Source: an uncultured Flavobacteriaceae bacterium (lineage in GTDB: Bacteria > Bacteroidota > Bacteroidia > Flavobacteriales > Flavobacteriaceae). From it: a stretch of DNA of 64,000 nucleotides. A program made the position numbers and the translations under genes. The notes under the pieces are model-generated. The model was not told the origin of the DNA, made no database searches, and saw only the letters and a program-made list of their open reading frames with translations. How positions within the stretch are numbered: the first letter of the stretch is position 1; each line of letters begins with the position of its first letter. Positions 1 to 64,000 of this stretch are shown here, one piece after another. The stretch spans positions 1 through 64,000 of the forward strand of contig CASIAE010000007.1 of assembly GCA_949372605.1 (NCBI GenBank), in the 5' to 3' direction.

Positions 1-230
1 GTGATGTTTTTTTTCCCATCTAAGATCAAGGATTGACTAAACAGGTAATGCCCCTCAGGCAACTGAATCACACTGGAGTCTTTAGCAGTTATAAAAGCTT
101 CTAGAATCGGGACTTCCATGTCGAGATAATCTCTTTCAGGACTGTAAGTTGGGAGTTTGGCAGGTTTAAGCGCAATATATAATCCCCCTATCAGTATTAT
201 TGTAAAATAAAGGGCGTATTTTTTTTTCAT
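1..230 (-). CDS. N-terminus of an exported right-handed beta-helix protein (partial)
   Basis: Open reading frame running off the left edge of the window, starting at the ATG at 230-228; only the first 76 or so codons are present. It begins with a basic, hydrophobic signal-like segment (MKKKYALYFTIILIGGLYIA). After about residue 40 comes a pattern typical of the first rungs of parallel beta-helix proteins: IQLPEGHYLF followed by LILDGKKN. In that family this entry strand precedes repeated beta-helix coils, often in polysaccharide-acting or surface proteins. The enzymatic role cannot be judged from this fragment. It is transcribed divergently from rimP. A TAnnTTTG match lies on the minus strand at 265-258, about 28 bases upstream of the start. 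The fold assignment rests on a short stretch and is moderately sure. Confidence 0.6.
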   Translation of the reverse strand, partial: MKKKYALYFTIILIGGLYIALKPAKLPTYSPERDYLDMEVPILEAFITAKDSSVIQLPEGHYLFSQSLILDGKKNI

Positions 231-382
231 AATAGATTGAGTTTTAATGAATTTAACCAAAAATAACAATTTAGATTAAATATTATGGTGTGGGCACAAA
301 TAAAACATCTAAGTCGATGATTTTCATGGGAGTAACAATTTAAGAAAACATGGCTTTAATTCACTATTCTTTCTTTATAGAT

Positions 383-412
383 TTTGGAAGACACTAAAAA
401 ATGCTATATTTG
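383..412 (+). promoter_or_regulatory. Bacteroidota-type promoter of rimP-nusA-infB
   Basis: TTTG at 383-386 and TATATTTG at 405-412 match the Bacteroidota -33 (TTTG/TTG) and -7 (TAnnTTTG) elements with an 18-base spacer. Transcription would start near 418-420, about 48 bases upstream of the rimP start. The promoter covers the ATG at 401, which therefore cannot be the translation start. Confidence 0.65.
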
Positions 413-435
413 CATAACATTATGAAAAAACGATC

Positions 436-463
436 AGAGGCGACTATTAGTCGCTCTTTTTTT
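436..463 (+). terminator. Terminator-like hairpin in the rimP leader (possible attenuator)
   Basis: Arms 436-445 and 449-457 (AGAGGCGACT / AGTCGCTCT, one bulged G) close a 3-base loop and run straight into a T tract at 457-463. This is intrinsic-terminator geometry, but it lies inside the transcript and ends only 3 bases before the rimP ATG at 467. It should therefore affect read-through or ribosome access for the operon. Confidence 0.55.
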
Positions 464-466
464 GAT

Positions 467-934
467 ATGAATTTTAACCAAAAAGTAAAAGATTTACTTA
501 CCGAGGCACTCAAGGAAAACCAACATATTTACTTGGTTGACCTTAAAATTGGTGCAGACAATTCTATCAAAGTAATTCTTGACGGAGATGAGGAAATCAA
601 TGTCAAAGATTGTATCAGCATCAGCCGTGCCATTGAGCATGAGCTAGACCGCGATGAAGAAGATTTTGGATTGGAAGTGGCTTCAGCAGGAGTGGGAAGC
701 CCTTTAGTATTTCCAAGACAGTATCTAAAAAATATAAATCGAGAATTAGAAGTTATGCTTCTCGAAGGTGAAATCATAAAAGGTAAATTGGTTAAAGCCG
801 ATGAAAATGAAATTGAATTGGAGTGGAAACAAAGAGAACCCAAGCCAATAGGAAAAGGAAAAGTAACAGTAAAGAAAAATAAAGTTATTGCTTTTGAGCA
901 AATAAATCAAACAAAGGTTATTGTAAAATTCTAA
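467..934 (+). CDS. rimP: Ribosome maturation factor RimP
   Basis: RimP assists maturation of the 30S ribosomal subunit in the cytoplasm. The 155-residue product has the usual two-domain layout. The N-terminal domain includes IYLVDLKIG and a CISISRAIEHELDRDE helix, followed by the family signature FGLEVASAGVGSPL. The C-terminal SH3-like domain carries KGKLVKADENEIELEW. The ATG at 467 is chosen over the upstream one at 401. The earlier in-frame residues are encoded by the promoter and the leader hairpin, and the homologous part of the protein begins at MNFNQKVK. nusA follows after 11 bases and infB after that, the rimP-nusA-infB order widespread in bacteria. Transcription probably depends on the promoter at 383-412 and is tuned by the leader hairpin. 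Confidence 0.93.
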   Translation: MNFNQKVKDLLTEALKENQHIYLVDLKIGADNSIKVILDGDEEINVKDCISISRAIEHELDRDEEDFGLEVASAGVGSPLVFPRQYLKNINRELEVMLLEGEIIKGKLVKADENEIELEWKQREPKPIGKGKVTVKKNKVIAFEQINQTKVIVKF

Positions 935-945
935 CATAATTAGAG

Positions 946-2178
946 ATGGAAAATTTAGCGCTAATAGATTCGTTTTCTGAATTTAAAGATGAAAAACTGA
1001 TTGACAGAGTGACGTTAATGGTCATTTTGGAAGAAGTTTTCAGAAACACTTTAAAACGCAAGTTTGGATCGGATGAAAATTTCGATATAATTATCAATCC
1101 GGACAAAGGGGATTTAGAGATTTGGAGAAATAGAATTGTTGTTAAAGATGGAGTGGTGGAGGATCCAAACCAAGAAATTGAATTAACGGAAGCTAGAAAA
1201 ATTGAACCTGACTTTGAAGTTGGTGAAGACGTTTCGGAAGAAGTTAAGCTTATTAATCTTGGAAGAAGATCCATTCAGACTTTACGCCAAAATCTGATTT
1301 CAAAGATTTTTGAGTATGACAGCACCAATACATTTAATCAATTCAAGGATAGAATTGGCGAGTTGTTCACTGCCGAGGTTCACCACATTCGAAATAGAGA
1401 AGTAATTCTTCTTGACGATGATGGCAATGAAATTATATTACCAAAAGAACAGCAAATCCCTAGCGACTTTTATCGCAAAGGAGATAACGTGAGAGGGATT
1501 ATCGAATTGGTTGAATTGCGAGGAAATAAACCAAGAATTGTTCTTTCTAGAACATCACCTTCGTTTTTAGAGAAACTATTTGAACAAGAAATTCCTGAAG
1601 TTTTTGATGGTTTAATTACAATTAAAAAAGCAGTTAGGATTCCTGGTGAAAAAGCGAAAGTAGCCGTAGACTCTTACGATGATCGAATTGATCCCGTTGG
1701 AGCATGTGTTGGTATGAAAGGTTCTCGAATTCATGGAATAGTAAGAGAACTGGGGAATGAAAACATTGATGTAATAAATTACACCAACAATTTACAGTTG
1801 TTTATTACCCGTGCTTTGAGTCCTGCCAAAATCAACTCTCTCAAAATTGATGAGGAATCAAAAAGAGTTCAGGTATTTCTGAACCCTGACGAGGTTTCAA
1901 AAGCAATTGGAAGAGGAGGTCACAATATAAGGCTTGCAGGAAAATTGACAGGATATGAAATCGATGTGTTTAGAGAAGGAGCAGAGGAAGACGTTGAGCT
2001 TGCAGAATTCAGCGATGAAATCGATTCGTGGGTAATTGATGAGTTCAAAAAAGTTGGTTTAGACACTGCAAAAAGTATTCTTGAACTTCAAAAAGAAGAC
2101 ATAATCAAACGAACTGATTTGGAAGACGAGACTGTAAGTGAAGTATTACGTATTTTAAAAGCCGAGTTTGAGGAATAA
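946..2178 (+). CDS. nusA: Transcription termination/antitermination factor NusA
   Basis: NusA binds RNA polymerase and nascent RNA and modulates pausing, termination and antitermination. The 410-residue protein shows the N-terminal polymerase-binding domain (about 1-125), an S1 domain (about 135-200, with GELFTAEVHHIRNREVIL), and KH domains. KH1 has CVGMKGSRIHGIVRELGNE near 255-275. KH2 has VSKAIGRGGHNIRLAGKLTG near 315-340. The C-terminus is a single helix-rich segment, and the acidic repeats seen in some proteobacteria are absent, as is usual for Bacteroidota. It sits between rimP and infB on one transcript. Since NusA influences hairpin-dependent termination, the hairpin before rimP offers a possible autoregulatory target. 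That link is inference. Confidence 0.96.
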   Translation: MENLALIDSFSEFKDEKLIDRVTLMVILEEVFRNTLKRKFGSDENFDIIINPDKGDLEIWRNRIVVKDGVVEDPNQEIELTEARKIEPDFEVGEDVSEEVKLINLGRRSIQTLRQNLISKIFEYDSTNTFNQFKDRIGELFTAEVHHIRNREVILLDDDGNEIILPKEQQIPSDFYRKGDNVRGIIELVELRGNKPRIVLSRTSPSFLEKLFEQEIPEVFDGLITIKKAVRIPGEKAKVAVDSYDDRIDPVGACVGMKGSRIHGIVRELGNENIDVINYTNNLQLFITRALSPAKINSLKIDEESKRVQVFLNPDEVSKAIGRGGHNIRLAGKLTGYEIDVFREGAEEDVELAEFSDEIDSWVIDEFKKVGLDTAKSILELQKEDIIKRTDLEDETVSEVLRILKAEFEE

Positions 2179-2196
2179 ACAAATATATTTTTTCCC

Positions 2197-2204
2197 TACT
2201 TTTG
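2197..2204 (+). promoter_or_regulatory. Possible internal -7 element before infB
   Basis: TACTTTTG matches TAnnTTTG and lies 20 bases before the infB ATG. No TTG/TTTG is found at the usual distance upstream, so this is a half-supported internal promoter. Confidence 0.3.
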
Positions 2205-2224
2205 ACACTGAATAAAAACAATTA

Positions 2225-5047
2225 ATGGCAGATATTTCAACAATAAGATTAAATGTAGCGCTAAGAGAATTAAATATCTCTCTAGATCGTGCGGTCGAAT
2301 TCCTTTCTCAAAAGGATATTGAAATCGAAGCTCGTCCTACTGCAAAAATATCAAAGGATATTTATCGTGTTTTACTCGATGAATTCGCCACAGATAAATC
2401 TAAGAAGGATGCTTCTCATGAAATTAGTGAGGAAAAAAAGAAGGAGAAAGAATCTTTAAGAGTCTTGCAAGAGAAAAAAGAGCAAGATCGAATCGAGTTG
2501 CAGCAAAAACGTCAAGAAGTTATAAGGGCTAAAGCTGAGGTTACGAAGCCTGTAATGCTCGGTAAAATTGACCTTAATCCTTCAAAAGCAATTGTCAAAC
2601 CACCAGTAGTAAAAAAATCAGCTGCTCCTAAAGCCCCTGGAGTTGTAACTGAAAAACCGGTTGAAAAAATAGAGATAGGAGTTCTTGTTGAGGAAAAGGC
2701 CACAAAAAAAACAGAAGAGGTTACTGCGCTAGCAACAGTTAAAGAGGCAGCTGAAGCAGTTGGTGAAACTCCAGTAAAAGCTGAAGTTACCAAGTCAAAA
2801 GCAGTTTCAAAAGATTCAGATGTAACGGATTCAGTCGCGCCTGAAGTCAAAGCAGAAACTACTGCAGAATCAACTCCGTCTAAAGTGGATTCTAAATCAA
2901 TAAAAACGAAATACAAAACGCTTACTGGCTTTAAGAAAACTGGACAAACCATCGATTTGGATGAGTTTAAAAAGAAAGAAAAAACAGTAGAAGACGCTCG
3001 CAAGAGAAAAAGAAAAAGAATTAGTAAGGATCTTGCTCCAAAACCGGAAGTAAGAACTGCCAATACTCAAAATAGAACTAACACCAATTCTAGACAGAGT
3101 CCACCTCAAAAAGGACGGACTCCTCAGCCAGTTAAGGCCGAGCCAACTGATGAAGAAGTTCAAAAACAAATTCGTGAAACTTTAGAAAAGCTTCAAGGGA
3201 AGTCTAACAAGTCTAAAGGAGCCAAGTATAGAAGGGACAAACGCGATCAACACCGTCAAAAGTCTGAAGAAGAATTAGCAGAACAAGAAGCTGGTAGCAA
3301 AACGATTAAAGTAACTGAATTTATTACAGTAGGGGAAATAGCTACTTTAATGGAAATTAGCTCCACTGAAATCATCTCAGCCTGTATGTCATTGGGTATT
3401 ATGGTGACTATGAACCAAAGACTTGATGCAGAAACTTTATCTATTGTTGCAGATGAATTTGGCTACCAAGTTGAATTTGTTAAAACGGAACTAGAAGAAA
3501 ATATCGATGAAGAAGAGGATGTCGAGGAAGATTTAAAGTCTCGTGCACCCATCGTTACTGTAATGGGACACGTTGATCATGGAAAAACTTCATTATTAGA
3601 TTATATAAGAGAAGAAAATGTAATTGCTGGCGAATCTGGTGGAATAACACAACACATTGGTGCTTATTCTGTAACGTTAAAAGAAGATCAGAAGATCACC
3701 TTCTTAGATACACCAGGACACGAGGCTTTTACAGCTATGCGAGCTCGTGGTGCCCAGGTTACTGATATTGCAATTATTGTAGTTGCTGCGGATGATGACA
3801 TTATGCCTCAAACCAAAGAGGCAATCAGTCATGCGCAAGCGGCTGGGGTGCCAATTATTTTCGCAATTAATAAAATAGATAAGCCCAATTCAAATCCAGA
3901 AAAGATCAAAGAAGCGCTTGCTGGAATGAACCTTATGGTTGAAGATTGGGGAGGTAAAATCCAATCACAAGATATTTCAGCTCTAAAGGGAACTGGAATC
4001 AAAGAGCTTTTAGAAAAAGTATTACTTGAAGCTGAAATCCTTGAATTAAAAGCAAACCCTAAAAGAAAATCTAAAGGAACTGTTGTTGAAGCGTTTCTAG
4101 ATAAAGGACGGGGTTATGTTTCAACGATTTTGGTTCAAACAGGAACTTTGAATGTTGGAGATTACATTTTGGCCGGAAAACATAGTGGAAAAATTAAAGC
4201 GATGTTTGATGAACGTGGAAAAGCGCTCGAAGCTGTACCGCCTTCCTCACCTGTTTCAGTTCTAGGACTAGATGGAGCGCCTCAAGCAGGAGATAATTTC
4301 AACGTACTGGAAGACGAAAAAGAGGCCAAGCAAATTGCTGCCAAAAGAACGCAACTTCAACGTGAACAAAATGTTAGAACTCAGCGCCACATTACTTTGG
4401 ATGAAATCGGAAGAAGGATTGCTTTAGGAGAATTTAAAGAGCTTAATTTAATATTAAAAGGAGATGTAGATGGATCAGTAGAAGCACTTACGGATTCTTT
4501 ACAAAAACTATCGACTGAAGAAATTCAAGTTAACATAATACATAAAGGAGTTGGTGCAATTACGGAATCAGATGTACTTTTGGCTTCTGCTTCAGATGCA
4601 ATTGTTATTGGGTTTAATGTTCGCCCAATGGGGAATGCTAGATCGATAGCAGATAAAGAGGAAATCGATATTAGAACTTACTCCATCATCTACGACGCCA
4701 TCAACGATGTCAAAGACGCTATGGAAGGAATGTTATCTCCTGAAATGAAAGAAGAAATTACAGGTACTGCAGAAATCAGAGAAACTTATAAAATCTCTAA
4801 AGTTGGAACCGTTGCAGGGTGTATGGTAATGACTGGAAAAATATTCCGAAATTCCGGAATCAGAATTATCCGAGAGGGAGTAGTGGTTCATTCAGGATTA
4901 TTGTCCTCATTAAAACGTTTTAAAGATGACGCCAAAGAGGTTGCCAAAGGCTATGACTGTGGACTTCAGGTTAAGAATTACAACGAAATACAAGAAGGAG
5001 ATATGCTTGAATGCTTCCAAGAAGTGGCAGTCAAGAAAAAACTTTAA
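2225..5047 (+). CDS. infB: Translation initiation factor IF-2
   Basis: IF-2 is the GTPase that delivers initiator tRNA to the ribosome. The 940-residue protein has a small N-terminal IF2_N helix domain (about 1-50). A long, low-complexity Lys/Glu/Ala/Pro-rich linker follows (about 55-350), then a second IF2_N-type domain (about 360-415). The GTPase core starts near 437, with G1 [12 protein letters not shown]3 DTPGHEAF and G4 INKID, followed by the beta-barrel and C-terminal domains. A long charged linker is normal for Bacteroidota IF-2. The start at 2225 gives the conserved [17 protein letters not shown] opening. The stop codon overlaps the stop of the convergent SPOR gene by four bases (TTAA). 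Confidence 0.97.
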
Positions 5048-5421
5048 TTCTTTAGCGTTAAAAGAAAAGCACCAGGATAAACTATTTTGATTTCATTAAG
5101 CTTATCCAACGCATTGTAGTATTGTTTGAATCGCCCCACTTGCACTTTATAGTTTGGCGTTTCAAAACTTAAATCAGCATCCCATTCAGGATAGTTTTTT
5201 TTAAATACTGCAATTATTCTTTCTGCAACTTCATATTTCCCATAGTAAAGTTGAATGGTAAAAAACTGTGAGGCATACGCCTCGCTATCAATCTTTTTTT
5301 TTAAAACTATTAGTTTTTCAATGAGCACATCTTGCTCAATTTTTACCAAGGTTTCCTGAGCCATAATATTTATTGACAACATGCATAGGACAACTGCCCA
5401 ACAAAAATTAACTCTATTCAT
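5044..5421 (-). CDS. Small exported SPOR-domain protein
   Basis: A 125-residue protein beginning [11 protein letters not shown], with a Sec signal peptide ending near INIMAQ. Mature residues contain [20 protein letters not shown] and, at the C-terminus, [18 protein letters not shown] ending in [10 protein letters not shown]. This is the pattern of a SPOR domain, a fold that binds denuded peptidoglycan glycan strands at division sites. The protein is little more than one SPOR unit preceded by a short coiled segment, so it probably acts in the periplasm on the cell wall. Its partner is unknown. The start at 5421 is preferred over 5436 because it places the basic residues directly before the hydrophobic stretch. 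It converges on infB with shared stop bases. Confidence 0.75.
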
Positions 5422-5548
5422 ACAACAAAAAAACAAAAAATTAAGATAGAATCAATAAGAATTTTGATTTAAATAACAAGTCTATTTAGAAAGAATATAA
5501 ATTACAAAATTGTTAATTTATACCCTTTAAGTTCACAAGTCTATGACT

Positions 5549-5556
5549 TATTTTTG
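5549..5556 (+). promoter_or_regulatory. -7 element of the act-cox operon
   Basis: TATTTTTG matches TAnnTTTG, 55 bases upstream of the actA start at 5612. No convincing TTG is present at the -33 position. The in-frame ATG at 5543 overlaps this element and is therefore rejected as a start. Confidence 0.45.
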
Positions 5557-5611
5557 TACAATATTTAGAAAAAATATTTTGTACGACCGTATCTGTAAAA
5601 AAAATAAAATA

Positions 5612-6889
5612 ATGTCAAAGAAGCTAAATCCTTTAGGATTATTCTTCATTTTCTCACTACTGTTTTCATTAATTTCATTGAACTCATCGTTCGCTCAAGA
5701 AGCAGATGTTGCAGCGGGTAAAAAGCTTTTCAATGCAAATTGTGCTGCCTGTCATAAGTTAAATAAAAAAGCCGTTGGTCCAGCTTTAAAAGGAGTTTCA
5801 GCAAAATACGACAAGGAGTGGTTATACAGTTGGATTAAGAATAGTTCGGCGATGATTAAGGCAGGAGATGCCCAAGCTGTTGCGATTTGGGAAGAATACA
5901 ACAAAACTGCGATGAATGCCTTCCCATTGCTTTCAAATGCTGACATTGACAATGTTCTCGCTTACACGGATTATATACCATCAGCTGCTCCAGCTGCTGC
6001 AGAAGCAGCTACTGTTGTAACAGCAGTCCCATCAGGTGTTTCAAATGAGATTATTCTGGCAGCCTTAGGGCTTGTGTTTGCATTACTTATTATAATGTTG
6101 TTTTTGGTTCAAAAAACTTTAATGAGAATCGCAGTTGCGAGTGGAGTAGATATAGTTCCTTCACCAATTAAAGTAAAAAGAACTCCAGTCTGGAAGTTGT
6201 TTATTCAAAATCAATTTATAGTATTTGTTTCCGTTATCCTACTTTTATTGAGCAGTGCTTATTTTGCATATGGATTTTTGATGCAAGTTGGAGTTGATCA
6301 GGGATACATGCCAGTTCAACCTATTCACTACTCTCATAAAATTCATGCAGGTGCAAATCAAATAGAGTGTAAGTATTGTCATTCCTCCGCTAGAGTTTCT
6401 AAACATTCAGGAATTCCTGCATTAAATGTTTGTATGAACTGTCATAAGAATATTGCAGAATACAATGGTGAAGAGGATTTGGAAAACGGATACACAAAAG
6501 AATTTTATACTAACGAAATCAAGAAACTTTATACTGCTGTTGGTTGGGATGAAGAAAACCAATCCTATACAGGAAAGACTAAGCCTGTTAAATGGGTAAG
6601 AATACATAACCTTCCAGACTTTGTTTACTTTAATCATGCCCAGCATGTTGAAGTGGGAGGAATTGAATGTCAAAAATGTCATGGTCCAGTCGAAGAAATG
6701 GAAATAATGTATCAATATTCTCCGCTAACAATGGGATGGTGTATCAATTGCCACAGAGAAACCAATGTGAAAGTTGAAGGCAATGAATATTATGCCAAAA
6801 TTCATGATGAGTTGTCTAAGAAGTATGGTGTAGAAAAACTCACAGTCGCCCAAATGGGAGGATTGGAATGTGGAAAATGTCATTATTAA
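5612..6889 (+). CDS. actA: Alternative complex III subunit ActA: monoheme plus pentaheme cytochrome c
   Basis: ActA is the multiheme cytochrome of alternative complex III, which oxidises menaquinol and passes electrons to cytochrome oxidase. The 425-residue protein starts with a Sec signal peptide ending in SFAQ. A monoheme cytochrome c domain follows (CAACH near residue 38), then a transmembrane segment near 150-175, a second near 205-230, and five further CxxCH motifs: CKYCH, CMNCH, CQKCH, CINCH and CGKCH. Six hemes in all, so the usual pentaheme ActA is fused to an extra N-terminal cytochrome domain, a layout I recall as common in Flavobacteriia. The start at 5612 gives a clean signal peptide. 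The next gene, actB, begins 28 bases downstream. Confidence 0.9.
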   Translation: MSKKLNPLGLFFIFSLLFSLISLNSSFAQEADVAAGKKLFNANCAACHKLNKKAVGPALKGVSAKYDKEWLYSWIKNSSAMIKAGDAQAVAIWEEYNKTAMNAFPLLSNADIDNVLAYTDYIPSAAPAAAEAATVVTAVPSGVSNEIILAALGLVFALLIIMLFLVQKTLMRIAVASGVDIVPSPIKVKRTPVWKLFIQNQFIVFVSVILLLLSSAYFAYGFLMQVGVDQGYMPVQPIHYSHKIHAGANQIECKYCHSSARVSKHSGIPALNVCMNCHKNIAEYNGEEDLENGYTKEFYTNEIKKLYTAVGWDEENQSYTGKTKPVKWVRIHNLPDFVYFNHAQHVEVGGIECQKCHGPVEEMEIMYQYSPLTMGWCINCHRETNVKVEGNEYYAKIHDELSKKYGVEKLTVAQMGGLECGKCHY

Positions 6890-6917
6890 AGAAAACGGTT
6901 AAACTATAATATAATCT

Positions 6918-9900
6918 ATGTCGTCAAATAAGATTTATTGGAAAAGCGTTGAACAACTTGATAAAGAAAGTGAAGTTGTGCAAAAGCTGGAACAAAATGA
7001 ATTTGTAGAAAAAATTCCGGTAGATGAGTTTTTGGGAGATGAGGAGACCCTAAGTGAGTCGAGTACCAACCGCCGTGATTTCCTAAAGTATGTAGGTTTC
7101 AGTACCGCTGCTGCATCACTTGCTGCTTGCGAAGGTCCTGTTATTAAGTCTGTTCCTTATGTTGTTCAACCAGAACAAATTCGTCCAGGAATAGCGAATT
7201 ATTACGCTACAACAATTGCAGATGGTTTTGATTTTGCAAGTGTATTGATTAAAACCCGTGAGGGAAGACCGATTAAGATTGAAAATAATCCTGATGCTCC
7301 AACGCTTGGCGGTGCAAACGCTCGTGTTCATGCTTCGGTTTTATCTCTTTACGATATAAAAAGACTACAAGGGCCAAAAGCCAACGGAGAAGACGTTTCT
7401 TGGACTGATTTAAATAAACAGGTAACGGCAAAATTAAAAGCACTTGCTGCGACCAATAAGCAGGTTGTTCTTTTAACGCAAACTTTTGCGAGTCCAACTA
7501 CTAATAAAATAATTGAAGGGTTTAAAGAAAAATATCCAAACGTATCTCACGTTGTTTATGATTCAATTTCTTCAAGTGCTGCATTGGCTGCCTTTGAAAA
7601 CGTATATGGAGTTCGTGCCCTAGCGGATTACGATTTTTCTAAAGCCGAAACCATTGTTTCTGTTGCTGCTGATATCCTTGGAGATTGGCAAGGGGGAGGA
7701 CACGACAGTTCATATACAAAAGCAAGAGTTCCTGTAAAAGGCCATGGTCACTCTAAAATGTCTCACCACATTCAGTTTGAGTCAAATATGACACTTTCTG
7801 GTGCAAATGCAGACAAAAGAGTTCCTTCAACTCCAGCAACACATAAAAAAGTAATTGCTCAAATTTATGCTCAGTTAACCAACACCTCATTAAAGAGTGA
7901 TTTGAACCCTGAAGTTCAAAAAGCGGTTACAAATGCAGTGAGTCGATTGAAAGCTTCAAAAAATAAAGGTGTAGTTGTTTCAGGTATAAATGACTTAGCT
8001 GCTCAAGAAATCGTTTTAGCAATAAACAATTACCTCCAAAGTGAGGTTGTGGATGTTGCTCAGCCTAGGTTGATTCGTCAAGGAGATGACAAGGCAATGA
8101 TGCAATTGATTGAAGATATTAAAAGTGGAAAAGTAAAGGGATTACTTACCGCTGGGATTAATCCTGGATTCACTTTACCGAATGCTTCTGAGTTTATTTT
8201 AGCATTCGAAAAATTAGAATTGTCAGTTTCTTTCTCTTCAAAAGAAGACGAAACCGCTGCTTCAGCTCAATATATTGCTGCTACTCCTAATTACTTAGAA
8301 AGTTGGGGGGATTATGAGTTTAAAGCTGGGCATTATGCATTGGCACAACCAACAATTCGGCCATTATTTGATACACAACAGTTTCAAGATATATTGTTGA
8401 AATTATCCAATAGCGAACTAACTTATTATGATTTAATTAAAGCCAATTGGGAAGAAACTATATTAGAAGGAAAACCATGGAGTAAAGTGCTACATGACGG
8501 TTATATTTCTTCTAACACTAATATTGAAGTTGAAGAAGCTAATTTGATTAATATTGTTTCCAATCTAAAAACCCTTTCAGCCAATTCAACAAATGGAATG
8601 GCATTGGTTTTATATTCTAAGACTGGAATGGGAGATGGACAGCAGTCAAATAATCCATGGCTTCAAGAATTTCCAGATCCAATAAGTCGTATTTCTTGGG
8701 ACAACTACCTCACCATTTCTTCTGCCGATGCAAAATCAATCGGTCTGAAAAACGTTAATGTTGCGAATGGTGCATTAAATGGAAGTTATGCTCAAGTTAA
8801 AGTTGAAAATAAAACACTTGTTGCTCCTGTTTTGATTCAACCTGGACAAGCAGTAGGAACAGTTGGTCTTTCTTTCGGATATGGAGAAAGAAAAGGATTA
8901 AACGACAAAATGCAAGTAGGGGTTAACGCCTACCCACTTTATAATAATTTTGACAGCGTTCAAGAAGTCAGCATAACTCCAGTAGATGGATTCCATGAAT
9001 TTGCTTGTGTTCAATTACACAACACTTTGATGGGCCGAGGAGATATTATTAAGGAAACTACTTTAGAAATATTTAATACCAAAGACAAAGAATATTGGAA
9101 TGCGATTCCAAAGGTTTCTAAAAACCACATTGAATTTGAAGTCACTTCGCCTGAAGTAGATATGTGGCAATCTTTTGATCGTTCCATAGGACATCATTTC
9201 AATTTATCAATTGACTTGAATGCATGTACTGGATGTGGTGCATGTGTGATTGCTTGTCATTCAGAAAACAACGTACCAGTTGTTGGTAAGTCAGAAATAA
9301 GAAAGTCAAGAGACATGCACTGGTTGCGCATTGACCGTTATTATTCTTCAGAAGAAACTTTTGAAGGGGATGATCAAACAAAAGATGATATTTCTGGTTT
9401 GTCTGATTCGCTTACGACTTTTGGTCAAATGGAAAAAGCTTCTGAAAACCCTCAAGTAGCATTCCAGCCGGTTATGTGTCAGCACTGTAATCACGCACCT
9501 TGTGAAACCGTTTGCCCTGTGGCAGCAACTTCTCATGGTCGCCAAGGACAAAACCACATGGCCTATAACCGTTGTGTAGGAACAAGATATTGTGCCAACA
9601 ACTGTCCTTATAAAGTAAGAAGATTTAACTGGTTCCTTTACAATAAGAATGATGAGTTTGACTACCACATGAACAATGATTTAGGACGTATGGTTCTTAA
9701 TCCTGATGTGGTTGTAAGATCAAGAGGGGTAATGGAGAAGTGTTCCATGTGTATTCAAATGACACAAAAAACAATTTTAGATGCCAAGTTAGAGGGACGT
9801 CAAATTGAAGATGGTGAATTCCAAACGGCGTGTTCAAATGCATGTAGCAGTGGCGCGATGATCTTCGGAGACATAAATGATAAGTCCAGTAAAGTAACTG

Positions 9901-10001
9901 AATTAAAGGATAACGATAGAATGTATCACCTCTTGGAGTCTGTTGGAACAAAACCGAACGTTATGTACCAAACCAAAGTAAGAAATACAGATCAATCTTA
10001 A
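6918..10001 (+). CDS. actB: Alternative complex III subunit ActB: molybdopterin-like and [Fe-S] protein
   Basis: ActB is the large peripheral subunit of alternative complex III. The 1027-residue protein has a twin-arginine motif, NRRDFLKYVGFSTAAASLAAC, near residues 50-70, ending in a lipobox-like LAAC. The central part resembles a molybdopterin oxidoreductase domain; in this family the domain has no active cofactor. The C-terminal third is a ferredoxin-like module with clusters starting CTGCGACVIAC, CQHCNHAPCETVCP, CVGTRYCANNCP and CSMC, enough cysteines for several iron-sulfur centres. Length and order match the family. It lies between actA and actC in the operon. Confidence 0.93.
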   Translation: MSSNKIYWKSVEQLDKESEVVQKLEQNEFVEKIPVDEFLGDEETLSESSTNRRDFLKYVGFSTAAASLAACEGPVIKSVPYVVQPEQIRPGIANYYATTIADGFDFASVLIKTREGRPIKIENNPDAPTLGGANARVHASVLSLYDIKRLQGPKANGEDVSWTDLNKQVTAKLKALAATNKQVVLLTQTFASPTTNKIIEGFKEKYPNVSHVVYDSISSSAALAAFENVYGVRALADYDFSKAETIVSVAADILGDWQGGGHDSSYTKARVPVKGHGHSKMSHHIQFESNMTLSGANADKRVPSTPATHKKVIAQIYAQLTNTSLKSDLNPEVQKAVTNAVSRLKASKNKGVVVSGINDLAAQEIVLAINNYLQSEVVDVAQPRLIRQGDDKAMMQLIEDIKSGKVKGLLTAGINPGFTLPNASEFILAFEKLELSVSFSSKEDETAASAQYIAATPNYLESWGDYEFKAGHYALAQPTIRPLFDTQQFQDILLKLSNSELTYYDLIKANWEETILEGKPWSKVLHDGYISSNTNIEVEEANLINIVSNLKTLSANSTNGMALVLYSKTGMGDGQQSNNPWLQEFPDPISRISWDNYLTISSADAKSIGLKNVNVANGALNGSYAQVKVENKTLVAPVLIQPGQAVGTVGLSFGYGERKGLNDKMQVGVNAYPLYNNFDSVQEVSITPVDGFHEFACVQLHNTLMGRGDIIKETTLEIFNTKDKEYWNAIPKVSKNHIEFEVTSPEVDMWQSFDRSIGHHFNLSIDLNACTGCGACVIACHSENNVPVVGKSEIRKSRDMHWLRIDRYYSSEETFEGDDQTKDDISGLSDSLTTFGQMEKASENPQVAFQPVMCQHCNHAPCETVCPVAATSHGRQGQNHMAYNRCVGTRYCANNCPYKVRRFNWFLYNKNDEFDYHMNNDLGRMVLNPDVVVRSRGVMEKCSMCIQMTQKTILDAKLEGRQIEDGEFQTACSNACSSGAMIFGDINDKSSKVTELKDNDRMYHLLESVGTKPNVMYQTKVRNTDQS

Positions 10002-10024
10002 AAAATTAGAATAAAATAAATCGT

Positions 10025-11413
10025 ATGGCATCTCATTACGAAGCACCTATAAGAAAACCCTTAGTGACAGGTGATAAAACCTATCATGATGTTACTGTTG
10101 ATGTAGCGGCCCCTGTTGAAGGTAAAGCCAATCGCCAGTGGTGGATTGTTTTTGGCATAGCACTTACCGCATTTATGTGGGGTATCGGTTGTATTATATA
10201 CACAATCTCTACAGGTATCGGAACTTGGGGACTAAACAAAACCGTAGGTTGGGCATGGGACATTACCAACTTTGTATGGTGGGTAGGAATTGGACATGCC
10301 GGAACACTGATTTCAGCCGTATTACTTTTGTTTAGACAAAAATGGCGTATGGCAATTAACCGTTCTGCGGAAGCCATGACAATATTTTCTGTAATACAAG
10401 CAGGCCTTTTCCCAATCATACACATGGGTCGACCTTGGTTGGCTTATTGGGTATTGCCGATTCCAAATTCTTTTGGTTCTTTATGGGTGAATTTTAATTC
10501 TCCTCTACTTTGGGATGTTTTTGCAATATCGACTTATCTCTCTGTTTCTTTGGTATTCTGGTGGACAGGCTTGCTTCCTGATTTTGCAATGATTCGAGAT
10601 CGCGCAGTACGACCTTTTCAGAAAAAGATTTATAGCTTGTTGAGTTTTGGATGGAGTGGAAGAGCGAAAGACTGGCAACGTTTTGAAGAAGTATCATTAG
10701 TACTTGCTGGTTTAGCAACTCCTTTGGTATTGTCAGTACACACGATCGTATCGTTTGACTTTGCTACTTCGGTAATTCCAGGATGGCACACTACAATATT
10801 TCCTCCTTACTTTGTTGCGGGAGCAATATTCTCTGGTTTTGCGATGGTAAATACGCTTTTGATTATCATGCGTAAAGTTTCCAATTTAGAAAATTACATC
10901 ACCGTACAGCATATAGAATTAATGAATATCGTTATCATGATTACGGGTTCTATAGTCGGGGTCGCTTATATTACCGAGCTTTTCATTGCTTGGTATTCAG
11001 GAGTAGAATACGAACAATACGCATTTTTGAACCGAGCCACTGGACCTTATTGGTGGGCCTATTGGTCGATGATGACCTGTAATGTGTTTTCACCTCAGCT
11101 TATGTGGTTTAAAAAACTGAGAACGAGTATTGTGTTTTCATTTATCATATCAATAGTAGTAAATATTGGGATGTGGTTTGAAAGATTTGTAATTATTGTA
11201 ACCTCACTTCACAGGGATTATTTACCGTCTTCATGGACGATGTTTTCCCCAACATTTGTGGACATAGGAATATTTATAGGAACAATTGGTTTTTTCTTTG
11301 TGTTATTTTTATTGTACTCCAGAACATTCCCAGTTATTGCTCAGGCAGAAGTAAAAACGATTTTAAAATCATCGGGAGAAAAATATAAAAAATTAAGAGA
11401 AGGTAAAAAATGA
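10025..11413 (+). CDS. actC: Alternative complex III subunit ActC, NrfD-like quinol-oxidising membrane protein
   Basis: ActC is the NrfD/PsrC-family membrane subunit thought to carry the quinol-binding site of alternative complex III. The 462-residue protein has a short hydrophilic N-terminus followed by about ten hydrophobic segments. Typical stretches include WGIGCIIYTISTGIGTWG, GIGHAGTLISAVLLLFRQ and IIHMGRPWLAYWVLPIPN. The last four bases (ATGA) overlap the actD start, which implies translational coupling. It follows actB by 23 bases. Confidence 0.94.
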   Translation: MASHYEAPIRKPLVTGDKTYHDVTVDVAAPVEGKANRQWWIVFGIALTAFMWGIGCIIYTISTGIGTWGLNKTVGWAWDITNFVWWVGIGHAGTLISAVLLLFRQKWRMAINRSAEAMTIFSVIQAGLFPIIHMGRPWLAYWVLPIPNSFGSLWVNFNSPLLWDVFAISTYLSVSLVFWWTGLLPDFAMIRDRAVRPFQKKIYSLLSFGWSGRAKDWQRFEEVSLVLAGLATPLVLSVHTIVSFDFATSVIPGWHTTIFPPYFVAGAIFSGFAMVNTLLIIMRKVSNLENYITVQHIELMNIVIMITGSIVGVAYITELFIAWYSGVEYEQYAFLNRATGPYWWAYWSMMTCNVFSPQLMWFKKLRTSIVFSFIISIVVNIGMWFERFVIIVTSLHRDYLPSSWTMFSPTFVDIGIFIGTIGFFFVLFLLYSRTFPVIAQAEVKTILKSSGEKYKKLREGKK

Positions 11414-11937
11414 GCAATCAAGTAATACATGCGCTTTACGATGACGACGATGTGCTTTTAGCGGCAGTCAAAGACATACGTGCAGAAAAGCATCACATCG
11501 AAGAGGTCTATACCCCTTTTCCAGTCCATGGTTTGGACAAAGTACTAGGACTTGCAGATACCCGAATTTCAATCATGGCATTTATCTATGGTTGCATTGG
11601 TTTTTGTGTTTCCATATGGATGATGAATTACATAATGATAGAAGACTGGCCTCAAAATATTGGAGGAAAACCTAGTTTTTCTTATTTGGAAAACATGCCT
11701 GCATTCGTTCCAATTATGTTCGAATTAACAATATTTTTTGCAGCACATTTAATGGTAATAACTTTCTACTTAAGAAGTAAGTTGTGGCCTTTTAAAGAAG
11801 CTGAAAACCCTAATCCTTTAACCACTGATGACAAGTTCTTAGTTGAGATTGAAATTCATGACAATGAAAAAGAACTCAAGACTTTATTGGAAAAGACTGG
11901 GGCAATTGAAATAACATTAACAGAAAAAAAGGGATAA
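11410..11937 (+). CDS. actD: Alternative complex III subunit ActD (DUF3341)
   Basis: ActD is a small membrane subunit of alternative complex III, annotated elsewhere as DUF3341. The 175-residue protein has an N-terminal soluble part (YDDDDVLLAAVKDIRAE, then the family-typical EVYTPFPVHGLDKVLGL) and two transmembrane segments near 55-75 and 97-120, linked by a loop with NIGGKPSFS. The C-terminus is soluble and acidic. It overlaps actC by four bases and precedes actE by one base, so these genes are almost certainly co-translated. Confidence 0.93.
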   Translation: MSNQVIHALYDDDDVLLAAVKDIRAEKHHIEEVYTPFPVHGLDKVLGLADTRISIMAFIYGCIGFCVSIWMMNYIMIEDWPQNIGGKPSFSYLENMPAFVPIMFELTIFFAAHLMVITFYLRSKLWPFKEAENPNPLTTDDKFLVEIEIHDNEKELKTLLEKTGAIEITLTEKKG

Positions 11938-11938
11938 A

Positions 11939-12494
11939 ATGAAAAACTATTTCTCTTTCTTGATATTTACGATCGTGGCTTTGGTTATGCAATCTTGTTT
12001 TAATCCAGCGAAACCTAATTATCAATACTTCCCCAACATGTATGAGCCTGTTGGATATGAGACCTATGCTGATTCTGACGCTTTTGCAAATGGAATTGAG
12101 GCTCAAATTCCTGTAGACGGAACCGTAGCCAGAGGTTGGGAGCCTTATGATTATGCTTGACACGAACGAAGGTTATGAAGACGCCAAACAAAACTTGTTG
12201 TCTAGAATAGAAAATACTCCTGAACATTTAGCGGAAGGAAAGGAATTGTACGGAATCTATTGCGCAGTTTGTCACGGATCCAAAGGAGATGGTCAAGGAA
12301 TTCTGATGACCAGAGAAAAATTTCTGGGGGTACCCAGTTATGTAGATCGTGAGATTACTCCCGGTAGTGTTTATCATGTTTTAATGTATGGTAAAAATGC
12401 TATGGGATCTCATGCAGGACAAGTAAACGCAACAGAACGCTGGCAAATCGCGCAACACGTGATGGAACTTCGTCAAAACTTGATTAAGAAATAA
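11939..12494 (+). CDS. actE: Alternative complex III subunit ActE, monoheme cytochrome c lipoprotein, split by a +1 frameshift
   Basis: ActE is a membrane-anchored monoheme cytochrome c of alternative complex III. The first frame (11939-12160) encodes a lipoprotein signal (ALVMQSCF) and the conserved start of the family, PNMYEPVGYETY through GWEPYDYA, then stops at TGA 12158-12160. The second frame (open from 12147 to 12494) continues TNEGYEDAKQN and contains the heme motif CAVCH and the distal segment KNAMGSHAGQ. Dropping one T near 12157-12158 restores an uninterrupted 184-residue protein reading WEPYDYADTNEGYEDA across the join. The heme half has no export signal of its own, so it could not work alone. 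The break is either an assembly error, a real lesion or a recoding site. Confidence 0.8.
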
Positions 12495-12510
12495 TTTATT
12501 GAATCGCAGT

Positions 12511-13876
12511 ATGTATACTTTTACAAATAAATTAAGAAACTTCTCCATCGTCTTTATGGTGGTTGGGTTTTTAGGCTTGGTCTATGGTTTTCTTTCTATG
12601 CCAAGCACAGTTAAAGAAGCGCAAGCTATGGTTGCCGGAGTGCATCATGGCGACGAGCACCAGCAAGAAGCTGCACAAGGATCAGATCATGCAACTTTTG
12701 TCGACCAATGTAACTACTCACGGCGCTTCTCATGAAGAAAACAACCATGCAGAAGATAAGCATGCAGACGATGTTCACGGAGAGCATTTGTTACACCAAT
12801 TGCAAAATAAGCCATGGGCTGCTTTGTATGTAGCGGCGTTTTTCTTTTTTATGATATCATTGGGTGTATTGGCATTTTATGCAATACAAAGAGCAGCACA
12901 AGCCGGATGGTCTCCTGCGCTATATCGTGTCATGGAGGGAATAACAGGCTACCTTTTACCCGGAGCACTTATTGTGTTTGTAATTCTTGCACTCTCTGGT
13001 TTTCACATGAATCATTTATTCATTTGGATGGATCCTGAGGTCGTAGCTCATGATAAACTAATTGCTTCAAAAATAGGTTTTTTAAACGTACCTTTTTTCT
13101 TAGCTCGTGCCCTGTTTTATATTGCAGGATGGTCAACATATAGGTATTTTTCTAGAAAATTTTCTTTGGCGCAAGACCAAGCCAAAGACATTTCAAATCA
13201 TAAGAAAAATTTCAGGATTTCTGCAGGCTTTTTAGTATTTTACATCGTTACAGAATCCATGATGTCTTGGGACTGGATCATGTCAATTGATCCTCACTGG
13301 TTTAGTACTTTGTTTGGATGGTATGTCTTTGCAAGCATGTTTGTTTCTGGAATCACTGCGATTGCTTTAGTTACCATCTATCTTAAATCAAAAGGATACT
13401 TAGAAAAAGTGAATGACAGTCACATTCATGATTTAGGAAAATTCATGTTTGGCATCAGTGTCTTTTGGACCTATTTATGGTTTTCACAATTTATGCTGAT
13501 TTGGTATTCAAACATTCCAGAAGAAGTAACTTATTTTATTACTAGAATTGAGGATTACAACCTTCCATTTTTTGGAATGTTGGTGATGAACTTTATATTT
13601 CCATTATTGCTCCTCATGAATAGTGATTACAAAAGGATTAATTATTTTATAGTAATGGCAGGAATAGTAATTCTTCTTGGACATTACATAGACATATTCA
13701 ACATGATCATGCCTTCAGCGGTTGGAGATCAATGGTTCATTGGGATTCCGGAAATAGGAGGGTTTTTATTCTTCTTTGGCTTGTTTATCTATGTTGTATT
13801 CAAAGAAATTTCGAAAGCACCACTTCATGCAGAGGGAGATCCTTTCATGGGAGAGAGTGAGCGTTTCCATTATTAA
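12511..13876 (+). CDS. actF: Alternative complex III subunit ActF (quinol:cytochrome c oxidoreductase membrane subunit), split by a +1 frameshift
   Basis: ActF is a second NrfD-like membrane subunit of alternative complex III. Reading from the ATG at 12511 gives MYTFTNKLRNFSIVFMVVGF, the family's usual opening and first membrane helix. It continues through a His/Glu-rich loop to ATFVDQ before stopping at TGA 12733-12735. The next frame, open to 13876, carries the rest: HGEHLLHQLQNKPWAALYVA, then about nine membrane segments. Skipping one base around 12700-12715 restores about 454 residues, the family's normal length, joined as DQ-VTTHGASHEEN. A possible TTG start at 12499 adds four residues and is less likely. 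The long intact second part argues against an old pseudogene. coxB follows 21 bases downstream. Confidence 0.8.
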
Positions 13877-13897
13877 ACAATAAATTGTAAGAAATAA

Positions 13898-14962
13898 ATG
13901 ACGGTTTTACTGACACTTACGGTTCTAGCATTAATTGCGATAGCTATTTGGCAAGTCACAAAAATATTTGAATTGTCTCAAACTCCAAAAGTCATCACTC
14001 AGGTTGCGGATGACGATGACAATCGACTTAATGGAAAGTTGATGTTTGCATTTTTGATTTTCATCTACGCTTTGACACTATTTTCATTTTGGAGATGGGG
14101 AGATGTTTTACTTCCTGATGCTTCTTCAGAACATGGCGCAGATTATGATAATTTGATGTGGATTTCCTTCGCGATCATCTTTTTTGTTCAAACCATAACA
14201 CAAGCACTACTTCATTACTTTGCTTATAAGTTTCGAGGAGAAAAAGGAAAAAAAGCTTATTTCTATGCTGACAATGATAGATTAGAAGCCGTTTGGACCA
14301 TCATTCCAGTTATCGTATTGGCCGGATTAATTCTTTATGGATTGTATACTTGGACAAGCATTATGTCAGTTGAAGAAGACGAGGATTCACTTGTCATTGA
14401 GTTATACGCTCAGCAGTTCAATTGGAAAGCTCGTTATTCTGGAGACGATGGTGTTTTAGGAGACGCAAATGTCCGTTTCTTACAAGACTTTGATGGTAAA
14501 AATCAAGTAGGAATTGACGCTACTGACCCAAATGGGTTTGATGATGTAGTTGTTCAAGAACTTCACTTGCCTGTGGGCAGAGAAGTTATTTTCAAAATGC
14601 GTTCTCAGGACGTACTTCACTCGGCATACATGCCTCACTTTAGAGCACAAATGAATTGTGTTCCAGGAATGATAACCGAGTTTGCTTTTGTTCCTGTTAA
14701 AACAACCAGTGACATGAGACAAAATCCAGATGTTGTAGCTAAAGTAAAAAAAATCAATAAAATAAGAGTAGAGAATAGCAAAGCATTGGTTGCAAACGGA
14801 GAAGAGGCTTTAGAGCCTTACACTTTTGATTATTTATTGCTTTGCAATAAAATATGTGGTGCTTCACATTACAACATGCAAATGAAAATTATTGTTGAAA
14901 CACCTGAAGAGTTTGAAAAATGGATAGCTAATCAGCAAACTTTTGCTCAGGTAATTCAGTAA
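13898..14962 (+). CDS. coxB: Cytochrome c oxidase subunit II
   Basis: Subunit II carries the CuA centre that receives electrons from cytochrome c at the outer face of the inner membrane. The 354-residue protein has an N-terminal hydrophobic segment and two further transmembrane helices near 45-65 and 85-110, then the cupredoxin domain. CuA ligands are visible as LHSAYMPHF and CNKICGASHYNM (C-x3-C-x3-H-x2-M). The stretch YAQQFNWKARYSGDDG matches the conserved aromatic region that passes electrons onward. There is no C-terminal heme domain, so this is not a fused caa3 subunit II. It lies directly after actF and 21 bases before coxA, which ties the oxidase to alternative complex III. Confidence 0.95.
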   Translation: MTVLLTLTVLALIAIAIWQVTKIFELSQTPKVITQVADDDDNRLNGKLMFAFLIFIYALTLFSFWRWGDVLLPDASSEHGADYDNLMWISFAIIFFVQTITQALLHYFAYKFRGEKGKKAYFYADNDRLEAVWTIIPVIVLAGLILYGLYTWTSIMSVEEDEDSLVIELYAQQFNWKARYSGDDGVLGDANVRFLQDFDGKNQVGIDATDPNGFDDVVVQELHLPVGREVIFKMRSQDVLHSAYMPHFRAQMNCVPGMITEFAFVPVKTTSDMRQNPDVVAKVKKINKIRVENSKALVANGEEALEPYTFDYLLLCNKICGASHYNMQMKIIVETPEEFEKWIANQQTFAQVIQ

Positions 14963-14983
14963 TTAATAAAATAAATAAAGGTT

Positions 14984-16771
14984 ATGTCAACAGCAACACA
15001 AGTAAACGAAGAGGATCACGGACATCATCACAAAGAAACTTTTGTAACTAAATATATTTTTAGTCAAGATCATAAAATGATCTCTAAGCAATATCTTATT
15101 ACAGGAATTTTTATGGGAATCATTGGGATTGCAATGTCTTTACTATTTAGATTGCAACTGGCTTGGCCAGAGCAGCCAATGGGTGTGATGCAAGTCTTGC
15201 TAGGCAAGTGGGCTCCTGACGGTATAATGGATCCTAACGTATACCTTGCATTGGTTACTATTCATGGAACCATAATGGTATTTTTTGTTTTGACGGCAGG
15301 ATTGAGTGGAACTTTTAGTAACCTATTGATTCCACTCCAGATTGGAGCCAGAGATATGGCGTCTGGACTTTTAAATATGATTTCTTACTGGATGTTTTTC
15401 TTATCCAGTGTTATTATGGTTTGCTCTCTTTTTGTGGAAGCTGGACCTGCTGCTGCTGGTTGGACCATCTATCCTCCTCTGAGCGCTTTACCTCAAGCAC
15501 AACCCGGATCTGGTTTAGGAATGACGCTTTGGTTGGTGTCTATGGCAATCTTTATTGCTTCCTCACTTCTGGGCTCATTAAATTATATCGTAACCGTCAT
15601 TAACCTTAGAACAAAAGGAATGACTATGACGCGTTTGCCTTTAACAATTTGGGCGTTTTTTGTTACCGCAATTATTGGTGTGGTTTCATTCCCAGTATTA
15701 TTATCTGCGGCTTTATTATTAATAATGGACAGAAGCTTTGGTACCTCCTTCTTCTTGTCAGATATTTTTATTCAAGGAGAAGTTTTACATTATCAAGGAG
15801 GATCCCCAGTATTGTACGAACACTTGTTTTGGTTTCTTGGCCATCCGGAAGTATACATTGTATTACTACCGGCACTTGGAATTACTTCTGAAGTAATTGC
15901 TACGAATGCTCGTAAACCCATATTTGGATATCGCGCGATGGTTGCTTCTATTTTAGCCATTGCATTCTTGTCTACTATTGTTTGGGGACACCATATGTTT
16001 ATTTCAGGGATGAATCCGTTCTTAGGATCGGTATTTACATTTACAACTTTGCTTATCGCAATACCCTCGGCTGTTAAAGCCTTTAATTATATTACTACGT
16101 TGTGGAAAGGAAACCTTCAATTAAATCCGGCAATGCTCTTCTCAATTGGTTTAGTTTCTACCTTTATATCAGGAGGGCTTACAGGAATAATATTGGGAGA
16201 TAGTACGCTAGATATAAATGTGCATGACACCTATTTCGTTGTAGCTCACTTCCATTTGGTGATGGGTATCTCAGCTTTATACGGACTTTTTGCAGGAGTT
16301 TATCATTGGTTCCCCAAAATGTTTGGTACGATGATGAACAAGAACCTCGGTTATGTTCATTTCTGGGTGACAGCAGTTTGTGCTTATGGTGTCTTTTTAC
16401 CAATGCATTTTATTGGGATGGCAGGACTACCAAGAAGATACTATACTAACACCGCATTTCCTTACTTTGACGATTTGGCCAACATCAATGTGGTTATCAC
16501 TGTCTTTGCCTTAGTCGCTGGAGCAGCACAATTGGTGTTCTTATATAACTTTATTCACAGCATGTTCTATGGAAAACCTGCAGAACAAAACCCTTGGAAA
16601 TCTAACACACTCGAATGGACAGCTCCAGTCGAGCACATGCATGGTAACTGGCCAGGAGAAATTCCTCACGTACACCGATGGGCATACGACTATTCTAAGC
16701 CAGGGCATGAAGCAGATTTTGTTCCCCAAAATATTTCTTTAAAAGAAGATGAAGAAGAATTACAGCATTAA
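14984..16771 (+). CDS. coxA: Cytochrome c oxidase subunit I
   Basis: Catalytic subunit of a heme-copper oxidase that reduces oxygen to water. The 595-residue protein has about 12 membrane segments. Metal ligands are evident: HGTIMVFF (low-spin heme), HPEVYIVLLPALG (CuB His and cross-linked Tyr), GHHMFISGM (CuB His pair), and HDTYFVVAHFHLVMG (heme ligands). The HPEVY arrangement belongs to type A oxidases. It is the last gene of the ACIII-oxidase operon and is followed by a strong hairpin terminator at 16798. Subunits III and IV and assembly factors are encoded separately at 55.0-60.1 kb. Confidence 0.96.
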   Translation: MSTATQVNEEDHGHHHKETFVTKYIFSQDHKMISKQYLITGIFMGIIGIAMSLLFRLQLAWPEQPMGVMQVLLGKWAPDGIMDPNVYLALVTIHGTIMVFFVLTAGLSGTFSNLLIPLQIGARDMASGLLNMISYWMFFLSSVIMVCSLFVEAGPAAAGWTIYPPLSALPQAQPGSGLGMTLWLVSMAIFIASSLLGSLNYIVTVINLRTKGMTMTRLPLTIWAFFVTAIIGVVSFPVLLSAALLLIMDRSFGTSFFLSDIFIQGEVLHYQGGSPVLYEHLFWFLGHPEVYIVLLPALGITSEVIATNARKPIFGYRAMVASILAIAFLSTIVWGHHMFISGMNPFLGSVFTFTTLLIAIPSAVKAFNYITTLWKGNLQLNPAMLFSIGLVSTFISGGLTGIILGDSTLDINVHDTYFVVAHFHLVMGISALYGLFAGVYHWFPKMFGTMMNKNLGYVHFWVTAVCAYGVFLPMHFIGMAGLPRRYYTNTAFPYFDDLANINVVITVFALVAGAAQLVFLYNFIHSMFYGKPAEQNPWKSNTLEWTAPVEHMHGNWPGEIPHVHRWAYDYSKPGHEADFVPQNISLKEDEEELQH

Positions 16772-16797
16772 TCATAAATATTTACTCATAATCAAAT

Positions 16798-16823
16798 AGA
16801 GATCCTCCATAGGATCTCTTTTT
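16798..16823 (+). terminator. Intrinsic terminator after coxA
   Basis: Perfect 9-base inverted repeat AGAGATCCT / AGGATCTCT around the loop CCAT, followed by a T run at 16819-16823. It lies 26 bases after the coxA stop and closes the act-cox operon. Confidence 0.85.
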
Positions 16824-16879
16824 GATTTTAAATTACTAATCCATAATTATTAGACTTGAATAATCAGGAGTACTAGTAA

Positions 16880-17107
16880 CTTTTGTCATTACGATTTGGC
16901 TTGGGGAGAAGTAAGGAATTCCAAATTCAAGCCCACGTTTTCAAATATTAGACTGTTACAATACATAAACTCTTGTCAACCAATTTTCAAAGAGGTAGTA
17001 GGTGATATTTTATAATTTGCCCAAGTTTGATGTAGCCCAATTCCTTTCTTATCCCTGGCATCAAGTTTGGGTAAATCTCTCTTCACACGGATGCTTTGAA
17101 AACTCAT
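16880..17107 (-). pseudogene. Possible relic of an outer-membrane porin (alginate-export-like)
   Basis: Read on the minus strand from the ATG at 17107, the sequence gives a 43-residue frame ending at an internal TGA. The same frame reopens for about 30 codons beyond it. The segment LHQTWANYKISPTTSLKIG, then the stop, then QEFMYCNSLIFENVGLNLE, resembles the strand pattern around the GRQE motif of alginate-export-family beta-barrels. The TGA would replace the Arg of that motif (one C-to-T change from CGA). Nothing else of such a gene (normally 400 or more codons) is visible nearby. The identification is weak. Confidence 0.3.
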
Positions 17108-17181
17108 AAATAAATAAAATTTTCCGATTTTAAGTCTAGATTGAAACGAGTTTTTGATAAATAAAAGTAGCTGTTTTTAAC

Positions 17182-17453
17182 CTCTTCTGGAAAAAGTTGT
17201 TTGTATCCGTGAAGCAGCTTGTTGCAGAAATCTTATTAAAACTATCCACTTATTTTAAAATGTAGACAAATGACTATGTTGGTGAAAGCTGCGAAGAGAA
17301 GATTTGTCCAATATGATCGGTATCGCTCCGGAATCATTAATACGAACACTTTCCTTTTTTCAGGAACAAGTATGGATAGAGCTAAAGGGGAAAGAAATAA
17401 AAATAATTAATTCTAAAAAACTTGAACAGCTTTCAGAAGGTCACTACGCCTGA
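17182..17453 (+). pseudogene. Decayed C-terminal part of a Crp/Fnr-family regulator
   Basis: Two out-of-register fragments together look like the end of a Crp/Fnr protein. Frame one gives WKKLFVSVKQLVAEILLKL followed by STYFKM and a TAG. The stretch VAEILLKLSTYF matches the helix that joins the effector domain to the DNA-binding domain. The next frame then gives KLRREDLSNMIGIAPESLIR, TLSFFQEQ, IELKGKEIKIIN and KKLEQLSEG, ending at TGA 17451-17453. This is the classic winged helix-turn-helix with recognition helix and wing. No N-terminal cyclic-nucleotide-like domain is recognisable upstream. It is a dead gene with at least one frameshift and one stop. Confidence 0.7.
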
Positions 17454-17479
17454 GGAAGTGTAAATTCTCTAGAATCGAG

Positions 17480-17487
17480 TATCTTTG
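17480..17487 (+). promoter_or_regulatory. -7 element abutting ruvB
   Basis: TATCTTTG matches TAnnTTTG and ends 5 bases before the ruvB ATG (17493). Initiation would fall at or near the start codon and give a leaderless message. No clear -33 element is seen. Confidence 0.35.
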
Positions 17488-17492
17488 GAAGG

Positions 17493-18512
17493 ATGAACGA
17501 AAACTTAGATCCAACTGACCAAAATTTTTCTGAACAACAACAGGATGTTGACAGAGCTTTACGTCCCATAAGTTTTGATGATTTCGCGGGTCAAGAAACA
17601 ATATTGGAAAACCTTAAGGTTTTTGTCGCTGCTGCTAATCAGCGTGAGGAAGCACTAGATCACACCCTGTTTCATGGCCCTCCAGGTTTAGGTAAAACAA
17701 CTTTAGCCTATATTCTTGCCAGCGAGTTAGATGCGGGAATTAAGATGACCTCAGGGCCTGTTTTGGATAAGCCAGGAGATTTAGCAGGTTTACTAACCAA
17801 CCTTCAGCCCCGTGACATACTATTCATTGACGAAATACATCGTCTGAGTCCTATTGTAGAGGAATACCTTTATTCGGCGATGGAGGATTATAAAATTGAT
17901 ATTATGATCGAAACGGGTCCCAATGCCCGTTCCGTTCAGATTAATCTAAACCCCTTTACTTTGGTCGGTGCTACGACTCGCTCTGGATTGCTTACCGCCC
18001 CCATGCGTGCTCGATTTGGTATCACGTTTAGATTAGAGTACTATAACACTGAATTGCTTTCTACTATTGTAGAAAGAAGTTCGAAAATACTTAAAGTTCC
18101 TATTTCTCCAGATGCAACTGTTGAGATTGCGGGGAGAAGCCGAGGAACTCCTAGGATTGCGAATGGATTACTCAGAAGGGTAAGAGACTTTGCACAAATT
18201 AAAAGTGACGGTTCAATAGAAATGAAAATCACCAAGTATGCTCTGGAGGCGCTAAATGTTGATGCCCACGGTCTTGACGATATGGACAATAAAATTCTAA
18301 CCACACTAATAGATAAATTTAAGGGAGGCCCTGTTGGAATAACGACTCTTGCTACTGCAGTTTCAGAAAATGGAGAAACGATTGAGGAGGTTTATGAACC
18401 TTTCTTAATTCAGCAAGGATTTCTTGTTCGAACCCCAAGAGGAAGAGAAGTAACTGAACGAGCTTATATCCATCTTGGACGCGCAAAAAATAATCAGGGT
18501 GGATTGTTTTAA
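17493..18512 (+). CDS. ruvB: Holliday junction branch-migration ATPase RuvB
   Basis: RuvB is the hexameric AAA+ motor that drives branch migration of Holliday junctions with RuvA. The 339-residue protein has the RuvB opening [15 protein letters not shown], Walker [12 protein letters not shown] (about 67-77), Walker [11 protein letters not shown], sensor motif [18 protein letters not shown] and a C-terminal winged helix ending in [16 protein letters not shown]. Length is normal. ruvA lies far away, at 45.6 kb, so the two are not an operon here. queG follows after 63 bases. The upstream DNA is a gene graveyard, and a TAnnTTTG element sits directly before the start. Confidence 0.97.
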
Positions 18513-18575
18513 TTAAAAATTATTTAAATTACAATTTACCAAACTCATTAGAACATTAAATCTTCTTTGCGTTAA

Positions 18576-19499
18576 ATGATTCAAAAATCTAAATACTCTT
18601 TAGCAATAAAAGCAGAAGCTAAACGCTTGGGTTTTCTTTCTTGTGGCATTTCAAAAGCTGAATTTTTAGAAGAAGAAGCCTCTCGGTTTGAGGCATGGCT
18701 TAAGGCCGAAAGAAATGGAAAAATGGGTTATATGGAAAACCATTTTGACAAGCGCCTCGATCCTCGTCTTTTAGTTCCAGGAGCTAAAAGTATGATCTCT
18801 GTTTTGCTAAACTATTATTCTGAAGAGCAACAACCTGAAGATGTTCCAAAAGTTTCTAAATATGCCTATGGTGCAGACTACCACTTTGTGATTAAGGACA
18901 AGCTTAAGGAACTTTTTAAATTCATCCACCAAGAAATAGGAGAGGTCAATGGAAGGGTTTTTGTAGATTCAGCACCGGTCATGGATCGGGCTTGGGCCGA
19001 AAAAAGCGGTTTGGGGTGGATCGGAAAAAACACCAATTTGATTTCACAAAAAGTAGGTTCTTATTTTTTTATTGCAGAAATGATTCTGGACTTGGACTTG
19101 GAATATGATCTTCCCACCTCAGACCATTGTGGCACCTGCACCGCCTGTATCGATACCTGTCCAACAGAAGCAATTGTAGCACCTTATCAACTCGATGCGA
19201 CAAAATGTATTTCTTATTTAACCATCGAATTAAAGGATCAGTTACCTGCTGAGTTTAAAGGAAAAATGGATAACTGGGCTTTTGGGTGTGATGTGTGTCA
19301 AGACGTATGTCCATGGAATCGCTTTTCTAAACAACATAACGAACCCTTGTTTAACACCAAGCCTGAAATATTAAACTATTCCAAAAAAGACTGGGAGGAA
19401 TTGACCTCAGAAACTTTTAATATGATTTTTAAAAATAGTGCGATAAGCAGAACAAAGTATGAGGGATTAAAAAGGAATATTGATTTTTTAAAACAATAA
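18576..19499 (+). CDS. queG: Epoxyqueuosine reductase QueG
   Basis: QueG is the cobalamin- and iron-sulfur-dependent enzyme that reduces epoxyqueuosine to queuosine in tRNA anticodons. The 307-residue protein has the N-terminal domain with [13 protein letters not shown] and [19 protein letters not shown], the segment [20 protein letters not shown], and the two iron-sulfur motifs [13 protein letters not shown] and [11 protein letters not shown]. It ends soon after the second cluster and lacks the HEAT-repeat extension found in longer homologues; this short form is common in Bacteroidota. It sits downstream of ruvB on the same strand. Confidence 0.95.
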
Positions 19500-19553
19500 G
19501 GTCAAAATAAGTTTTACTAAATTTAACCTTTCTTAACCTCAAGTAATTTTATT

Positions 19554-20891
19554 ATGAAAATCACAAATCTATTATTAATACTTTTATTTCTTAATATAAC
19601 TTTTGTTGGTTGTGAAAATAAATACCCTTCAATAGAAATAAAAGCTAATGATTTTCACGATGCCCAAGACCAACTCACTTCGGTTATGGTGCATGATATC
19701 TTTTCTCCTCCTGTAGCCAGTCGGGTTTACGTCTATTCTAACATTGCTGCTCACGAAATATTGGCACAAGACAAACAGAATAATTATAAGAGCTTAAAGG
19801 GAATACTTAGAGATTTTAAAGGAATTTCAAAATCAAAAGATACACTTGTGAATCATAAGCTAGCAGCTCTAATTGCATTTTTGGAGGTTGGAAAAAGACT
19901 TATATTTTCCCAGCTAACAATTACTGAATATGAAGAGCAATTATTTTCTAATTGGGAAAAAACAAATCCGAAAGTCTATTTAGCTTCTAAGGTTTATGCA
20001 GAAAAAGTGTCAGATGAAATCAGTTTGTGGTATAAATCTGATAACTATAATGAATCAAGGACTTACCCAAAATTTACGATAGATTATGACAGCCCATCTC
20101 GTTGGCAACCCACCCCTCCAGATTATATGGACGGAATTGAGCCTCATTGGAGTAAAATCAGACCTTTTGTGATTGAAAGTGCTTTACAATTTCAACCAGA
20201 ACCGCCACCTGCTTTCTCAATGGATCCAGACTCTGAGTTTTACAAAGAACTTCACGAAGTTTACAAAATTGTAAAAGAAATTCAAAACAACGAGGACGAG
20301 GACGAGCGAAAGGAAATCGCAAAATTTTGGGATTGTAACCCCTATGTTTCAACCCATAAAGGACATGTGATGTTCGCTTTAAAAAAAATAAGTCCCGGAG
20401 CCCACTGGATTGGAATTACAAAGATTGTTTCCAGAAATTTAAATGCGGATGTTTATAAAACAGTAGCTGCTTACGCCAAAACTTCTGTTGCAATTGCAGA
20501 TGCATTCATCAGTTGTTGGGATGAAAAATACAGAAGTAATTTAATACGCCCAGAAACACTAATTAATCAGACAATTGACGAAAATTGGTATCCTGTTCTT
20601 CAAACGCCTCCTTTCCCTGAATACACAAGTGGTCACTCCGTAGTTTCGGGTGCAGCTTCGGTTGCTTTGACGGATTTTTTTGGAGATAATATTTCTTTTG
20701 AGGACGACACTGAATTGGTTTATGATCTTCCAATAAGAAGCTTTAAATCGTTCACTCATGCGGCTGAAGAAGCTGCAATTAGCAGGTTATACGGTGGGAT
20801 CCATTACAGAAAAGCGATAGTGGAAGGATTAAAACAAGGCAGGGAACTTGGAAATTTTATAAGTAAAAAATTAGCCATAGAATCCAATTAA
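19554..20891 (+). CDS. Vanadium-dependent haloperoxidase/PAP2-superfamily lipoprotein
   Basis: A 445-residue lipoprotein (signal ending NITFVGC) with the helical fold and residues of the vanadium haloperoxidase/acid phosphatase superfamily. The three signature regions are visible: K-x6-RP in EKYRSNLIRPE, a GH motif in FPEYTSGHS where the canonical motif is PSGH, and SR-x5-H in SRLYGGIH. The Asp that follows three residues after that His in chloroperoxidases is Ala here. These sites bind vanadate or phosphate in characterised members. Whether this one halogenates, dephosphorylates or does something else cannot be told. It is anchored on the periplasmic or outer side. Its stop overlaps the stop of the convergent serine hydrolase by TTAA. 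Confidence 0.8.
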   Translation: MKITNLLLILLFLNITFVGCENKYPSIEIKANDFHDAQDQLTSVMVHDIFSPPVASRVYVYSNIAAHEILAQDKQNNYKSLKGILRDFKGISKSKDTLVNHKLAALIAFLEVGKRLIFSQLTITEYEEQLFSNWEKTNPKVYLASKVYAEKVSDEISLWYKSDNYNESRTYPKFTIDYDSPSRWQPTPPDYMDGIEPHWSKIRPFVIESALQFQPEPPPAFSMDPDSEFYKELHEVYKIVKEIQNNEDEDERKEIAKFWDCNPYVSTHKGHVMFALKKISPGAHWIGITKIVSRNLNADVYKTVAAYAKTSVAIADAFISCWDEKYRSNLIRPETLINQTIDENWYPVLQTPPFPEYTSGHSVVSGAASVALTDFFGDNISFEDDTELVYDLPIRSFKSFTHAAEEAAISRLYGGIHYRKAIVEGLKQGRELGNFISKKLAIESN

Positions 20892-22144
20892 TTCTCAAGA
20901 AGGACATCTAATATTTTCCCTCTTATTTCAAGACTATAGATCGCTTTTTGTGATCTCGTTGGAAAAACACGATTAGAAAGGAAGATCATAAAACTATTGT
21001 GAGTCGGATTGATCCAAACAAATGTTCCTGTAAACCCACTGTGACCATAACTTTCAGGGGAACAAATTTCAGAGGGATAAGGCAAAGAGTCAGAGTCTAC
21101 GCTAGGTTTGTCAAAGCCCAATCCACGTCGGTTTTCAGATGCTGGATAAGCCCGTGAGTTAAACAATTCTATTGTCTCAGCTTTTAAATATTCCTTACCC
21201 TTATATGTTCCTTTATTCAAAAGCATTTGAAGGATTTTTGAAAGAGACATTGCATCAGAAAAAAGCCCTGCATTTCCAGAAATCCCACCCATAAGCCCTG
21301 CTGCTTCGTCATGTACCCATCCTTTTACAAGAGTTTTTCTAAACAAGGAATCTTTTTCAGTAGGAACGATTTCTTCCTGTTTAAATTTAAGACTTGGGTT
21401 GAAAGTAAGCCTCTTGGCTTCCATGGGCTGGTAGAAATGAGTATCTAAAAATGCATCAAAAGACAAACCACTCAGGTTTTTGACCAGTTCAGGCAACAAG
21501 AAAAACCATAAACCAGAATAGCGATATTTTCCAACATTTTCTACTGGAGTTTTTTTAATCCTTCGCATGATTTTCCTTTGGTAGTTTTTGAAAATATAGA
21601 GGGAATCACTTAATGCATATGGGTAGCGATTACTTTTTTTATTTGAAAGCGTTCTGGATTTAAACTCCCCATTTTTTCTAAAAACTGTATTTTGATGAGT
21701 TATGTAAGGCGACCATCCCGCTTGATGCGCCAGTACTTCTCTAAAAGTTGTGTTTTTTTTATTACTCCTTTTTGTAAGAGGCATATATTCAGACACCCTT
21801 TTATCCAAACCGATACCATACAATTCATAGAGTTTCATAAAAGCCAATGTGCTTCCAATGATTTTTGTAACAGAAGCCAAATCATACAAATCGTTTTTAC
21901 CTACAGGAATGATAGAGTCATAGGTATGAAACCCATAGGCTTTAAATAACTTTATGCGATCATCTTTAAAAAGCAAAACTTGTGCACCAGGAAAAGCTTT
22001 TTCTCGGACACCCATCTTAATGATCGAATCTACTTTTGCTCCAAGTAATTCTTCTGAGGAATTTTTTTGTGAATTTTGTCCATTTAAAAGTTGCGTAAAA
22101 ATCAAATTGAAAATTAAAAACGAAATTAAAATTGTTTTTTTCAT
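20888..22144 (-). CDS. Exported serine hydrolase, beta-lactamase/CubicO family
   Basis: A 418-residue protein with a Sec signal peptide (ending LLNGQ) and the penicillin-binding/beta-lactamase fold. The catalytic S-x-x-K is in DLASVTKIIGS (about residues 90-100), the Tyr motif in KYRYSGLWF, and the third motif region in YGHSGFTGTFVW. Members act as esterases, D-amino-acid amidases or peptidases, so the substrate is open. It is the last gene of the minus-strand catabolic set, 12 bases after the RidA lipoprotein gene. It may release an ester- or amide-linked group from the pathway substrate; that is inference. Confidence 0.85.
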   Translation of the reverse strand: MKKTILISFLIFNLIFTQLLNGQNSQKNSSEELLGAKVDSIIKMGVREKAFPGAQVLLFKDDRIKLFKAYGFHTYDSIIPVGKNDLYDLASVTKIIGSTLAFMKLYELYGIGLDKRVSEYMPLTKRSNKKNTTFREVLAHQAGWSPYITHQNTVFRKNGEFKSRTLSNKKSNRYPYALSDSLYIFKNYQRKIMRRIKKTPVENVGKYRYSGLWFFLLPELVKNLSGLSFDAFLDTHFYQPMEAKRLTFNPSLKFKQEEIVPTEKDSLFRKTLVKGWVHDEAAGLMGGISGNAGLFSDAMSLSKILQMLLNKGTYKGKEYLKAETIELFNSRAYPASENRRGLGFDKPSVDSDSLPYPSEICSPESYGHSGFTGTFVWINPTHNSFMIFLSNRVFPTRSQKAIYSLEIRGKILDVLLEN

Positions 22145-22156
22145 GTTTAAAACAAT

Positions 22157-22723
22157 TTATTCTACCTCAACAATCATTTCTATTTCTACAGCAATATTAA
22201 AAGGAAGCGAAGCCATTCCAACTGCTGCACGAGCGTGTTTTCCTCGGTCTCCAAAGACTTCAACCATCAAATCCGAATAACCATTAATAACTTTTGGATG
22301 GTCATTAAAATCAGAGGAGGCATTAACCATCCCTAGGACTTTGACAATTCTCTTGACCTTACTTAAGTCACCTATGGCGGATTTTAAAATAGCAATTTGA
22401 TTGATTCCAGTTAGTCGCGCAGCTTCATAACCCTCTTCAATGGTTAGGTTCTCCCCTAATTTTCCGGTTATGAATTTACCGTCACTTTTTAATGGACCGT
22501 TGCCCGATAGATAAAGAAGGTTGTCCACTTTTACAGCATTTACAAAATTTGCAACAGGAGCAGCCGGACTTGGCAAATTAATGCCAAGCTCTTTTAATCT
22601 TCCGTCTGGATTAAAAACCTTTTTCGCTTCAAAATTAGAAGGCGTCTCTTTTTGAACAGGATTGCTACACGACAATAGAATTAAATTGAAAAATAGAAAC
22701 CCAAAAATTAATTTTTTATTCAT
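22157..22723 (-). CDS. RidA-family imine/enamine deaminase, lipoprotein form
   Basis: RidA proteins hydrolyse reactive 2-imino acids made by PLP enzymes into 2-oxoacids and ammonia. The 188-residue protein starts MNKKLIFGFLFFNLILLSC, a lipoprotein signal. The Rid domain fills residues 50-188. The segment HARAAVGMASLPFNIAVEIE keeps the Arg that binds the substrate carboxylate and the Glu near the active site. The longer open frame beginning at 22771 overlaps the upstream gene and lacks a signal, so the start at 22723 is used, four bases after the SelA-like gene's stop. A periplasmic Rid protein is unusual, because characterised ones are cytosolic or mitochondrial. Its place next to a PLP enzyme suggests that it clears that enzyme's imine product. 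Confidence 0.85.
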   Translation of the reverse strand: MNKKLIFGFLFFNLILLSCSNPVQKETPSNFEAKKVFNPDGRLKELGINLPSPAAPVANFVNAVKVDNLLYLSGNGPLKSDGKFITGKLGENLTIEEGYEAARLTGINQIAILKSAIGDLSKVKRIVKVLGMVNASSDFNDHPKVINGYSDLMVEVFGDRGKHARAAVGMASLPFNIAVEIEMIVEVE

Positions 22724-22727
22724 AATT

Positions 22728-23945
22728 CTAAGTTGCTGAAGAAAGGATTTCACTGACTCTTTTCGCAACAATGCGTTCTTGTCCGGGAACCATCATCCAA
22801 GTGGTAATTCCAACGGTACTGTTATCTCCAACAGTTTGGATCGAAGGGTGTCCGTCTTTTAGTTGATCACGAACGTCACTTGGTGTTATTTTAACCAAAC
22901 TTTGATCCCATCGAATTCTTAAACTTGGAACATGGTTGGCATATTTAGGAACATGAACCTCAGTTTCCACTCCTTTAATTTCCAATGCCCTATCACTAAT
23001 TAATTTTATTTGAGCTTCCCACATTGCCCATTCGGCTTTATGATCTTTTTGCAAATACAATTCAAGAGCAGCAAGCATGCCAAGGACTTCTTCCTTATTC
23101 ACTTTCATCCCTCTTCCAATGGTTTCACCTCTGGGGGGGGTGTGCATTCTGGCAGCTTCAATATATTTTCTTTTTCCTAAAAGTAAACCAGCACTTTGTG
23201 GCCCACGAATTCCTTTTCCTCCTGAAAAGGAAACCAAATCAAATCCCATTTTAGTAAATTTAAATAGGTTTTCAACAGGAGGCACATCGGCAGCACAATC
23301 TATAAAAGTGGGGATATTGTATTTTTTACCAAGCGCAATAAATTCTTCCCATTTGATTGCTCCTTGATCCGTATGCGCATTAAGAAACCAAAGCATAGCT
23401 GTATTTTTATTAATTGCTTTTTCTAAATCTCTAGTAGTTTTTACTTTAACTACTTTTGCACCGACGTTTGTAAGCGCTTGAGCATATCCAATTGTATGAG
23501 ATTCTTGAATAATCACTTCATTTTTCATGCCCTTTGTATTGGGAAGTTGTTTGACTTTTTCAGGATCCATTCCGGTAAGAATTCCCGCCATTCCAATACT
23601 CATGGCACCAAAACAACCAGAGGATACTGTAGCGTATTCACACTCTAATAATTCAGCAATTCTTTCTCCTACCTTGTCTTGTAAGTCATCGAGATTCACA
23701 TACTCAGTGGTGCCATAACTTATGGCGTCAGTGACCTCCTTGGGCATTAACGATCCTGTCATGGAAGTATAAGTTCCTGCGGCATTAATAAAGGTTCTTA
23801 GTCCTAATTCTTTAAAGAAATCTCTTCGAACACTTGAAACGATCGCTGCAGAACTCGGATTTGCTGATAGTGAATTAGCACCCAAAAAACTTCCTATAAA
23901 AGGAAGGGTTGCTAATGATTTTAATGCTTTTCTTCTGTTAATCAT
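22728..23945 (-). CDS. SelA/DgaE-like PLP-dependent lyase with twin-arginine signal
   Basis: A 405-residue fold-type I PLP enzyme related to SelA and to D-glucosaminate-6-phosphate ammonia-lyase (DgaE). The N-terminus is a twin-arginine signal (MINRRKALKSLATLPF, then a hydrophobic stretch to LSANP). The enzyme domain shows TFINAAGTYTSMTGSLMP, the typical opening of this family, and the PLP lysine in SFSGGKGIRGPQS (about residue 240). Known relatives without selenium function remove ammonia or water from amino-sugar acids or amino acids. A Tat signal fits an enzyme that must fold around PLP in the cytoplasm before export. Genes for RidA proteins lie on both sides, as expected if the product is an imine. 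The substrate is not known. Confidence 0.8.
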   Translation of the reverse strand: MINRRKALKSLATLPFIGSFLGANSLSANPSSAAIVSSVRRDFFKELGLRTFINAAGTYTSMTGSLMPKEVTDAISYGTTEYVNLDDLQDKVGERIAELLECEYATVSSGCFGAMSIGMAGILTGMDPEKVKQLPNTKGMKNEVIIQESHTIGYAQALTNVGAKVVKVKTTRDLEKAINKNTAMLWFLNAHTDQGAIKWEEFIALGKKYNIPTFIDCAADVPPVENLFKFTKMGFDLVSFSGGKGIRGPQSAGLLLGKRKYIEAARMHTPPRGETIGRGMKVNKEEVLGMLAALELYLQKDHKAEWAMWEAQIKLISDRALEIKGVETEVHVPKYANHVPSLRIRWDQSLVKITPSDVRDQLKDGHPSIQTVGDNSTVGITTWMMVPGQERIVAKRVSEILSSAT

Positions 23946-23961
23946 GATTATTGATTTTAAA

Positions 23962-24426
23962 TTAATCTACTGCTGCGATGCAGTCCATTTCTACTAATGA
24001 GTTTCCTGGAACACCGCCATAGGTTGCAACAGTTGTCCTTACAGGAGGGTTTTTTCCAAAACGACCTCTGAAAATTTCATTCATTCCTTTGTAGTCTGCC
24101 AAATCAGCAAGGTAAACATTCACTTTAAGCACCTGCTCCATCGAAGATCCATTACTCTCTAATCCCTTTTGAAGCTCTTTCAAAACATGGTCAGTATGTG
24201 ATTTGATGTCGCCATCGAAATGAGCACCTTTTCCTGCTATATAAAGAGTGTTTCCATGCCTTACTGCTCCAGAAAATAACGGAATGTCTTGATCACTAAC
24301 GACTTCGCCTAATACTTTCTTTTCAGTTTTAGGTGCAGCTGCTTTTACAGCTCCAACACCAAGAAGGGCTGCAAAACCCATTCCTATTTTCTTCAGTGAA
24401 GATCTTCTTTGTTCATTGTGTTTCAT
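23962..24426 (-). CDS. RidA-family imine/enamine deaminase with twin-arginine signal
   Basis: A 154-residue Rid-family protein preceded by a twin-arginine signal (NEQRRSSLKKIGMGFAALLG, cleaved near AVKAAAP). The Rid domain starts at about residue 45 with IPLFSGAVRHGNTLYIAGKG. The carboxylate-binding Arg is present in PPVRTTVATYGG, and the strand that normally carries the catalytic-region Glu reads LVEMDCIAAVD, with Asp at that place. It lies 17 bases upstream of the SelA-like gene and 29 bases after the RraA gene. It and the lipoprotein RidA are not close copies, so they may serve different imines or different sites in the envelope. Confidence 0.85.
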   Translation of the reverse strand: MKHNEQRRSSLKKIGMGFAALLGVGAVKAAAPKTEKKVLGEVVSDQDIPLFSGAVRHGNTLYIAGKGAHFDGDIKSHTDHVLKELQKGLESNGSSMEQVLKVNVYLADLADYKGMNEIFRGRFGKNPPVRTTVATYGGVPGNSLVEMDCIAAVD

Positions 24427-24454
24427 TTTTGTTTTTTTATTTATTAAACTGATA

Positions 24455-25384
24455 TTACCACATTCTTTTTTTAATCAACTCTTGTACTTGGTCTTTGGGA
24501 ACAGGAAGTTCATCCATGTGATCCCTAATCCATTTTGAAAAATCTTTTTCAATTTCATCTGACCATTTATTGTCTATTTGTCCTGGAGTATACTTCCCTT
24601 CTTTAAGACGCGAGATGCCAAATAAATCTCTAAGTCTAACTACTTCGGAGGTGATGACTACTTGCTCAGCCAGATGTGAGGGGATGAAAATTACGCCCTC
24701 TTTTTTGGCGAGTACTACATCTCCGGGCATGACACTTGCAGCTCCAATTCTGATGGGTTCATTGATGCTGTATAACATCACTTCGGTTAGAAACGAAGGG
24801 TGCCAACCTCTCACAAAGGCATTGAATCCTTCGATTTGAGAAAGCCCTTCCATGTCTCTGCTGGAAGCATCAAAGACGACACCCGTTTTAGTTTTTGCAT
24901 AAATTGAATTCCCTAAATTGTCTCCAATTAAAGTTCCATCCACTATTTTACCAAAACCATCGGCGACATAGACGTCGTTTTCTACTAAACGATCAATCGG
25001 CCATGAATTTGTATTTCCAATCTCTCCTTCTTTGAGTCCTTTTTCTTTGATTTGGTTTGCGATATCGGGACGATTGGGCATGTACTGAACGGTTAGTGCT
25101 CTTCCAACAATGGTGACATCATTGTGGAGTGGTTGCCATCCGCCATCAAACTGATTGTGATAGCCTTCATTCCTTAAAACTCCCCAAGCTTCTTCAATAC
25201 TAACTTTTTTCATCCGCATAAGCACATCAGTAGTAACCTTAGGCCTCCCATCTTCAAAACGTTCTCCTTCCCATTTGTGGGTTAAAAATTTCATTTCCTC
25301 GATACTCAAGTTTTGAGCAAATGCTAAAGAAAAATAAATTGAAGCGATAAAAACGAAAGAGAATTGAATTAGTTTTTTAAACAT
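24455..25384 (-). CDS. Exported RraA-family aldolase (4-hydroxy-2-oxoacid aldolase-like)
   Basis: A 309-residue protein with a Sec signal peptide (ending SLAFAQ) and an RraA/HMG-aldolase fold. Residues GVVFDASSRDMEGL contain the Arg-Asp pair that binds substrate and the divalent metal in class II pyruvate aldolases of this family. VMPGDVVLAKKEGVIFIPSHLA matches the conserved C-terminal strand pair. True RraA regulators of RNase E lack the Asp, so an enzyme is more likely than a regulator. Relatives cleave 4-hydroxy-2-oxoacids to pyruvate, and some decarboxylate oxaloacetate. It has an extra 60-residue N-terminal part compared with minimal RraA. It sits between the symporter and RidA genes and could supply the last cleavage step of the pathway. 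Confidence 0.82.
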   Translation of the reverse strand: MFKKLIQFSFVFIASIYFSLAFAQNLSIEEMKFLTHKWEGERFEDGRPKVTTDVLMRMKKVSIEEAWGVLRNEGYHNQFDGGWQPLHNDVTIVGRALTVQYMPNRPDIANQIKEKGLKEGEIGNTNSWPIDRLVENDVYVADGFGKIVDGTLIGDNLGNSIYAKTKTGVVFDASSRDMEGLSQIEGFNAFVRGWHPSFLTEVMLYSINEPIRIGAASVMPGDVVLAKKEGVIFIPSHLAEQVVITSEVVRLRDLFGISRLKEGKYTPGQIDNKWSDEIEKDFSKWIRDHMDELPVPKDQVQELIKKRMW

Positions 25385-25391
25385 GTTTTTT

Positions 25392-26483
25392 TTATTTTTT
25401 AGTTATTTTTTCTTTAGGGTCTTTGTCTCTCCACCAAGTGGCCAATGAGGAACCGGAAATATTCATCCAAGGTCCAAAAACGGCTGGGGCGAGTCCTACG
25501 GTTGATACTTTACCCATTTCCAGTGCAATTCCTGATGCCAACCCTCCGTTTTGCATCCCGACTTCTAGGGCGATGGTTCGGCAGTCTTGCTCTTTCATTT
25601 TTAGCAGACGACAACTCCAATAGCCAAGCAAATACCCCATCAAATTATGGATAATTGCAGCGACAACTAGCAACAGACCAATGGACAATAGAGAATCTCT
25701 TCCTGCAGCGGTTATAATCATTATTATTAAAGCGATTGCACTCATCGAAACAATTGGCATGGCTTTGTCTAACCATTTTGCTTTTCCGTGGAAAAAATGA
25801 TTGAAAAGCAATCCCAACACAACGGGAAGAATCACCATTTTAAAAATACTAAGCATCATTGCGTAAAAATCAATAGGGACAAAAGACCCAGCCAAATACC
25901 TCATCAATAGGGGCGTCATGAAAGGAGCGATTACAGTGGCCACTGCAGTTAAAGTCACCGAAAGCGCAACGTTTGCTTTGGCCAAATAGGCCATGACATT
26001 CGAAGCCAACCCGCTTGGAGAGGATCCTATTAACACAACTCCCGCAGCTATTTCTGGGGGAAAACTGAAAAGGGTTGCAAGTCCAAATCCTAATACAGGC
26101 ATAATGCTGAACTGACAGACCAAACCGATCAAAACTCCTTTGGGCATTTTAATAACACCGTAAAAATCATTAAAACTCATGGCTGTTCCCATGCCAAACA
26201 TTATTATTTGAAGTAGTGGAACAATGAGTTTTTTAAATTGAAAATCACCAATTTGAACTAAGGATTCAGGATAGTACATCGAAAGACTAACAGCAGCAAA
26301 AATTAAAACTGTAAATGAAAATCCCTTCCATTTTTTTGTACTTCTCATCCCCAATGCCAAAAGTAATAATGAGAGAATCAAGAAGGGTCCAGCAGTTTCG
26401 GTTTTCCCATTTAAAATCAAAATTAGAGTCACCAAAAACGATGCGCCTGACAGTGTAAATAAATATTTAAAAAGTTGTTTCAT
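25392..26483 (-). CDS. Bile acid:sodium symporter (BASS) family transporter
   Basis: A 363-residue integral membrane protein with about ten to eleven hydrophobic segments. An N-terminal two-helix extension precedes the BASS domain, which begins near QIIMFGMGTAMSFNDFYG. Family features include GSSPSGLASNVMAYLAKANVALSV (shortened here as GSSPSGLASN), ALSVTLTAVATVIAPFMTPL and EVGMQNGGLASGIAL, regions that form the sodium and substrate sites. Characterised BASS proteins carry bile acids, pyruvate, pantoate or other organic acids. It is in the middle of the catabolic set, overlapping the amidohydrolase stop by one base, and is its only obvious inner-membrane transporter. I infer uptake of a 2-oxoacid such as pyruvate. 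Confidence 0.88.
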   Translation of the reverse strand: MKQLFKYLFTLSGASFLVTLILILNGKTETAGPFLILSLLLLALGMRSTKKWKGFSFTVLIFAAVSLSMYYPESLVQIGDFQFKKLIVPLLQIIMFGMGTAMSFNDFYGVIKMPKGVLIGLVCQFSIMPVLGFGLATLFSFPPEIAAGVVLIGSSPSGLASNVMAYLAKANVALSVTLTAVATVIAPFMTPLLMRYLAGSFVPIDFYAMMLSIFKMVILPVVLGLLFNHFFHGKAKWLDKAMPIVSMSAIALIIMIITAAGRDSLLSIGLLLVVAAIIHNLMGYLLGYWSCRLLKMKEQDCRTIALEVGMQNGGLASGIALEMGKVSTVGLAPAVFGPWMNISGSSLATWWRDKDPKEKITKK

Positions 26484-27727
26484 TATTGCTTCCAGCTTTC
26501 GCTTGCTAAGCCGTTAAGGTCATAAACGACGTTGCCTTCTCTCAGGGTAAGTTCACATTCTAATTTTTGATTTCCTTTCATTCTCTTTCCTTGTGTATCA
26601 ATAAATCCGAAATCTCCCTCTCTGAGATTTAAAAGTGTTACATCAGCCACCGCACCGACAGACAAATGTCCTAAGTCTGTTCTCTTGATGTATGTAGCTG
26701 GATCCCATGTGGTAATTTGAATCACTTCTTGAGTGGAAAGCCCCATGTTTATGAATTTGGACATAATATTAACAATGTCTTTCATTCCGCCATTCATGCT
26801 TCCCGTATGAAGATCTGTACTTATAGAATTTGGTTTTAAACCTTGTTTAACGGCGGGTATGGCCTGCTCAAAAAGAAAACTTCCACCACCATGACCAACG
26901 TCAAAAACAATTCCTTTTTTTTGTGCTTCAAAAACATAATCCCTCACTTTTCCATTTTCATCTACAATCGGAGTTCTTCCATTCACATGGGCGTAAGCAT
27001 GAGTGAAAATATCACCAGGCCTTAATTTCTCTAATAATAATTTTTTTAGGGGTAGCTCTGGTTCGCTTCCTCCAAAATCAATTATTACAGGAAGACCCGC
27101 AAGTTCTCCAGCTTCAACAACTCTGTCAGTTGGTGTCCAGTCAAAACCATGATAATGTGCCAATTTAAACCCAACAATGTGTTGAGGGTACTGCCGCGCA
27201 ACCATGGCAGCAAGCTTAGGATCCATATCCAAAATATTTTGTTCAAAAGGCCCACCGCTCATTCCTGCTCCAACAATATTGAGAAAGGATAAAACTCTGG
27301 TTTTTGATCGATCAATTACCTGTTCTTTAAAAGTTTTAAAGTTACGCCAACCTGCATCTCCACAATCAACAAGGGTGGTTACTCCAACTCTAAAAGTAAA
27401 CCCGTCAGGGGGCAAGGAAGCAAAACTGTTGCTTAAATACCTATCGGGATTAGTCCCGTGGAAATTATGACTGTGAATGTCGATCAGTCCCGGACTTACC
27501 ACAAGGCCTTTGGCATCAATAACTTTTTTAGCAAGTTTGGCAGAAATGTTTTTTTCTACAACGGCTATTTTTCCTTGACTTATGGCCACATCCATAACTT
27601 GGTCAATGTTGTTTTTTGAATCAATCAAATGTCCATTTTTTATCAACAAATCATAGGATTGCCCTTTTAATATTAAACTAAAAAGTAAGATTGGGGTGAT
27701 TAATAAAATGACTTTAACTTTTTTCAT
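26483..27727 (-). CDS. Exported amidohydrolase/deacetylase (COG3964 type)
   Basis: A 414-residue metal-dependent hydrolase with a Sec signal (ending SLILKGQ). The amidohydrolase barrel shows DIHSHNFHG (metal HxH), VGFKLAHYHG (Lys and His), IFTHAYAH, FDVGHGGG and the final metal Asp in SISTDLHTGS. The end has the small beta-sandwich common in dihydroorotase-like enzymes (VGAVADVTLLNL). This matches the COG3964 group; studied members hydrolyse acetylated substrates such as N-acetyl amino acids, and genes for SelA-like PLP enzymes are frequent neighbours. Here a SelA-like gene is four genes downstream. I infer deacetylation of the substrate before ammonia removal. Confidence 0.85.
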   Translation of the reverse strand: MKKVKVILLITPILLFSLILKGQSYDLLIKNGHLIDSKNNIDQVMDVAISQGKIAVVEKNISAKLAKKVIDAKGLVVSPGLIDIHSHNFHGTNPDRYLSNSFASLPPDGFTFRVGVTTLVDCGDAGWRNFKTFKEQVIDRSKTRVLSFLNIVGAGMSGGPFEQNILDMDPKLAAMVARQYPQHIVGFKLAHYHGFDWTPTDRVVEAGELAGLPVIIDFGGSEPELPLKKLLLEKLRPGDIFTHAYAHVNGRTPIVDENGKVRDYVFEAQKKGIVFDVGHGGGSFLFEQAIPAVKQGLKPNSISTDLHTGSMNGGMKDIVNIMSKFINMGLSTQEVIQITTWDPATYIKRTDLGHLSVGAVADVTLLNLREGDFGFIDTQGKRMKGNQKLECELTLREGNVVYDLNGLASESWKQ

Positions 27728-27746
27728 AATGATGCTTTTTACAGTG

Positions 27747-29489
27747 CTAATTTTTTTCGGAATTTGTATTTTCTTTTCTAATTTTTTCGACTTCTTCTGC
27801 AGTCACATTGCTTGAATCATTCCCGAAATTTGTTCTAATATAGGATAAAACGTCTGCAATTTGATCATCACTTAAAAAAGAATGTTGAGGCATTAGCCCA
27901 TCATAGGTCTCTCCATTGACTTCAATTGCGCCTTCCATTCCATTTAAAATTATCTTAACCAATCGTTCTTTATCACCGGTGACCCAGTCAGTACCTCCTA
28001 GTGGAGGAAACCTTCCAGAAGTCCCCATTCCGTTGCTTTGGTGGCATGCTATGCAGTATTGATTGTATGTTTTTTGTCCTATTTTTGAATCTTCTGGCTC
28101 AATTCGATCTTTTACGATATCTGGAGTTCGGATGTGACTCATAGACTTTCTTTCTTCCATTGCGACTAACTCTTTTTCGCCAAAATTTTCTCGATCACCC
28201 TTAAATTGAACCCTCCAAATTTTACCTTTTTCAGTTTCAGACAAATACATTGTTCCATCTGGAGCGAAAGCAATTCCCATGGGACGATACATTGCATCAC
28301 GAGTATTAACAATGGGGTCGATCTGAGCAAATCCGTCTGCAAAAATTTCATATTCACCAGAAGGGTTTCCATCTTTAAAAGGAACAAATCCAATAAAATA
28401 ACTCGATTGAGGGTAGGGAGCACGATTTGTAGAACCATGAAATCCAATAAATGCTCCGTTTTTATATCTTTCGGGAAAAGCATCTCCCTCGTAAAAAACC
28501 AAGTCGTTAGGCGCCCAATGCCCAGGAAACCCGATAACAGGATCTTTGTAATCAGCACAGCGACCAATAATGTTTCCATCTCCTCCATATTCGGGGGCCA
28601 ACACTTTTTTTCCTTGCATTTGATCGTAATAGCAATAAGGCCACCCGAAGTGATCCCCTTTTTCAATTTTTACAAATTCTTCGGAAGGAAGTAATGCGCT
28701 TTCCCATTGACTGAAATGATTGGGCCACAGTCGTGTTAGATCATCCCTGCCATGAACAACCGAATAAAGGTGATTGTCGTGATTGTTCCAATCTAGAGCA
28801 ACGATACTTCTTAAGCCACTTGCGTATTTCTCCCCATCATGTTGCGTTTGTCCAATTTTTTCAGCATCAAAACGCCAAATACCCCCGTGGTCTTTAAGTA
28901 ATGGACAAGGGTCTTGACCAGGAGCCATTGGGGTTCTTTTTGGATTTTGACAAGCATTGTTTGGCGCTCCAAAAGGAACATAAATATGCCCATCATTGTC
29001 AAATGCAATTGGCTTACCAATGTGTTCGTGAGAGCCATGGGCATGATCATCATGCACGATGATCTCAGCATCCCCAGTAGGAACAAGGTTATCTGGATCT
29101 AACTTATATCTATAAACAGTTAGTTGTGAACTAAAATAAAGATAGCCTTTGTAAATTCTAGCACCAGTAGAGTAACTCCCTCTTTGGGGTATGTGATAAC
29201 TGCCAAACTTTACCAAAGAATCAACGACCCCGTCTTTGTCAGCATCTCTAATCGCAGCGAGAACTCCCGCTTCACTCGACCTTTTGAATTTGACATACAA
29301 ATCACCGTTATCGTTAACGGTCATGTGTCTGACTGTTTCTGCTATGCTGTCAACATAAACGGTCGAAACAAATCCCTCTGGAAGAAAGAGCTCTCCCTTA
29401 TCACTGGTTTTCTGACAACCGATTAAAGTTGTAAATAATACAACAAGAATTATCCAATTTGTTTTATAAAAACTCACGCTCATCTTCAT
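27747..29489 (-). CDS. PQQ-dependent sugar dehydrogenase fused to cytochrome c, lipoprotein
   Basis: A 580-residue lipoprotein (signal ending TTLIGC) with two parts. Residues 30-460 form a six-bladed propeller like soluble PQQ sugar or sorbosone dehydrogenases (FVSTVYVDSIAETVRHMTV, GKPIAFDNDGHIYVPFG, GDHFGWPYCYYD, RPMGIAFAPDGTMYLSE). Residues 470-565 are a monoheme cytochrome c with CIACH and a distal Met candidate in MPQHSF. Such enzymes oxidise aldoses at C1 to lactones and pass electrons to the attached heme. No PQQ synthesis genes are in the window, and PQQ use is inferred from the fold. It follows the CBM9-like gene and may feed electrons to the cytochrome chain encoded at 5.6-16.8 kb. 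Confidence 0.85.
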   Translation of the reverse strand: MKMSVSFYKTNWIILVVLFTTLIGCQKTSDKGELFLPEGFVSTVYVDSIAETVRHMTVNDNGDLYVKFKRSSEAGVLAAIRDADKDGVVDSLVKFGSYHIPQRGSYSTGARIYKGYLYFSSQLTVYRYKLDPDNLVPTGDAEIIVHDDHAHGSHEHIGKPIAFDNDGHIYVPFGAPNNACQNPKRTPMAPGQDPCPLLKDHGGIWRFDAEKIGQTQHDGEKYASGLRSIVALDWNNHDNHLYSVVHGRDDLTRLWPNHFSQWESALLPSEEFVKIEKGDHFGWPYCYYDQMQGKKVLAPEYGGDGNIIGRCADYKDPVIGFPGHWAPNDLVFYEGDAFPERYKNGAFIGFHGSTNRAPYPQSSYFIGFVPFKDGNPSGEYEIFADGFAQIDPIVNTRDAMYRPMGIAFAPDGTMYLSETEKGKIWRVQFKGDRENFGEKELVAMEERKSMSHIRTPDIVKDRIEPEDSKIGQKTYNQYCIACHQSNGMGTSGRFPPLGGTDWVTGDKERLVKIILNGMEGAIEVNGETYDGLMPQHSFLSDDQIADVLSYIRTNFGNDSSNVTAEEVEKIRKENTNSEKN

Positions 29490-29502
29490 TTATATAGTTT
29501 TT

Positions 29503-30225
29503 TTATTTGAAATTTAAAGTTCCAAAAAATTCGGGGCGATGAAAATCAGGATTTTCAGTTTTAACAGGATTCCAACTTAAATAATGTGGCTTAGTGGTGT
29601 CGTCACCACATTTGTAAAAGTTTGCATTTGCGATTAGGTTGGAAAAGATAAACCCTTCATTGTAGGTAAAAATAGAAGCGGGAATTACAACCACCATTTC
29701 CCATTCAAATTCTCCCGATTTTTCTTCAAAAGGTTGGTCTCCTAATGTTGACCAGGTTTTGATTTCTTTGATTATTTTTTCTTTAGAGATAAAAGTTCGA
29801 GTGCTACGAGCTGGACCATATGCCAAATGAGTCGTTCCGATACAATTAAACTCAAAATTATAATAGTTGCCATCTCTCATAGGGTCAATAAAAAACTCCA
29901 CACAACTATCGCGGTGGGTGGCGCTATTGGGTTCAGATCGTTTGGCCAAAGGATGATTTTCTTTAACATAAAACTTAATGAACAACAAACTATCATCATG
30001 TGCAATTCTAAAACCTACTTGAGGTTTGTAGGGGAACTTGTCCCATTCGAGCAAATTGATAGTGTTTAGTGCGGTCTTTTTTTCTATAGCATTTGAAATG
30101 CTTTCAAAGCTTAAAGTGTCATTTACGGCAACCTTAGAAACCTCAAGTGCTTTTATTTTTAAATTCATATTTGAACAACCAATAAGAAAAATAGAAATAG
30201 TTACGGTTAAAAATTTTGATTTCAT
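29503..30225 (-). CDS. CBM9-like carbohydrate-binding lipoprotein
   Basis: A 240-residue lipoprotein (signal ending FLIGC). The remaining sequence matches the carbohydrate-binding family 9-like/DOMON-type beta-sandwich: FRIAHDDSLLFIKFYVKE, CVEFFIDPMRDGNYYNFEFN, WEMVVVIPASIF and, near the end, LSWNPVKTENPDFHRPEFFG. That tail is characteristic of the stand-alone Bacteroidota proteins of this group. CBM9 modules bind reducing ends of sugars. It is the first gene of the minus-strand set and is divergent from the SMP-30 gene, with only 50 bases between start codons. It supports the view that the locus handles a carbohydrate or sugar acid. Confidence 0.82.
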   Translation of the reverse strand: MKSKFLTVTISIFLIGCSNMNLKIKALEVSKVAVNDTLSFESISNAIEKKTALNTINLLEWDKFPYKPQVGFRIAHDDSLLFIKFYVKENHPLAKRSEPNSATHRDSCVEFFIDPMRDGNYYNFEFNCIGTTHLAYGPARSTRTFISKEKIIKEIKTWSTLGDQPFEEKSGEFEWEMVVVIPASIFTYNEGFIFSNLIANANFYKCGDDTTKPHYLSWNPVKTENPDFHRPEFFGTLNFK

Positions 30226-30275
30226 ATCTTGATAAAACTAATTTATTTTTTTAACATTTAAATAATTTTCAAGCA

Positions 30276-31172
30276 ATGAAAAATAATATATTTAAATTTT
30301 TGGTCGGTTTAATGTTGATTTCAACCTTTTCTTGTACTGATTCTGAAGTGCTGTATCAACCGATTGATTTTGTTTTTGTAGGTGAATATACCCAGGGTCT
30401 TGAGGGGCCAGCAGTTGATGAGAACGGTAATTTATATTTTGTCAATCCAACTCATTCTGGGTCAATTGGAAGAATAGATGATAAAGGAAGATTCGATTTA
30501 TTCATTGAGCATTTACCGAAAGGAAGCACTGCAAATGGAATTAGATTTGGCGAAGATCAAGAAATGTTTTTAGCAGACTATTCAGGACACAACGTTTTAA
30601 GAGTTGATCTAGAAACAAAAGTAGTAACTGTTTTTGCTCATGACTCTTTGCTAAACCAGCCGAATGATTTGGCGATTTGTTGTAATAATCGAATGTATGC
30701 TTCTGATCCAGATTGGAAAAATAGCACAGGAAATATATGGAAAGTTCGAAATGGCATTTTCGAATTATTAGACGGTAATATGGGGACGACCAATGGAATT
30801 GAAGTCAGTCCTGACGAAAAAACACTATACGTTAATGAAAGTGTTCAGAGAAAAGTTTGGGCATTCGACATTGACAGTCAAGGTAATATTTCAAATAAAA
30901 AGCTTTTTCATCAGTTTGAAGATTTTGGTATGGATGGCATGCGATGTGATCAAAATGGCAACCTTTATATAACACGTCATGGGAAAGGAACTGTCGTCAA
31001 GTTATCTCCAAAAGGAGCACTTCTCAAAGAAATTCAGCTCAAGGGTAAAAAACCTTCCAACATCGCCTTTGGAGGAAAAGATGGAAGAACAGCCTACATT
31101 ACTTTACAAGACAGGGGTTATCTTGAATCTTTTCGAGTAGAAGTTCCCGGAAGGGCTTTTAGTGCCGATTAA
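30276..31172 (+). CDS. SMP-30/gluconolactonase-like lipoprotein
   Basis: A 298-residue lipoprotein (signal ending STFSC) with the six-bladed SMP-30/gluconolactonase propeller. The metal-site residues of the family are present: Glu in LEGPAVDENGNLYF, Asn in LNQPNDLAI and NGIEVSPDEKTLYV, and Asp in GMDGMRCDQNGNLY. Family members open sugar lactones to aldonic acids in a calcium- or zinc-dependent way. It is the lone plus-strand gene of this block, starting back-to-back with the CBM9-like gene, and would act on the lactone made by the PQQ dehydrogenase. Its stop shares TTAA with the convergent DUF5107 gene. Confidence 0.87.
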   Translation: MKNNIFKFLVGLMLISTFSCTDSEVLYQPIDFVFVGEYTQGLEGPAVDENGNLYFVNPTHSGSIGRIDDKGRFDLFIEHLPKGSTANGIRFGEDQEMFLADYSGHNVLRVDLETKVVTVFAHDSLLNQPNDLAICCNNRMYASDPDWKNSTGNIWKVRNGIFELLDGNMGTTNGIEVSPDEKTLYVNESVQRKVWAFDIDSQGNISNKKLFHQFEDFGMDGMRCDQNGNLYITRHGKGTVVKLSPKGALLKEIQLKGKKPSNIAFGGKDGRTAYITLQDRGYLESFRVEVPGRAFSAD

Positions 31173-34100
31173 TATTCAAAGAAAGAGACAATATCTTTAA
31201 TGAAAGTTTTATTCCATTTTAGATTTTTGTTTTCAAAATAAAACTTTATTAATTCTTTGGTTACCGGATGATTTCCATTTTTGGATTCGATCAACTGTTC
31301 AATAAAATTCATTGCAGACTCTTTTCCTTCTATTTCCTGCAATGCATAAATCCCCAATAAATGTTGCTTAGATAGTTTGAACAACTGTTTTTTAGAATAT
31401 TCAGCAATTTTTATAAGTTCTGATTTTGCAAAAGCATCTTTATTTTGATCAATATAGGTAAACGCCATAAGGAAACGCTGAATTCTTTCTTCAGGATCGA
31501 ATGGTTTTCCAGCGCCTAAATGTTCAGGCCAAAGCAATGATTCTTTGAGTCTATCTAATGCTTTTCCAGGCTTATTACTCATTAAATTTTGTGATGTGGA
31601 CCCAATATAAGCTTTGGTGTAGATTTTTCTCCCTTCGGTTGAATGCTCGTAAGGTAAAATCTTTAAGTTTTTGAGAAGGTCAATGCTTTTTTCAAATTTT
31701 CCAGAGGCATTGAAGATCTTGGCTAAAAGCATTCCAGCAAAATAATTCTCTATATCACTTTTAAACGTTCGGCTGATTATTTTTTCGGCTTCAGCAAAAT
31801 CTCCTTTACTATATCGATCCTCTGCCAAGGAGTAAGCATACCTCCAGTTTTTAGGCTCTTTAGCAAAGGCATTTTCTAAATCATTAATATAAGAACTTAT
31901 TTTTTGCTCCTTAAAAAAGGTTCCTCTAATGTAATAAAACAGAGGGTTGTCAGGAGCCTCCCCTAACTCTTTAAATACCTTAACGCCTTCCTGGATTTGA
32001 TTCAGACCAATTAGGTTCAATCCCAGAAGGTATTTTGATTTCCAGGAACTGTTGTTTTTTACAACCCAACGCATTAAATCAATAGTTTCATTTCTATAGG
32101 GAAAAATAAAAGCGATGGATTGATTCATGATGTTAGACAAAGAGGCAGTGTCATTAGACAGAAATGACATCCAAAGTTCATTTAGCATGTGCTTAGGCCC
32201 AGTTTTTAGAACATTGATTGCTTCTGAGTCCATCCCTCGATTGTGATAGAAAAGCGCCAGCTCTAAAAAAGTTTGATGGGGAAACTCAGAACGGTGGGAG
32301 TTGTTCACCACCTCAGCAGAATTTTTTCCTAATAAATACCTTTCAAATGAAATCAGATGATGAAGCGGATCCAGCACTTCAAGTTCACTTAAGGTACTCA
32401 TAGCGTTTTCAGATTCTCCGAGTTTTCTCTGGATGATTGCTTTTTGAGCAAGTGCATTGACATTGTCTTGATTGTATCTGAGAGCAATTTTATTGTAATG
32501 CATGGCATCCATAAAGCTTTGTTCTACAAGTAAGATCTGAGCCAGTATTGCATTTGAGGCAGAGCGATATTTTATTGATCTTGCAGCCCAGCCCAAATGT
32601 TCTTTTGCATTAAGCAAATCGTTATTAGCAAAAAAAGCTATCCCAGCAACATAGTTAAGACCATTGTGATAGGTGTCAACTTGTAGTCCCTTCGAAGCCA
32701 TAGCAATGGCTTTTTCATACCTTCCATTTCTATGGTAGAGCATGGCCAGCTCTGTTCTGGCCTCTAAGTGAAGCGGATTGTCCTCAAGAACCTCAAGTAG
32801 TAACGACGTTGCAGTTGAGAAATCTCGGTAACGTTGCGCGTCTTTAGCATCCAAGAATTTTTTCTCAGAAGAATTGTTTTTGACTACTTCAGGAGCAGTT
32901 TTAAAATCTCTTTTGATAAGGTCTGGATTTGATTTATAGTTGAGTCTTAACGCCTTAACACTAATCGAATAATCACCCTTTTGTTTTTCAAAACCAAAGG
33001 AGTAAACTCCGTTTGGAACAGTGTTAAAACCTTCATCAGATATAGAGTTAGCATAGGATAATAATAATGTGGATTGACTTTCTTTAAATGCATTTATTTT
33101 AACAAAAATACTATCAGAGCTTTCTTCTATGTTCATTGCCGCCCACTCAGAAGCTTCTTTTAAACCTCCGATATCTTTGATTGGAAACCAAGCTTCGGTC
33201 CACTGATCAGAAAGGTGTGGCTCGAAGGTGGCCTGACTGATAGGGTTCTCCTCACCAGGAGAATATTGCACAAAAAGTCTTCCGGCTTGATACTCTATGT
33301 ATTGCCCGTCTTTATCTGTTAGTAGGTCCTCCCAAATCCCTCCTGCGCGGGAGAGGTTCCACAGCCATAGTTTTTGACCCGGTATTTCATCATACCTACC
33401 CCAGTGTCCAAATCCAATATTTGAATCTTTATAATAACCTCCAAAAAAATCATTGTATTCCCCTATTATGTGGTAAGACTTGCTAGGGCCAAAATGATTT
33501 TGATTGTAATGAGAGAGATTACGATTTTGTGGATCACGCGGCCAAGACTTTGCTTCGCCACCATGGGTTAAAAATTGATCTCCAGGAGTATAAAAGACAA
33601 GATCTTCCTCAGCCGCTGCTGCAGCCGTCATCCAATTGTAATAGGACTGCTCAACATCAGTGGGATTATACCACAAGGCTTTTGTTGTAAAAGCACTTTG
33701 ATTGGGAGGGACTGTAATTTTCACTCTCCATTGGGTTCTAGAAGGCAAGTCGATTCCTCCAACAGTGCATTCCATTGCTCCGTTTTCAAGTTCAGTTATT
33801 TTATAATCTACAGGAGTTGCTGTTCCAGGGTGATGACCAATAATACCAAAATTGAATTCTATACCACCAGAAACCCAAGGGCCCCTCATAGCAATATTTC
33901 TAAATTTTACTACGTCATTTTTATAGAGAAACTCATTTCCATTACTCTTGTCAATTGCCCCTAAAACTTTGCCGCCAACTTCTGGAAGAATGCTTACTTC
34001 AATCCATTGGTTTTCGATTTTAATGACTTTAAAAGGCTTTTCTTTTTTTTGAAAGTCATAACCTTGAAACTTATAATAAGGATAGATTTTAGAGTTAAAG

Positions 34101-34246
34101 GTAAATGAAGGCAGTGGATTGGGATCTCCAAAACTGTAGGTAGGAAGTGATTGAATGGTTTCTGTTATTTTGTTTTCTTGACTCATAACAAGGGTTTGAA
34201 ACATGTATGTGCCTAGAAACAAGAAAATTCTTAGATTATTTGACAT
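31169..34246 (-). CDS. Exported DUF5107 plus tetratricopeptide-repeat protein
   Basis: A 1025-residue protein with a signal peptide (ending TLVMSQ). Residues 45-350 form DUF5107, a beta-rich domain with the look of a galactose-mutarotase-like fold: VSILPEVGGKVLGAIDK, MRGPWVSGGIEFNFG, WYNPTDVEQSYYNWM. The rest, from about residue 460, is a long series of tetratricopeptide repeats (for example YRDFSTATSLLLEVLEDNP, LHLEARTELAMLYHRNGRYE). The biochemical role of DUF5107 is not established. Such proteins occur in Bacteroidota carbohydrate-use loci. Its gene is divergent from susC, and a 7-base inverted repeat lies just upstream of its start. It may bind or epimerise the sugar handled here. Confidence 0.8.
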   Translation of the reverse strand: MSNNLRIFLFLGTYMFQTLVMSQENKITETIQSLPTYSFGDPNPLPSFTFNSKIYPYYKFQGYDFQKKEKPFKVIKIENQWIEVSILPEVGGKVLGAIDKSNGNEFLYKNDVVKFRNIAMRGPWVSGGIEFNFGIIGHHPGTATPVDYKITELENGAMECTVGGIDLPSRTQWRVKITVPPNQSAFTTKALWYNPTDVEQSYYNWMTAAAAAEEDLVFYTPGDQFLTHGGEAKSWPRDPQNRNLSHYNQNHFGPSKSYHIIGEYNDFFGGYYKDSNIGFGHWGRYDEIPGQKLWLWNLSRAGGIWEDLLTDKDGQYIEYQAGRLFVQYSPGEENPISQATFEPHLSDQWTEAWFPIKDIGGLKEASEWAAMNIEESSDSIFVKINAFKESQSTLLLSYANSISDEGFNTVPNGVYSFGFEKQKGDYSISVKALRLNYKSNPDLIKRDFKTAPEVVKNNSSEKKFLDAKDAQRYRDFSTATSLLLEVLEDNPLHLEARTELAMLYHRNGRYEKAIAMASKGLQVDTYHNGLNYVAGIAFFANNDLLNAKEHLGWAARSIKYRSASNAILAQILLVEQSFMDAMHYNKIALRYNQDNVNALAQKAIIQRKLGESENAMSTLSELEVLDPLHHLISFERYLLGKNSAEVVNNSHRSEFPHQTFLELALFYHNRGMDSEAINVLKTGPKHMLNELWMSFLSNDTASLSNIMNQSIAFIFPYRNETIDLMRWVVKNNSSWKSKYLLGLNLIGLNQIQEGVKVFKELGEAPDNPLFYYIRGTFFKEQKISSYINDLENAFAKEPKNWRYAYSLAEDRYSKGDFAEAEKIISRTFKSDIENYFAGMLLAKIFNASGKFEKSIDLLKNLKILPYEHSTEGRKIYTKAYIGSTSQNLMSNKPGKALDRLKESLLWPEHLGAGKPFDPEERIQRFLMAFTYIDQNKDAFAKSELIKIAEYSKKQLFKLSKQHLLGIYALQEIEGKESAMNFIEQLIESKNGNHPVTKELIKFYFENKNLKWNKTFIKDIVSFFEY

Positions 34247-34266
34247 TGCTAGAGTTTTATTTTTTA

Positions 34267-34284
34267 TTACATAAATGTATGTAA
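34267..34284. promoter_or_regulatory. Inverted repeat, possible operator between DUF5107 and susC genes
   Basis: TTACATA-AATG-TATGTAA is a perfect 7-base inverted repeat 20 bases upstream of the DUF5107 start and about 120 bases upstream of the susC start. Size and symmetry suit a dimeric repressor or activator. It has no T tract, so it is not a terminator. No regulator gene lies next to it. Confidence 0.35.
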
Positions 34285-34403
34285 ATAATACCCAGAAATA
34301 AATTCAATCAAAACACACACGGCAATTAGTTTATTTTTCTTTAACATTTTTTTTAAGAAGTGTAGATAATTTTATTATTTTAGCATCTTAACTAAAATAT
34401 ATT

Positions 34404-37400
34404 ATGAAACAAAAAATCAAACAAACATTGATGGCTACTTGCTTTTTGTTAAGCGGAGTCATTTTTGCACAAGTGAAAACGGTCGCTGGAACCGTCACTG
34501 ACTCAGATGGAGTTCCTCTTCCAGGTGCCTCTATAGTATTAACCGAGACCAATGAAGGCTCTACTACTGATTTTGACGGAAATTATTCTATTTCTGCTCA
34601 AGAAGGAGCTACCGTTGAATTCAGTTATGTTGGTTATGAAAGCCAGCAAGTTGTTGTTGGAGAAGGTTCAACTATTAATGTCACACTAGTTCAGGGTAAT
34701 GCATTAAGCGAGGTAGTTGTAACCTCTTTTGGTATCAAAAGGGAAGAAAAAACACTTGCTTATTCAACTCAAACTGTAGATTCCGAGCAATTAACTCAAG
34801 CAAGAGACATTAGTATCGCAAACAGTTTGAATGGACGTGCTGCTGGAGTTGAGATACGTAAAAGTAGTTCAGGTGCAGGGGGTTCAACAAAAATTGTTCT
34901 AAGGGGTAATAAATCTTTGTCTGGTAATAGCCAACCTCTTATTGTAATTGATGGTGTTCCCATGGTAAACAATGTAGGTGGTCAACCCGGAATGTGGGGA
35001 GGTATTGATGAAGGAGATGGTCTTTCTCAAGTTAATCCAGATGATGTTGAAAGCATCACGATACTTAAAGGAGCAAATGCTTCTATTCTATATGGTAGCC
35101 AAGGTGCAAATGGTGTTGTTGTTATTACAACTAAATCAGGAGAGGAAGGTGACACAAAAATTACTTTTAACTCAGGAATTACATTTGAAAGCGTAATTGC
35201 TTTGCCAGAGCTTCAATATGATTATGGTAGAGCCGCAGGAGAGGATGAAAGCTGGTCTCCAACCAAGAATGCAGCCGCTGCGAATGGTGAATTTGTTGAT
35301 GATTTTTTCCAAACAGGTGTAAACTATGTTAACTCTGTTTCTGTAAGTGGAGGAAATAAAACTACAACTGCTTATTTTTCTTACTACAATGCTACATCTG
35401 GTGGTATAATGGATAATTTTGGTTACAAGAAGAACAACTTGTCTTTCAAGCAATCCACTAAATTCTTTAACGATAAGATGACTCTTTCTTCTAACATCAT
35501 TTTAACTGAAGAGCAGACAGACAATAGAGGACCTTCAGGATACTATTTAAATCCTTTAATTGGGTTGTATACGTTCCCAAGAGATGGAAGTTGGAGCTCT
35601 ATGAAGACTTATCAGACTTTTAACGCCGCCACTAACGTGATGGATCAAAACTGGGTAGGAAATAATCACTTTCAATCAAATCCTTATTGGCTAATGAACA
35701 ATCAACCAAAAGAAGATAAAGTTCAAAGAGCAATTGGAAGTGTGAATTTGGCATATCAGATTAGCGAAAAACTTTCATTAAAAGCTCGAGCTAGTTATGA
35801 CTTTGCAAATAAGTCTTATGAACAGCAACATGCTGCAGGTTCTAACCAAACAAACACTGGTTCCAATGGAAGATGGGATTATAAAAAATTCAATGATGAA
35901 TTATTTTATTCTGATGCGATATTATCTTTTAACGATAACTACGGAGACTTTAGTGTAAATGCTATTGCTGGAGCTAGTTTGCAACAAACAACTTTTGGTT
36001 CAGGGGTTAATGTAACTACTGGAAGTGACGGAGAATTATTTTATGCAAACGAGTTTAATTTCCAAAATATTCCAGCAAATATTCAGGTTCAATCAACACT
36101 TGGATCACAAATTGAAAAGCAAGCTGTATTTGGTAATGTTGTTGTAGGCTATAAAGACGCAATATTTTTGGATATTTCAGGAAGAAATGACTACGCATCG
36201 ACATTAGCTGGGACAGGAAATGATTCATATTTTTATCCTTCTGTTGGAGCATCATTTGTTCTCTCTCAATTGATGGAATTACCTTCTCAGATTAGCTTCC
36301 TTAAATTAAGAGCTTCATCTGCATCTGTAGGTAATGAGGTTCCTTACAATAGAATTAGCCCAACAAACACAATCAATGCATCTGGGGGTGTTGTAAGAAA
36401 CACTCAAACGCCATTTACAAATCTTAAGCCAGAAATGATCGAAACTTTTGAAATTGGTTTAGATTTAAGATTGTTTAATAATAAACTCGGATTAGATGTT
36501 GCTTATTACGACATCACGAGTTCAGATCAGTTTCTTTCATTGGCTGCACCGTCTGGATCGGGTTATACTTCCTATTTTGTAAATGCTGGTAAAATTGTAA
36601 ATAACGGTATTGAGGTTACCATTACTAATTCTATTATTGATACCGCCAACTTCAAATGGAATAGTACCCTTAACATTACTCAAAACACCAATGAGATTGT
36701 GGAAATTCATCCTGACATTGCAAATCTTGGAACTGGAGCCTCTGAAGGTTTTCAATCTCGTTTTCAAAAAGGTGGGTCTATTGGAGATTTTTACACAAAG
36801 ATGTTTAAGAGAGATGCTCAAGGAAGAATTGAGATGGTAGATGGTACACCACTAACTACAGCAACTGACGAATTAGGTGGTAATGCTGAACCAGATGTAA
36901 GTCTTGGTTGGGCAAATAACTTTAATATTGGTGAAAACTTGTCTGTAGGCTTTATTATTAATGCTAAATTTGGCGGAAAAGTATTTAGTCAAACAGAATC
37001 AATGTTGGATGGTAACGGAGTTTCTCTTAGATCTGGCCAAGCCAGAGATGCAGGATTCGTAGCTGTAAATGGTGTTCAAGGCGGAGTTGCAGTTTCTCAA
37101 GCAGACCCAAAAACTTGGTATCAAGCGACAGGGGATAGAATCGGAATTGGTGAGTCTTACATATATGATAGAACGAACATCAGACTATCTCAAATGTCAA
37201 TTGCATACAAGCTTGACCCAATTAAGCTTGGTCTTCCTGTTGATAATGCGACAATATCTGTGATTGGAAATAATCTTTTCTATTCAGCTGTAGCGCCTTT
37301 TGATCCTGAGTTGGCAATGAGCACAAATAGAAACTCTCAAGGTTTAGACAACTTCAACTTACCTTCTACAAGGACAATTGGTATGAACCTTAGATTAACC

Positions 37401-37406
37401 TTTTAA
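34404..37406 (+). CDS. SusC/RagA-family TonB-linked outer-membrane transporter
   Basis: A 1000-residue TonB-dependent receptor for uptake of oligosaccharides or other large solutes. It has a signal peptide (ending GVIFAQ) and a carboxypeptidase-D-like regulatory domain (TVAGTVTDSDGVPLPGASIV). The TonB box region reads LSEVVVTSFGIKREEKTL. The plug has the SusC signature VIDGVPMVN and ILKGANASILYGSQGANGVV, and the C-terminal 22-strand barrel ends in RTIGMNLRLTF. The full length is at the normal size for the family. It is followed after nine bases by its SusD partner. Substrate class cannot be read from sequence, but the adjoining genes point to a sugar-derived compound. Confidence 0.95.
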   Translation: MKQKIKQTLMATCFLLSGVIFAQVKTVAGTVTDSDGVPLPGASIVLTETNEGSTTDFDGNYSISAQEGATVEFSYVGYESQQVVVGEGSTINVTLVQGNALSEVVVTSFGIKREEKTLAYSTQTVDSEQLTQARDISIANSLNGRAAGVEIRKSSSGAGGSTKIVLRGNKSLSGNSQPLIVIDGVPMVNNVGGQPGMWGGIDEGDGLSQVNPDDVESITILKGANASILYGSQGANGVVVITTKSGEEGDTKITFNSGITFESVIALPELQYDYGRAAGEDESWSPTKNAAAANGEFVDDFFQTGVNYVNSVSVSGGNKTTTAYFSYYNATSGGIMDNFGYKKNNLSFKQSTKFFNDKMTLSSNIILTEEQTDNRGPSGYYLNPLIGLYTFPRDGSWSSMKTYQTFNAATNVMDQNWVGNNHFQSNPYWLMNNQPKEDKVQRAIGSVNLAYQISEKLSLKARASYDFANKSYEQQHAAGSNQTNTGSNGRWDYKKFNDELFYSDAILSFNDNYGDFSVNAIAGASLQQTTFGSGVNVTTGSDGELFYANEFNFQNIPANIQVQSTLGSQIEKQAVFGNVVVGYKDAIFLDISGRNDYASTLAGTGNDSYFYPSVGASFVLSQLMELPSQISFLKLRASSASVGNEVPYNRISPTNTINASGGVVRNTQTPFTNLKPEMIETFEIGLDLRLFNNKLGLDVAYYDITSSDQFLSLAAPSGSGYTSYFVNAGKIVNNGIEVTITNSIIDTANFKWNSTLNITQNTNEIVEIHPDIANLGTGASEGFQSRFQKGGSIGDFYTKMFKRDAQGRIEMVDGTPLTTATDELGGNAEPDVSLGWANNFNIGENLSVGFIINAKFGGKVFSQTESMLDGNGVSLRSGQARDAGFVAVNGVQGGVAVSQADPKTWYQATGDRIGIGESYIYDRTNIRLSQMSIAYKLDPIKLGLPVDNATISVIGNNLFYSAVAPFDPELAMSTNRNSQGLDNFNLPSTRTIGMNLRLTF

Positions 37407-37415
37407 ATAAAAAAA

Positions 37416-38996
37416 ATGAAAAACAAATTAATATATTTACTATTAGTGGTATTGGTATCATTAAGTTCTTGTACGGATGATTTCGAACAACTTAATACCA
37501 ATCCTTATCAAATCACGGATGAATCATTAAAGCAAAACTTTAATCATATTGGTGCATTTTTTCCATCATTGCTAAAACCAATTATTGGGCACCAAACTCA
37601 TCACAACCTTATTAATGACTCTTATGTGAGACATTTTGGGACTCCTACTCCTTTTGTTGGAGGAGTTAACAACACCACCTATTATATCAGATGGAATGAT
37701 AACTATTGGAATACTTTGTATGGCAGTATTATGTCGCCATCAAAGCAAGTTATTGATATTGCTGAAGCTGACGGATATGAAATGTTTGTTGAGTGGGCTA
37801 ATCTTATTAGGGTTGTAGTAGCTTCCAGAGCAACAGCCTTCTACGGGCCGCTTATCTATTCTAATTATGGGAAAACTCCCGCAATGTACGATAGTGAGGA
37901 AGACCTTCACACTACATTTTTCGCTCAATTAGATAAAATTGTATCTACTTTCAGCGCAAAAACAGATTACTCAGGATTCAAGGATTTTGATGCTACCTAT
38001 AATGGAAGTATTCCCCATTGGATTAAACTTGCTAATTCATTGCGGTTACAACTTGCCGTTAGAATATCTAAAGTAAATCCTACTTTGGCTAAGGCTCAAG
38101 CTGAAAAAGCATTTAAAGATCCTGGTGGTCTTATTACTACAAACGATGATAACTTTAATATTTCTCTTTATGGTACCCCAATGCAAGAAGTTACGATTTC
38201 TTTCTCTTGGGGAGATACTCGTATGAGCGCATCGATGGAATCTATTTTAGGAGGTTATGATGACCCTCGTGCTGGAAAGTACTGGGATTCTGTTGATGGA
38301 TCTTTGGTTACTGACCACCCTACTTTTCCTTACAAAGGAATTAGAAATGGTGCTTTACTAGGGGCTAAAGGTTTACGTCAACCATATTCGAACATAAGCT
38401 CTAACTTTAAAACTGCCACAGAACGTAAGGTTTTAGATGCGGCTGAAGTTCACTTGTGTCTTGCTGAAGGAGTTCTAAGAGGATGGGATATAACTGGTAC
38501 TGCTGAAGCGCATTATAAAATGGGTGTTAAGGCTTCTTTTGCATACTGGGGTGCTGGTGGAGTAGACACTTACCTTGCTAACAGTACAGGTACACCATTA
38601 AACTATGATGATGTAATAGCAGAAGGAGATGTTAATGATTTTACGACTAGAATTACAAACACTGTTGCTTGGGATGAAGCAGCAAGTAATGAAATTAAGT
38701 TAGAGAAAATTATTACTCAAAAATGGATTGCTAGTTTTACCAATTCAGTTGAGTCTTGGGTTGATCACAGAAGAACGGGATATCCAAAGTTACCTTACAA
38801 TTATAAAAATGACAGTAGTACATCACCGTTTGGTACAGTTGCAGATGATGATTTTTTAAGAAGACATCCTTTTCCTCAAAAAGAAACCACTGGCAACCCA
38901 ACAGGTGTTGCGGATGCTATAACCAAATTATCGAATGGGAAGAATGAAATTGGAACTCGTTTATGGTGGGATACAGGAGTAGAAAGTAATTTCTAA
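37416..38996 (+). CDS. SusD-like surface lipoprotein (SusD/RagB, SusD-like_2 type)
   Basis: A 526-residue lipoprotein (signal ending SLSSC) that forms the lid of the SusC pore and captures substrate at the cell surface. The opening CTDDFEQLNTNPYQITDES is the standard SusD start. Helical repeat regions follow, for example ANSLRLQLAVRISKVNPTLA and KIITQKWIASFTNSVESWVD (family motif WxxxF). The group resembles the SusD-like_2 families more than starch-binding SusD. It follows susC directly and is closed by a strong terminator at 39038. Confidence 0.92.
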   Translation: MKNKLIYLLLVVLVSLSSCTDDFEQLNTNPYQITDESLKQNFNHIGAFFPSLLKPIIGHQTHHNLINDSYVRHFGTPTPFVGGVNNTTYYIRWNDNYWNTLYGSIMSPSKQVIDIAEADGYEMFVEWANLIRVVVASRATAFYGPLIYSNYGKTPAMYDSEEDLHTTFFAQLDKIVSTFSAKTDYSGFKDFDATYNGSIPHWIKLANSLRLQLAVRISKVNPTLAKAQAEKAFKDPGGLITTNDDNFNISLYGTPMQEVTISFSWGDTRMSASMESILGGYDDPRAGKYWDSVDGSLVTDHPTFPYKGIRNGALLGAKGLRQPYSNISSNFKTATERKVLDAAEVHLCLAEGVLRGWDITGTAEAHYKMGVKASFAYWGAGGVDTYLANSTGTPLNYDDVIAEGDVNDFTTRITNTVAWDEAASNEIKLEKIITQKWIASFTNSVESWVDHRRTGYPKLPYNYKNDSSTSPFGTVADDDFLRRHPFPQKETTGNPTGVADAITKLSNGKNEIGTRLWWDTGVESNF

Positions 38997-39037
38997 ATCT
39001 TTATCTATATAAATTCAATAATTTATTTTGAATTACA

Positions 39038-39072
39038 AAAGCCCGTAAGTTTCTTACGGGCTTTGTTTTTTT
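39038..39072 (+). terminator. Intrinsic terminator after the susCD pair
   Basis: Perfect 12-base inverted repeat AAAGCCCGTAAG / CTTACGGGCTTT around a 3-base loop, followed by G and a run of seven T at 39066-39072. It lies 42 bases after the susD stop. The hairpin is A-rich before and T-rich after, so it could also act on the other strand. Confidence 0.9.
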
Positions 39073-39122
39073 AACTAAATTGTAACTGAAAAAATTATTA
39101 AAAAAACAACAGATTAAATTAA

Positions 39123-42100
39123 ATGAAACAAAACATATTCAGTTCTAAGCTTATCCTAATGCTATTAATTTTTTCAGGCTGTAGCTCTTCAGCAGACAAC
39201 TTATTTACCTTAATGAGTTCAGGTAAAACAGGAGTTAATTTTAAAAATTTATTAGGTGAAACCGAACAGTTCAATATACTAAATTATGGTTATCTCTATA
39301 ATGGCGGAGGAGTTGCAATAGGGGACATCAATAACGACGGCTTAGCAGATATATATTTTACGGGCAATATGGTAGGAAGTAGACTTTACCTCAATAAGGG
39401 TGGGCTTGAATTTGATGAAATTGCTGAGAGTGCAGGTGTTTTCGCTGCAGGATTATGGAATACAGGAACTACGATGGCTGATGTTAATGGCGATGGTTTT
39501 TTGGATATCTACGTCTCAAGATCTGCGGCTAGGAACCCTGAGAAAAGACGGAATCAATTGTTTATCAATAATGGTGACCTTACCTTTACTGAGATGGGAA
39601 AATCATACGGTGTTGATGATTCAGGCTATTCTACCCAAGGTGCTTTTTTTGATTATGACAATGATGGTGATTTGGATTTGTATGTCATGAATCACTCCAG
39701 TCAAGATTACGCTGGGCTAGGGAAAATATCTAAACATCATAAGAAACAAAAAAATCCAGCTTATTCTGATAAGTTATTAAGAAATGACAATGGAAAGTTT
39801 GTAGACGTAAGCGATAAGGCGGGTTTGATTTCTAATATTCTAGGTTTTGGATTAGGCATTGGAATTTCTGATTTAAATAATGATAATTGGTTAGATATTT
39901 ACATTTCGAACGATTATAACGAACAAGATTACTTATACCTCAATAATGGAGACGGCACTTTTTCTGAAAGCTTAGAAGAGTATATTGGACATATTTCTTT
40001 ATACTCCATGGGTTCTGATATTGCGGATATTAACAATGACGGCTATACAGATATCATGACATTAGATATGCTGCCAGAAAGCAATCATCGCATAAAGATG
40101 GTATCAGGTCCAGATAATTATGAAAAATTAAGTCATTTAAAAAAGAATGATTTTTATCATCAAACGATGCGTAATATGTTACAGCTAAATCGCGGTGGAG
40201 AATATTTTTCCGAAATAGGACAATTTTCAGGGATATCCAATACAGATTGGAGTTGGGCTAGTTTGTTTACTGATTTTGATAATGATGGTTTTAAAGATCT
40301 TTTCATCACCAATGGTTACAGAAAAGATTATACCAACATGGACTTTATGAATTACATCGTCCAAGAAAAATTAAACGAGCGAAAAACAAAACAAAAAATT
40401 ATTCTCACAGAGTTAATTGACAAAATGCCTTCTACTGTAGAGGAAAATTACACCTATAGAAACAACGGAGACCTTACCTTTTCTAAAATGAATAGAGAAT
40501 GGGGACTCGATCAAAAGACTTTGTCAAACGGAGCAGCTTATGCTGATCTAGATAATGATGGTGACATGGACTTGGTGGTAAATAATATTGATGAAAAAGC
40601 ATATATCTACAGGAATAACTCCGAAAAATTCAATCAAAATAATTACTTAAGTATCTCATTAGTTGGAGAAGGAAAAAACAAATTTGGTTTGGGTGCCAAA
40701 GTGATTATCAAGGTAGAGGACAAGATCATCACCCAAGAAATGATAAACACTCGAGGTTATCAATCTTCAGTTGATTTTAAATTGGTTTTTGGACTGGGAA
40801 AAGCTCAAAAAATTCAAGAATTAAAAGTTATTTGGCCAAATTTTCAGGTCCAAATTTTAAAAGACTTAAAACCCAATCAAGCAATTCAATTAAAGCAAAT
40901 AGAGGCTAATATTTCTTTTGAAAAAGAAACTAAATCACCACCACTTCTTTTTGAGGAAATCATTGACCAAAACATTGCTATAAATAAACACACAGAAAAC
41001 TATTATAATGATTTTAAAAGAGAGATTATGCTCCCGCATAAGTTATCTACTCTGGGGCCAAAAACTGCTGTAGGAGACATAAATAGTGACGGTCTAGAGG
41101 ATTTTTACATTGGAGGAGCTAAGGGGACCCCTGGAAATTTATTTATTCAAAAGAAATCAAAAAAATTCATTAAATCTTTGCAAAAGGTTTTTGAATCAGA
41201 CCAAGCCTCGGAAGATATAGATGCACACTTTTTTGATGCAGATGGTGATGGAGATCAGGATTTATATGTTGTTAGTGGTGGGAATGAATTTAAAGAAATC
41301 GATACATTACTTCAAGACAGACTCTACCTTAACAACGGAAAAGGAAACTTTGTTAAGTCTAGTGATCAATTACCTCAAATAATAAGTAGTGGATCTTGCG
41401 TAAAATCAGCTGATTATGACAATGATGGTGATTTAGATTTATTTGTTGGCGGACGCTTGATTCCCAATCAATATCCCTATACGCCGAAAAGTTATCTCTT
41501 ACAAAATGACGGCAAGGGTCATTTTACAGATGTGACCTCACAAAAGGCAACACAACTTGAAGAGGTTGGTATGGTTACTGATGCAATTTGGGCTGATTTT
41601 AATTCCGATGGCTTACAAGATCTGATCTTGGTGGGGGAGTGGATGCCCATTACCCTTTTCGAAAACAAAAACGGGAAACTGATCAATAGTTCACAAGATA
41701 AGGGGCTCGATGATTCGGAAGGTTGGTGGAACTCAATTACATCAGCCGATTTCGATCAAGATGGTGACCTGGATTTTATCGCAGGAAACTTTGGATTAAA
41801 TTCTCAATTAAAAACTTCTATCAAATATCCCGTTAGTATTTATGCTAAAGATTTTGATGAAAACGGATCTGTTGATCCGATTCTATGTTGTTATTACGGT
41901 GATAAAAATTACCCCACTTTTTCTAAAGACGACATCCAGCAACAATTAAGTATGTTGAAGAACAGGTTTGTTCGTTATTCTGAATATGCTGATTTAACAA
42001 TTGACAAAATTTTTACACCTGAAGAGTTTAAGGGTTCAAAAATTCTTTTAGCTAAAAACTTTCAAACCAGTTATATAGAGAACCTAGGAAACAATCAATT

Positions 42101-42431
42101 TAAAATTACGCCATTACCTATTGAAACTCAATTGGCGCCAATCTATGGAATCACTACAGGCGATTTTAATGGAGACGGGAACTTAGATGTTGTTATGGGA
42201 GGCAATTTCACCGGAAGTCGTGTCAAGTATGGACATTACGATGCCTTAAAGGGGGTCTGTCTTCTTGGAGATGGAAAAGGGAACTTTGAATTTTTAGATG
42301 TTGATAAATCAGGCCTTAAAGTAAATGGAGAAGTTAGAGATATTGATTTATTTTTAAATGACAAAGGAGAGCAAACACTTCTTTTTTCAAGAAATAATGA
42401 TGCACCACAACTTTTTAAATTGAACAAATAG
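39123..42431 (+). CDS. Exported FG-GAP/VCBS repeat lipoprotein with ASPIC/UnbV domain
   Basis: A 1102-residue lipoprotein (signal ending LIFSGC). It is built from many FG-GAP-type repeats with calcium-binding loops of the form D-x-N-x-D-G-x-x-D (GDINNDGLADIYF, DYDNDGDLDLYV, DFDNDGFKDLFI, DADGDGDQDLYV). This suggests one or two beta-propellers of the integrin-alpha type. In the middle (about 510-590) is an ASPIC/UnbV domain: NKFGLGAKVIIKV, NTRGYQSSVDF, VFGLGKAQKIQELKVIWP. Proteins of this CRTAC1-like type are common beside Bacteroidota SusCD genes and probably bind ligands at the cell surface; no catalytic role is established. It follows the susCD terminator and is eight bases upstream of the PhyH gene. 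Confidence 0.88.
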   Translation: MKQNIFSSKLILMLLIFSGCSSSADNLFTLMSSGKTGVNFKNLLGETEQFNILNYGYLYNGGGVAIGDINNDGLADIYFTGNMVGSRLYLNKGGLEFDEIAESAGVFAAGLWNTGTTMADVNGDGFLDIYVSRSAARNPEKRRNQLFINNGDLTFTEMGKSYGVDDSGYSTQGAFFDYDNDGDLDLYVMNHSSQDYAGLGKISKHHKKQKNPAYSDKLLRNDNGKFVDVSDKAGLISNILGFGLGIGISDLNNDNWLDIYISNDYNEQDYLYLNNGDGTFSESLEEYIGHISLYSMGSDIADINNDGYTDIMTLDMLPESNHRIKMVSGPDNYEKLSHLKKNDFYHQTMRNMLQLNRGGEYFSEIGQFSGISNTDWSWASLFTDFDNDGFKDLFITNGYRKDYTNMDFMNYIVQEKLNERKTKQKIILTELIDKMPSTVEENYTYRNNGDLTFSKMNREWGLDQKTLSNGAAYADLDNDGDMDLVVNNIDEKAYIYRNNSEKFNQNNYLSISLVGEGKNKFGLGAKVIIKVEDKIITQEMINTRGYQSSVDFKLVFGLGKAQKIQELKVIWPNFQVQILKDLKPNQAIQLKQIEANISFEKETKSPPLLFEEIIDQNIAINKHTENYYNDFKREIMLPHKLSTLGPKTAVGDINSDGLEDFYIGGAKGTPGNLFIQKKSKKFIKSLQKVFESDQASEDIDAHFFDADGDGDQDLYVVSGGNEFKEIDTLLQDRLYLNNGKGNFVKSSDQLPQIISSGSCVKSADYDNDGDLDLFVGGRLIPNQYPYTPKSYLLQNDGKGHFTDVTSQKATQLEEVGMVTDAIWADFNSDGLQDLILVGEWMPITLFENKNGKLINSSQDKGLDDSEGWWNSITSADFDQDGDLDFIAGNFGLNSQLKTSIKYPVSIYAKDFDENGSVDPILCCYYGDKNYPTFSKDDIQQQLSMLKNRFVRYSEYADLTIDKIFTPEEFKGSKILLAKNFQTSYIENLGNNQFKITPLPIETQLAPIYGITTGDFNGDGNLDVVMGGNFTGSRVKYGHYDALKGVCLLGDGKGNFEFLDVDKSGLKVNGEVRDIDLFLNDKGEQTLLFSRNNDAPQLFKLNK

Positions 42432-42438
42432 ATCGGTT

Positions 42439-43167
42439 ATGACTCAGCAAGAAAAACTCCTTTTTAAGGAAGAAGGGTTTTTAGTTATTGAACCCTTCCT
42501 TTCACAAAAGGAAGTGCAATATTATTCTGAAATTTATAATGATTTTCTAAATAATAAATTTGATAATTCCGAATTACGCTCTGATCTTTCTGGAGCTAAT
42601 GATCAATCCAAGGAATTCATTACTCAGATTATGTTACCCTCAAAAGTACACCCTATTCTTTTAAATCAGCCCATGCATGAAAAAGCTACAGAAATTGCGA
42701 AGTGCTTAATGGGTGACGATATGGTGTTAGATTTTGACATGTTAATCAACAAGCCACCCAATACCAACAAACAAACCCCTTGGCATCAAGATGCGGCTTA
42801 TTGGATTGATTTGCCTGACAAAAGAGCCCTAAGCCTCTGGTTTGCAATTGATGAAGCAACCTTAAACAATGGTTGTATGTGGTATGCACCAAAGTCCCAT
42901 TTACAGCCTCTCAAAAAACATTTCCAACCTATTGGCGGAGGTCCACTCCAATCTAAAGGAATAGAACAGGATAGTATTGCTACTCCATTACAACCAGGTT
43001 CCTGTGTGATCCACCAAGGGCACACATTGCACTATAGCCGAGGAAATACTACTAACCAAAACCGCAGGGCTTTTATTCTCAATTTTAGGCCTAAAAAAAT
43101 GGTTGAACTCGAAAGAGCCCAAGGATTTGATCATTCTGGTAAAAGAAAAGTTAGGACAGAGGATTAG
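42439..43167 (+). CDS. Phytanoyl-CoA dioxygenase (PhyH) family protein
   Basis: A 242-residue cytoplasmic Fe(II)/2-oxoglutarate-dependent oxygenase. Metal ligands are the HxD of PWHQDAAYW (near residue 116) and a distal His in VIHQGHTLHYSRGNTT. The Arg that binds 2-oxoglutarate is in the NQNRRAFILNF strand. The opening LFKEEGFLVIEPFLSQKEV is typical of PhyH proteins. Known members hydroxylate phytanoyl-CoA, ectoine, or small metabolites, and the substrate here is unknown. It probably shares a transcript with the FG-GAP gene eight bases upstream. With no signal peptide it is the only clearly cytosolic enzyme of the accessory block. Confidence 0.88.
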   Translation: MTQQEKLLFKEEGFLVIEPFLSQKEVQYYSEIYNDFLNNKFDNSELRSDLSGANDQSKEFITQIMLPSKVHPILLNQPMHEKATEIAKCLMGDDMVLDFDMLINKPPNTNKQTPWHQDAAYWIDLPDKRALSLWFAIDEATLNNGCMWYAPKSHLQPLKKHFQPIGGGPLQSKGIEQDSIATPLQPGSCVIHQGHTLHYSRGNTTNQNRRAFILNFRPKKMVELERAQGFDHSGKRKVRTED

Positions 43168-43321
43168 CCAAACCATAACATGGATTCATCATCAGTCTTA
43201 AATTATTTTTCTTTATAGGCATAATTTAAAAGGCTAAATACAACTTCCTTAAAAAATTAGAATAGATTCCTTAATTAACTGCTTTTTTAAAAGAGGATGA
43301 AATAAAACCATACTGATTTCT

Positions 43322-43329
43322 TACTTTTG
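43322..43329 (+). promoter_or_regulatory. -7 element of the maeB-ruvA-sprA-gcvH group
   Basis: TACTTTTG matches TAnnTTTG, 16 bases before the maeB ATG. The upstream 178-base gap after the PhyH gene holds nothing else recognisable, and no clear -33 element is seen. Confidence 0.45.
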
Positions 43330-43345
43330 ATTTAAATACCCAAAG

Positions 43346-45631
43346 ATGACAAAAAGCAAGCTAAGAAGAGAAGCATTGGTTTATCATGCGAAACCCAAGC
43401 CTGGGAAAACAGAGGTTATTCCTACAAAAAACTATAGAACTCAAAGAGACTTGGCATTGGCTTATTCTCCTGGAGTGGCCATTCCTTGCTTAGAAATAGA
43501 GGAAAATACAGACAACGTCTATAAATACACCAACAAAGGAAACTTAGTTGCAGTGATCACAAACGGAACTGCGGTTTTAGGATTGGGAGATATTGGTCCA
43601 GAAGCCTCAAAACCGGTGATGGAAGGAAAGGCGCTTCTTTTTAAAATATTTGCAGACATTGACGTCTTTGACATTGAGATCAATGAAAAAGATCCAGATA
43701 AATTTATTGAAATTGTAAAAGGAATCGCCCCCACATTTGGTGGGATTAACTTGGAGGACATTAAAGCTCCTGAGGCCTTTAAAATTGAAAACACCTTAAA
43801 AGAAGAGCTTGATATCCCGATCATGCATGATGATCAGCATGGAACTGCCATCATCTCGTGTGCTGCGCTGATCAACGCATTAGAGCTTTCAAATAAGAAA
43901 ATAGAAGAGGTTAAAATTGTTATTTCTGGTGCAGGAGCGGCAGCCATTTCCTGTACAAGACTCTACATGGCATTTGGCGCTCAACGCGAAAATATTGTCA
44001 TGCTAGACAGCAAAGGTGTCATAACAAAAACGCGAGAAAACCTAACCACTCAAAAGGCAGAGTTTGCAACTGACAGAGCAATAGAAACCCTTGCGCAGGC
44101 CATGGTTCAGTCAGATGTTTTTATGGGGTTATCACAACCTAACATTGTCAATGAGAAAATGCTTCTGTCAATGGCGAAAGACCCCATTGTTTTTGCAATG
44201 GCTAATCCTGATCCTGAAGTAGGTTATGATTTGGCTTGTAAAACAAGGAAAGATATTATTATGGCCACGGGCAGGTCTGATCATCCCAACCAGGTGAATA
44301 ATGTTTTAGGATTTCCCTTTATTTTTCGTGGTGCTTTGGATGTAAAAGCCTCAAAAATAAACGAACCCATGAAAATGGCGGCAGTTAAGGCCTTGGCAGA
44401 ACTTGCAAAAGAACCCGTTCCCGAACAGGTGAATATTGCCTATGAAGAAACAAAACTCAATTTTGGAAAGGAATACATCATACCCAAACCCTTTGATCCC
44501 AGATTAATTGTCGAGGTTCCAATGGCGGTTGCAAAAGCTGCAATGGAATCAGGAGTTGCCAGGGAGCCCATTGAAGATTGGGACTCATACAAAATAGAAT
44601 TAGAAGAGCGTTTGGGAAGCAATCAAAAAATTGTCCGAATGATTCACGATCGTGCCAAGTCTGCCCCAAAACGAATTGTCTTCGCTGAGGCCGATCAATT
44701 AGACGTTTTAAAGGCCGCTCAAATTATATATGAAGAGGGAATTGGAATCCCAATTTTATTAGGAAAGAAAGAAATCATTTCTGATTTGATGCAATCTATT
44801 GATTTTGATGCTTCAATAACGATCATTGATCCCAAAACGGAAGAACACAGTGAAAGTCGTGAAAAATATGCCAACTCATTTTGGGAAACTCAAAAAAGAA
44901 AAGGAAAAACTTTGTATGAGAGTCGCAGCCTGATGAGAGAAAGAAATTATTACGCGGCCATGATGGTTAGAAATGGAGATGCTGATGCAATGTTGTCTGG
45001 GTTTTCAAGAAAATATCCAGCTGTTGTTAAACCGATTCTCGAAGTGATAGGCAAAGCCAAAGGCGTAGACCGTGTTGCGGCCACCAACTTGATGCTTACC
45101 AAAAGAGGCATGCTTTTTCTGTCAGACACTTCTATTAACGTAGATCCTAGTGCCAAAGAACTGGCTAAAATTGCTCAGATGACTTCTGAAACTGTTAAAA
45201 TGTTTGGAGTTAAACCGGTGATGGCGATGCTATCTTTTAATAATTTCGGTTCTTCTTCTTTTCCACAGGCAAGAAAAGTATCTGATGCTGTTGCTTTGTT
45301 ACACAAGTTTTATCCTGATTTGTTAGTGGATGGTCCCATTCAATCTGATTTTGCTTTGAACCGTGAAATGCTCAACGAGCGTTTTCCTTTTTCAGTCCTA
45401 AATAAAGAAAAAGTGAATACCTTAATATTTCCCAATCTTGATGCTGCGAATATTACTTATAAATTGATGAAAGAACTGGATAAATCACTTTCCATTGGAC
45501 CGATTTTGATGGGACTAAAGTATCCTGCACACATTCTACAATTGGGTGCATCGGTTGAAGAAATTGTTAATATGGCTGCCATAGCGTCAATTAATGCTCA
45601 AGAAAAACAAAAACAAAAAAGTTCAAAATGA
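43346..45631 (+). CDS. maeB: NADP-dependent malic enzyme with phosphotransacetylase-like C-terminus
   Basis: Oxidatively decarboxylates malate to pyruvate with NADP. The 761-residue protein has a malic enzyme domain (about 1-415: [33 protein letters not shown], nucleotide-binding [15 protein letters not shown]). It also has a phosphotransacetylase-like domain (about 430-755) with [19 protein letters not shown] and [17 protein letters not shown]. In studied MaeB proteins this second domain is regulatory and binds acetyl-CoA rather than catalysing acetyl transfer. The ruvA start overlaps its last four bases. Grouping of maeB with ruvA, sprA and gcvH recurs in Flavobacteriia as far as I recall. 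Confidence 0.95.
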
Positions 45632-46209
45632 TTACACAAATAAGAGGACGAGTTGTTGAAAAATCACCAACCAATGTTGTGGTTGATTGTAACGGAATAG
45701 GCTACGAGGTGAATATATCACTCTATACTTTTTCACAGCTCACGGACGATGAGAACATTCAACTTTATACCCACCTACAGGTCAAAGAGGACTCCCATAC
45801 TTTATTTGGATTTCGAACGACCCTAGAACGAGCCGTTTTTAGACTCCTGATTTCCGTCTCAGGGATTGGAACCAGCACAGCTCGAACCATGCTTTCATCT
45901 CTTCAACCTGCTGAAATTCAGCAAGCTATTATCAATGAGGATGTTCCGAAAATCCAAAGCGTTAAGGGGATTGGGTTAAAAACTGCCCAGCGAGTAATTA
46001 TTGATCTCAAGGACAAAATCGTATCTCTTTATGGAATTGATGAAATTCCGGGCATTAAAAGCAATACAATCAAAGATGAAGCGTTATCAGCATTAGAGGT
46101 TCTTGGTTATACGAGAAAAGCCTCTGGAAAAGTAGTTGACAATATCATTCAAAGTGCACCTGAAAGCTCTGTCGAAGAACTGATAAAAGCCGCTCTGAAT
46201 AAACTTTAA
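45628..46209 (+). CDS. ruvA: Holliday junction branch-migration protein RuvA
   Basis: RuvA binds four-way DNA junctions and recruits RuvB. The 193-residue protein has the OB-fold opening [20 protein letters not shown], a double helix-hairpin-helix region (LLISVSGIGTSTARTML and KIQSVKGIGLKTAQRVII) and the C-terminal RuvB-binding domain (ALSALEVLGYTRKASGKVVD). It overlaps maeB by the sequence ATGA and is separated from sprA by six bases. Its motor partner ruvB is 28 kb away at 17.5 kb. Confidence 0.96.
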   Translation: MITQIRGRVVEKSPTNVVVDCNGIGYEVNISLYTFSQLTDDENIQLYTHLQVKEDSHTLFGFRTTLERAVFRLLISVSGIGTSTARTMLSSLQPAEIQQAIINEDVPKIQSVKGIGLKTAQRVIIDLKDKIVSLYGIDEIPGIKSNTIKDEALSALEVLGYTRKASGKVVDNIIQSAPESSVEELIKAALNKL

Positions 46210-46215
46210 ATCCTT

Positions 46216-49200
46216 TTGATTGCCCTTAAAAAAAATTCTTTTTTAAAAAGATTTTGTTTTATTTTCCTTCTTCTTTTTGGAGGGATTACTATCGCATTTG
46301 CTCAGGAAAAGGAGTCGGGCTATGAATTTGGTAAAATTGGGCTTTCAAAATCTATCAGCATTAGTTCTAAATATACTTTCAATCCCGTTTCTGGCATGTA
46401 CATGTTTTCTGAAACGATTGATGGATATCCCATTAATGCTCCGATGGTGATGACCCCTAAAGAATTCGAAGCCTTGGTCTTGTCAGAGCAAATGAAAAAA
46501 TATTTTCATAATAAGATTGATGCCCTTGCGGGAAATTCAGAAAATCTAAAAGAGTCTCAAAAGAATCTGTTGCCAGAAGTTTATATCAACAGTAATTTTT
46601 TTCAATCTATTTTTGGAAGTAATATCATTGACATTGATCCCCAGGGTTCTGTTGGTATTGATTTAGGAGTACGTTATCAAAAAAATGATAATCCTGCTGC
46701 ATCACCAAGAAATCGAAGTAGTTTCGGTTTTGATTTTGACCAAAGAATTAGCCTAAGTCTACTGGGAAAAGTGGGAGAACGACTTCAGATAACCGCCAAC
46801 TATGATACAGAATCTACCTTTGATTTTCAGAACTTGGTTAAAATTGAATTTAACCCCCCTAAACTGGAGAACATTGATAATATTATACCTAAAAAACTAG
46901 CTTCAAAATATAAGGGAGTCAATGAAAAGATTAATTCAGCTGCACAAAAAGTAGCACAAGCACAGCAAAAAATTGGAGATTATAAAAGCACCTATGATGA
47001 TGCTAGGCAAAAAATTCTAAATTTAAAAAACAAATCTAAGGGCCTTTCTTCCTCTGATTTTTCAGGAGTTGGGAATAATGTTTCTAGTTATTTAAATGGT
47101 CAAGTCACCGAAGATGCCATTTTGCAAAACATAAATATTGGGAACATTAGCATGCCCCTTAACAGTAGCCTTATCCAAGGAGCACAAAGTCTTTTTGGAG
47201 TTCGTGCAGATTTAAAATTCGGAAAAACATTAATTACAGGAGTTTTTTCCGAACAAAGATCTCAGTCTCAAAACATTGTCGCGCAGGGGGGAGGTACAGT
47301 TCAAGATTTCGATATTTTTGCATTAGATTATGATGAAGACCGGCATTATTTTTTGGCTCATTATTTTAGAGATCAATATGACAATGCCTTAAAAACTTAT
47401 CCTTACATAAACTCTAGTGTAAATATTAACCGTATTGAGGTTTGGGTCACCAACCGAGGTTCCAGAACACAAAACATAAGAAATATTGTTGGGTTTCAAG
47501 ATCTAGGCGAAAGCAACTCTAAAAGAACCACTCTAGATAAACGGATTACTAATTTCTTTAGTGGTAGTGACATTCTCTCCCCTCCATCAAATGAAAGTAA
47601 TCGACTAAATCCTAAGTCCATTGGTCAGGGAGGTATTTTAGGCAGTTCCGTTCGGGACATTGCTTCTGTGAGTAATTCTTTTGGGGCAAATAGTACTGTT
47701 ATTAAAGAAGGTTTTGATTATGCTATTTTAGAAAGTGCTAGAAAACTTAACACATCAGAATATAAGTTGCATCCTCAACTGGGTTATATTTCTCTAAATC
47801 AGCGTTTGAGTAACGATGAGGTGCTTGCGGTGGCCTATCAATATAGCGTTGGAGGAAAGCTTTACCAAGTAGGGGAATTTGCCACGGGAAGCGTTGAAGG
47901 AACCACAACAACTCAAAACACTGCCAACCAAACTAAAGTAGTTAATAACAACAGCTTGGTGGTTAAATTAATAAAAAGTAACATCACCGATGTCAGACAA
48001 CCCGTTTGGGATTTAATGATGAAAAACATTTATAATACAGGTGCATACCAAATGTCTGAAGAGAATTTTAGGTTAAATATTCTTTATACAGATCCTTCTC
48101 CAATCAATTATATTCAACCGATTGACAAAGGGATTTGGCCTGAGGCGTTAGAGAATCAAATTCTATTGAATACGTTTAATTTAGATAAGCTAAATTTCTA
48201 TCAAGATCCACTTCCTGAGGGAGATGGTTTTTTTGATTATTTACCAGGTATAACCATAGAACCTCAATTCGGTAGAATAATTTTCCCCAACGTAGAACCC
48301 TTTGGACAATACCTCTTCGAGTTGTTAGACAACCCAAGTTCGCAGCAAGAAGATTATAATAGCCCTCAGACGTTTAATGCAAATCAAAAAAAATATGTGT
48401 TTCAAGAAATGTACAGCCAAACAAAAGCAGGTGCATTTGAAACCAGTGAGAAAAATAAATTTCAACTTAAAGGCCGCTATAAGTCTGAGGGAGGAGATGG
48501 AATTGCCATTGGGGCTTTTAACGTGCCTCGGGGTTCCGTTAAAGTAACTGCAGGAGGAAGGGTACTGGCGGAAGGAATAGATTATACTGTTAACTATGCC
48601 ATTGGACGTGTTAAAATTATAGACCCATCATTACAAGCTTCAAATGTGCCAATAAACATTTCGGTGGAAAACAACTCTTTTTTTAACCAACAAAACAAAA
48701 GGTTTTCCGGGGTAAATATTACCCATCAATTCAACGAAAAATTTGTCTTAGGAGGAACATTATTAAACCTTAGTGAGAATCCAATAACTCAAAAGGCTAA
48801 TTATGGCACCGAGCCAGTTAACAATACCATGATTGGTTTAAACACTAATTTTTCAACTGAAATACCTTTTTTTACCCGCCTAGTAAATAAAATACCAACC
48901 ATTTCAACCGATGTTCCTTCGCTAATCTCCTTTAGGGGAGAAGTTGCCAGACTGATTGCTGGAAAACCAAAAAGAACCGAACTGGGAGGAGAAGCAAATG
49001 TTTATATCGATGATTTTGAGGGAGCTCAAACAAATATTGACATTAAAGGGTATGCGGCTTGGAACCTCTCCAGCGTCCCCTTTAAAAATTTCAAAGGATC
49101 AAACCTTAATAATGATGATATAGCTTCGGGCTTTGGTAGAGCGAAGTTGTCTTGGTATTCAATTGACCCAGTTTTTTATGCTGGAGGAAGGCCTTCAGGG

Positions 49201-52200
49201 ATCGATAATGACGATATTTCATTAAATACCACTCGAAGAATTTTTATTAAAGAAATATTTCCAGAACAAGATTTGGTTCAGGGAACCACCTCTGTTCAGA
49301 CAACACTCGACCTAGCTTATTATCCTCAAGAAAAAGGGCCTTACAATAATGAAAAAGAGGAAGATTTTGACAATAATGTTTCTGAGAATTGGGCAGGAAT
49401 AATGCGCCCCATAAGTTCAACTAATTTTGAAAAATCGAATGTTGAGTTCATTCAATTTTGGTTACTAGACACTTTTTCAGAAATGAAAACAACTGAGGAT
49501 GACCTGGGAGATCTTTATTTTCATTTGGGAAATATTTCAGAAGATGTCCTTAAGGACGGACGCAAGCAATTTGAAAACGGTTTGCCCGGTCTTAGTTCTG
49601 AAAATTTAGTTCATGAAACTGCATGGGGAAAGGTACCCTCAACCCAGTCTTTGATTTATGCATTTAATACGGTTTCTGAAGATCGTGAAATTCAAGACCT
49701 TGGTTTTGATGGACTCACTGATGCCGAAGAAAAACTCATCTATACAGAGGGTCCTGATAATGACCCTGCTGGAGACAACTATAAATATTTTGTTGAGGCT
49801 GATGGAGGGGTGTTGGATCGTTACAAAAACTATAATGGTTCCCAAGGGAATTCACCCATTGCGTTTTCTAATACCAGTCGAGGGAGTACTACCGAGCCCG
49901 ACACCGAAGACATCAATAGAGACCAAAGCATGAATACCATTGACAGCTATTTTGAATATCGCATTCCGATATCGAAATCAATGGGGGTCGGAAATCATCC
50001 GTTTATAAGTGATGTTCGAGAAAATGTAAAAGTAACATCGCCTAACGGTGATGAAATCGACACCCGTTGGATTCAGTTTAAAGTTCCAATTCAGAAAGGT
50101 TATTATGAAGGAACCCAGTACGATGAGTATTTCGATGCCATCAATGCCATTGAAGACCTTCGTTCTGTTCGCTTCATGAGAATGGTTTTAAACGGCTTTT
50201 CGGAAAAGGTGGTTTTAAGATTTGGTACACTCGATTTGGTTCGTGGAGACTGGAGAAGATACAATCAGGATTTAAATGAAAATATTGCAAAAAATGGCAA
50301 TACGACGGTTGATGTTAGTACAGTTAATATATTAGAAAATGAAAATAGAATTCCGGTAAATTACATACTTCCTCCGGGGATTGAAAGAGAACAAATCAAT
50401 AGCAATAACACTGTGGTTAGGCAAAATGAACAGTCGTTATCTATTAAGGTTTGTGATTTACAACCTCAAGATTCTAGAGCGGTATACAAAAACATTCAAC
50501 TTGACATTAGACAATATAAAAACTTAAAAATGTTTATTCATGTCGAATCAATTTCAGGGCAAAAACCATTGCCAGGTTCGGGAACATTAGAAGAATATGA
50601 CAAGCGCATGGTGGCCTTTATTCGTTTGGGAACAGATTTTAAGGACAACTATTATCAGATTGAGGTTCCATTAAAACCAACTGAATTCATGGAAAACACT
50701 TCGAATAAATTAACAGCCGATGCGGTTTGGAACCCGGAGTCAAATTCAATTGAAGTTCCAATTTCATTGCTTTCTAAGCTTAAGTCAACCGCAATAAATA
50801 GAGGTACTTTGGGAGGTGTTTCCTATTTTGATGAAGACATGAATCTAATAGAAGAGTTTTCTCCGATAAGTAGTTTGGCTGGATTTAAAAAGTATAAATA
50901 TTCAGTTAAAGGAAATCCATCATTAGGCGCAATAAAAACATTAATGATAGGGGTTAAAAATCCATCTACTCAACTTGGAGATGATCTTTGCGGAGAGGTT
51001 TGGTTTAACGAATTGCGGATTGCAGGAATTGATTCTAAAGGCGGTTGGGCAGCGATTGGAGCATTGGATGCCAACTTTGCAGACTTTGTAAGTATTGCGG
51101 CAACTGGAAAATATTCTTCGGTTGGATTTGGTTCAATTGATCAAACACCCAACCAAAGTAATCGTGAAGAGTTGAAACAGTACGATTTGGTTTCAAGTGT
51201 CAATCTAGGTCAGCTTTTACCGAAAAAATGGGGCATTCAAGTTCCACTAAATCTGAATTTAGGAGAAACTTTTATTACTCCCGAATACGACCCCTTCTAT
51301 CAAGACATCTTATTGGAAGAACGATTGAGTTCCTCTAGTAGAGCTTCTCAAAAAGATTCAATTAAAAATCAAGCGGTTGATTACACCCGAAGAAGAAGCA
51401 TTAGTTTGATTGGAATAAGAAAAATCAGCACAGGTGACAAGCCTTTAAAATTTTACAGTCCTGAAAATATAGATTTATCTTATGCTTATAATGAGATGAT
51501 GCATCACGATTATGAAATTGAAAGTCAAACCGACCTAAACCTTCAGATGGGGGCCAACTATGGCTACTCTTTCAAGCCTTTTGAGATCAATCCATTTAAA
51601 AAAACTAAGGCTTTTAATCGGAAAAAATATTGGGAATGGCTCAAACAATTAAACTTTAATTTACTTCCATCCAGTCTCGAAATCACTTCAAAATTCAATA
51701 GGAACTTTACCAATCAACGATTTCGTCAGGTTTATATCGAAGGGGTCGATAATTCAGCTCAAATTCCTTTTCCTGATCTTCAACTCCGAAATTATTTATT
51801 TGATTGGTCCTATACCATTAATCATAATTTGACCCGTTCGTTGCGTTTTACATTTAACGCTACGAATAATAATATTGTTAGAAATTTTTTAGAAACTGAC
51901 GTTGACGGCAAAACAGATGTAAATAAAAGTTTAGACATCTGGGATGGGATTTGGGATACGGGTCAGAGTGATCGTCATTTTCAGACACTTTCCTTAAATT
52001 ATAAAATCCCACTGCGATACATCCCGTTCCTAAACTTCATTGATGCAAATTATAACTATACGAGTGACTTTAGCTGGCAGCGTGGATCAAATGCTTTGTC
52101 CGCAGTTCAGAGTGAGTTTGGACAATTTTTAGGACAAATCAATACCATCCAAAACGCAAACACTAAAACACTCACTGGCGTGATTAATTTTGAAAAGTTT

Positions 52201-53643
52201 TATAGAATACTTGGTTTGAACAACAAAAAATCAGCGTTTGACAAAATCTTGGATAAAAATTCAAGAGAAAAAAAGGATAGTAAGAAAAAGCCGAAAAAAG
52301 GCGTTCAGATGATCGGCGATATTCTTTCGTCTATCAAAAGACTTCAGGCAAACTATTCAGAAAACAACGGAAAAGTACTGCCAGGATACCTCCCCAACAT
52401 CGGCTTTATTGGGACAATAAACCCCACGCTTGGGTTTACTTTTGGAAGCCAGGCTGATATTCGTTATGAGATAGCCAAGAGAGGATGGCTAACCTCTTTC
52501 CCAAATTTTTCACAACCATTCATTCAGGTGCATAATAATAAGTTAAATATTTTGGCTCAAATCAATCCATTAAAAGATTTAACTATTGATTTGAGTGCAG
52601 AGCGGAGTTTTTCTCAAAATGTTTCCGAAAACTATAGTATTGAAAATCAAGAATACATTGCTTTAAACGCAACCGAATACGGCAATTTCGGAATTTCTAC
52701 GCTGATGATAAAAACTGCGTTTAATGATGGCGGTGGAGGTGCCTTTAGTTCTAGTTTTGAAAAATTTAGATCCAACCGACTCATCGTTGCGAGAAGACTG
52801 GCTGAAAACTATAATCTTTCTTCATCTGATATTGATCAAGAAGGCTATCCAAACGGATTTAATAGAAACCATCAATCTGTACTGATTACTTCATTTTTAT
52901 CAGCTTATACGGGGACTTCTCCAGAAAATATTTCGCTAGATCCTGTTCAGAAAACACCATTACCAAATTGGAATATCAAATACACTGGGCTGACTAAAAT
53001 AAAGTCATTGAGTAAAATTTTCAATCGTTTTTCCATTACCCACGGTTACCGATCTAGCTACACTATCACTAACTTTCAAACCAATTTGGAGTATGACCCC
53101 TTTCAGCCGCTATCGAAAGATCAGATAGGTAATTTTATAGCTCCAAAATTTTATTCAAACATCAATTTGGTGGAACAGTTTAACCCTCTTATTCGTTTGG
53201 ATGTCGAGTTTAAAAATTCAATAAAGATTTTGGCAGAGTTGAAAAAAGATCGCGCCCTTTCTTTGAGTCTTGACAACAGCTTGCTTACAGAATCAAGTGG
53301 TGATGAGTACATAATGGGGATGGGCTATCGGGTTAAGAGTTTAAGGATTCGAACGAATGTAGGTGGGAGACGAGTTATCTTAAGTGGAGATTTAAATCTA
53401 AAGGCTGATTTTTCTTATCGGGAAAATAAAACCATTCTCAGAAATTTAGAATATGAAAACAATCAGGTAACGGCTGGACAGACCTTGATGTCCATTAAGT
53501 TTACTGCGGATTATGCCCTCTCAAAAAACTTAACGAGTTCGTTCTTTTACGATCATAGTTTTTCTGAATTTGCAATTTCTACTGCTTTTCCCCAAACCTC
53601 AATTCGTTCGGGAATTACTATTCGATATAATTTTGGAAACTAA
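46216..53643 (+). CDS. sprA: Type IX secretion outer-membrane translocon SprA
   Basis: SprA (Sov) is the very large outer-membrane barrel through which type IX secretion substrates and gliding adhesins leave the cell. The product is about 2475 residues, the family's usual size, with a signal peptide (FCFIFLLLFGGITIAFAQ). It has a short coiled-coil stretch near 235-275 and typical SprA segments such as RFSGVNITHQFNEKFVLGGT and GGEANVYIDDFEGAQTNID. There is no ATG before about residue 58, so a TTG at 46216 is taken as start because it puts three Lys/Arg residues before the hydrophobic core. The frame is closed just upstream by the ruvA stop at 46207-46209. gcvH follows after 38 bases. Confidence 0.95.
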   Translation: MIALKKNSFLKRFCFIFLLLFGGITIAFAQEKESGYEFGKIGLSKSISISSKYTFNPVSGMYMFSETIDGYPINAPMVMTPKEFEALVLSEQMKKYFHNKIDALAGNSENLKESQKNLLPEVYINSNFFQSIFGSNIIDIDPQGSVGIDLGVRYQKNDNPAASPRNRSSFGFDFDQRISLSLLGKVGERLQITANYDTESTFDFQNLVKIEFNPPKLENIDNIIPKKLASKYKGVNEKINSAAQKVAQAQQKIGDYKSTYDDARQKILNLKNKSKGLSSSDFSGVGNNVSSYLNGQVTEDAILQNINIGNISMPLNSSLIQGAQSLFGVRADLKFGKTLITGVFSEQRSQSQNIVAQGGGTVQDFDIFALDYDEDRHYFLAHYFRDQYDNALKTYPYINSSVNINRIEVWVTNRGSRTQNIRNIVGFQDLGESNSKRTTLDKRITNFFSGSDILSPPSNESNRLNPKSIGQGGILGSSVRDIASVSNSFGANSTVIKEGFDYAILESARKLNTSEYKLHPQLGYISLNQRLSNDEVLAVAYQYSVGGKLYQVGEFATGSVEGTTTTQNTANQTKVVNNNSLVVKLIKSNITDVRQPVWDLMMKNIYNTGAYQMSEENFRLNILYTDPSPINYIQPIDKGIWPEALENQILLNTFNLDKLNFYQDPLPEGDGFFDYLPGITIEPQFGRIIFPNVEPFGQYLFELLDNPSSQQEDYNSPQTFNANQKKYVFQEMYSQTKAGAFETSEKNKFQLKGRYKSEGGDGIAIGAFNVPRGSVKVTAGGRVLAEGIDYTVNYAIGRVKIIDPSLQASNVPINISVENNSFFNQQNKRFSGVNITHQFNEKFVLGGTLLNLSENPITQKANYGTEPVNNTMIGLNTNFSTEIPFFTRLVNKIPTISTDVPSLISFRGEVARLIAGKPKRTELGGEANVYIDDFEGAQTNIDIKGYAAWNLSSVPFKNFKGSNLNNDDIASGFGRAKLSWYSIDPVFYAGGRPSGIDNDDISLNTTRRIFIKEIFPEQDLVQGTTSVQTTLDLAYYPQEKGPYNNEKEEDFDNNVSENWAGIMRPISSTNFEKSNVEFIQFWLLDTFSEMKTTEDDLGDLYFHLGNISEDVLKDGRKQFENGLPGLSSENLVHETAWGKVPSTQSLIYAFNTVSEDREIQDLGFDGLTDAEEKLIYTEGPDNDPAGDNYKYFVEADGGVLDRYKNYNGSQGNSPIAFSNTSRGSTTEPDTEDINRDQSMNTIDSYFEYRIPISKSMGVGNHPFISDVRENVKVTSPNGDEIDTRWIQFKVPIQKGYYEGTQYDEYFDAINAIEDLRSVRFMRMVLNGFSEKVVLRFGTLDLVRGDWRRYNQDLNENIAKNGNTTVDVSTVNILENENRIPVNYILPPGIEREQINSNNTVVRQNEQSLSIKVCDLQPQDSRAVYKNIQLDIRQYKNLKMFIHVESISGQKPLPGSGTLEEYDKRMVAFIRLGTDFKDNYYQIEVPLKPTEFMENTSNKLTADAVWNPESNSIEVPISLLSKLKSTAINRGTLGGVSYFDEDMNLIEEFSPISSLAGFKKYKYSVKGNPSLGAIKTLMIGVKNPSTQLGDDLCGEVWFNELRIAGIDSKGGWAAIGALDANFADFVSIAATGKYSSVGFGSIDQTPNQSNREELKQYDLVSSVNLGQLLPKKWGIQVPLNLNLGETFITPEYDPFYQDILLEERLSSSSRASQKDSIKNQAVDYTRRRSISLIGIRKISTGDKPLKFYSPENIDLSYAYNEMMHHDYEIESQTDLNLQMGANYGYSFKPFEINPFKKTKAFNRKKYWEWLKQLNFNLLPSSLEITSKFNRNFTNQRFRQVYIEGVDNSAQIPFPDLQLRNYLFDWSYTINHNLTRSLRFTFNATNNNIVRNFLETDVDGKTDVNKSLDIWDGIWDTGQSDRHFQTLSLNYKIPLRYIPFLNFIDANYNYTSDFSWQRGSNALSAVQSEFGQFLGQINTIQNANTKTLTGVINFEKFYRILGLNNKKSAFDKILDKNSREKKDSKKKPKKGVQMIGDILSSIKRLQANYSENNGKVLPGYLPNIGFIGTINPTLGFTFGSQADIRYEIAKRGWLTSFPNFSQPFIQVHNNKLNILAQINPLKDLTIDLSAERSFSQNVSENYSIENQEYIALNATEYGNFGISTLMIKTAFNDGGGGAFSSSFEKFRSNRLIVARRLAENYNLSSSDIDQEGYPNGFNRNHQSVLITSFLSAYTGTSPENISLDPVQKTPLPNWNIKYTGLTKIKSLSKIFNRFSITHGYRSSYTITNFQTNLEYDPFQPLSKDQIGNFIAPKFYSNINLVEQFNPLIRLDVEFKNSIKILAELKKDRALSLSLDNSLLTESSGDEYIMGMGYRVKSLRIRTNVGGRRVILSGDLNLKADFSYRENKTILRNLEYENNQVTAGQTLMSIKFTADYALSKNLTSSFFYDHSFSEFAISTAFPQTSIRSGITIRYNFGN

Positions 53644-53681
53644 CGGCTAAATTCATTCCTTTGTTTGCTAAATAAAAAAAA

Positions 53682-54062
53682 ATGAACATTCCTTCTGATT
53701 TAAAATACAGTAAAGACCACGAATGGATTAAAGTTGAAGGAGACAAAGCAACCATTGGGATCACAGACTTTGCACAACGCGAGTTGGGAGATATTGTCTA
53801 TGTTGAAATCGAAAGCTTAGGAGAGGAACTTGATGAGCAGAGCGTTTTCGGAACCGTAGAGGCTGTAAAAACTGTTTCGGATCTCTTCATGCCTTTGAAT
53901 GGTGAAGTTCTTGAATTTAACACGGCGCTAGAAGACACGCCAGAGGCTGTAAACGAAGATCCATATGAATCAGGATGGATGATTAAAATTAGAATTCAAA
54001 ACCCCGACCAGTTAAACGTATTATTAAACGCAGATCAATATAAATCATTGATTGAGGCTTAA
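53682..54062 (+). CDS. gcvH: Glycine cleavage system H protein
   Basis: The H protein shuttles the aminomethyl group of glycine between the P, T and L proteins on a lipoyl arm. The 126-residue protein is full length: [20 protein letters not shown] at the start, then the lipoylation site [17 protein letters not shown] with Lys63, and the C-terminal [12 protein letters not shown]. It follows sprA, as in several flavobacterial genomes. The genes gcvP and gcvT are not in this window. Confidence 0.97.
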
Positions 54063-54110
54063 ACATGAATGAATTGTCAAAAAAATTAATTTCAAATTAC
54101 AAAAAAGGAC

Positions 54111-54140
54111 TTGTTTATAATTGATAATTTTTTAGCTTAG
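54111..54140 (+). promoter_or_regulatory. Candidate promoter of the TonB-like gene
   Basis: TTG at 54111-54113 and TAGCTTAG at 54133-54140 fit the -33 and -7 elements with a 19-base spacer; the -7 differs from TAnnTTTG at one position. It lies 21 bases before the ATG at 54161. Confidence 0.4.
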
Positions 54141-54160
54141 CATCTAAATATACAACGACA

Positions 54161-54865
54161 ATGCAACCCAAGAAAAACGAGAAGGCAGATTTGTCTAAAA
54201 ATAGCAGTCTATACTTCATTATAGGACTGACTTCTATCCTTTTTATATCATGGCAAGCCATTGAATGGAAAACCTATGATAAAAGCGGCTATGGTTATGA
54301 AGCATTAAATGTAGACGACGATGACGAGGAGGAAGTGCCAATTACAGAGCAAATAAAAGTACCACCACCACCACCACCACCACCACCAGCTCCCGAAGTT
54401 ATTGAAGTTGTGGAGGATGAGGAAGAGGTTGAGGAGACGGTTATTGAGTCTACCGAAACAGATCAAGAAGAAATTGTTGAAGTTGTAGAAGTAGTGGAAG
54501 AATTTGACGATATAGATGTTCCTTTTGCGGTCATTGAAGATGTTCCTATTTTCCCTGGATGTGAGGGAGTCTCAAAATCTAAAAGACGTGATTGCTTTCA
54601 AGAAAAAATGAACAAACACATCGTTAAAAATTTTAGATATCCTGATATCGCCCAAGAAATGGGTATTCAAGGTCGGGTTTATGTAAACTTTATCATTTCT
54701 AAGGATGGATCAATTTCTAACATTAGAATGCGAGGGCCAGATAAAAATTTAGAAAAAGAAGCGCAGAGAATAATTTCAAAACTTCCCAAAATGACACCTG
54801 GAAAACAAAGAGGAAGACCGGTTCGGGTTCCTTTCAGTATTCCAATTACATTTAGATTACAGTAA
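54161..54865 (+). CDS. TonB-family energy transducer
   Basis: Links the inner-membrane proton motor to TonB-dependent receptors such as the SusC protein here. The 234-residue protein has one N-terminal membrane helix (LYFIIGLTSILFISWQAIEW), an acidic stretch, and a run of nine prolines coded by a (CCA)9 tract at 54362-54388. A Glu/Val-rich spacer and a C-terminal TonB domain follow (about 130-234: IFPGCEGVSKSKRRDCF, YPDIAQEMGIQGRVYVNFII, ending VPFSIPITFRLQ). The FPGCE..RR.CF element is standard for flavobacterial TonB-like proteins. ExbB and ExbD are not encoded nearby. Confidence 0.9.
   Translation: MQPKKNEKADLSKNSSLYFIIGLTSILFISWQAIEWKTYDKSGYGYEALNVDDDDEEEVPITEQIKVPPPPPPPPPAPEVIEVVEDEEEVEETVIESTETDQEEIVEVVEVVEEFDDIDVPFAVIEDVPIFPGCEGVSKSKRRDCFQEKMNKHIVKNFRYPDIAQEMGIQGRVYVNFIISKDGSISNIRMRGPDKNLEKEAQRIISKLPKMTPGKQRGRPVRVPFSIPITFRLQ
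54818..54848 (+). repeat. Imperfect direct repeat, copy 1 (end of the TonB-like gene)
   Basis: Bases 54818-54848 code for the last strand of the TonB domain (PVRVPFSIPI). A near-copy is at 54896-54925. The two differ by two substitutions and one missing base over about 30 positions. Confidence 0.7.
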
Positions 54866-54895
54866 GAATTATTTTAGGAAAATAATGTGCAATAT

Positions 54896-54925
54896 CCGTT
54901 CGGGTCCCTTTTAGTATTCCAATTA
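54896..54925 (+). repeat. Imperfect direct repeat, copy 2 (relic of a TonB C-terminus)
   Basis: Noncoding copy 31 bases after the TonB-like gene. In one frame it still reads SVRVPFSIPIIF and runs on to a TAA at 54961-54963. It looks like the remains of a partial duplication or of a second tonB gene. Confidence 0.65.
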
Positions 54926-54977
54926 TTTTCGCTTATTATGATTTGTTTAAAAGCCAAGTAAAATAACATTTAGTTCA

Positions 54978-55008
54978 TTGCACATTGACGTTTTGTAGCT
55001 TATCTTTA
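54978..55008 (+). promoter_or_regulatory. Candidate promoter of the ctaB-cox operon
   Basis: TTG at 54978-54980 and TATCTTTA at 55001-55008 fit the -33 and -7 elements with a 20-base spacer; the -7 differs from TAnnTTTG in its last base. It lies 14 bases before the ctaB ATG. Confidence 0.45.
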
Positions 55009-55022
55009 CATTTCTATCAATA

Positions 55023-55931
55023 ATGACGAAAACCCATTTGGACAGCACCACAGTTAAATCAATTAGTTTTACAGCCTTTGTAAGTGACTTTTTACAATTA
55101 ACCAAATTTCGTTTGGCTCTCAGTGTTGTGTTTTCTTCTGTTGCGGGATATTTGCTTGCAGTTGATCAAGTAGAAACTAAAATTTTAATGGAACTTTTTA
55201 TTGGAGGTTTTGCAGTGGTTGGTGCTTCTAATGCAATCAATCAGTTGATAGAAAAGGACCTTGATGCTTTGATGAATCGAACGAAAAATAGACCCCTACC
55301 AAAGGGTCATATGTCTGTTCTAGTTGCTGCAATCATCGCGACGGTTTTAACTATCTTAGGAATTATGGTGCTTTATGCCATTAATATAAAAACAGCACTT
55401 TTTGGTCTCCTCTCGATATTTATTTACACATGCATTTATACCCCATTAAAAACAATATCACCGCTTGCAGTTTTTGTAGGAGCATTTCCTGGAGCAATTC
55501 CCTTTATGCTCGGTTGGGTTGCAGCTACTGGCAATTTTGGTGTAGAACCGGGAATATTATTTATGGTTCAGTTCTTTTGGCAATTTCCACACTTTTGGGC
55601 TATAGGGTGGATGTTGGATGATGATTACAAAAAAGCAGGATTCAAGATGCTGCCCTCCGGAAATCCAGATCGGCTTACTGCATTTCAGATTGTGTTTTAT
55701 ACCCTTTGGACCATCATTATTTCTTTATTGCCCGCTACTTCCTTTACTGGAAATCTCCACCTGTCTTTTCCTGGAGCGATATTAATTTTAATCATTGGGC
55801 TTTACCTTCTGTATTATGCAATTAAGTTAATGCAACTCAAGACAAAAGACGCGGCAAAAAAACTAATGTTTGCTAGTATCGGCTATATTACCCTCCTACA
55901 GTTAATCTATGTAATTGATAAATTTATTTAA
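55023..55931 (+). CDS. ctaB: Protoheme IX farnesyltransferase (heme O synthase)
   Basis: Adds a farnesyl chain to heme B to make heme O, needed for the oxidase cofactor. The 302-residue membrane protein of the UbiA superfamily has about nine helices. The prenyl-diphosphate/magnesium motif is NAINQLIEKDLDALMNRTKN, and RPLPKGHM follows. A second conserved loop contains FWQFPHFWAIGWMLDDDYKKAG. It opens the oxidase-completion operon; the subunit III gene starts one base after its stop. No ctaA (heme A synthase) is in the window. Confidence 0.95.
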   Translation: MTKTHLDSTTVKSISFTAFVSDFLQLTKFRLALSVVFSSVAGYLLAVDQVETKILMELFIGGFAVVGASNAINQLIEKDLDALMNRTKNRPLPKGHMSVLVAAIIATVLTILGIMVLYAINIKTALFGLLSIFIYTCIYTPLKTISPLAVFVGAFPGAIPFMLGWVAATGNFGVEPGILFMVQFFWQFPHFWAIGWMLDDDYKKAGFKMLPSGNPDRLTAFQIVFYTLWTIIISLLPATSFTGNLHLSFPGAILILIIGLYLLYYAIKLMQLKTKDAAKKLMFASIGYITLLQLIYVIDKFI

Positions 55932-55932
55932 T

Positions 55933-56502
55933 ATGATTGAATTAGAAATAAAAGAACAAAAGGCAAAAAAAATGATGCTTTGGGTCGGAATGATCAGCAT
56001 GTCAATGACTTTTGCTGGACTGACAAGTGCCTACGTAGTTAGTAGCTCTAGAGTCGATTGGCTGACACAGTTCGCACTGCCCTCTGCATTTGCTATCAGT
56101 ACAGTTTTGATTTTCTTGAGCAGCCTTACCTTCTTTTTTGCTAAAAAAAAATTGATGGCACAAAACATAAAGCAAACGAAGCTATTTGTGATTATAACCT
56201 TCGTGCTTGCTTTATTATTTGTTTATTTTCAATTTAAGGGATTTGGAGACATCATTAGTCAAGGATATTATTTTACAGGTGCCGAAAGTTCGATTACCAC
56301 CTCTTTTTTATACGTTTTAATCCTGTTGCATTTGGCCCACCTTTTTGCGGGACTTATTGTCTTAACGTATGTCTATTTTCAGCTTTCACGGAACCAGTAT
56401 CAAGGAAAAAACACTTTAGGTTTTGAATTGGCATATTTATTTTGGCATTTTCTTGATATTTTATGGATTTATTTGTACCTATTTGTTCTTCTTTATAGGT
56501 AA
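55933..56502 (+). CDS. Cytochrome c oxidase subunit III-like protein, short form
   Basis: A 189-residue membrane protein with five hydrophobic segments, related to subunit III of heme-copper oxidases. Recognisable parts are MMLWVGMISMSMTFAGLTSAY near the start and LLHLAHLFAGLIVLTYVYF followed by FELAYLFWHFLDILWIYLY at the end. The His/Trp pattern is that of subunit III C-termini. The ATG at 55933 is chosen over 55915 because the earlier one lies inside ctaB and adds six unconserved residues. A second subunit III gene, with a large insertion, follows after 40 bases. Confidence 0.9.
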   Translation: MIELEIKEQKAKKMMLWVGMISMSMTFAGLTSAYVVSSSRVDWLTQFALPSAFAISTVLIFLSSLTFFFAKKKLMAQNIKQTKLFVIITFVLALLFVYFQFKGFGDIISQGYYFTGAESSITTSFLYVLILLHLAHLFAGLIVLTYVYFQLSRNQYQGKNTLGFELAYLFWHFLDILWIYLYLFVLLYR

Positions 56503-56542
56503 AACATATAAATTTGCACGAGACTAATTTGACTTAAAGTTT

Positions 56543-57523
56543 ATGGATTTAACAGCAGCGGAAAACACAGAAGAAACAAACGTTTGGGGCGGAGGGGAAA
56601 GACCTCTCAAATCAAGCTATGGAAAACTAATGATGTGGTTTTTCATCGTCTCGGATGCGCTTACATTTTCTGGCTTTCTGGTTTCCTATGGTTTTTCAAG
56701 ATTTAAGAACATGGATTCTTGGCCCATTGCGGATGAAGTATTTAATCACTTCCCGTTTTTACACGGTGTTGATGCTCCGATGTATTATGTCGCTTTGATG
56801 ACTTTTGTGTTAATATTTTCATCAGTAACGATGGTGTTGGCAGTTGACGCAGGTCACCACATGCAAAAAGCAAAAGTCACTTTTTATATGTTGCTTACCA
56901 TCATTGGAGGTGCAATTTTTGTTGGATCTCAAGCCTGGGAATGGAAAAATTTTATCAAGGGAGAATACGGAGCTCTGGAAACAAAAGGGGGACAAATTCT
57001 TCAATTTGTTGACGCCAGTACTGGAAAAAGAATAGCAATTGCAGATTTTGCAGTTGAAGTGCCTTCTGAAAGAGATGTTCATCAAGCAAGTAACGGAATT
57101 TGGTATGATGCTGGTTCAAGTCCTCCATCTTTTTCAATCCAAGAAGTTGTGAAAGGGTTTGAAGCGAACAATAATTTAGTAATTAAAAGTGAAAAAGTTG
57201 ACGTAACTGGCCATAAGGTGATCCTATCTAGGGACGACTCTTTAGATCAAATCGATGCTGCTGTTGCGGTGGTAGAAGGGGCAAACTTGGTACATAACGA
57301 ATATGGAAACCGATTGTTTGCTGACTTTTTCTTCTTTATTACAGGATTTCACGGATTTCACGTTTTATCTGGTGTAATCATCAATATCATCATTTTTTTC
57401 AATGTAATTGTAGGTACTTACGAACGCCGAGGACATTATGAAATGGTTGAAAAGGTTGGACTTTACTGGCACTTTGTTGACTTGGTATGGGTATTCGTTT
57501 TTACATTTTTCTATCTCGTATAA
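56543..57523 (+). CDS. Cytochrome c oxidase subunit III with a periplasmic insertion
   Basis: A 326-residue subunit III. Membrane helices near 30-50, 78-98 and 110-132 are followed by the conserved GSQAWEWKNFIKGEYG. An insertion of about 100 residues (about 145-250) is predicted to lie outside the membrane; it includes YDAGSSPPSFSIQEVVKGF. The last helices contain FFFITGFHGFHVLSGVIIN and YWHFVDLVWVFVFTFFYLV, the family's end signature. The insertion is not part of the textbook subunit III and may contact another subunit or cytochrome. It is co-transcribed with the short subunit III and subunit IV genes. Confidence 0.93.
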   Translation: MDLTAAENTEETNVWGGGERPLKSSYGKLMMWFFIVSDALTFSGFLVSYGFSRFKNMDSWPIADEVFNHFPFLHGVDAPMYYVALMTFVLIFSSVTMVLAVDAGHHMQKAKVTFYMLLTIIGGAIFVGSQAWEWKNFIKGEYGALETKGGQILQFVDASTGKRIAIADFAVEVPSERDVHQASNGIWYDAGSSPPSFSIQEVVKGFEANNNLVIKSEKVDVTGHKVILSRDDSLDQIDAAVAVVEGANLVHNEYGNRLFADFFFFITGFHGFHVLSGVIINIIIFFNVIVGTYERRGHYEMVEKVGLYWHFVDLVWVFVFTFFYLV

Positions 57524-57536
57524 AAATAAATAATTA

Positions 57537-57920
57537 ATGGCTCACGACACACAAAACTTAGCAATTTTCAGAGGATTACTCAAATTTAAATCCAATCAAC
57601 AAAAAATTTGGGGAGTACTTATTTTCCTTTCTATAGTTACAACTGTTGAGGTTGTTTTAGGAATAGTGAAACCTGCAGCTCTAATGACTTCTTTTTTAAA
57701 TATTAAGATATTAAACTGGATATTCCTTATTTTGACCATCGTGAAAGCCTATTATATCGCTTGGGACTTCATGCACATTAGAGATGAAAAAGGTGGATTA
57801 AAAGGATCGATTGTGCTTCCCTTAGTCATCTTAATTCCCTACCTGTCATTTATTCTTTTGATTGAAGCGGACTATATTTTTGACGTAATGTTCAATGGTT
57901 TTGTGAGCTGGAACTTTTAA
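57537..57920 (+). CDS. Cytochrome c oxidase subunit IV-like protein
   Basis: A 127-residue membrane protein with three hydrophobic segments: IWGVLIFLSIVTTVEVVLGI, ILNWIFLILTIVKAYYIAW and IVLPLVILIPYLSFILLIEA. The loop FMHIRDEKGGLKG is typical of the prokaryotic subunit IV family. It follows subunit III by 13 bases. This small subunit stabilises the oxidase and does not bind cofactors in known members. Confidence 0.9.
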   Translation: MAHDTQNLAIFRGLLKFKSNQQKIWGVLIFLSIVTTVEVVLGIVKPAALMTSFLNIKILNWIFLILTIVKAYYIAWDFMHIRDEKGGLKGSIVLPLVILIPYLSFILLIEADYIFDVMFNGFVSWNF

Positions 57921-57962
57921 AGTCAAAACCTATTTTTACCCAATAAAGCAAATAATTTTGTT

Positions 57963-58628
57963 ATGAGCAATGCTTTTAAAAAACACTTTGTTTTAGTTAT
58001 CCTTTTTGTTTTCCCTATTGTAATCTATTTGTTCTTTGCATCTGGGAAGAATAATTTTGCTTTGCTTCCTGTTCTTACACAGGAGGTAAGTGAAATTGAT
58101 CAATGGGAGTCACTTTCGGGTGAAGTTATTAATTTTAAAAATAATATTTCTGTGTTGGGGTTTTGGGGCAGTGAAATTTCCATAAAAAGAGGAGATGCGC
58201 TCAACCTTAACCAAAAAATATACAAAAGATTTTATCAGTTTGAAGACTTTCAGTTTGTAATGATCCTCCAAAAAGGAGAACAAGACAAGGTTGTTGAATT
58301 AAAAAAAGAACTTCGCGAAGGAGCTGGAACCGATCTTGTTAAGTGGAATTTCGTTTTTGGTACTTCACTACAAATTCAATCTTTATTTAATAGCTTAAAA
58401 GCTCCACTTGAATTATCTTCTGGTCTTAGTTCACCCTATGTTTTTATAATTGATAAGGACAGCAACTTGAGAGGTCGAGACGATGATGAAGATCAAGGCA
58501 TGTTGTATGGTTTTAATTCGCAATCTGTCGCTGAGATTAACAATAAGATGATTGATGATGTTAAGGTTATATTAGCTGAGTACAGGAGGGCATGGAAAAA
58601 ATACAATAAACCAGAAACTCCGGAATAA
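57963..58628 (+). CDS. Membrane-anchored SCO/thioredoxin-like protein lacking cysteines
   Basis: A 221-residue protein with one N-terminal membrane anchor (FVLVILFVFPIVIYLFFA) and an exported domain. The strand NISVLGFWGSEISIKRGDAL sits where thioredoxin-like proteins carry W-C-x-x-C, and the later SSPYVFIIDKDSNLRGRDDD matches the cis-Pro and beta-strand region of SCO-like proteins. There is no cysteine anywhere in the sequence, so it cannot bind copper or exchange disulfides in the usual way. It directly precedes the true SCO gene (one base gap), which suggests a partner or scaffold role in CuA assembly. TAATTTTG at 57953-57960, just before the ATG, could be a promoter element. Confidence 0.65.
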   Translation: MSNAFKKHFVLVILFVFPIVIYLFFASGKNNFALLPVLTQEVSEIDQWESLSGEVINFKNNISVLGFWGSEISIKRGDALNLNQKIYKRFYQFEDFQFVMILQKGEQDKVVELKKELREGAGTDLVKWNFVFGTSLQIQSLFNSLKAPLELSSGLSSPYVFIIDKDSNLRGRDDDEDQGMLYGFNSQSVAEINNKMIDDVKVILAEYRRAWKKYNKPETPE

Positions 58629-58629
58629 T

Positions 58630-59325
58630 ATGAATAAATATTCCTCTCTTGGTTTAATCATTGTTATTTTAGTTTTTGGATTTCTATTTGTTCCAAGAAT
58701 CATTAACCGTATTGCCAACCAAACTCAAGTAGAAGACAATCGTTCAGCGCCGGCCAAACCTTTGGCTTATATTAAACTTAACGGTGAAGCAAAAAAAGTT
58801 CCCGAATTCTTCATGCTTAATCAGGATAGTCTTTTTATAGGGAATGAAGATTTTAATGGAAAAGTTCATTTGGCAGAATTTTTCTTCACAAAATGTCCTT
58901 CCATATGTCCGATTATGAATAAGAATATGAAAATTATAGACGATCGTTTCGGAGACCGACAAGATTTTGGAATCGCCTCATTCACCATTGATCCGGCAAA
59001 CGATACTCCTTATGTATTAAAAAAATATGCAGAATCTTATAATGTAAAGTCTCAAAATTGGCATTTTCTTACAAGTGATATTATAAAAGTATATGAACTT
59101 GCGAACAAAGGGTTTAGTATTTTTGCAGTTATAAATCCTGCCGTTGCTGGTGGTTTTGAACACCAAGGATATTTTGCGTTAATTGACAAAAACGGCTATA
59201 TTAGATCAAGAGTTGATCGATTTGACAACCCTATTGTCTATTATTCAGGTTTGGATAAGGAAGGCGAAGAAATTCAGGACGTTGATTTGCTGATTGAAGA
59301 TATTGCTTTACTTTTAAAAGAATAA
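58630..59325 (+). CDS. SCO-family copper chaperone for cytochrome oxidase
   Basis: A 231-residue membrane-anchored thioredoxin-fold protein that helps load copper into the CuA site of subunit II. The anchor is residues 6-25. The copper-binding CxxxC is in FFTKCPSICPIMNKNM, and the distal His is in GGFEHQGYFALID. FTIDPANDTPYVLKKYAESY is a standard SCO segment. It lies between the cysteine-free relative and the DUF420 gene, in the operon that completes the oxidase. Confidence 0.95.
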   Translation: MNKYSSLGLIIVILVFGFLFVPRIINRIANQTQVEDNRSAPAKPLAYIKLNGEAKKVPEFFMLNQDSLFIGNEDFNGKVHLAEFFFTKCPSICPIMNKNMKIIDDRFGDRQDFGIASFTIDPANDTPYVLKKYAESYNVKSQNWHFLTSDIIKVYELANKGFSIFAVINPAVAGGFEHQGYFALIDKNGYIRSRVDRFDNPIVYYSGLDKEGEEIQDVDLLIEDIALLLKE

Positions 59326-59330
59326 TAATA

Positions 59331-59870
59331 ATGACTATGAAAAGGAACCAAGGAAGCCCAAATCCCATAAAATATAAGAAGTTGATTATGGTAGTTTCTG
59401 TTTTGATTCCAGTTGTGGTTGCCTTGTTGTTTACTGTCAAAATTCCCAACGTAGCACAACTATCTTTTTTACCTCCAATCTACGCTTCAATTAACGGTAT
59501 TACAGCGATTATACTTGTTTTAGCATTGATTGCGATTAAAAATAAAAAAATAAAACTGCATGAAGGCCTAATGAAAACAGCGATTGGCTTATCTCTTGCT
59601 TTCCTACTTATGTATGTCGCTTATCACATGACCTCTGACAGCACTTCTTATAGAGGAACAGGTTCAATTAAGTATGTTTATTATTTCATTCTGATAACTC
59701 ACATTCTTTTGTCGATCGGTATTATCCCTATGGTTTTAGTGACCTATGTTCGTGCAATTTCTAAAAACTTTGAAGATCATAAAAAAATTGCAAGGATCAC
59801 TTTTCCTATTTGGTTATACATCGCTGTTACAGGTGTTGTTGTATATGTTATGATTTCCCCCTATTATTAA
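59331..59870 (+). CDS. DUF420 membrane protein
   Basis: A 179-residue integral membrane protein with about five hydrophobic segments. The family-typical features are LPPIYASINGITAIILVLAL, KIKLHEGLMKTAIGL, and ITHILLSIGIIPMVLVTYVRA followed by DHKKIARITFPIWLYIAVTGV. The conserved His residues in the helices resemble CtaG/YozB-type proteins that are found with oxidase genes; the function is not established. Either the ATG at 59331 or that at 59337 could be the start. Its position after the SCO gene suggests a part in oxidase assembly. Confidence 0.9.
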   Translation: MTMKRNQGSPNPIKYKKLIMVVSVLIPVVVALLFTVKIPNVAQLSFLPPIYASINGITAIILVLALIAIKNKKIKLHEGLMKTAIGLSLAFLLMYVAYHMTSDSTSYRGTGSIKYVYYFILITHILLSIGIIPMVLVTYVRAISKNFEDHKKIARITFPIWLYIAVTGVVVYVMISPYY

Positions 59871-59874
59871 AAAT

Positions 59875-60084
59875 ATGAATAAAATTATTTTTTTAGTTTT
59901 TTTTAGTTTGATATTTATGATAGAGGCTCAGGCGCAGTGTTCTATGTGCAGAGCAGTGTTAGAGTCTGAAGCCGGGCAAGAAACGGCCAAAGGAATTAAT
60001 AGTGGAATTATTTATTTGATGGCGATTCCTTACTTACTCGTTGGATTTGTAGGGTATCAGATATTCAAAATGGTTAGAAAGTAG
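59875..60084 (+). CDS. Small exported membrane protein with a CSMC motif
   Basis: A 69-residue protein with a signal peptide cleaved near IEAQAQ, directly followed by CSMCRAVLESEAGQE, then one C-terminal membrane helix (GIIYLMAIPYLLVGFVGYQI) and a short basic tail. The mature protein is thus a short outside loop with two cysteines anchored by one helix. The CxxC pair could bind copper or another metal or take part in thiol exchange. It is the last gene of the oxidase-completion operon, four bases after the DUF420 gene. I do not recognise a named family beyond its recurrent place beside DUF420 in Flavobacteriia. Confidence 0.75.
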   Translation: MNKIIFLVFFSLIFMIEAQAQCSMCRAVLESEAGQETAKGINSGIIYLMAIPYLLVGFVGYQIFKMVRK

Positions 60085-60299
60085 ACGTTTTTATCGATCA
60101 GTTATAGTAAGGTTTTAAAACAAATAGTAATATGCATTGCACAATACCTTTTTTATATATATATGAATATATTTTGTGGTAATAATTCAAATTTAAATTA
60201 AACTAATGCAGTTTGTTTTAGTCTATTAATAAGCTTCTTCACAAATGAAAAAATCTACTGTCAGGCTCTTAATTTTAAATTTACCCAAATAAACCTTTG

Positions 60300-60992
60300 A
60301 TGATAGAAATCAAAAATATTTACAAATCGTATAAAATGGGAAATTCCTCACTTCAAGTGCTGAAGGGAATCAACATTGAGATTGCAGAAGGAGAACTGGT
60401 GGCGATAATGGGTTCTTCAGGGTCGGGTAAATCTACGTTGCTTAATATTTTGGGAATGTTAGATGTTGCTGATGAGGGAGTCTACAAACTCGATGACGTC
60501 TTAATTGAAAATTTAGATGAAACACTTGCAGCAAAATACCGCAATAAGTTTTTAGGGTTTGTCTTTCAGTCTTTCAATTTGATAAATTATAAAAGTGCTT
60601 TGGAAAACGTTGCTTTACCACTCTATTATCAGGGATTAAATCGAAAATTAAGACAAAAGACTGCACTAGATTATCTAGAAAAAGTTGGCCTTGGAAATTG
60701 GTCGTCCCATTTACCAAGCGAACTTTCCGGAGGACAAAAACAACGGGTAGCGATTGCAAGAGCATTGGCATCCCAACCAAAAGTTTTGTTAGCTGATGAA
60801 CCCACTGGTGCTTTAGACTCGGTTACTTCAAATGAAGTTATGGGATTAATTCAGCAAATTAATAATGAGGGAAAAACCATTTTGGTGGTTACTCATGAGA
60901 TTGATATTGCCAACATGTGTAAGCGTATTGTTACATTAAAAGATGGGGTGATCCTAGAAGATAAAAAAGTAAAACAAGTGTTAATTTCTTAA
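60300..60992 (+). CDS. ABC transporter ATPase, MacB/LolD type
   Basis: A 230-residue ATPase that powers a MacB-like exporter. Walker A is GSSGSGKSTLLN, the Q-loop is FVFQSFNLI, the signature is LSGGQKQRVAIARAL, Walker B is VLLADEPTGALDS, and the switch His is in VVTHEIDIA. It belongs to the class that couples outer-membrane or periplasmic work to ATP hydrolysis rather than moving substrate across the inner membrane. The ATG at 60300 is chosen over the TTG at 60297. It is followed immediately by two permeases and a membrane-fusion protein, an export operon layout common in Bacteroidota. Confidence 0.93.
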   Translation: MIEIKNIYKSYKMGNSSLQVLKGINIEIAEGELVAIMGSSGSGKSTLLNILGMLDVADEGVYKLDDVLIENLDETLAAKYRNKFLGFVFQSFNLINYKSALENVALPLYYQGLNRKLRQKTALDYLEKVGLGNWSSHLPSELSGGQKQRVAIARALASQPKVLLADEPTGALDSVTSNEVMGLIQQINNEGKTILVVTHEIDIANMCKRIVTLKDGVILEDKKVKQVLIS

Positions 60993-60993
60993 T

Positions 60994-62223
60994 ATGTTTA
61001 GCAGAGACCGTTGGCAAGAAATATTTGAGACCATAAAGAAAAATAGGCTAAGAACTTTTCTTTCTGGTTTTACGGTTGCATTGGGGATTTTCATCTTCAT
61101 TGTACTTTTTGGCTTTGGCAATGGTTTGAAAAATTCATTCAGTAAATTTTTTCTTGATGATGCAACCAATACACTTTGGCTCTCTGGAGGTAAAACATCA
61201 AAACCCTACAAAGGCTTTAAAGCAGACAGAAGGATTGAATTTAAAAATAGCGACCTGACTGATATAGGGCAAAACTTTGCTTTCTATTTGGAATCAATTA
61301 CCCCAAGGATTACGAGAGGTGCGAGGGCTCGATATAAAAATAAATCAGATAATTATAGCACCAGAGCAGTGGGTCCTTCCCATCAAATTGTTGAAAAAAC
61401 AATCATGATGAAAGGACGCTATATCAATCAAGCAGATGTCAAGGATGCCAAAAAAAATATCATCATTGGAAGAATGGTAGCTAAAGACCTGTTCAAAGAC
61501 GAAGATCCAATGGGTAAATATGTTGAATTGGGTTCAAGTGCTTATAAGGTTGTTGGCGTTTTTCAGGATGATGGCGGGGACAGGGAGGAGCGTTTGATTT
61601 ATATGCCCTATACCACAAGACAAGTTTTGGAAAAAAACAATGATAAGGTTAGCCAGATTATTTTAAGCTTTCGACCAGAAATAGGTCATGCTGGCGCCTT
61701 AGCTTTTGAAAAACAGCTAAGACTTTTCATGAAGAATAAAAAGTCTATTGATCCAACAGACGAAAATGGAATCTATATTAGAAATGTAGCGGATCAGTTG
61801 AAAAAAAATCAACAGTTTGCAGGAGTTTTACAATTGATAGTCGCCTTTGTCGGGATTGGAACTTTGATTGCAGGAGTTATTGGCATTTCAAATATTATGG
61901 TTTTTGTAGTAAAAGAAAGAACCAAGGAACTCGGTATTAGAAAAGCCCTAGGCGCAACTCCAAAAAGTGTGATTAATATGATTTTACATGAATCTATTTT
62001 CATCACAACGATCTCAGGTTTTGTTGGGATGATCGGTGGAATTGTATTACTCAAAAGCATCGGAGAAGAACTGAAAGATTTTTTTATTTTAAACCCATAT
62101 ATAGAATCAAGTACAGCAGTTTTTTCAACTTTTTTATTGATTCTTTTTGGCGCCATTGCGGGTTATATTCCTGCAAAAAGAGCTGCCAGTATTAAACCCA
62201 TTGTAGCCCTAAGAGATGAATAG
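60994..62223 (+). CDS. MacB-like ABC permease 1
   Basis: A 409-residue FtsX/MacB-type permease. It has one N-terminal helix (FLSGFTVALGIFIFIVLFGF), a large periplasmic MacB core domain (about 45-270), and three C-terminal helices of the FtsX domain. The cytoplasmic coupling motif is VVKERTKELGIRKALGATP. It ends RAASIKPIVALRDE, the usual MacB C-terminus. Its last eight bases overlap the next permease gene, so the two are likely made in equal amounts and may pair as a heterodimer with the ATPase. Confidence 0.92.
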   Translation: MFSRDRWQEIFETIKKNRLRTFLSGFTVALGIFIFIVLFGFGNGLKNSFSKFFLDDATNTLWLSGGKTSKPYKGFKADRRIEFKNSDLTDIGQNFAFYLESITPRITRGARARYKNKSDNYSTRAVGPSHQIVEKTIMMKGRYINQADVKDAKKNIIIGRMVAKDLFKDEDPMGKYVELGSSAYKVVGVFQDDGGDREERLIYMPYTTRQVLEKNNDKVSQIILSFRPEIGHAGALAFEKQLRLFMKNKKSIDPTDENGIYIRNVADQLKKNQQFAGVLQLIVAFVGIGTLIAGVIGISNIMVFVVKERTKELGIRKALGATPKSVINMILHESIFITTISGFVGMIGGIVLLKSIGEELKDFFILNPYIESSTAVFSTFLLILFGAIAGYIPAKRAASIKPIVALRDE

Positions 62224-63490
62224 TTTAAAAATAATTTTTGATTGGGATACTTGGCAAGAGATTTTTGGATCTATTGCCAAGAATAAAACTCGGACGATCA
62301 TCACAGTGATTGGTGTTTTGTGGGGTATTTTCATTTATATATCGCTCTCAGGATCGGCTAAAGGTTTAGACAATGGCTTTGAAAGACAATTTGAAAATAT
62401 TGCTATGAACTCGATGTTTATTTGGGCTGCAAGAACGAGCATTCCTTATTCGGGATTTAAAGTCGGGAGGTCCCCTCAACTTAAGATTCAAAACGCGACA
62501 ACTTTAAAACAACAAATCCCAGAAATTCAATTTATAGCGCCTCGAAATGCAAAAGGAGTTTTTGGAAGTATTCCCGCCCAAGTGGTTAGAAAAAACAAAT
62601 CGAAACCCTATAATATTTATGGTGATTTCCCTGTGTATACTAAAATTGCAACAAAAAAAATATATGACAACGGCAGGTTTATTAATGATGAAGACATAAA
62701 ATATGAACGTAAAGTTTGTGTAATTGGCGAGCGTACTCAGTTAGAACTATTTGAGCCCGACGAAGATCCTGTGGGTCAATACGTCAGGATTGATGATGTT
62801 TATTTTAAGGTTATAGGGGTTCATAAATTTATTCAAGGAGGTGGTTTTGAAACTGATGGGGATATTTTCATACCATTTGAGACCTACAGAAAGCTATACA
62901 ATACAGGAGATGACGTAGATTGGTTCACAATCGCCGCCTATGATTATGCCGATGCGGTGGCAGTAGAAAAAAAGGTTAAGCAAACATTAAAACGTATTCA
63001 TCGTGTTTCACCGGAAGATGAAAGGGCTTTTGGAGCCTTTAACATTGGAGAGGTTTTTACCAAAATCATGGGTTTTGCAAAAGGAATGACTTTCCTGTCC
63101 TTAGTGGTTGGGTTGGCGACCATTTTTGCAGGTGTAATTGGAATTGGAAATATTCTGATGATTTCGGTTAATGAGCGAACCAAAGAACTGGGTGTTAGAA
63201 GGGCCCTCGGTGCAACCCCAGGCGAAGTGAGGATGCAAATCGTATTGGAGTCAGTTTTTCTAACAACAATCGCAGGTATTTTTGGGATTATTTTAGGATC
63301 TTTCATGCTTGCGGCCATCAACCTTTTTACAATAGATAAAACAGATTTCCCCTATACAAATCCTACAGTCCCTATACCCTTGGTGCTTGGTGCATTATTA
63401 ATTATGGTAACATTAGGAACACTAATTGGATTGATTCCAGCACAACGCGCTGTGAGTATTAAACCCATTGACGCTTTAAGAGAAGAATAA
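62216..63490 (+). CDS. MacB-like ABC permease 2
   Basis: A 424-residue paralogue of the preceding permease with the same layout: N-terminal helix (TIITVIGVLWGIFIYISLSG), periplasmic core, and three C-terminal helices. The coupling motif is SVNERTKELGVRRALGATPGE, and it ends RAVSIKPIDALREE. The start overlaps the stop of permease 1 (ATGAATAG). Having two distinct permeases implies an asymmetric transporter. The exported substrate is unknown; such systems handle peptides, antibiotics or signalling molecules. Confidence 0.92.
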   Translation: MNSLKIIFDWDTWQEIFGSIAKNKTRTIITVIGVLWGIFIYISLSGSAKGLDNGFERQFENIAMNSMFIWAARTSIPYSGFKVGRSPQLKIQNATTLKQQIPEIQFIAPRNAKGVFGSIPAQVVRKNKSKPYNIYGDFPVYTKIATKKIYDNGRFINDEDIKYERKVCVIGERTQLELFEPDEDPVGQYVRIDDVYFKVIGVHKFIQGGGFETDGDIFIPFETYRKLYNTGDDVDWFTIAAYDYADAVAVEKKVKQTLKRIHRVSPEDERAFGAFNIGEVFTKIMGFAKGMTFLSLVVGLATIFAGVIGIGNILMISVNERTKELGVRRALGATPGEVRMQIVLESVFLTTIAGIFGIILGSFMLAAINLFTIDKTDFPYTNPTVPIPLVLGALLIMVTLGTLIGLIPAQRAVSIKPIDALREE

Positions 63491-63510
63491 TTAAATTAAA
63501 ATAAATTAAT

Positions 63511-64000
63511 ATGAAAATTGTCAAATATATCGGAATTACTTTAGTCATTCTCGGAGCTATTTTTGCTACAATCTATTTCATAAAGACCAATAGCAAGGGG
63601 TTGATTGAGTATGAAACGATCTCACCCAAATTATTGTCCATAGAGAAAAAGACAGTTGTAACAGGAAAAGTTATTCCGGAGGACGAAGTGGAGATCAAAC
63701 CTCAAATTTCAGGAATTATAGAGCGACTTTTTGTCGAAGAGGGAGACCTTGTTACTAACGGAGATTTGCTGGCTAAGGTAAAAGTTGTCCCAAACGAACA
63801 AGCACTCAACAGTGCAAAAGGACGACTGGCCAATCAGATCATTGAGATGAAAAATGCCAAGGTTGATTACAACCGAAATAAAAGCTTATTTGACAAGCAA
63901 ATTATTTCTAAACAAGATTTTGAAAATGCAGAATTGCGATACAGTCAGGCACAACAAAATGTCAATAATGCTCAGTCTGATTTACAAATTATAAGATTAG
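63511..64000 (+). CDS. Periplasmic adaptor (membrane-fusion protein) of the efflux system, partial
   Basis: The first 163 codons of a HlyD/MacA-type adaptor, cut by the right edge of the window. It begins with a membrane anchor (IGITLVILGAIFATIYFI). The first half of the lipoyl-like domain is in VVTGKVIPEDEVEIKPQISG followed by VEEGDLVTNGDLLAKV. The start of the alpha-helical hairpin has repeated Asn/Gln-rich heptads (YNRNKSLFDKQIISKQDFEN). It links the MacB-like permeases to an outer-membrane TolC-type channel, which would be expected further right. It starts 20 bases after the second permease. Confidence 0.9.
   Translation, partial: MKIVKYIGITLVILGAIFATIYFIKTNSKGLIEYETISPKLLSIEKKTVVTGKVIPEDEVEIKPQISGIIERLFVEEGDLVTNGDLLAKVKVVPNEQALNSAKGRLANQIIEMKNAKVDYNRNKSLFDKQIISKQDFENAELRYSQAQQNVNNAQSDLQIIRL

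Follow-up and report, generated by a model that had tools for sequence, protein, structure and literature searches.

A candidate extracytoplasmic oxidative pathway for N-acetylated hexosamines in an operon from an uncultured Flavobacteriaceae bacterium

Two described bacterial systems are the closest counterparts of the locus considered here. In the ong system of Pseudoalteromonas prydzensis, an N-acetyl-aldonate first loses its acetyl group, and a PLP-dependent enzyme then deaminates the product to 2-keto-3-deoxygluconate; deletion mutants of a RidA-family gene can no longer grow on the acid (PMC9537276, PMC12017989). In the dga system of Salmonella, a PLP enzyme acts by elimination on a 2-amino-3-hydroxy sugar acid, and an aldolase yields pyruvate from the 2-keto-3-deoxy acid so formed; uptake is by a PTS, the substrate is phosphorylated and the location is the cytoplasm (PMC9529869). 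Two kinds of single enzyme serve as further reference points, namely the AA12 PQQ-dependent pyranose dehydrogenases of Trichoderma and Coprinopsis, and Atu3266 (2ogj), a member of the COG3964 family. Amino-acid chemistry that depends on PLP and RidA ordinarily takes place in the cytoplasm.

The DNA examined here (the window) is a stretch of 64,000 nucleotides from an uncultured marine Flavobacteriaceae bacterium. Gene families were assigned with Pfam and NCBIfam profiles, with 25 window proteins scanned. Ten genes listed in a sequence-only reading were confirmed, together with their coordinates, strands, families, catalytic residues and export signals, by a check of the open reading frames, profiles, alignments and an N-terminal rule (Table 1). 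The nine minus-strand genes (20888-30225) are separated by gaps of at most 28 bases and form one tight operon, from which the lactonase gene diverges. The sequence makes the ATG at 22723 the most likely start of Rid2, in preference to the TTG at 22771. Other relatives carry, at the operon end where the window has its serine hydrolase, a gene for an exported alpha/beta esterase. The further genes at 31169-43167 recur, all or some of them, next to the cluster in several genomes besides this one, and the unit may reach into this region.

Table 1. Features of the locus, with proposed functions
Feature	Coordinates	Strand	Basis
Serine hydrolase (PF00144), PBP4B-like, beta-lactamase-type, Sec-type start	20888-22144	-	Pfam/NCBIfam
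Rid2, lipoprotein, RidA-like (PF14588)	22157-22723	-	Pfam
PLP enzyme, DgaE/SelA-related, twin-arginine start; proposed ammonia-lyase for an unphosphorylated 2-amino-3-hydroxy sugar acid	22728-23945	-	Profiles, alignment, fold model
Rid1, RidA (YjgF_endoribonc), twin-arginine start; proposed to hydrolyse the enamine/imine formed by the PLP enzyme	23962-24426	-	
RraA-like protein, Sec-type start; putative aldolase for a 4-hydroxy-2-oxo acid	24455-25384	-	
BASS/PanS-like carrier; proposed to import the resulting oxo acid	25392-26483	-	
AmiH, COG3964-type amidohydrolase, Sec-type start; proposed N-deacetylase	26483-27727	-	
GSDHc, lipoprotein, AA12-like sugar dehydrogenase (GSDH) fused to cytochrome c	27747-29489	-	
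CBM9-like lipoprotein (CBM9_2)	29503-30225	-	Pfam
SMP-30/SGL-type lipoprotein; proposed lactonase, divergent	30276-31172	+	
DUF5107/TPR protein; recurs in a few relatives, membership uncertain	31169-34246	-	
SusC and SusD; possible outer-membrane uptake pair, membership uncertain	34404-37406 and 37416-38996	+	
FG-GAP/ASPIC protein and PhyH dioxygenase; recurrent neighbours, membership uncertain	39123-42431 and 42439-43167	+	

Like ong, the operon combines deacetylation and subsequent PLP-dependent deamination (both predicted here) with RidA-family genes, of which it has two. The differences lie in location and in the enzymes employed. The ong steps are cytoplasmic and follow import by an SSS transporter, whereas the operon enzymes have predicted export starts and are accompanied by a BASS carrier. 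The ong deacetylase is the D-aminoacylase-like OngB and its deaminase, OngC, is a fold-type-III enzyme; AmiH belongs to COG3964, and the operon PLP enzyme is of the DGL/SelA kind in its predicted model. The ong system also has the KdgK kinase, whereas no KDG kinase was found among the 25 window proteins scanned. The Salmonella PLP enzyme, in contrast, belongs to the same wider family as the one in the operon, but the latter begins with a twin-arginine stretch, and the same 25 proteins include none of a PTS. The sequence-only reading knew of no such described pathway; this needs qualifying in view of the cytoplasmic ong and dga counterparts, while the exported version of the chemistry seems new. 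A literature search that covered few subscription papers returned the ong and dga work and no exported PLP/RidA pathway for amino sugars.

Gene content, conservation, kept catalytic residues, export pattern, co-occurrence, the predicted folds of two enzymes and the neighbours were computed, and we infer every reaction, substrate and the order of steps. On balance, we lean towards the view that the operon serves the oxidative breakdown, outside the cytoplasm, of an N-acetylated hexosamine of the GlcNAc or GalNAc type. GSDHc would oxidise C1 to give the lactone, its own cytochrome c passing electrons to the respiratory chain; the SMP-30-like lactonase would open the ring to the N-acetylhexosaminate, and AmiH would take off acetate. 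The Tat-exported, DgaE-like PLP enzyme would then remove water from this 2-amino-3-hydroxy acid, which is unphosphorylated, and the exported RidA proteins would hydrolyse the resulting enamine/imine to a 2-keto-3-deoxy sugar acid and ammonia. In the window, the exported RraA-type protein perhaps splits this acid into pyruvate and an aldehyde, with the BASS carrier importing the oxo acid; some relatives may instead take up the 2-keto-3-deoxy acid itself and process it with a kinase and an aldolase.

Export starts were scored on distinct relatives with a simple home-made N-terminal rule, and all signals are predictions. The two genome collections used overlap (L031 and L057, for example, are the same contig), which is why counts are given on distinct sequences; truncated rows were dropped (one for PLP, six for Rid2, two for RraA, three for AmiH, nine for GSDHc and two for CBM9). 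A twin-arginine start was predicted for 109/109 PLP enzymes and 72/74 Rid1 proteins, under a crude rule that also fired on interior stretches of 8/118 PLP and 16/82 Rid1 sequences. Lipobox, Sec or, in four cases, twin-arginine starts were predicted for Rid2 (36/36), RraA (38/39), AmiH (94/97), GSDHc (56/60), CBM9 (28/33) and SGL (20/23). A cytoplasmic location, which would have spoken against the earlier idea, is thus not what the relatives indicate, as predicted export signals are conserved among them. TatC was found in 20 of the 21 carrier genomes; none was found in the window's own genome, which is 70% complete, and this counts against the pathway.

AmiH exceeds the cut-off of NF006689 (437 against 371 bits), and its best matches are 8je0 and 2ogj. 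Residues His85, His87, Lys188, His243 and Asp305, which we take to be the metal ligands, are kept in 97/97 distinct rows. With Atu3266, the enzyme shares the COG3964 sequence family (NF006689, over cut-off) and the ligand positions; it differs in its predicted export and in that, across the family genomes searched, a PLP gene is always nearby, and its substrate is putative. The match to PpOngB (9kb1) spans residues 23-88 alone (E 7.5e-4). To our knowledge, the COG3964 enzymes characterised so far prefer O-acetyl (R)-hydroxy acids, which counts against a role as N-deacetylase.

The predicted model of GSDHc has an AA12-like propeller fold, with Z scores of 35.7-36.5 against 6i1q, 6h7t, 6i1t and 6jt5, and lower ones (25.5-30.9) against other PQQ sugar dehydrogenases. 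Identity to AA12 enzymes is about 21%, and the Pfam TrAA12 score of 18.2 bits is below the cut-off of 30.9. Unlike these enzymes, GSDHc is a bacterial lipoprotein fused to cytochrome c, with the CxxCH motif present in 67/68 distinct rows; its cofactor and substrate are putative. PqqE was over cut-off in 0/21 carriers and 0/14 control genomes, in a search without a positive control; if PQQ is the cofactor, it would therefore need to be scavenged, a point against the pathway. The RraA-like protein aligns with 3noj and keeps Arg176-Asp177, presumably the catalytic pair of HMG/CHA (RraA-type) aldolase, in 43/43 distinct rows; its score against the aldolase equivalog TIGR02798 is 51.6 bits, under the cut-off of 304.5.

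The PLP enzyme falls under the cut-offs of TIGR01437 (200 against 385 bits) and NF047797 (165 against 600 bits). Its predicted model is matched best by 7lc0, 8t7j and SelA structures; 7lc0 comes first both in sequence (201 bits) and in fold (TMt 0.87), and 8t7j follows with 173 bits and a TMt of 0.86. The latter is Cap15, an oxygen-dependent PLP enzyme. Lys244 is kept in 112/112 distinct rows, as are Arg130 of Rid1 in 74/74 and Arg166 of Rid2 in 42/42. In the dga-type lyase, docking placed the phosphate close to Arg301, Arg332 and Arg346, and the C3 proton comes from His163 (PMC9529869). The sequence alignment suggests that none of these is present here: the place of Arg301 is taken by Ser/Thr in 92/112 distinct rows (Arg in 2/112) and that of Arg346 by Trp in 86/112 (Arg in 0/112), Arg332 has no counterpart, and the place of His163, which lies near a gap, is occupied by Thr/Asn/Ser/Ala in 94/112. 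The missing proton donor and the structural rank of 8t7j would also suit a Cap15-like, oxygen-dependent oxidase or decarboxylase acting on a beta-hydroxy-alpha-amino acid, the product of which would not be a 2-keto-3-deoxy acid. We regard this as very improbable, given that 7lc0 is the closer relative and that the RidA genes and the kinase and aldolase neighbours described below fit an elimination.

The sequence-only reading had called for a search for the gene set in other genomes. Of 299 family genomes, 24 carry the AmiH gene (E <= 1e-40), and these are exactly the 24 with a full-length PLP gene; all 33 AmiH copies in them lie at most 2.7 kb from a PLP gene. This co-occurrence exceeds chance, and it goes against a second outcome that the earlier reading had named as refuting it, a lack of conserved co-occurrence. 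Picking of open reading frames across 79 loci had missed the PLP gene in four and mislabelled some neighbours, and presence was therefore recounted with tblastn. Of the 47 loci of at least 20 kb from named genomes, 46 contain AmiH, 44 a RidA, 34 GSDHc, 19 BASS, 18 RraA and 14 a lactonase of one or the other family. The counts for RraA and BASS mean that cleavage and import are not general features of the pathway. The six acidobacterial PLP loci all lack AmiH, which counts against the proposal, as the PLP gene can evidently occur without it; the main evidence for the pathway comes from Bacteroidota.

The same counts bear on the possibility that the substrate arrives already oxidised, as N-acetyl-aldonates formed when LPMO- or oxidase-type enzymes attack chitin or glycosaminoglycans. 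AmiH, the PLP enzyme and Rid would then be the core, with dehydrogenase and lactonase an optional front end for free sugars, in keeping with their lower frequency; the ong pathway likewise begins at GlcNAc1A (PMC9537276). However, GSDHc occurs in 19/20 close-relative loci and adjoins AmiH in the window, and no LPMO was found among the neighbours scanned. We consider this alternative rather unlikely, though of some weight.

The N-acetylhexosamine pathway, the reading that we prefer, gains from genes beside the cluster in relatives. Genes for DGOK (2-keto-3-deoxygalactonate kinase), a KDPG-type aldolase and a galactonate-type MFS transporter directly follow PLP-AmiH in three loci (L125, L128 and L133) and lie 12.7 kb from the PLP gene in G536; DGOK was seen in these four loci only. 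The earlier assertion that no kinase is involved consequently holds for the window operon and fails for some relatives. Linkage of DGOK (3/8 PLP genomes against 17/395 overall; P 0.003, without kinship correction and with the window's genome in the sample) is modest. Other neighbours are a GH20 gene adjoining GSDHc (L094), PIG-L adjoining AmiH (L081 and L040, the latter the same contig as L071), and ROK and NagB-like genes. PIG-L is an odd companion for an N-deacetylase. Taken together, these neighbours point to an N-acetylhexosamine substrate and a 2-keto-3-deoxy sugar acid product, and in part support the route originally proposed. When 105 neighbour proteins, almost all of them drawn from a list of 248, were sorted by Pfam family, few families came up repeatedly among those listed (25 of 100), with three sulfatases and two GH20 members (one identified, in L094); taken alone, this is weak evidence. 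KDPG-aldolase-family genes occur in 21/21 carriers and are thus uninformative. A NagB match of canonical strength (E < 1e-60) is missing in 8/21 carriers, one of them the window's genome, yet 21/21 have an open frame of 634-684 aa that matches NagB; replacement of the classical NagB route is therefore not claimed.

One COG3964 enzyme is reportedly weakly active on N-acetyl-D-serine, and this counts for another reading, in which the pathway degrades N-acyl or free beta-hydroxyl D-amino acids (D-serine or D-threonine type) or related compounds, with the sugar-like genes acting at a different step. The DGOK and KDPG-type aldolase genes in the four loci, the AA12-like dehydrogenase, the lactonases and the GH20 gene argue against it. 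It is quite unlikely in our estimation, even though OngC, a glucosaminate deaminase, also deaminates D-serine and D-threonine (PMC9537276).

A broader proposal follows the N-acetylhexosamine reading, and we hold it tentatively, at somewhat less than an even chance: that this is a widespread, undescribed form of amino-sugar use in which exported enzymes would carry out the oxidation, the deacetylation, the deamination with PLP and even C-C cleavage, a Tat-exported ammonia-lyase without the proton-donor histidine handing its enamine to a dedicated Tat-exported RidA. DGOK-linked loci occur in cultivable relatives, and Chitinophaga, Dyadobacter, Larkinella and Maribacter are among the cultivable carriers. 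If true, amino-sugar use in marine and soil Bacteroidota would be redrawn, with ammonia and acetate freed outside the inner membrane and the oxo acid alone imported, and functions would be gained for recurrent co-located genes that tend to be named selenocysteine synthase, dihydroorotase and ribonuclease regulator.

The cluster lies in an incomplete genome (1.39 Mb, 70% complete); among named genomes its closest relatives are MAGs of the Flavobacteriaceae. Between 30225 and 20888 the minus strand carries nine consecutive genes in the same orientation, never more than 28 bases apart; a tenth, divergent gene starts at 30276. The gene families named in the sequence-only reading were borne out by Pfam and NCBIfam. 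Among the ten cluster proteins, only the amidohydrolase AmiH, the proposed N-deacetylase, scores above the threshold of an NCBIfam model (NF006689, 437 bits against 371). The scores of the PLP enzyme (PLP) relate it to the DgaE families but fall short of their cut-offs (200 of 385 and 165 of 600 bits).

Coordinates of the cluster genes and of other features mentioned in the text
Feature	Position	Strand
SGL, putative SMP-30/SGL-type lactonase	30276-31172	+
CBM9-like lipoprotein	29503-30225	-
GSDHc, AA12-like sugar dehydrogenase with cytochrome c	27747-29489	-
AmiH, COG3964-type amidohydrolase	26483-27727	-
BASS carrier	25392-26483	-
RraA	24455-25384	-
Rid1, RidA protein	23962-24426	-
PLP, DgaE/SelA-related enzyme	22728-23945	-
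Rid2, RidA protein	22157-22723	-
Serine hydrolase	20888-22144	-
430-aa ORF without a Pfam match, immediately upstream of the genes for cytochrome oxidase subunits II and I	12584-13876	
DUF5107/TPR, SusC, SusD, FG-GAP/ASPIC and PhyH genes beside the cluster	31169-43167	
Multiple copies of PLP (four), AmiH (three) and Rid1 (two), all within 20 kb	L053 945-17163 (G225:C68)	
Long NagB-matching frame, a NagB-PIG-L fusion by Pfam	L108 14426-16387	
NagB-matching open frame, example	G000:C2:72809-73477	

The gene set is conserved well beyond the window. Among 299 genomes of the family, the PLP protein found a match in 30, full-length in 24, and an independent AmiH search (E ≤ 1e-40) returned the identical 24. 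The chance of this overlap is about 6e-36 assuming independent genomes, which these are not. Each of the 33 AmiH copies has a PLP gene no more than 2.7 kb away; AmiH is absent within 10 kb at one of 36 PLP places. In 20 close-homologue loci (L031-L050; genes found by tblastn), mostly with the window's gene order, PLP and AmiH occur in all, GSDHc and Rid1 in 19, Rid2 in 18, CBM9 in 17, BASS and RraA in 13 each and SGL in five.

A scan of named genomes placed PLP relatives at at least 552 places. Among the matches listed there are 79 loci, including ones in Flavobacteriaceae, Cyclobacteriaceae, Saprospiraceae, Flammeovirgaceae and Balneolaceae, in Chitinophaga, Dyadobacter, Larkinella and Spirosoma, and six in Acidobacteria. 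Where the listed loci span at least 20 kb (n = 47), AmiH is present in 46, any RidA in 44, GSDHc in 34, CBM9 in 21, BASS in 19, RraA in 18 and SGL or a seven-bladed lactonase in 14. AmiH is missing from all six acidobacterial loci listed (RidA is present in two, a lactonase in one); the PLP gene there thus sits in another context, which weighs against the proposed pathway. These relatives (L112, L113, L116, L122, L130, L131) are 51-58% identical to the window's PLP. In an even sample of the phylum, PLP (E ≤ 1e-40) occurs in eight of 395 genomes, including the window's own; the gene is widespread but not common. The multiple copies in L053 represent a lineage-specific expansion, perhaps serving different amino-sugar isomers.

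Export was scored on distinct sequences by a simple N-terminal rule, with interior stretches as control. A twin-arginine stretch followed by a hydrophobic run opens 109/109 PLP and 72/74 Rid1 relatives; export-type starts, mostly lipobox or Sec, were scored in Rid2 (36/36), RraA (38/39), AmiH (94/97) and GSDHc (56/60). Cofactor loading before export fits the Tat route for a PLP enzyme. TatC is present in 20 of 21 genomes carrying the gene set; the one carrier in which it was not found is the incomplete genome that holds the window. TatC is present in a genome of the same genus (99% complete) whose PLP is 96% identical. Families, AmiH/PLP co-occurrence and export-type starts together confirm and strengthen the original observation.

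The order favoured from the genes would be oxidation of an amino sugar, opening of the resulting lactone, deacetylation, elimination, imine hydrolysis and, in the window's lineage, extracytoplasmic aldol cleavage. This interpretation finds support in part: the AmiH-PLP-Rid core is its firmest portion, and fewer loci share the dehydrogenase front end and the RraA end. In AmiH, His85, His87, Lys188, His243 and Asp305 are retained in 97/97 distinct rows. Characterised COG3964 enzymes prefer O-acetyl hydroxy acids, which weighs against the pathway. Among 97 distinct relatives, residue 279 is mostly His (61) or Tyr (33), with Phe in three, and perhaps marks substrate classes. RraA keeps Arg176-Asp177 (43/43), and GSDHc its haem CxxCH (67/68). 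The GSDHc model (pLDDT 86.8) matches the AA12 propeller (Z 35.7-36.5) ahead of other PQQ sugar dehydrogenases (25.5-30.9) and all remaining structures (≤22.8); its fused cytochrome c domain is closest to that of haem-copper nitrite reductases. PqqE exceeded its family cut-off in none of 21 carriers, which weighs against the pathway, and likewise in none of 14 control genomes. The dehydrogenase is conserved among the carriers despite this; the cells may scavenge PQQ, or GSDHc may use another cofactor. The resemblance of PLP to Cap15, an oxygen-dependent PLP enzyme and its second-best fold match, also counts against the pathway.

In the dga-pathway lyase, docking places the phosphate near Arg301, Arg332 and Arg346, and the C3 proton comes from His163; the H163A mutant remains active but builds up a transient intermediate with absorbance at 293 nm (PMC9529869). 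Across 112 distinct PLP rows, the Arg301 place holds Ser/Thr in 92 and Arg in two, the Arg346 place Trp in 86 and Arg in none, and the His163 place Thr, Asn, Ser or Ala in 94; Arg332 has no counterpart in the alignment to PLP. The PLP-binding lysine is retained in all 112. The changes probably mean that PLP no longer binds phosphate and lacks a proton donor of its own. Exported RidA would do the clean-up after PLP; Rid1 Arg130 (74/74) and Rid2 Arg166 (42/42) are invariant in distinct rows.

In L125 and L128 (Bacteroidetes MAGs) and L133 (Chitinophagaceae MAG), PLP and AmiH are followed by three same-strand genes and a second PLP. The trio was identified on one member each, the others being assigned by BLAST clustering: a 2-keto-3-deoxygalactonate kinase (DGOK; L128, 172.8 bits, cut-off 25), an eda-type aldolase (L128, 175 of 156 bits) and an MFS protein (L125) whose best NCBIfam match, a D-galactonate transporter, is below cut-off (255 of 395 bits). 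The same trio occurs in genome G536, where 12.7 kb separate DGOK from PLP and a gene resembling PQQ dehydrogenases, as judged by eye, adjoins the trio. DGOK occurs in 17/395 phylum-sample genomes versus 3/8 of those with PLP (P 0.003, no kinship correction), on a different contig from PLP in two of the three. Of the evidence on the product, this linkage points most strongly to a 2-keto-3-deoxy sugar acid, perhaps of the galacto series.

Amino-sugar genes are also found nearby: GH20 beside GSDHc (L094), PIG-L beside AmiH (L081, by BLAST, and L040, which is on the same contig as L071), a ROK kinase and a fused NagB-PIG-L gene some 4.5 kb away from PLP (L108) and a GlcNAc-2-epimerase-family gene (L067; by clustering also L062 and L063). 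A NagB-matching open frame of 634-684 aa occurs in all 21 carriers searched; a stronger NagB match was not found in eight of them. A TRAP transporter replaces or accompanies BASS in five of the 79 loci among the matches listed. A TRAP transporter of the DctPQM type adjoins Rid2, with or without BASS, in L039-L043, L064 and L068-L071, with a GguC/AraD1-type gene nearby in L040, L064 and L068. Of the genes beside the cluster in the window, SusC, SusD, ASPIC and PhyH recur next to the cluster in L033/L059 and L058, and part of the set in L048/L077, L036/L065, L067, L073 and L089; because of this recurrence they may be its uptake part.

Comparable chemistry is known from the cytoplasm. In the Pseudoalteromonas ong pathway, N-acetylglucosaminate is deacetylated and deaminated there, with a RidA-family gene and a kinase required (PMC9537276); its deacetylase is D-aminoacylase-like (PMC12017989). 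The ong PLP enzyme is of fold type III, whereas the window's is DgaE-related, so that different enzyme families would serve like chemistry. The dga pathway shares the wider PLP family, but its substrate is phosphorylated and enters through a PTS (PMC9529869). No description of an exported version was found in the literature searched. The cluster would represent a pathway of known type, set in an unusual compartment and run by a different set of enzymes.
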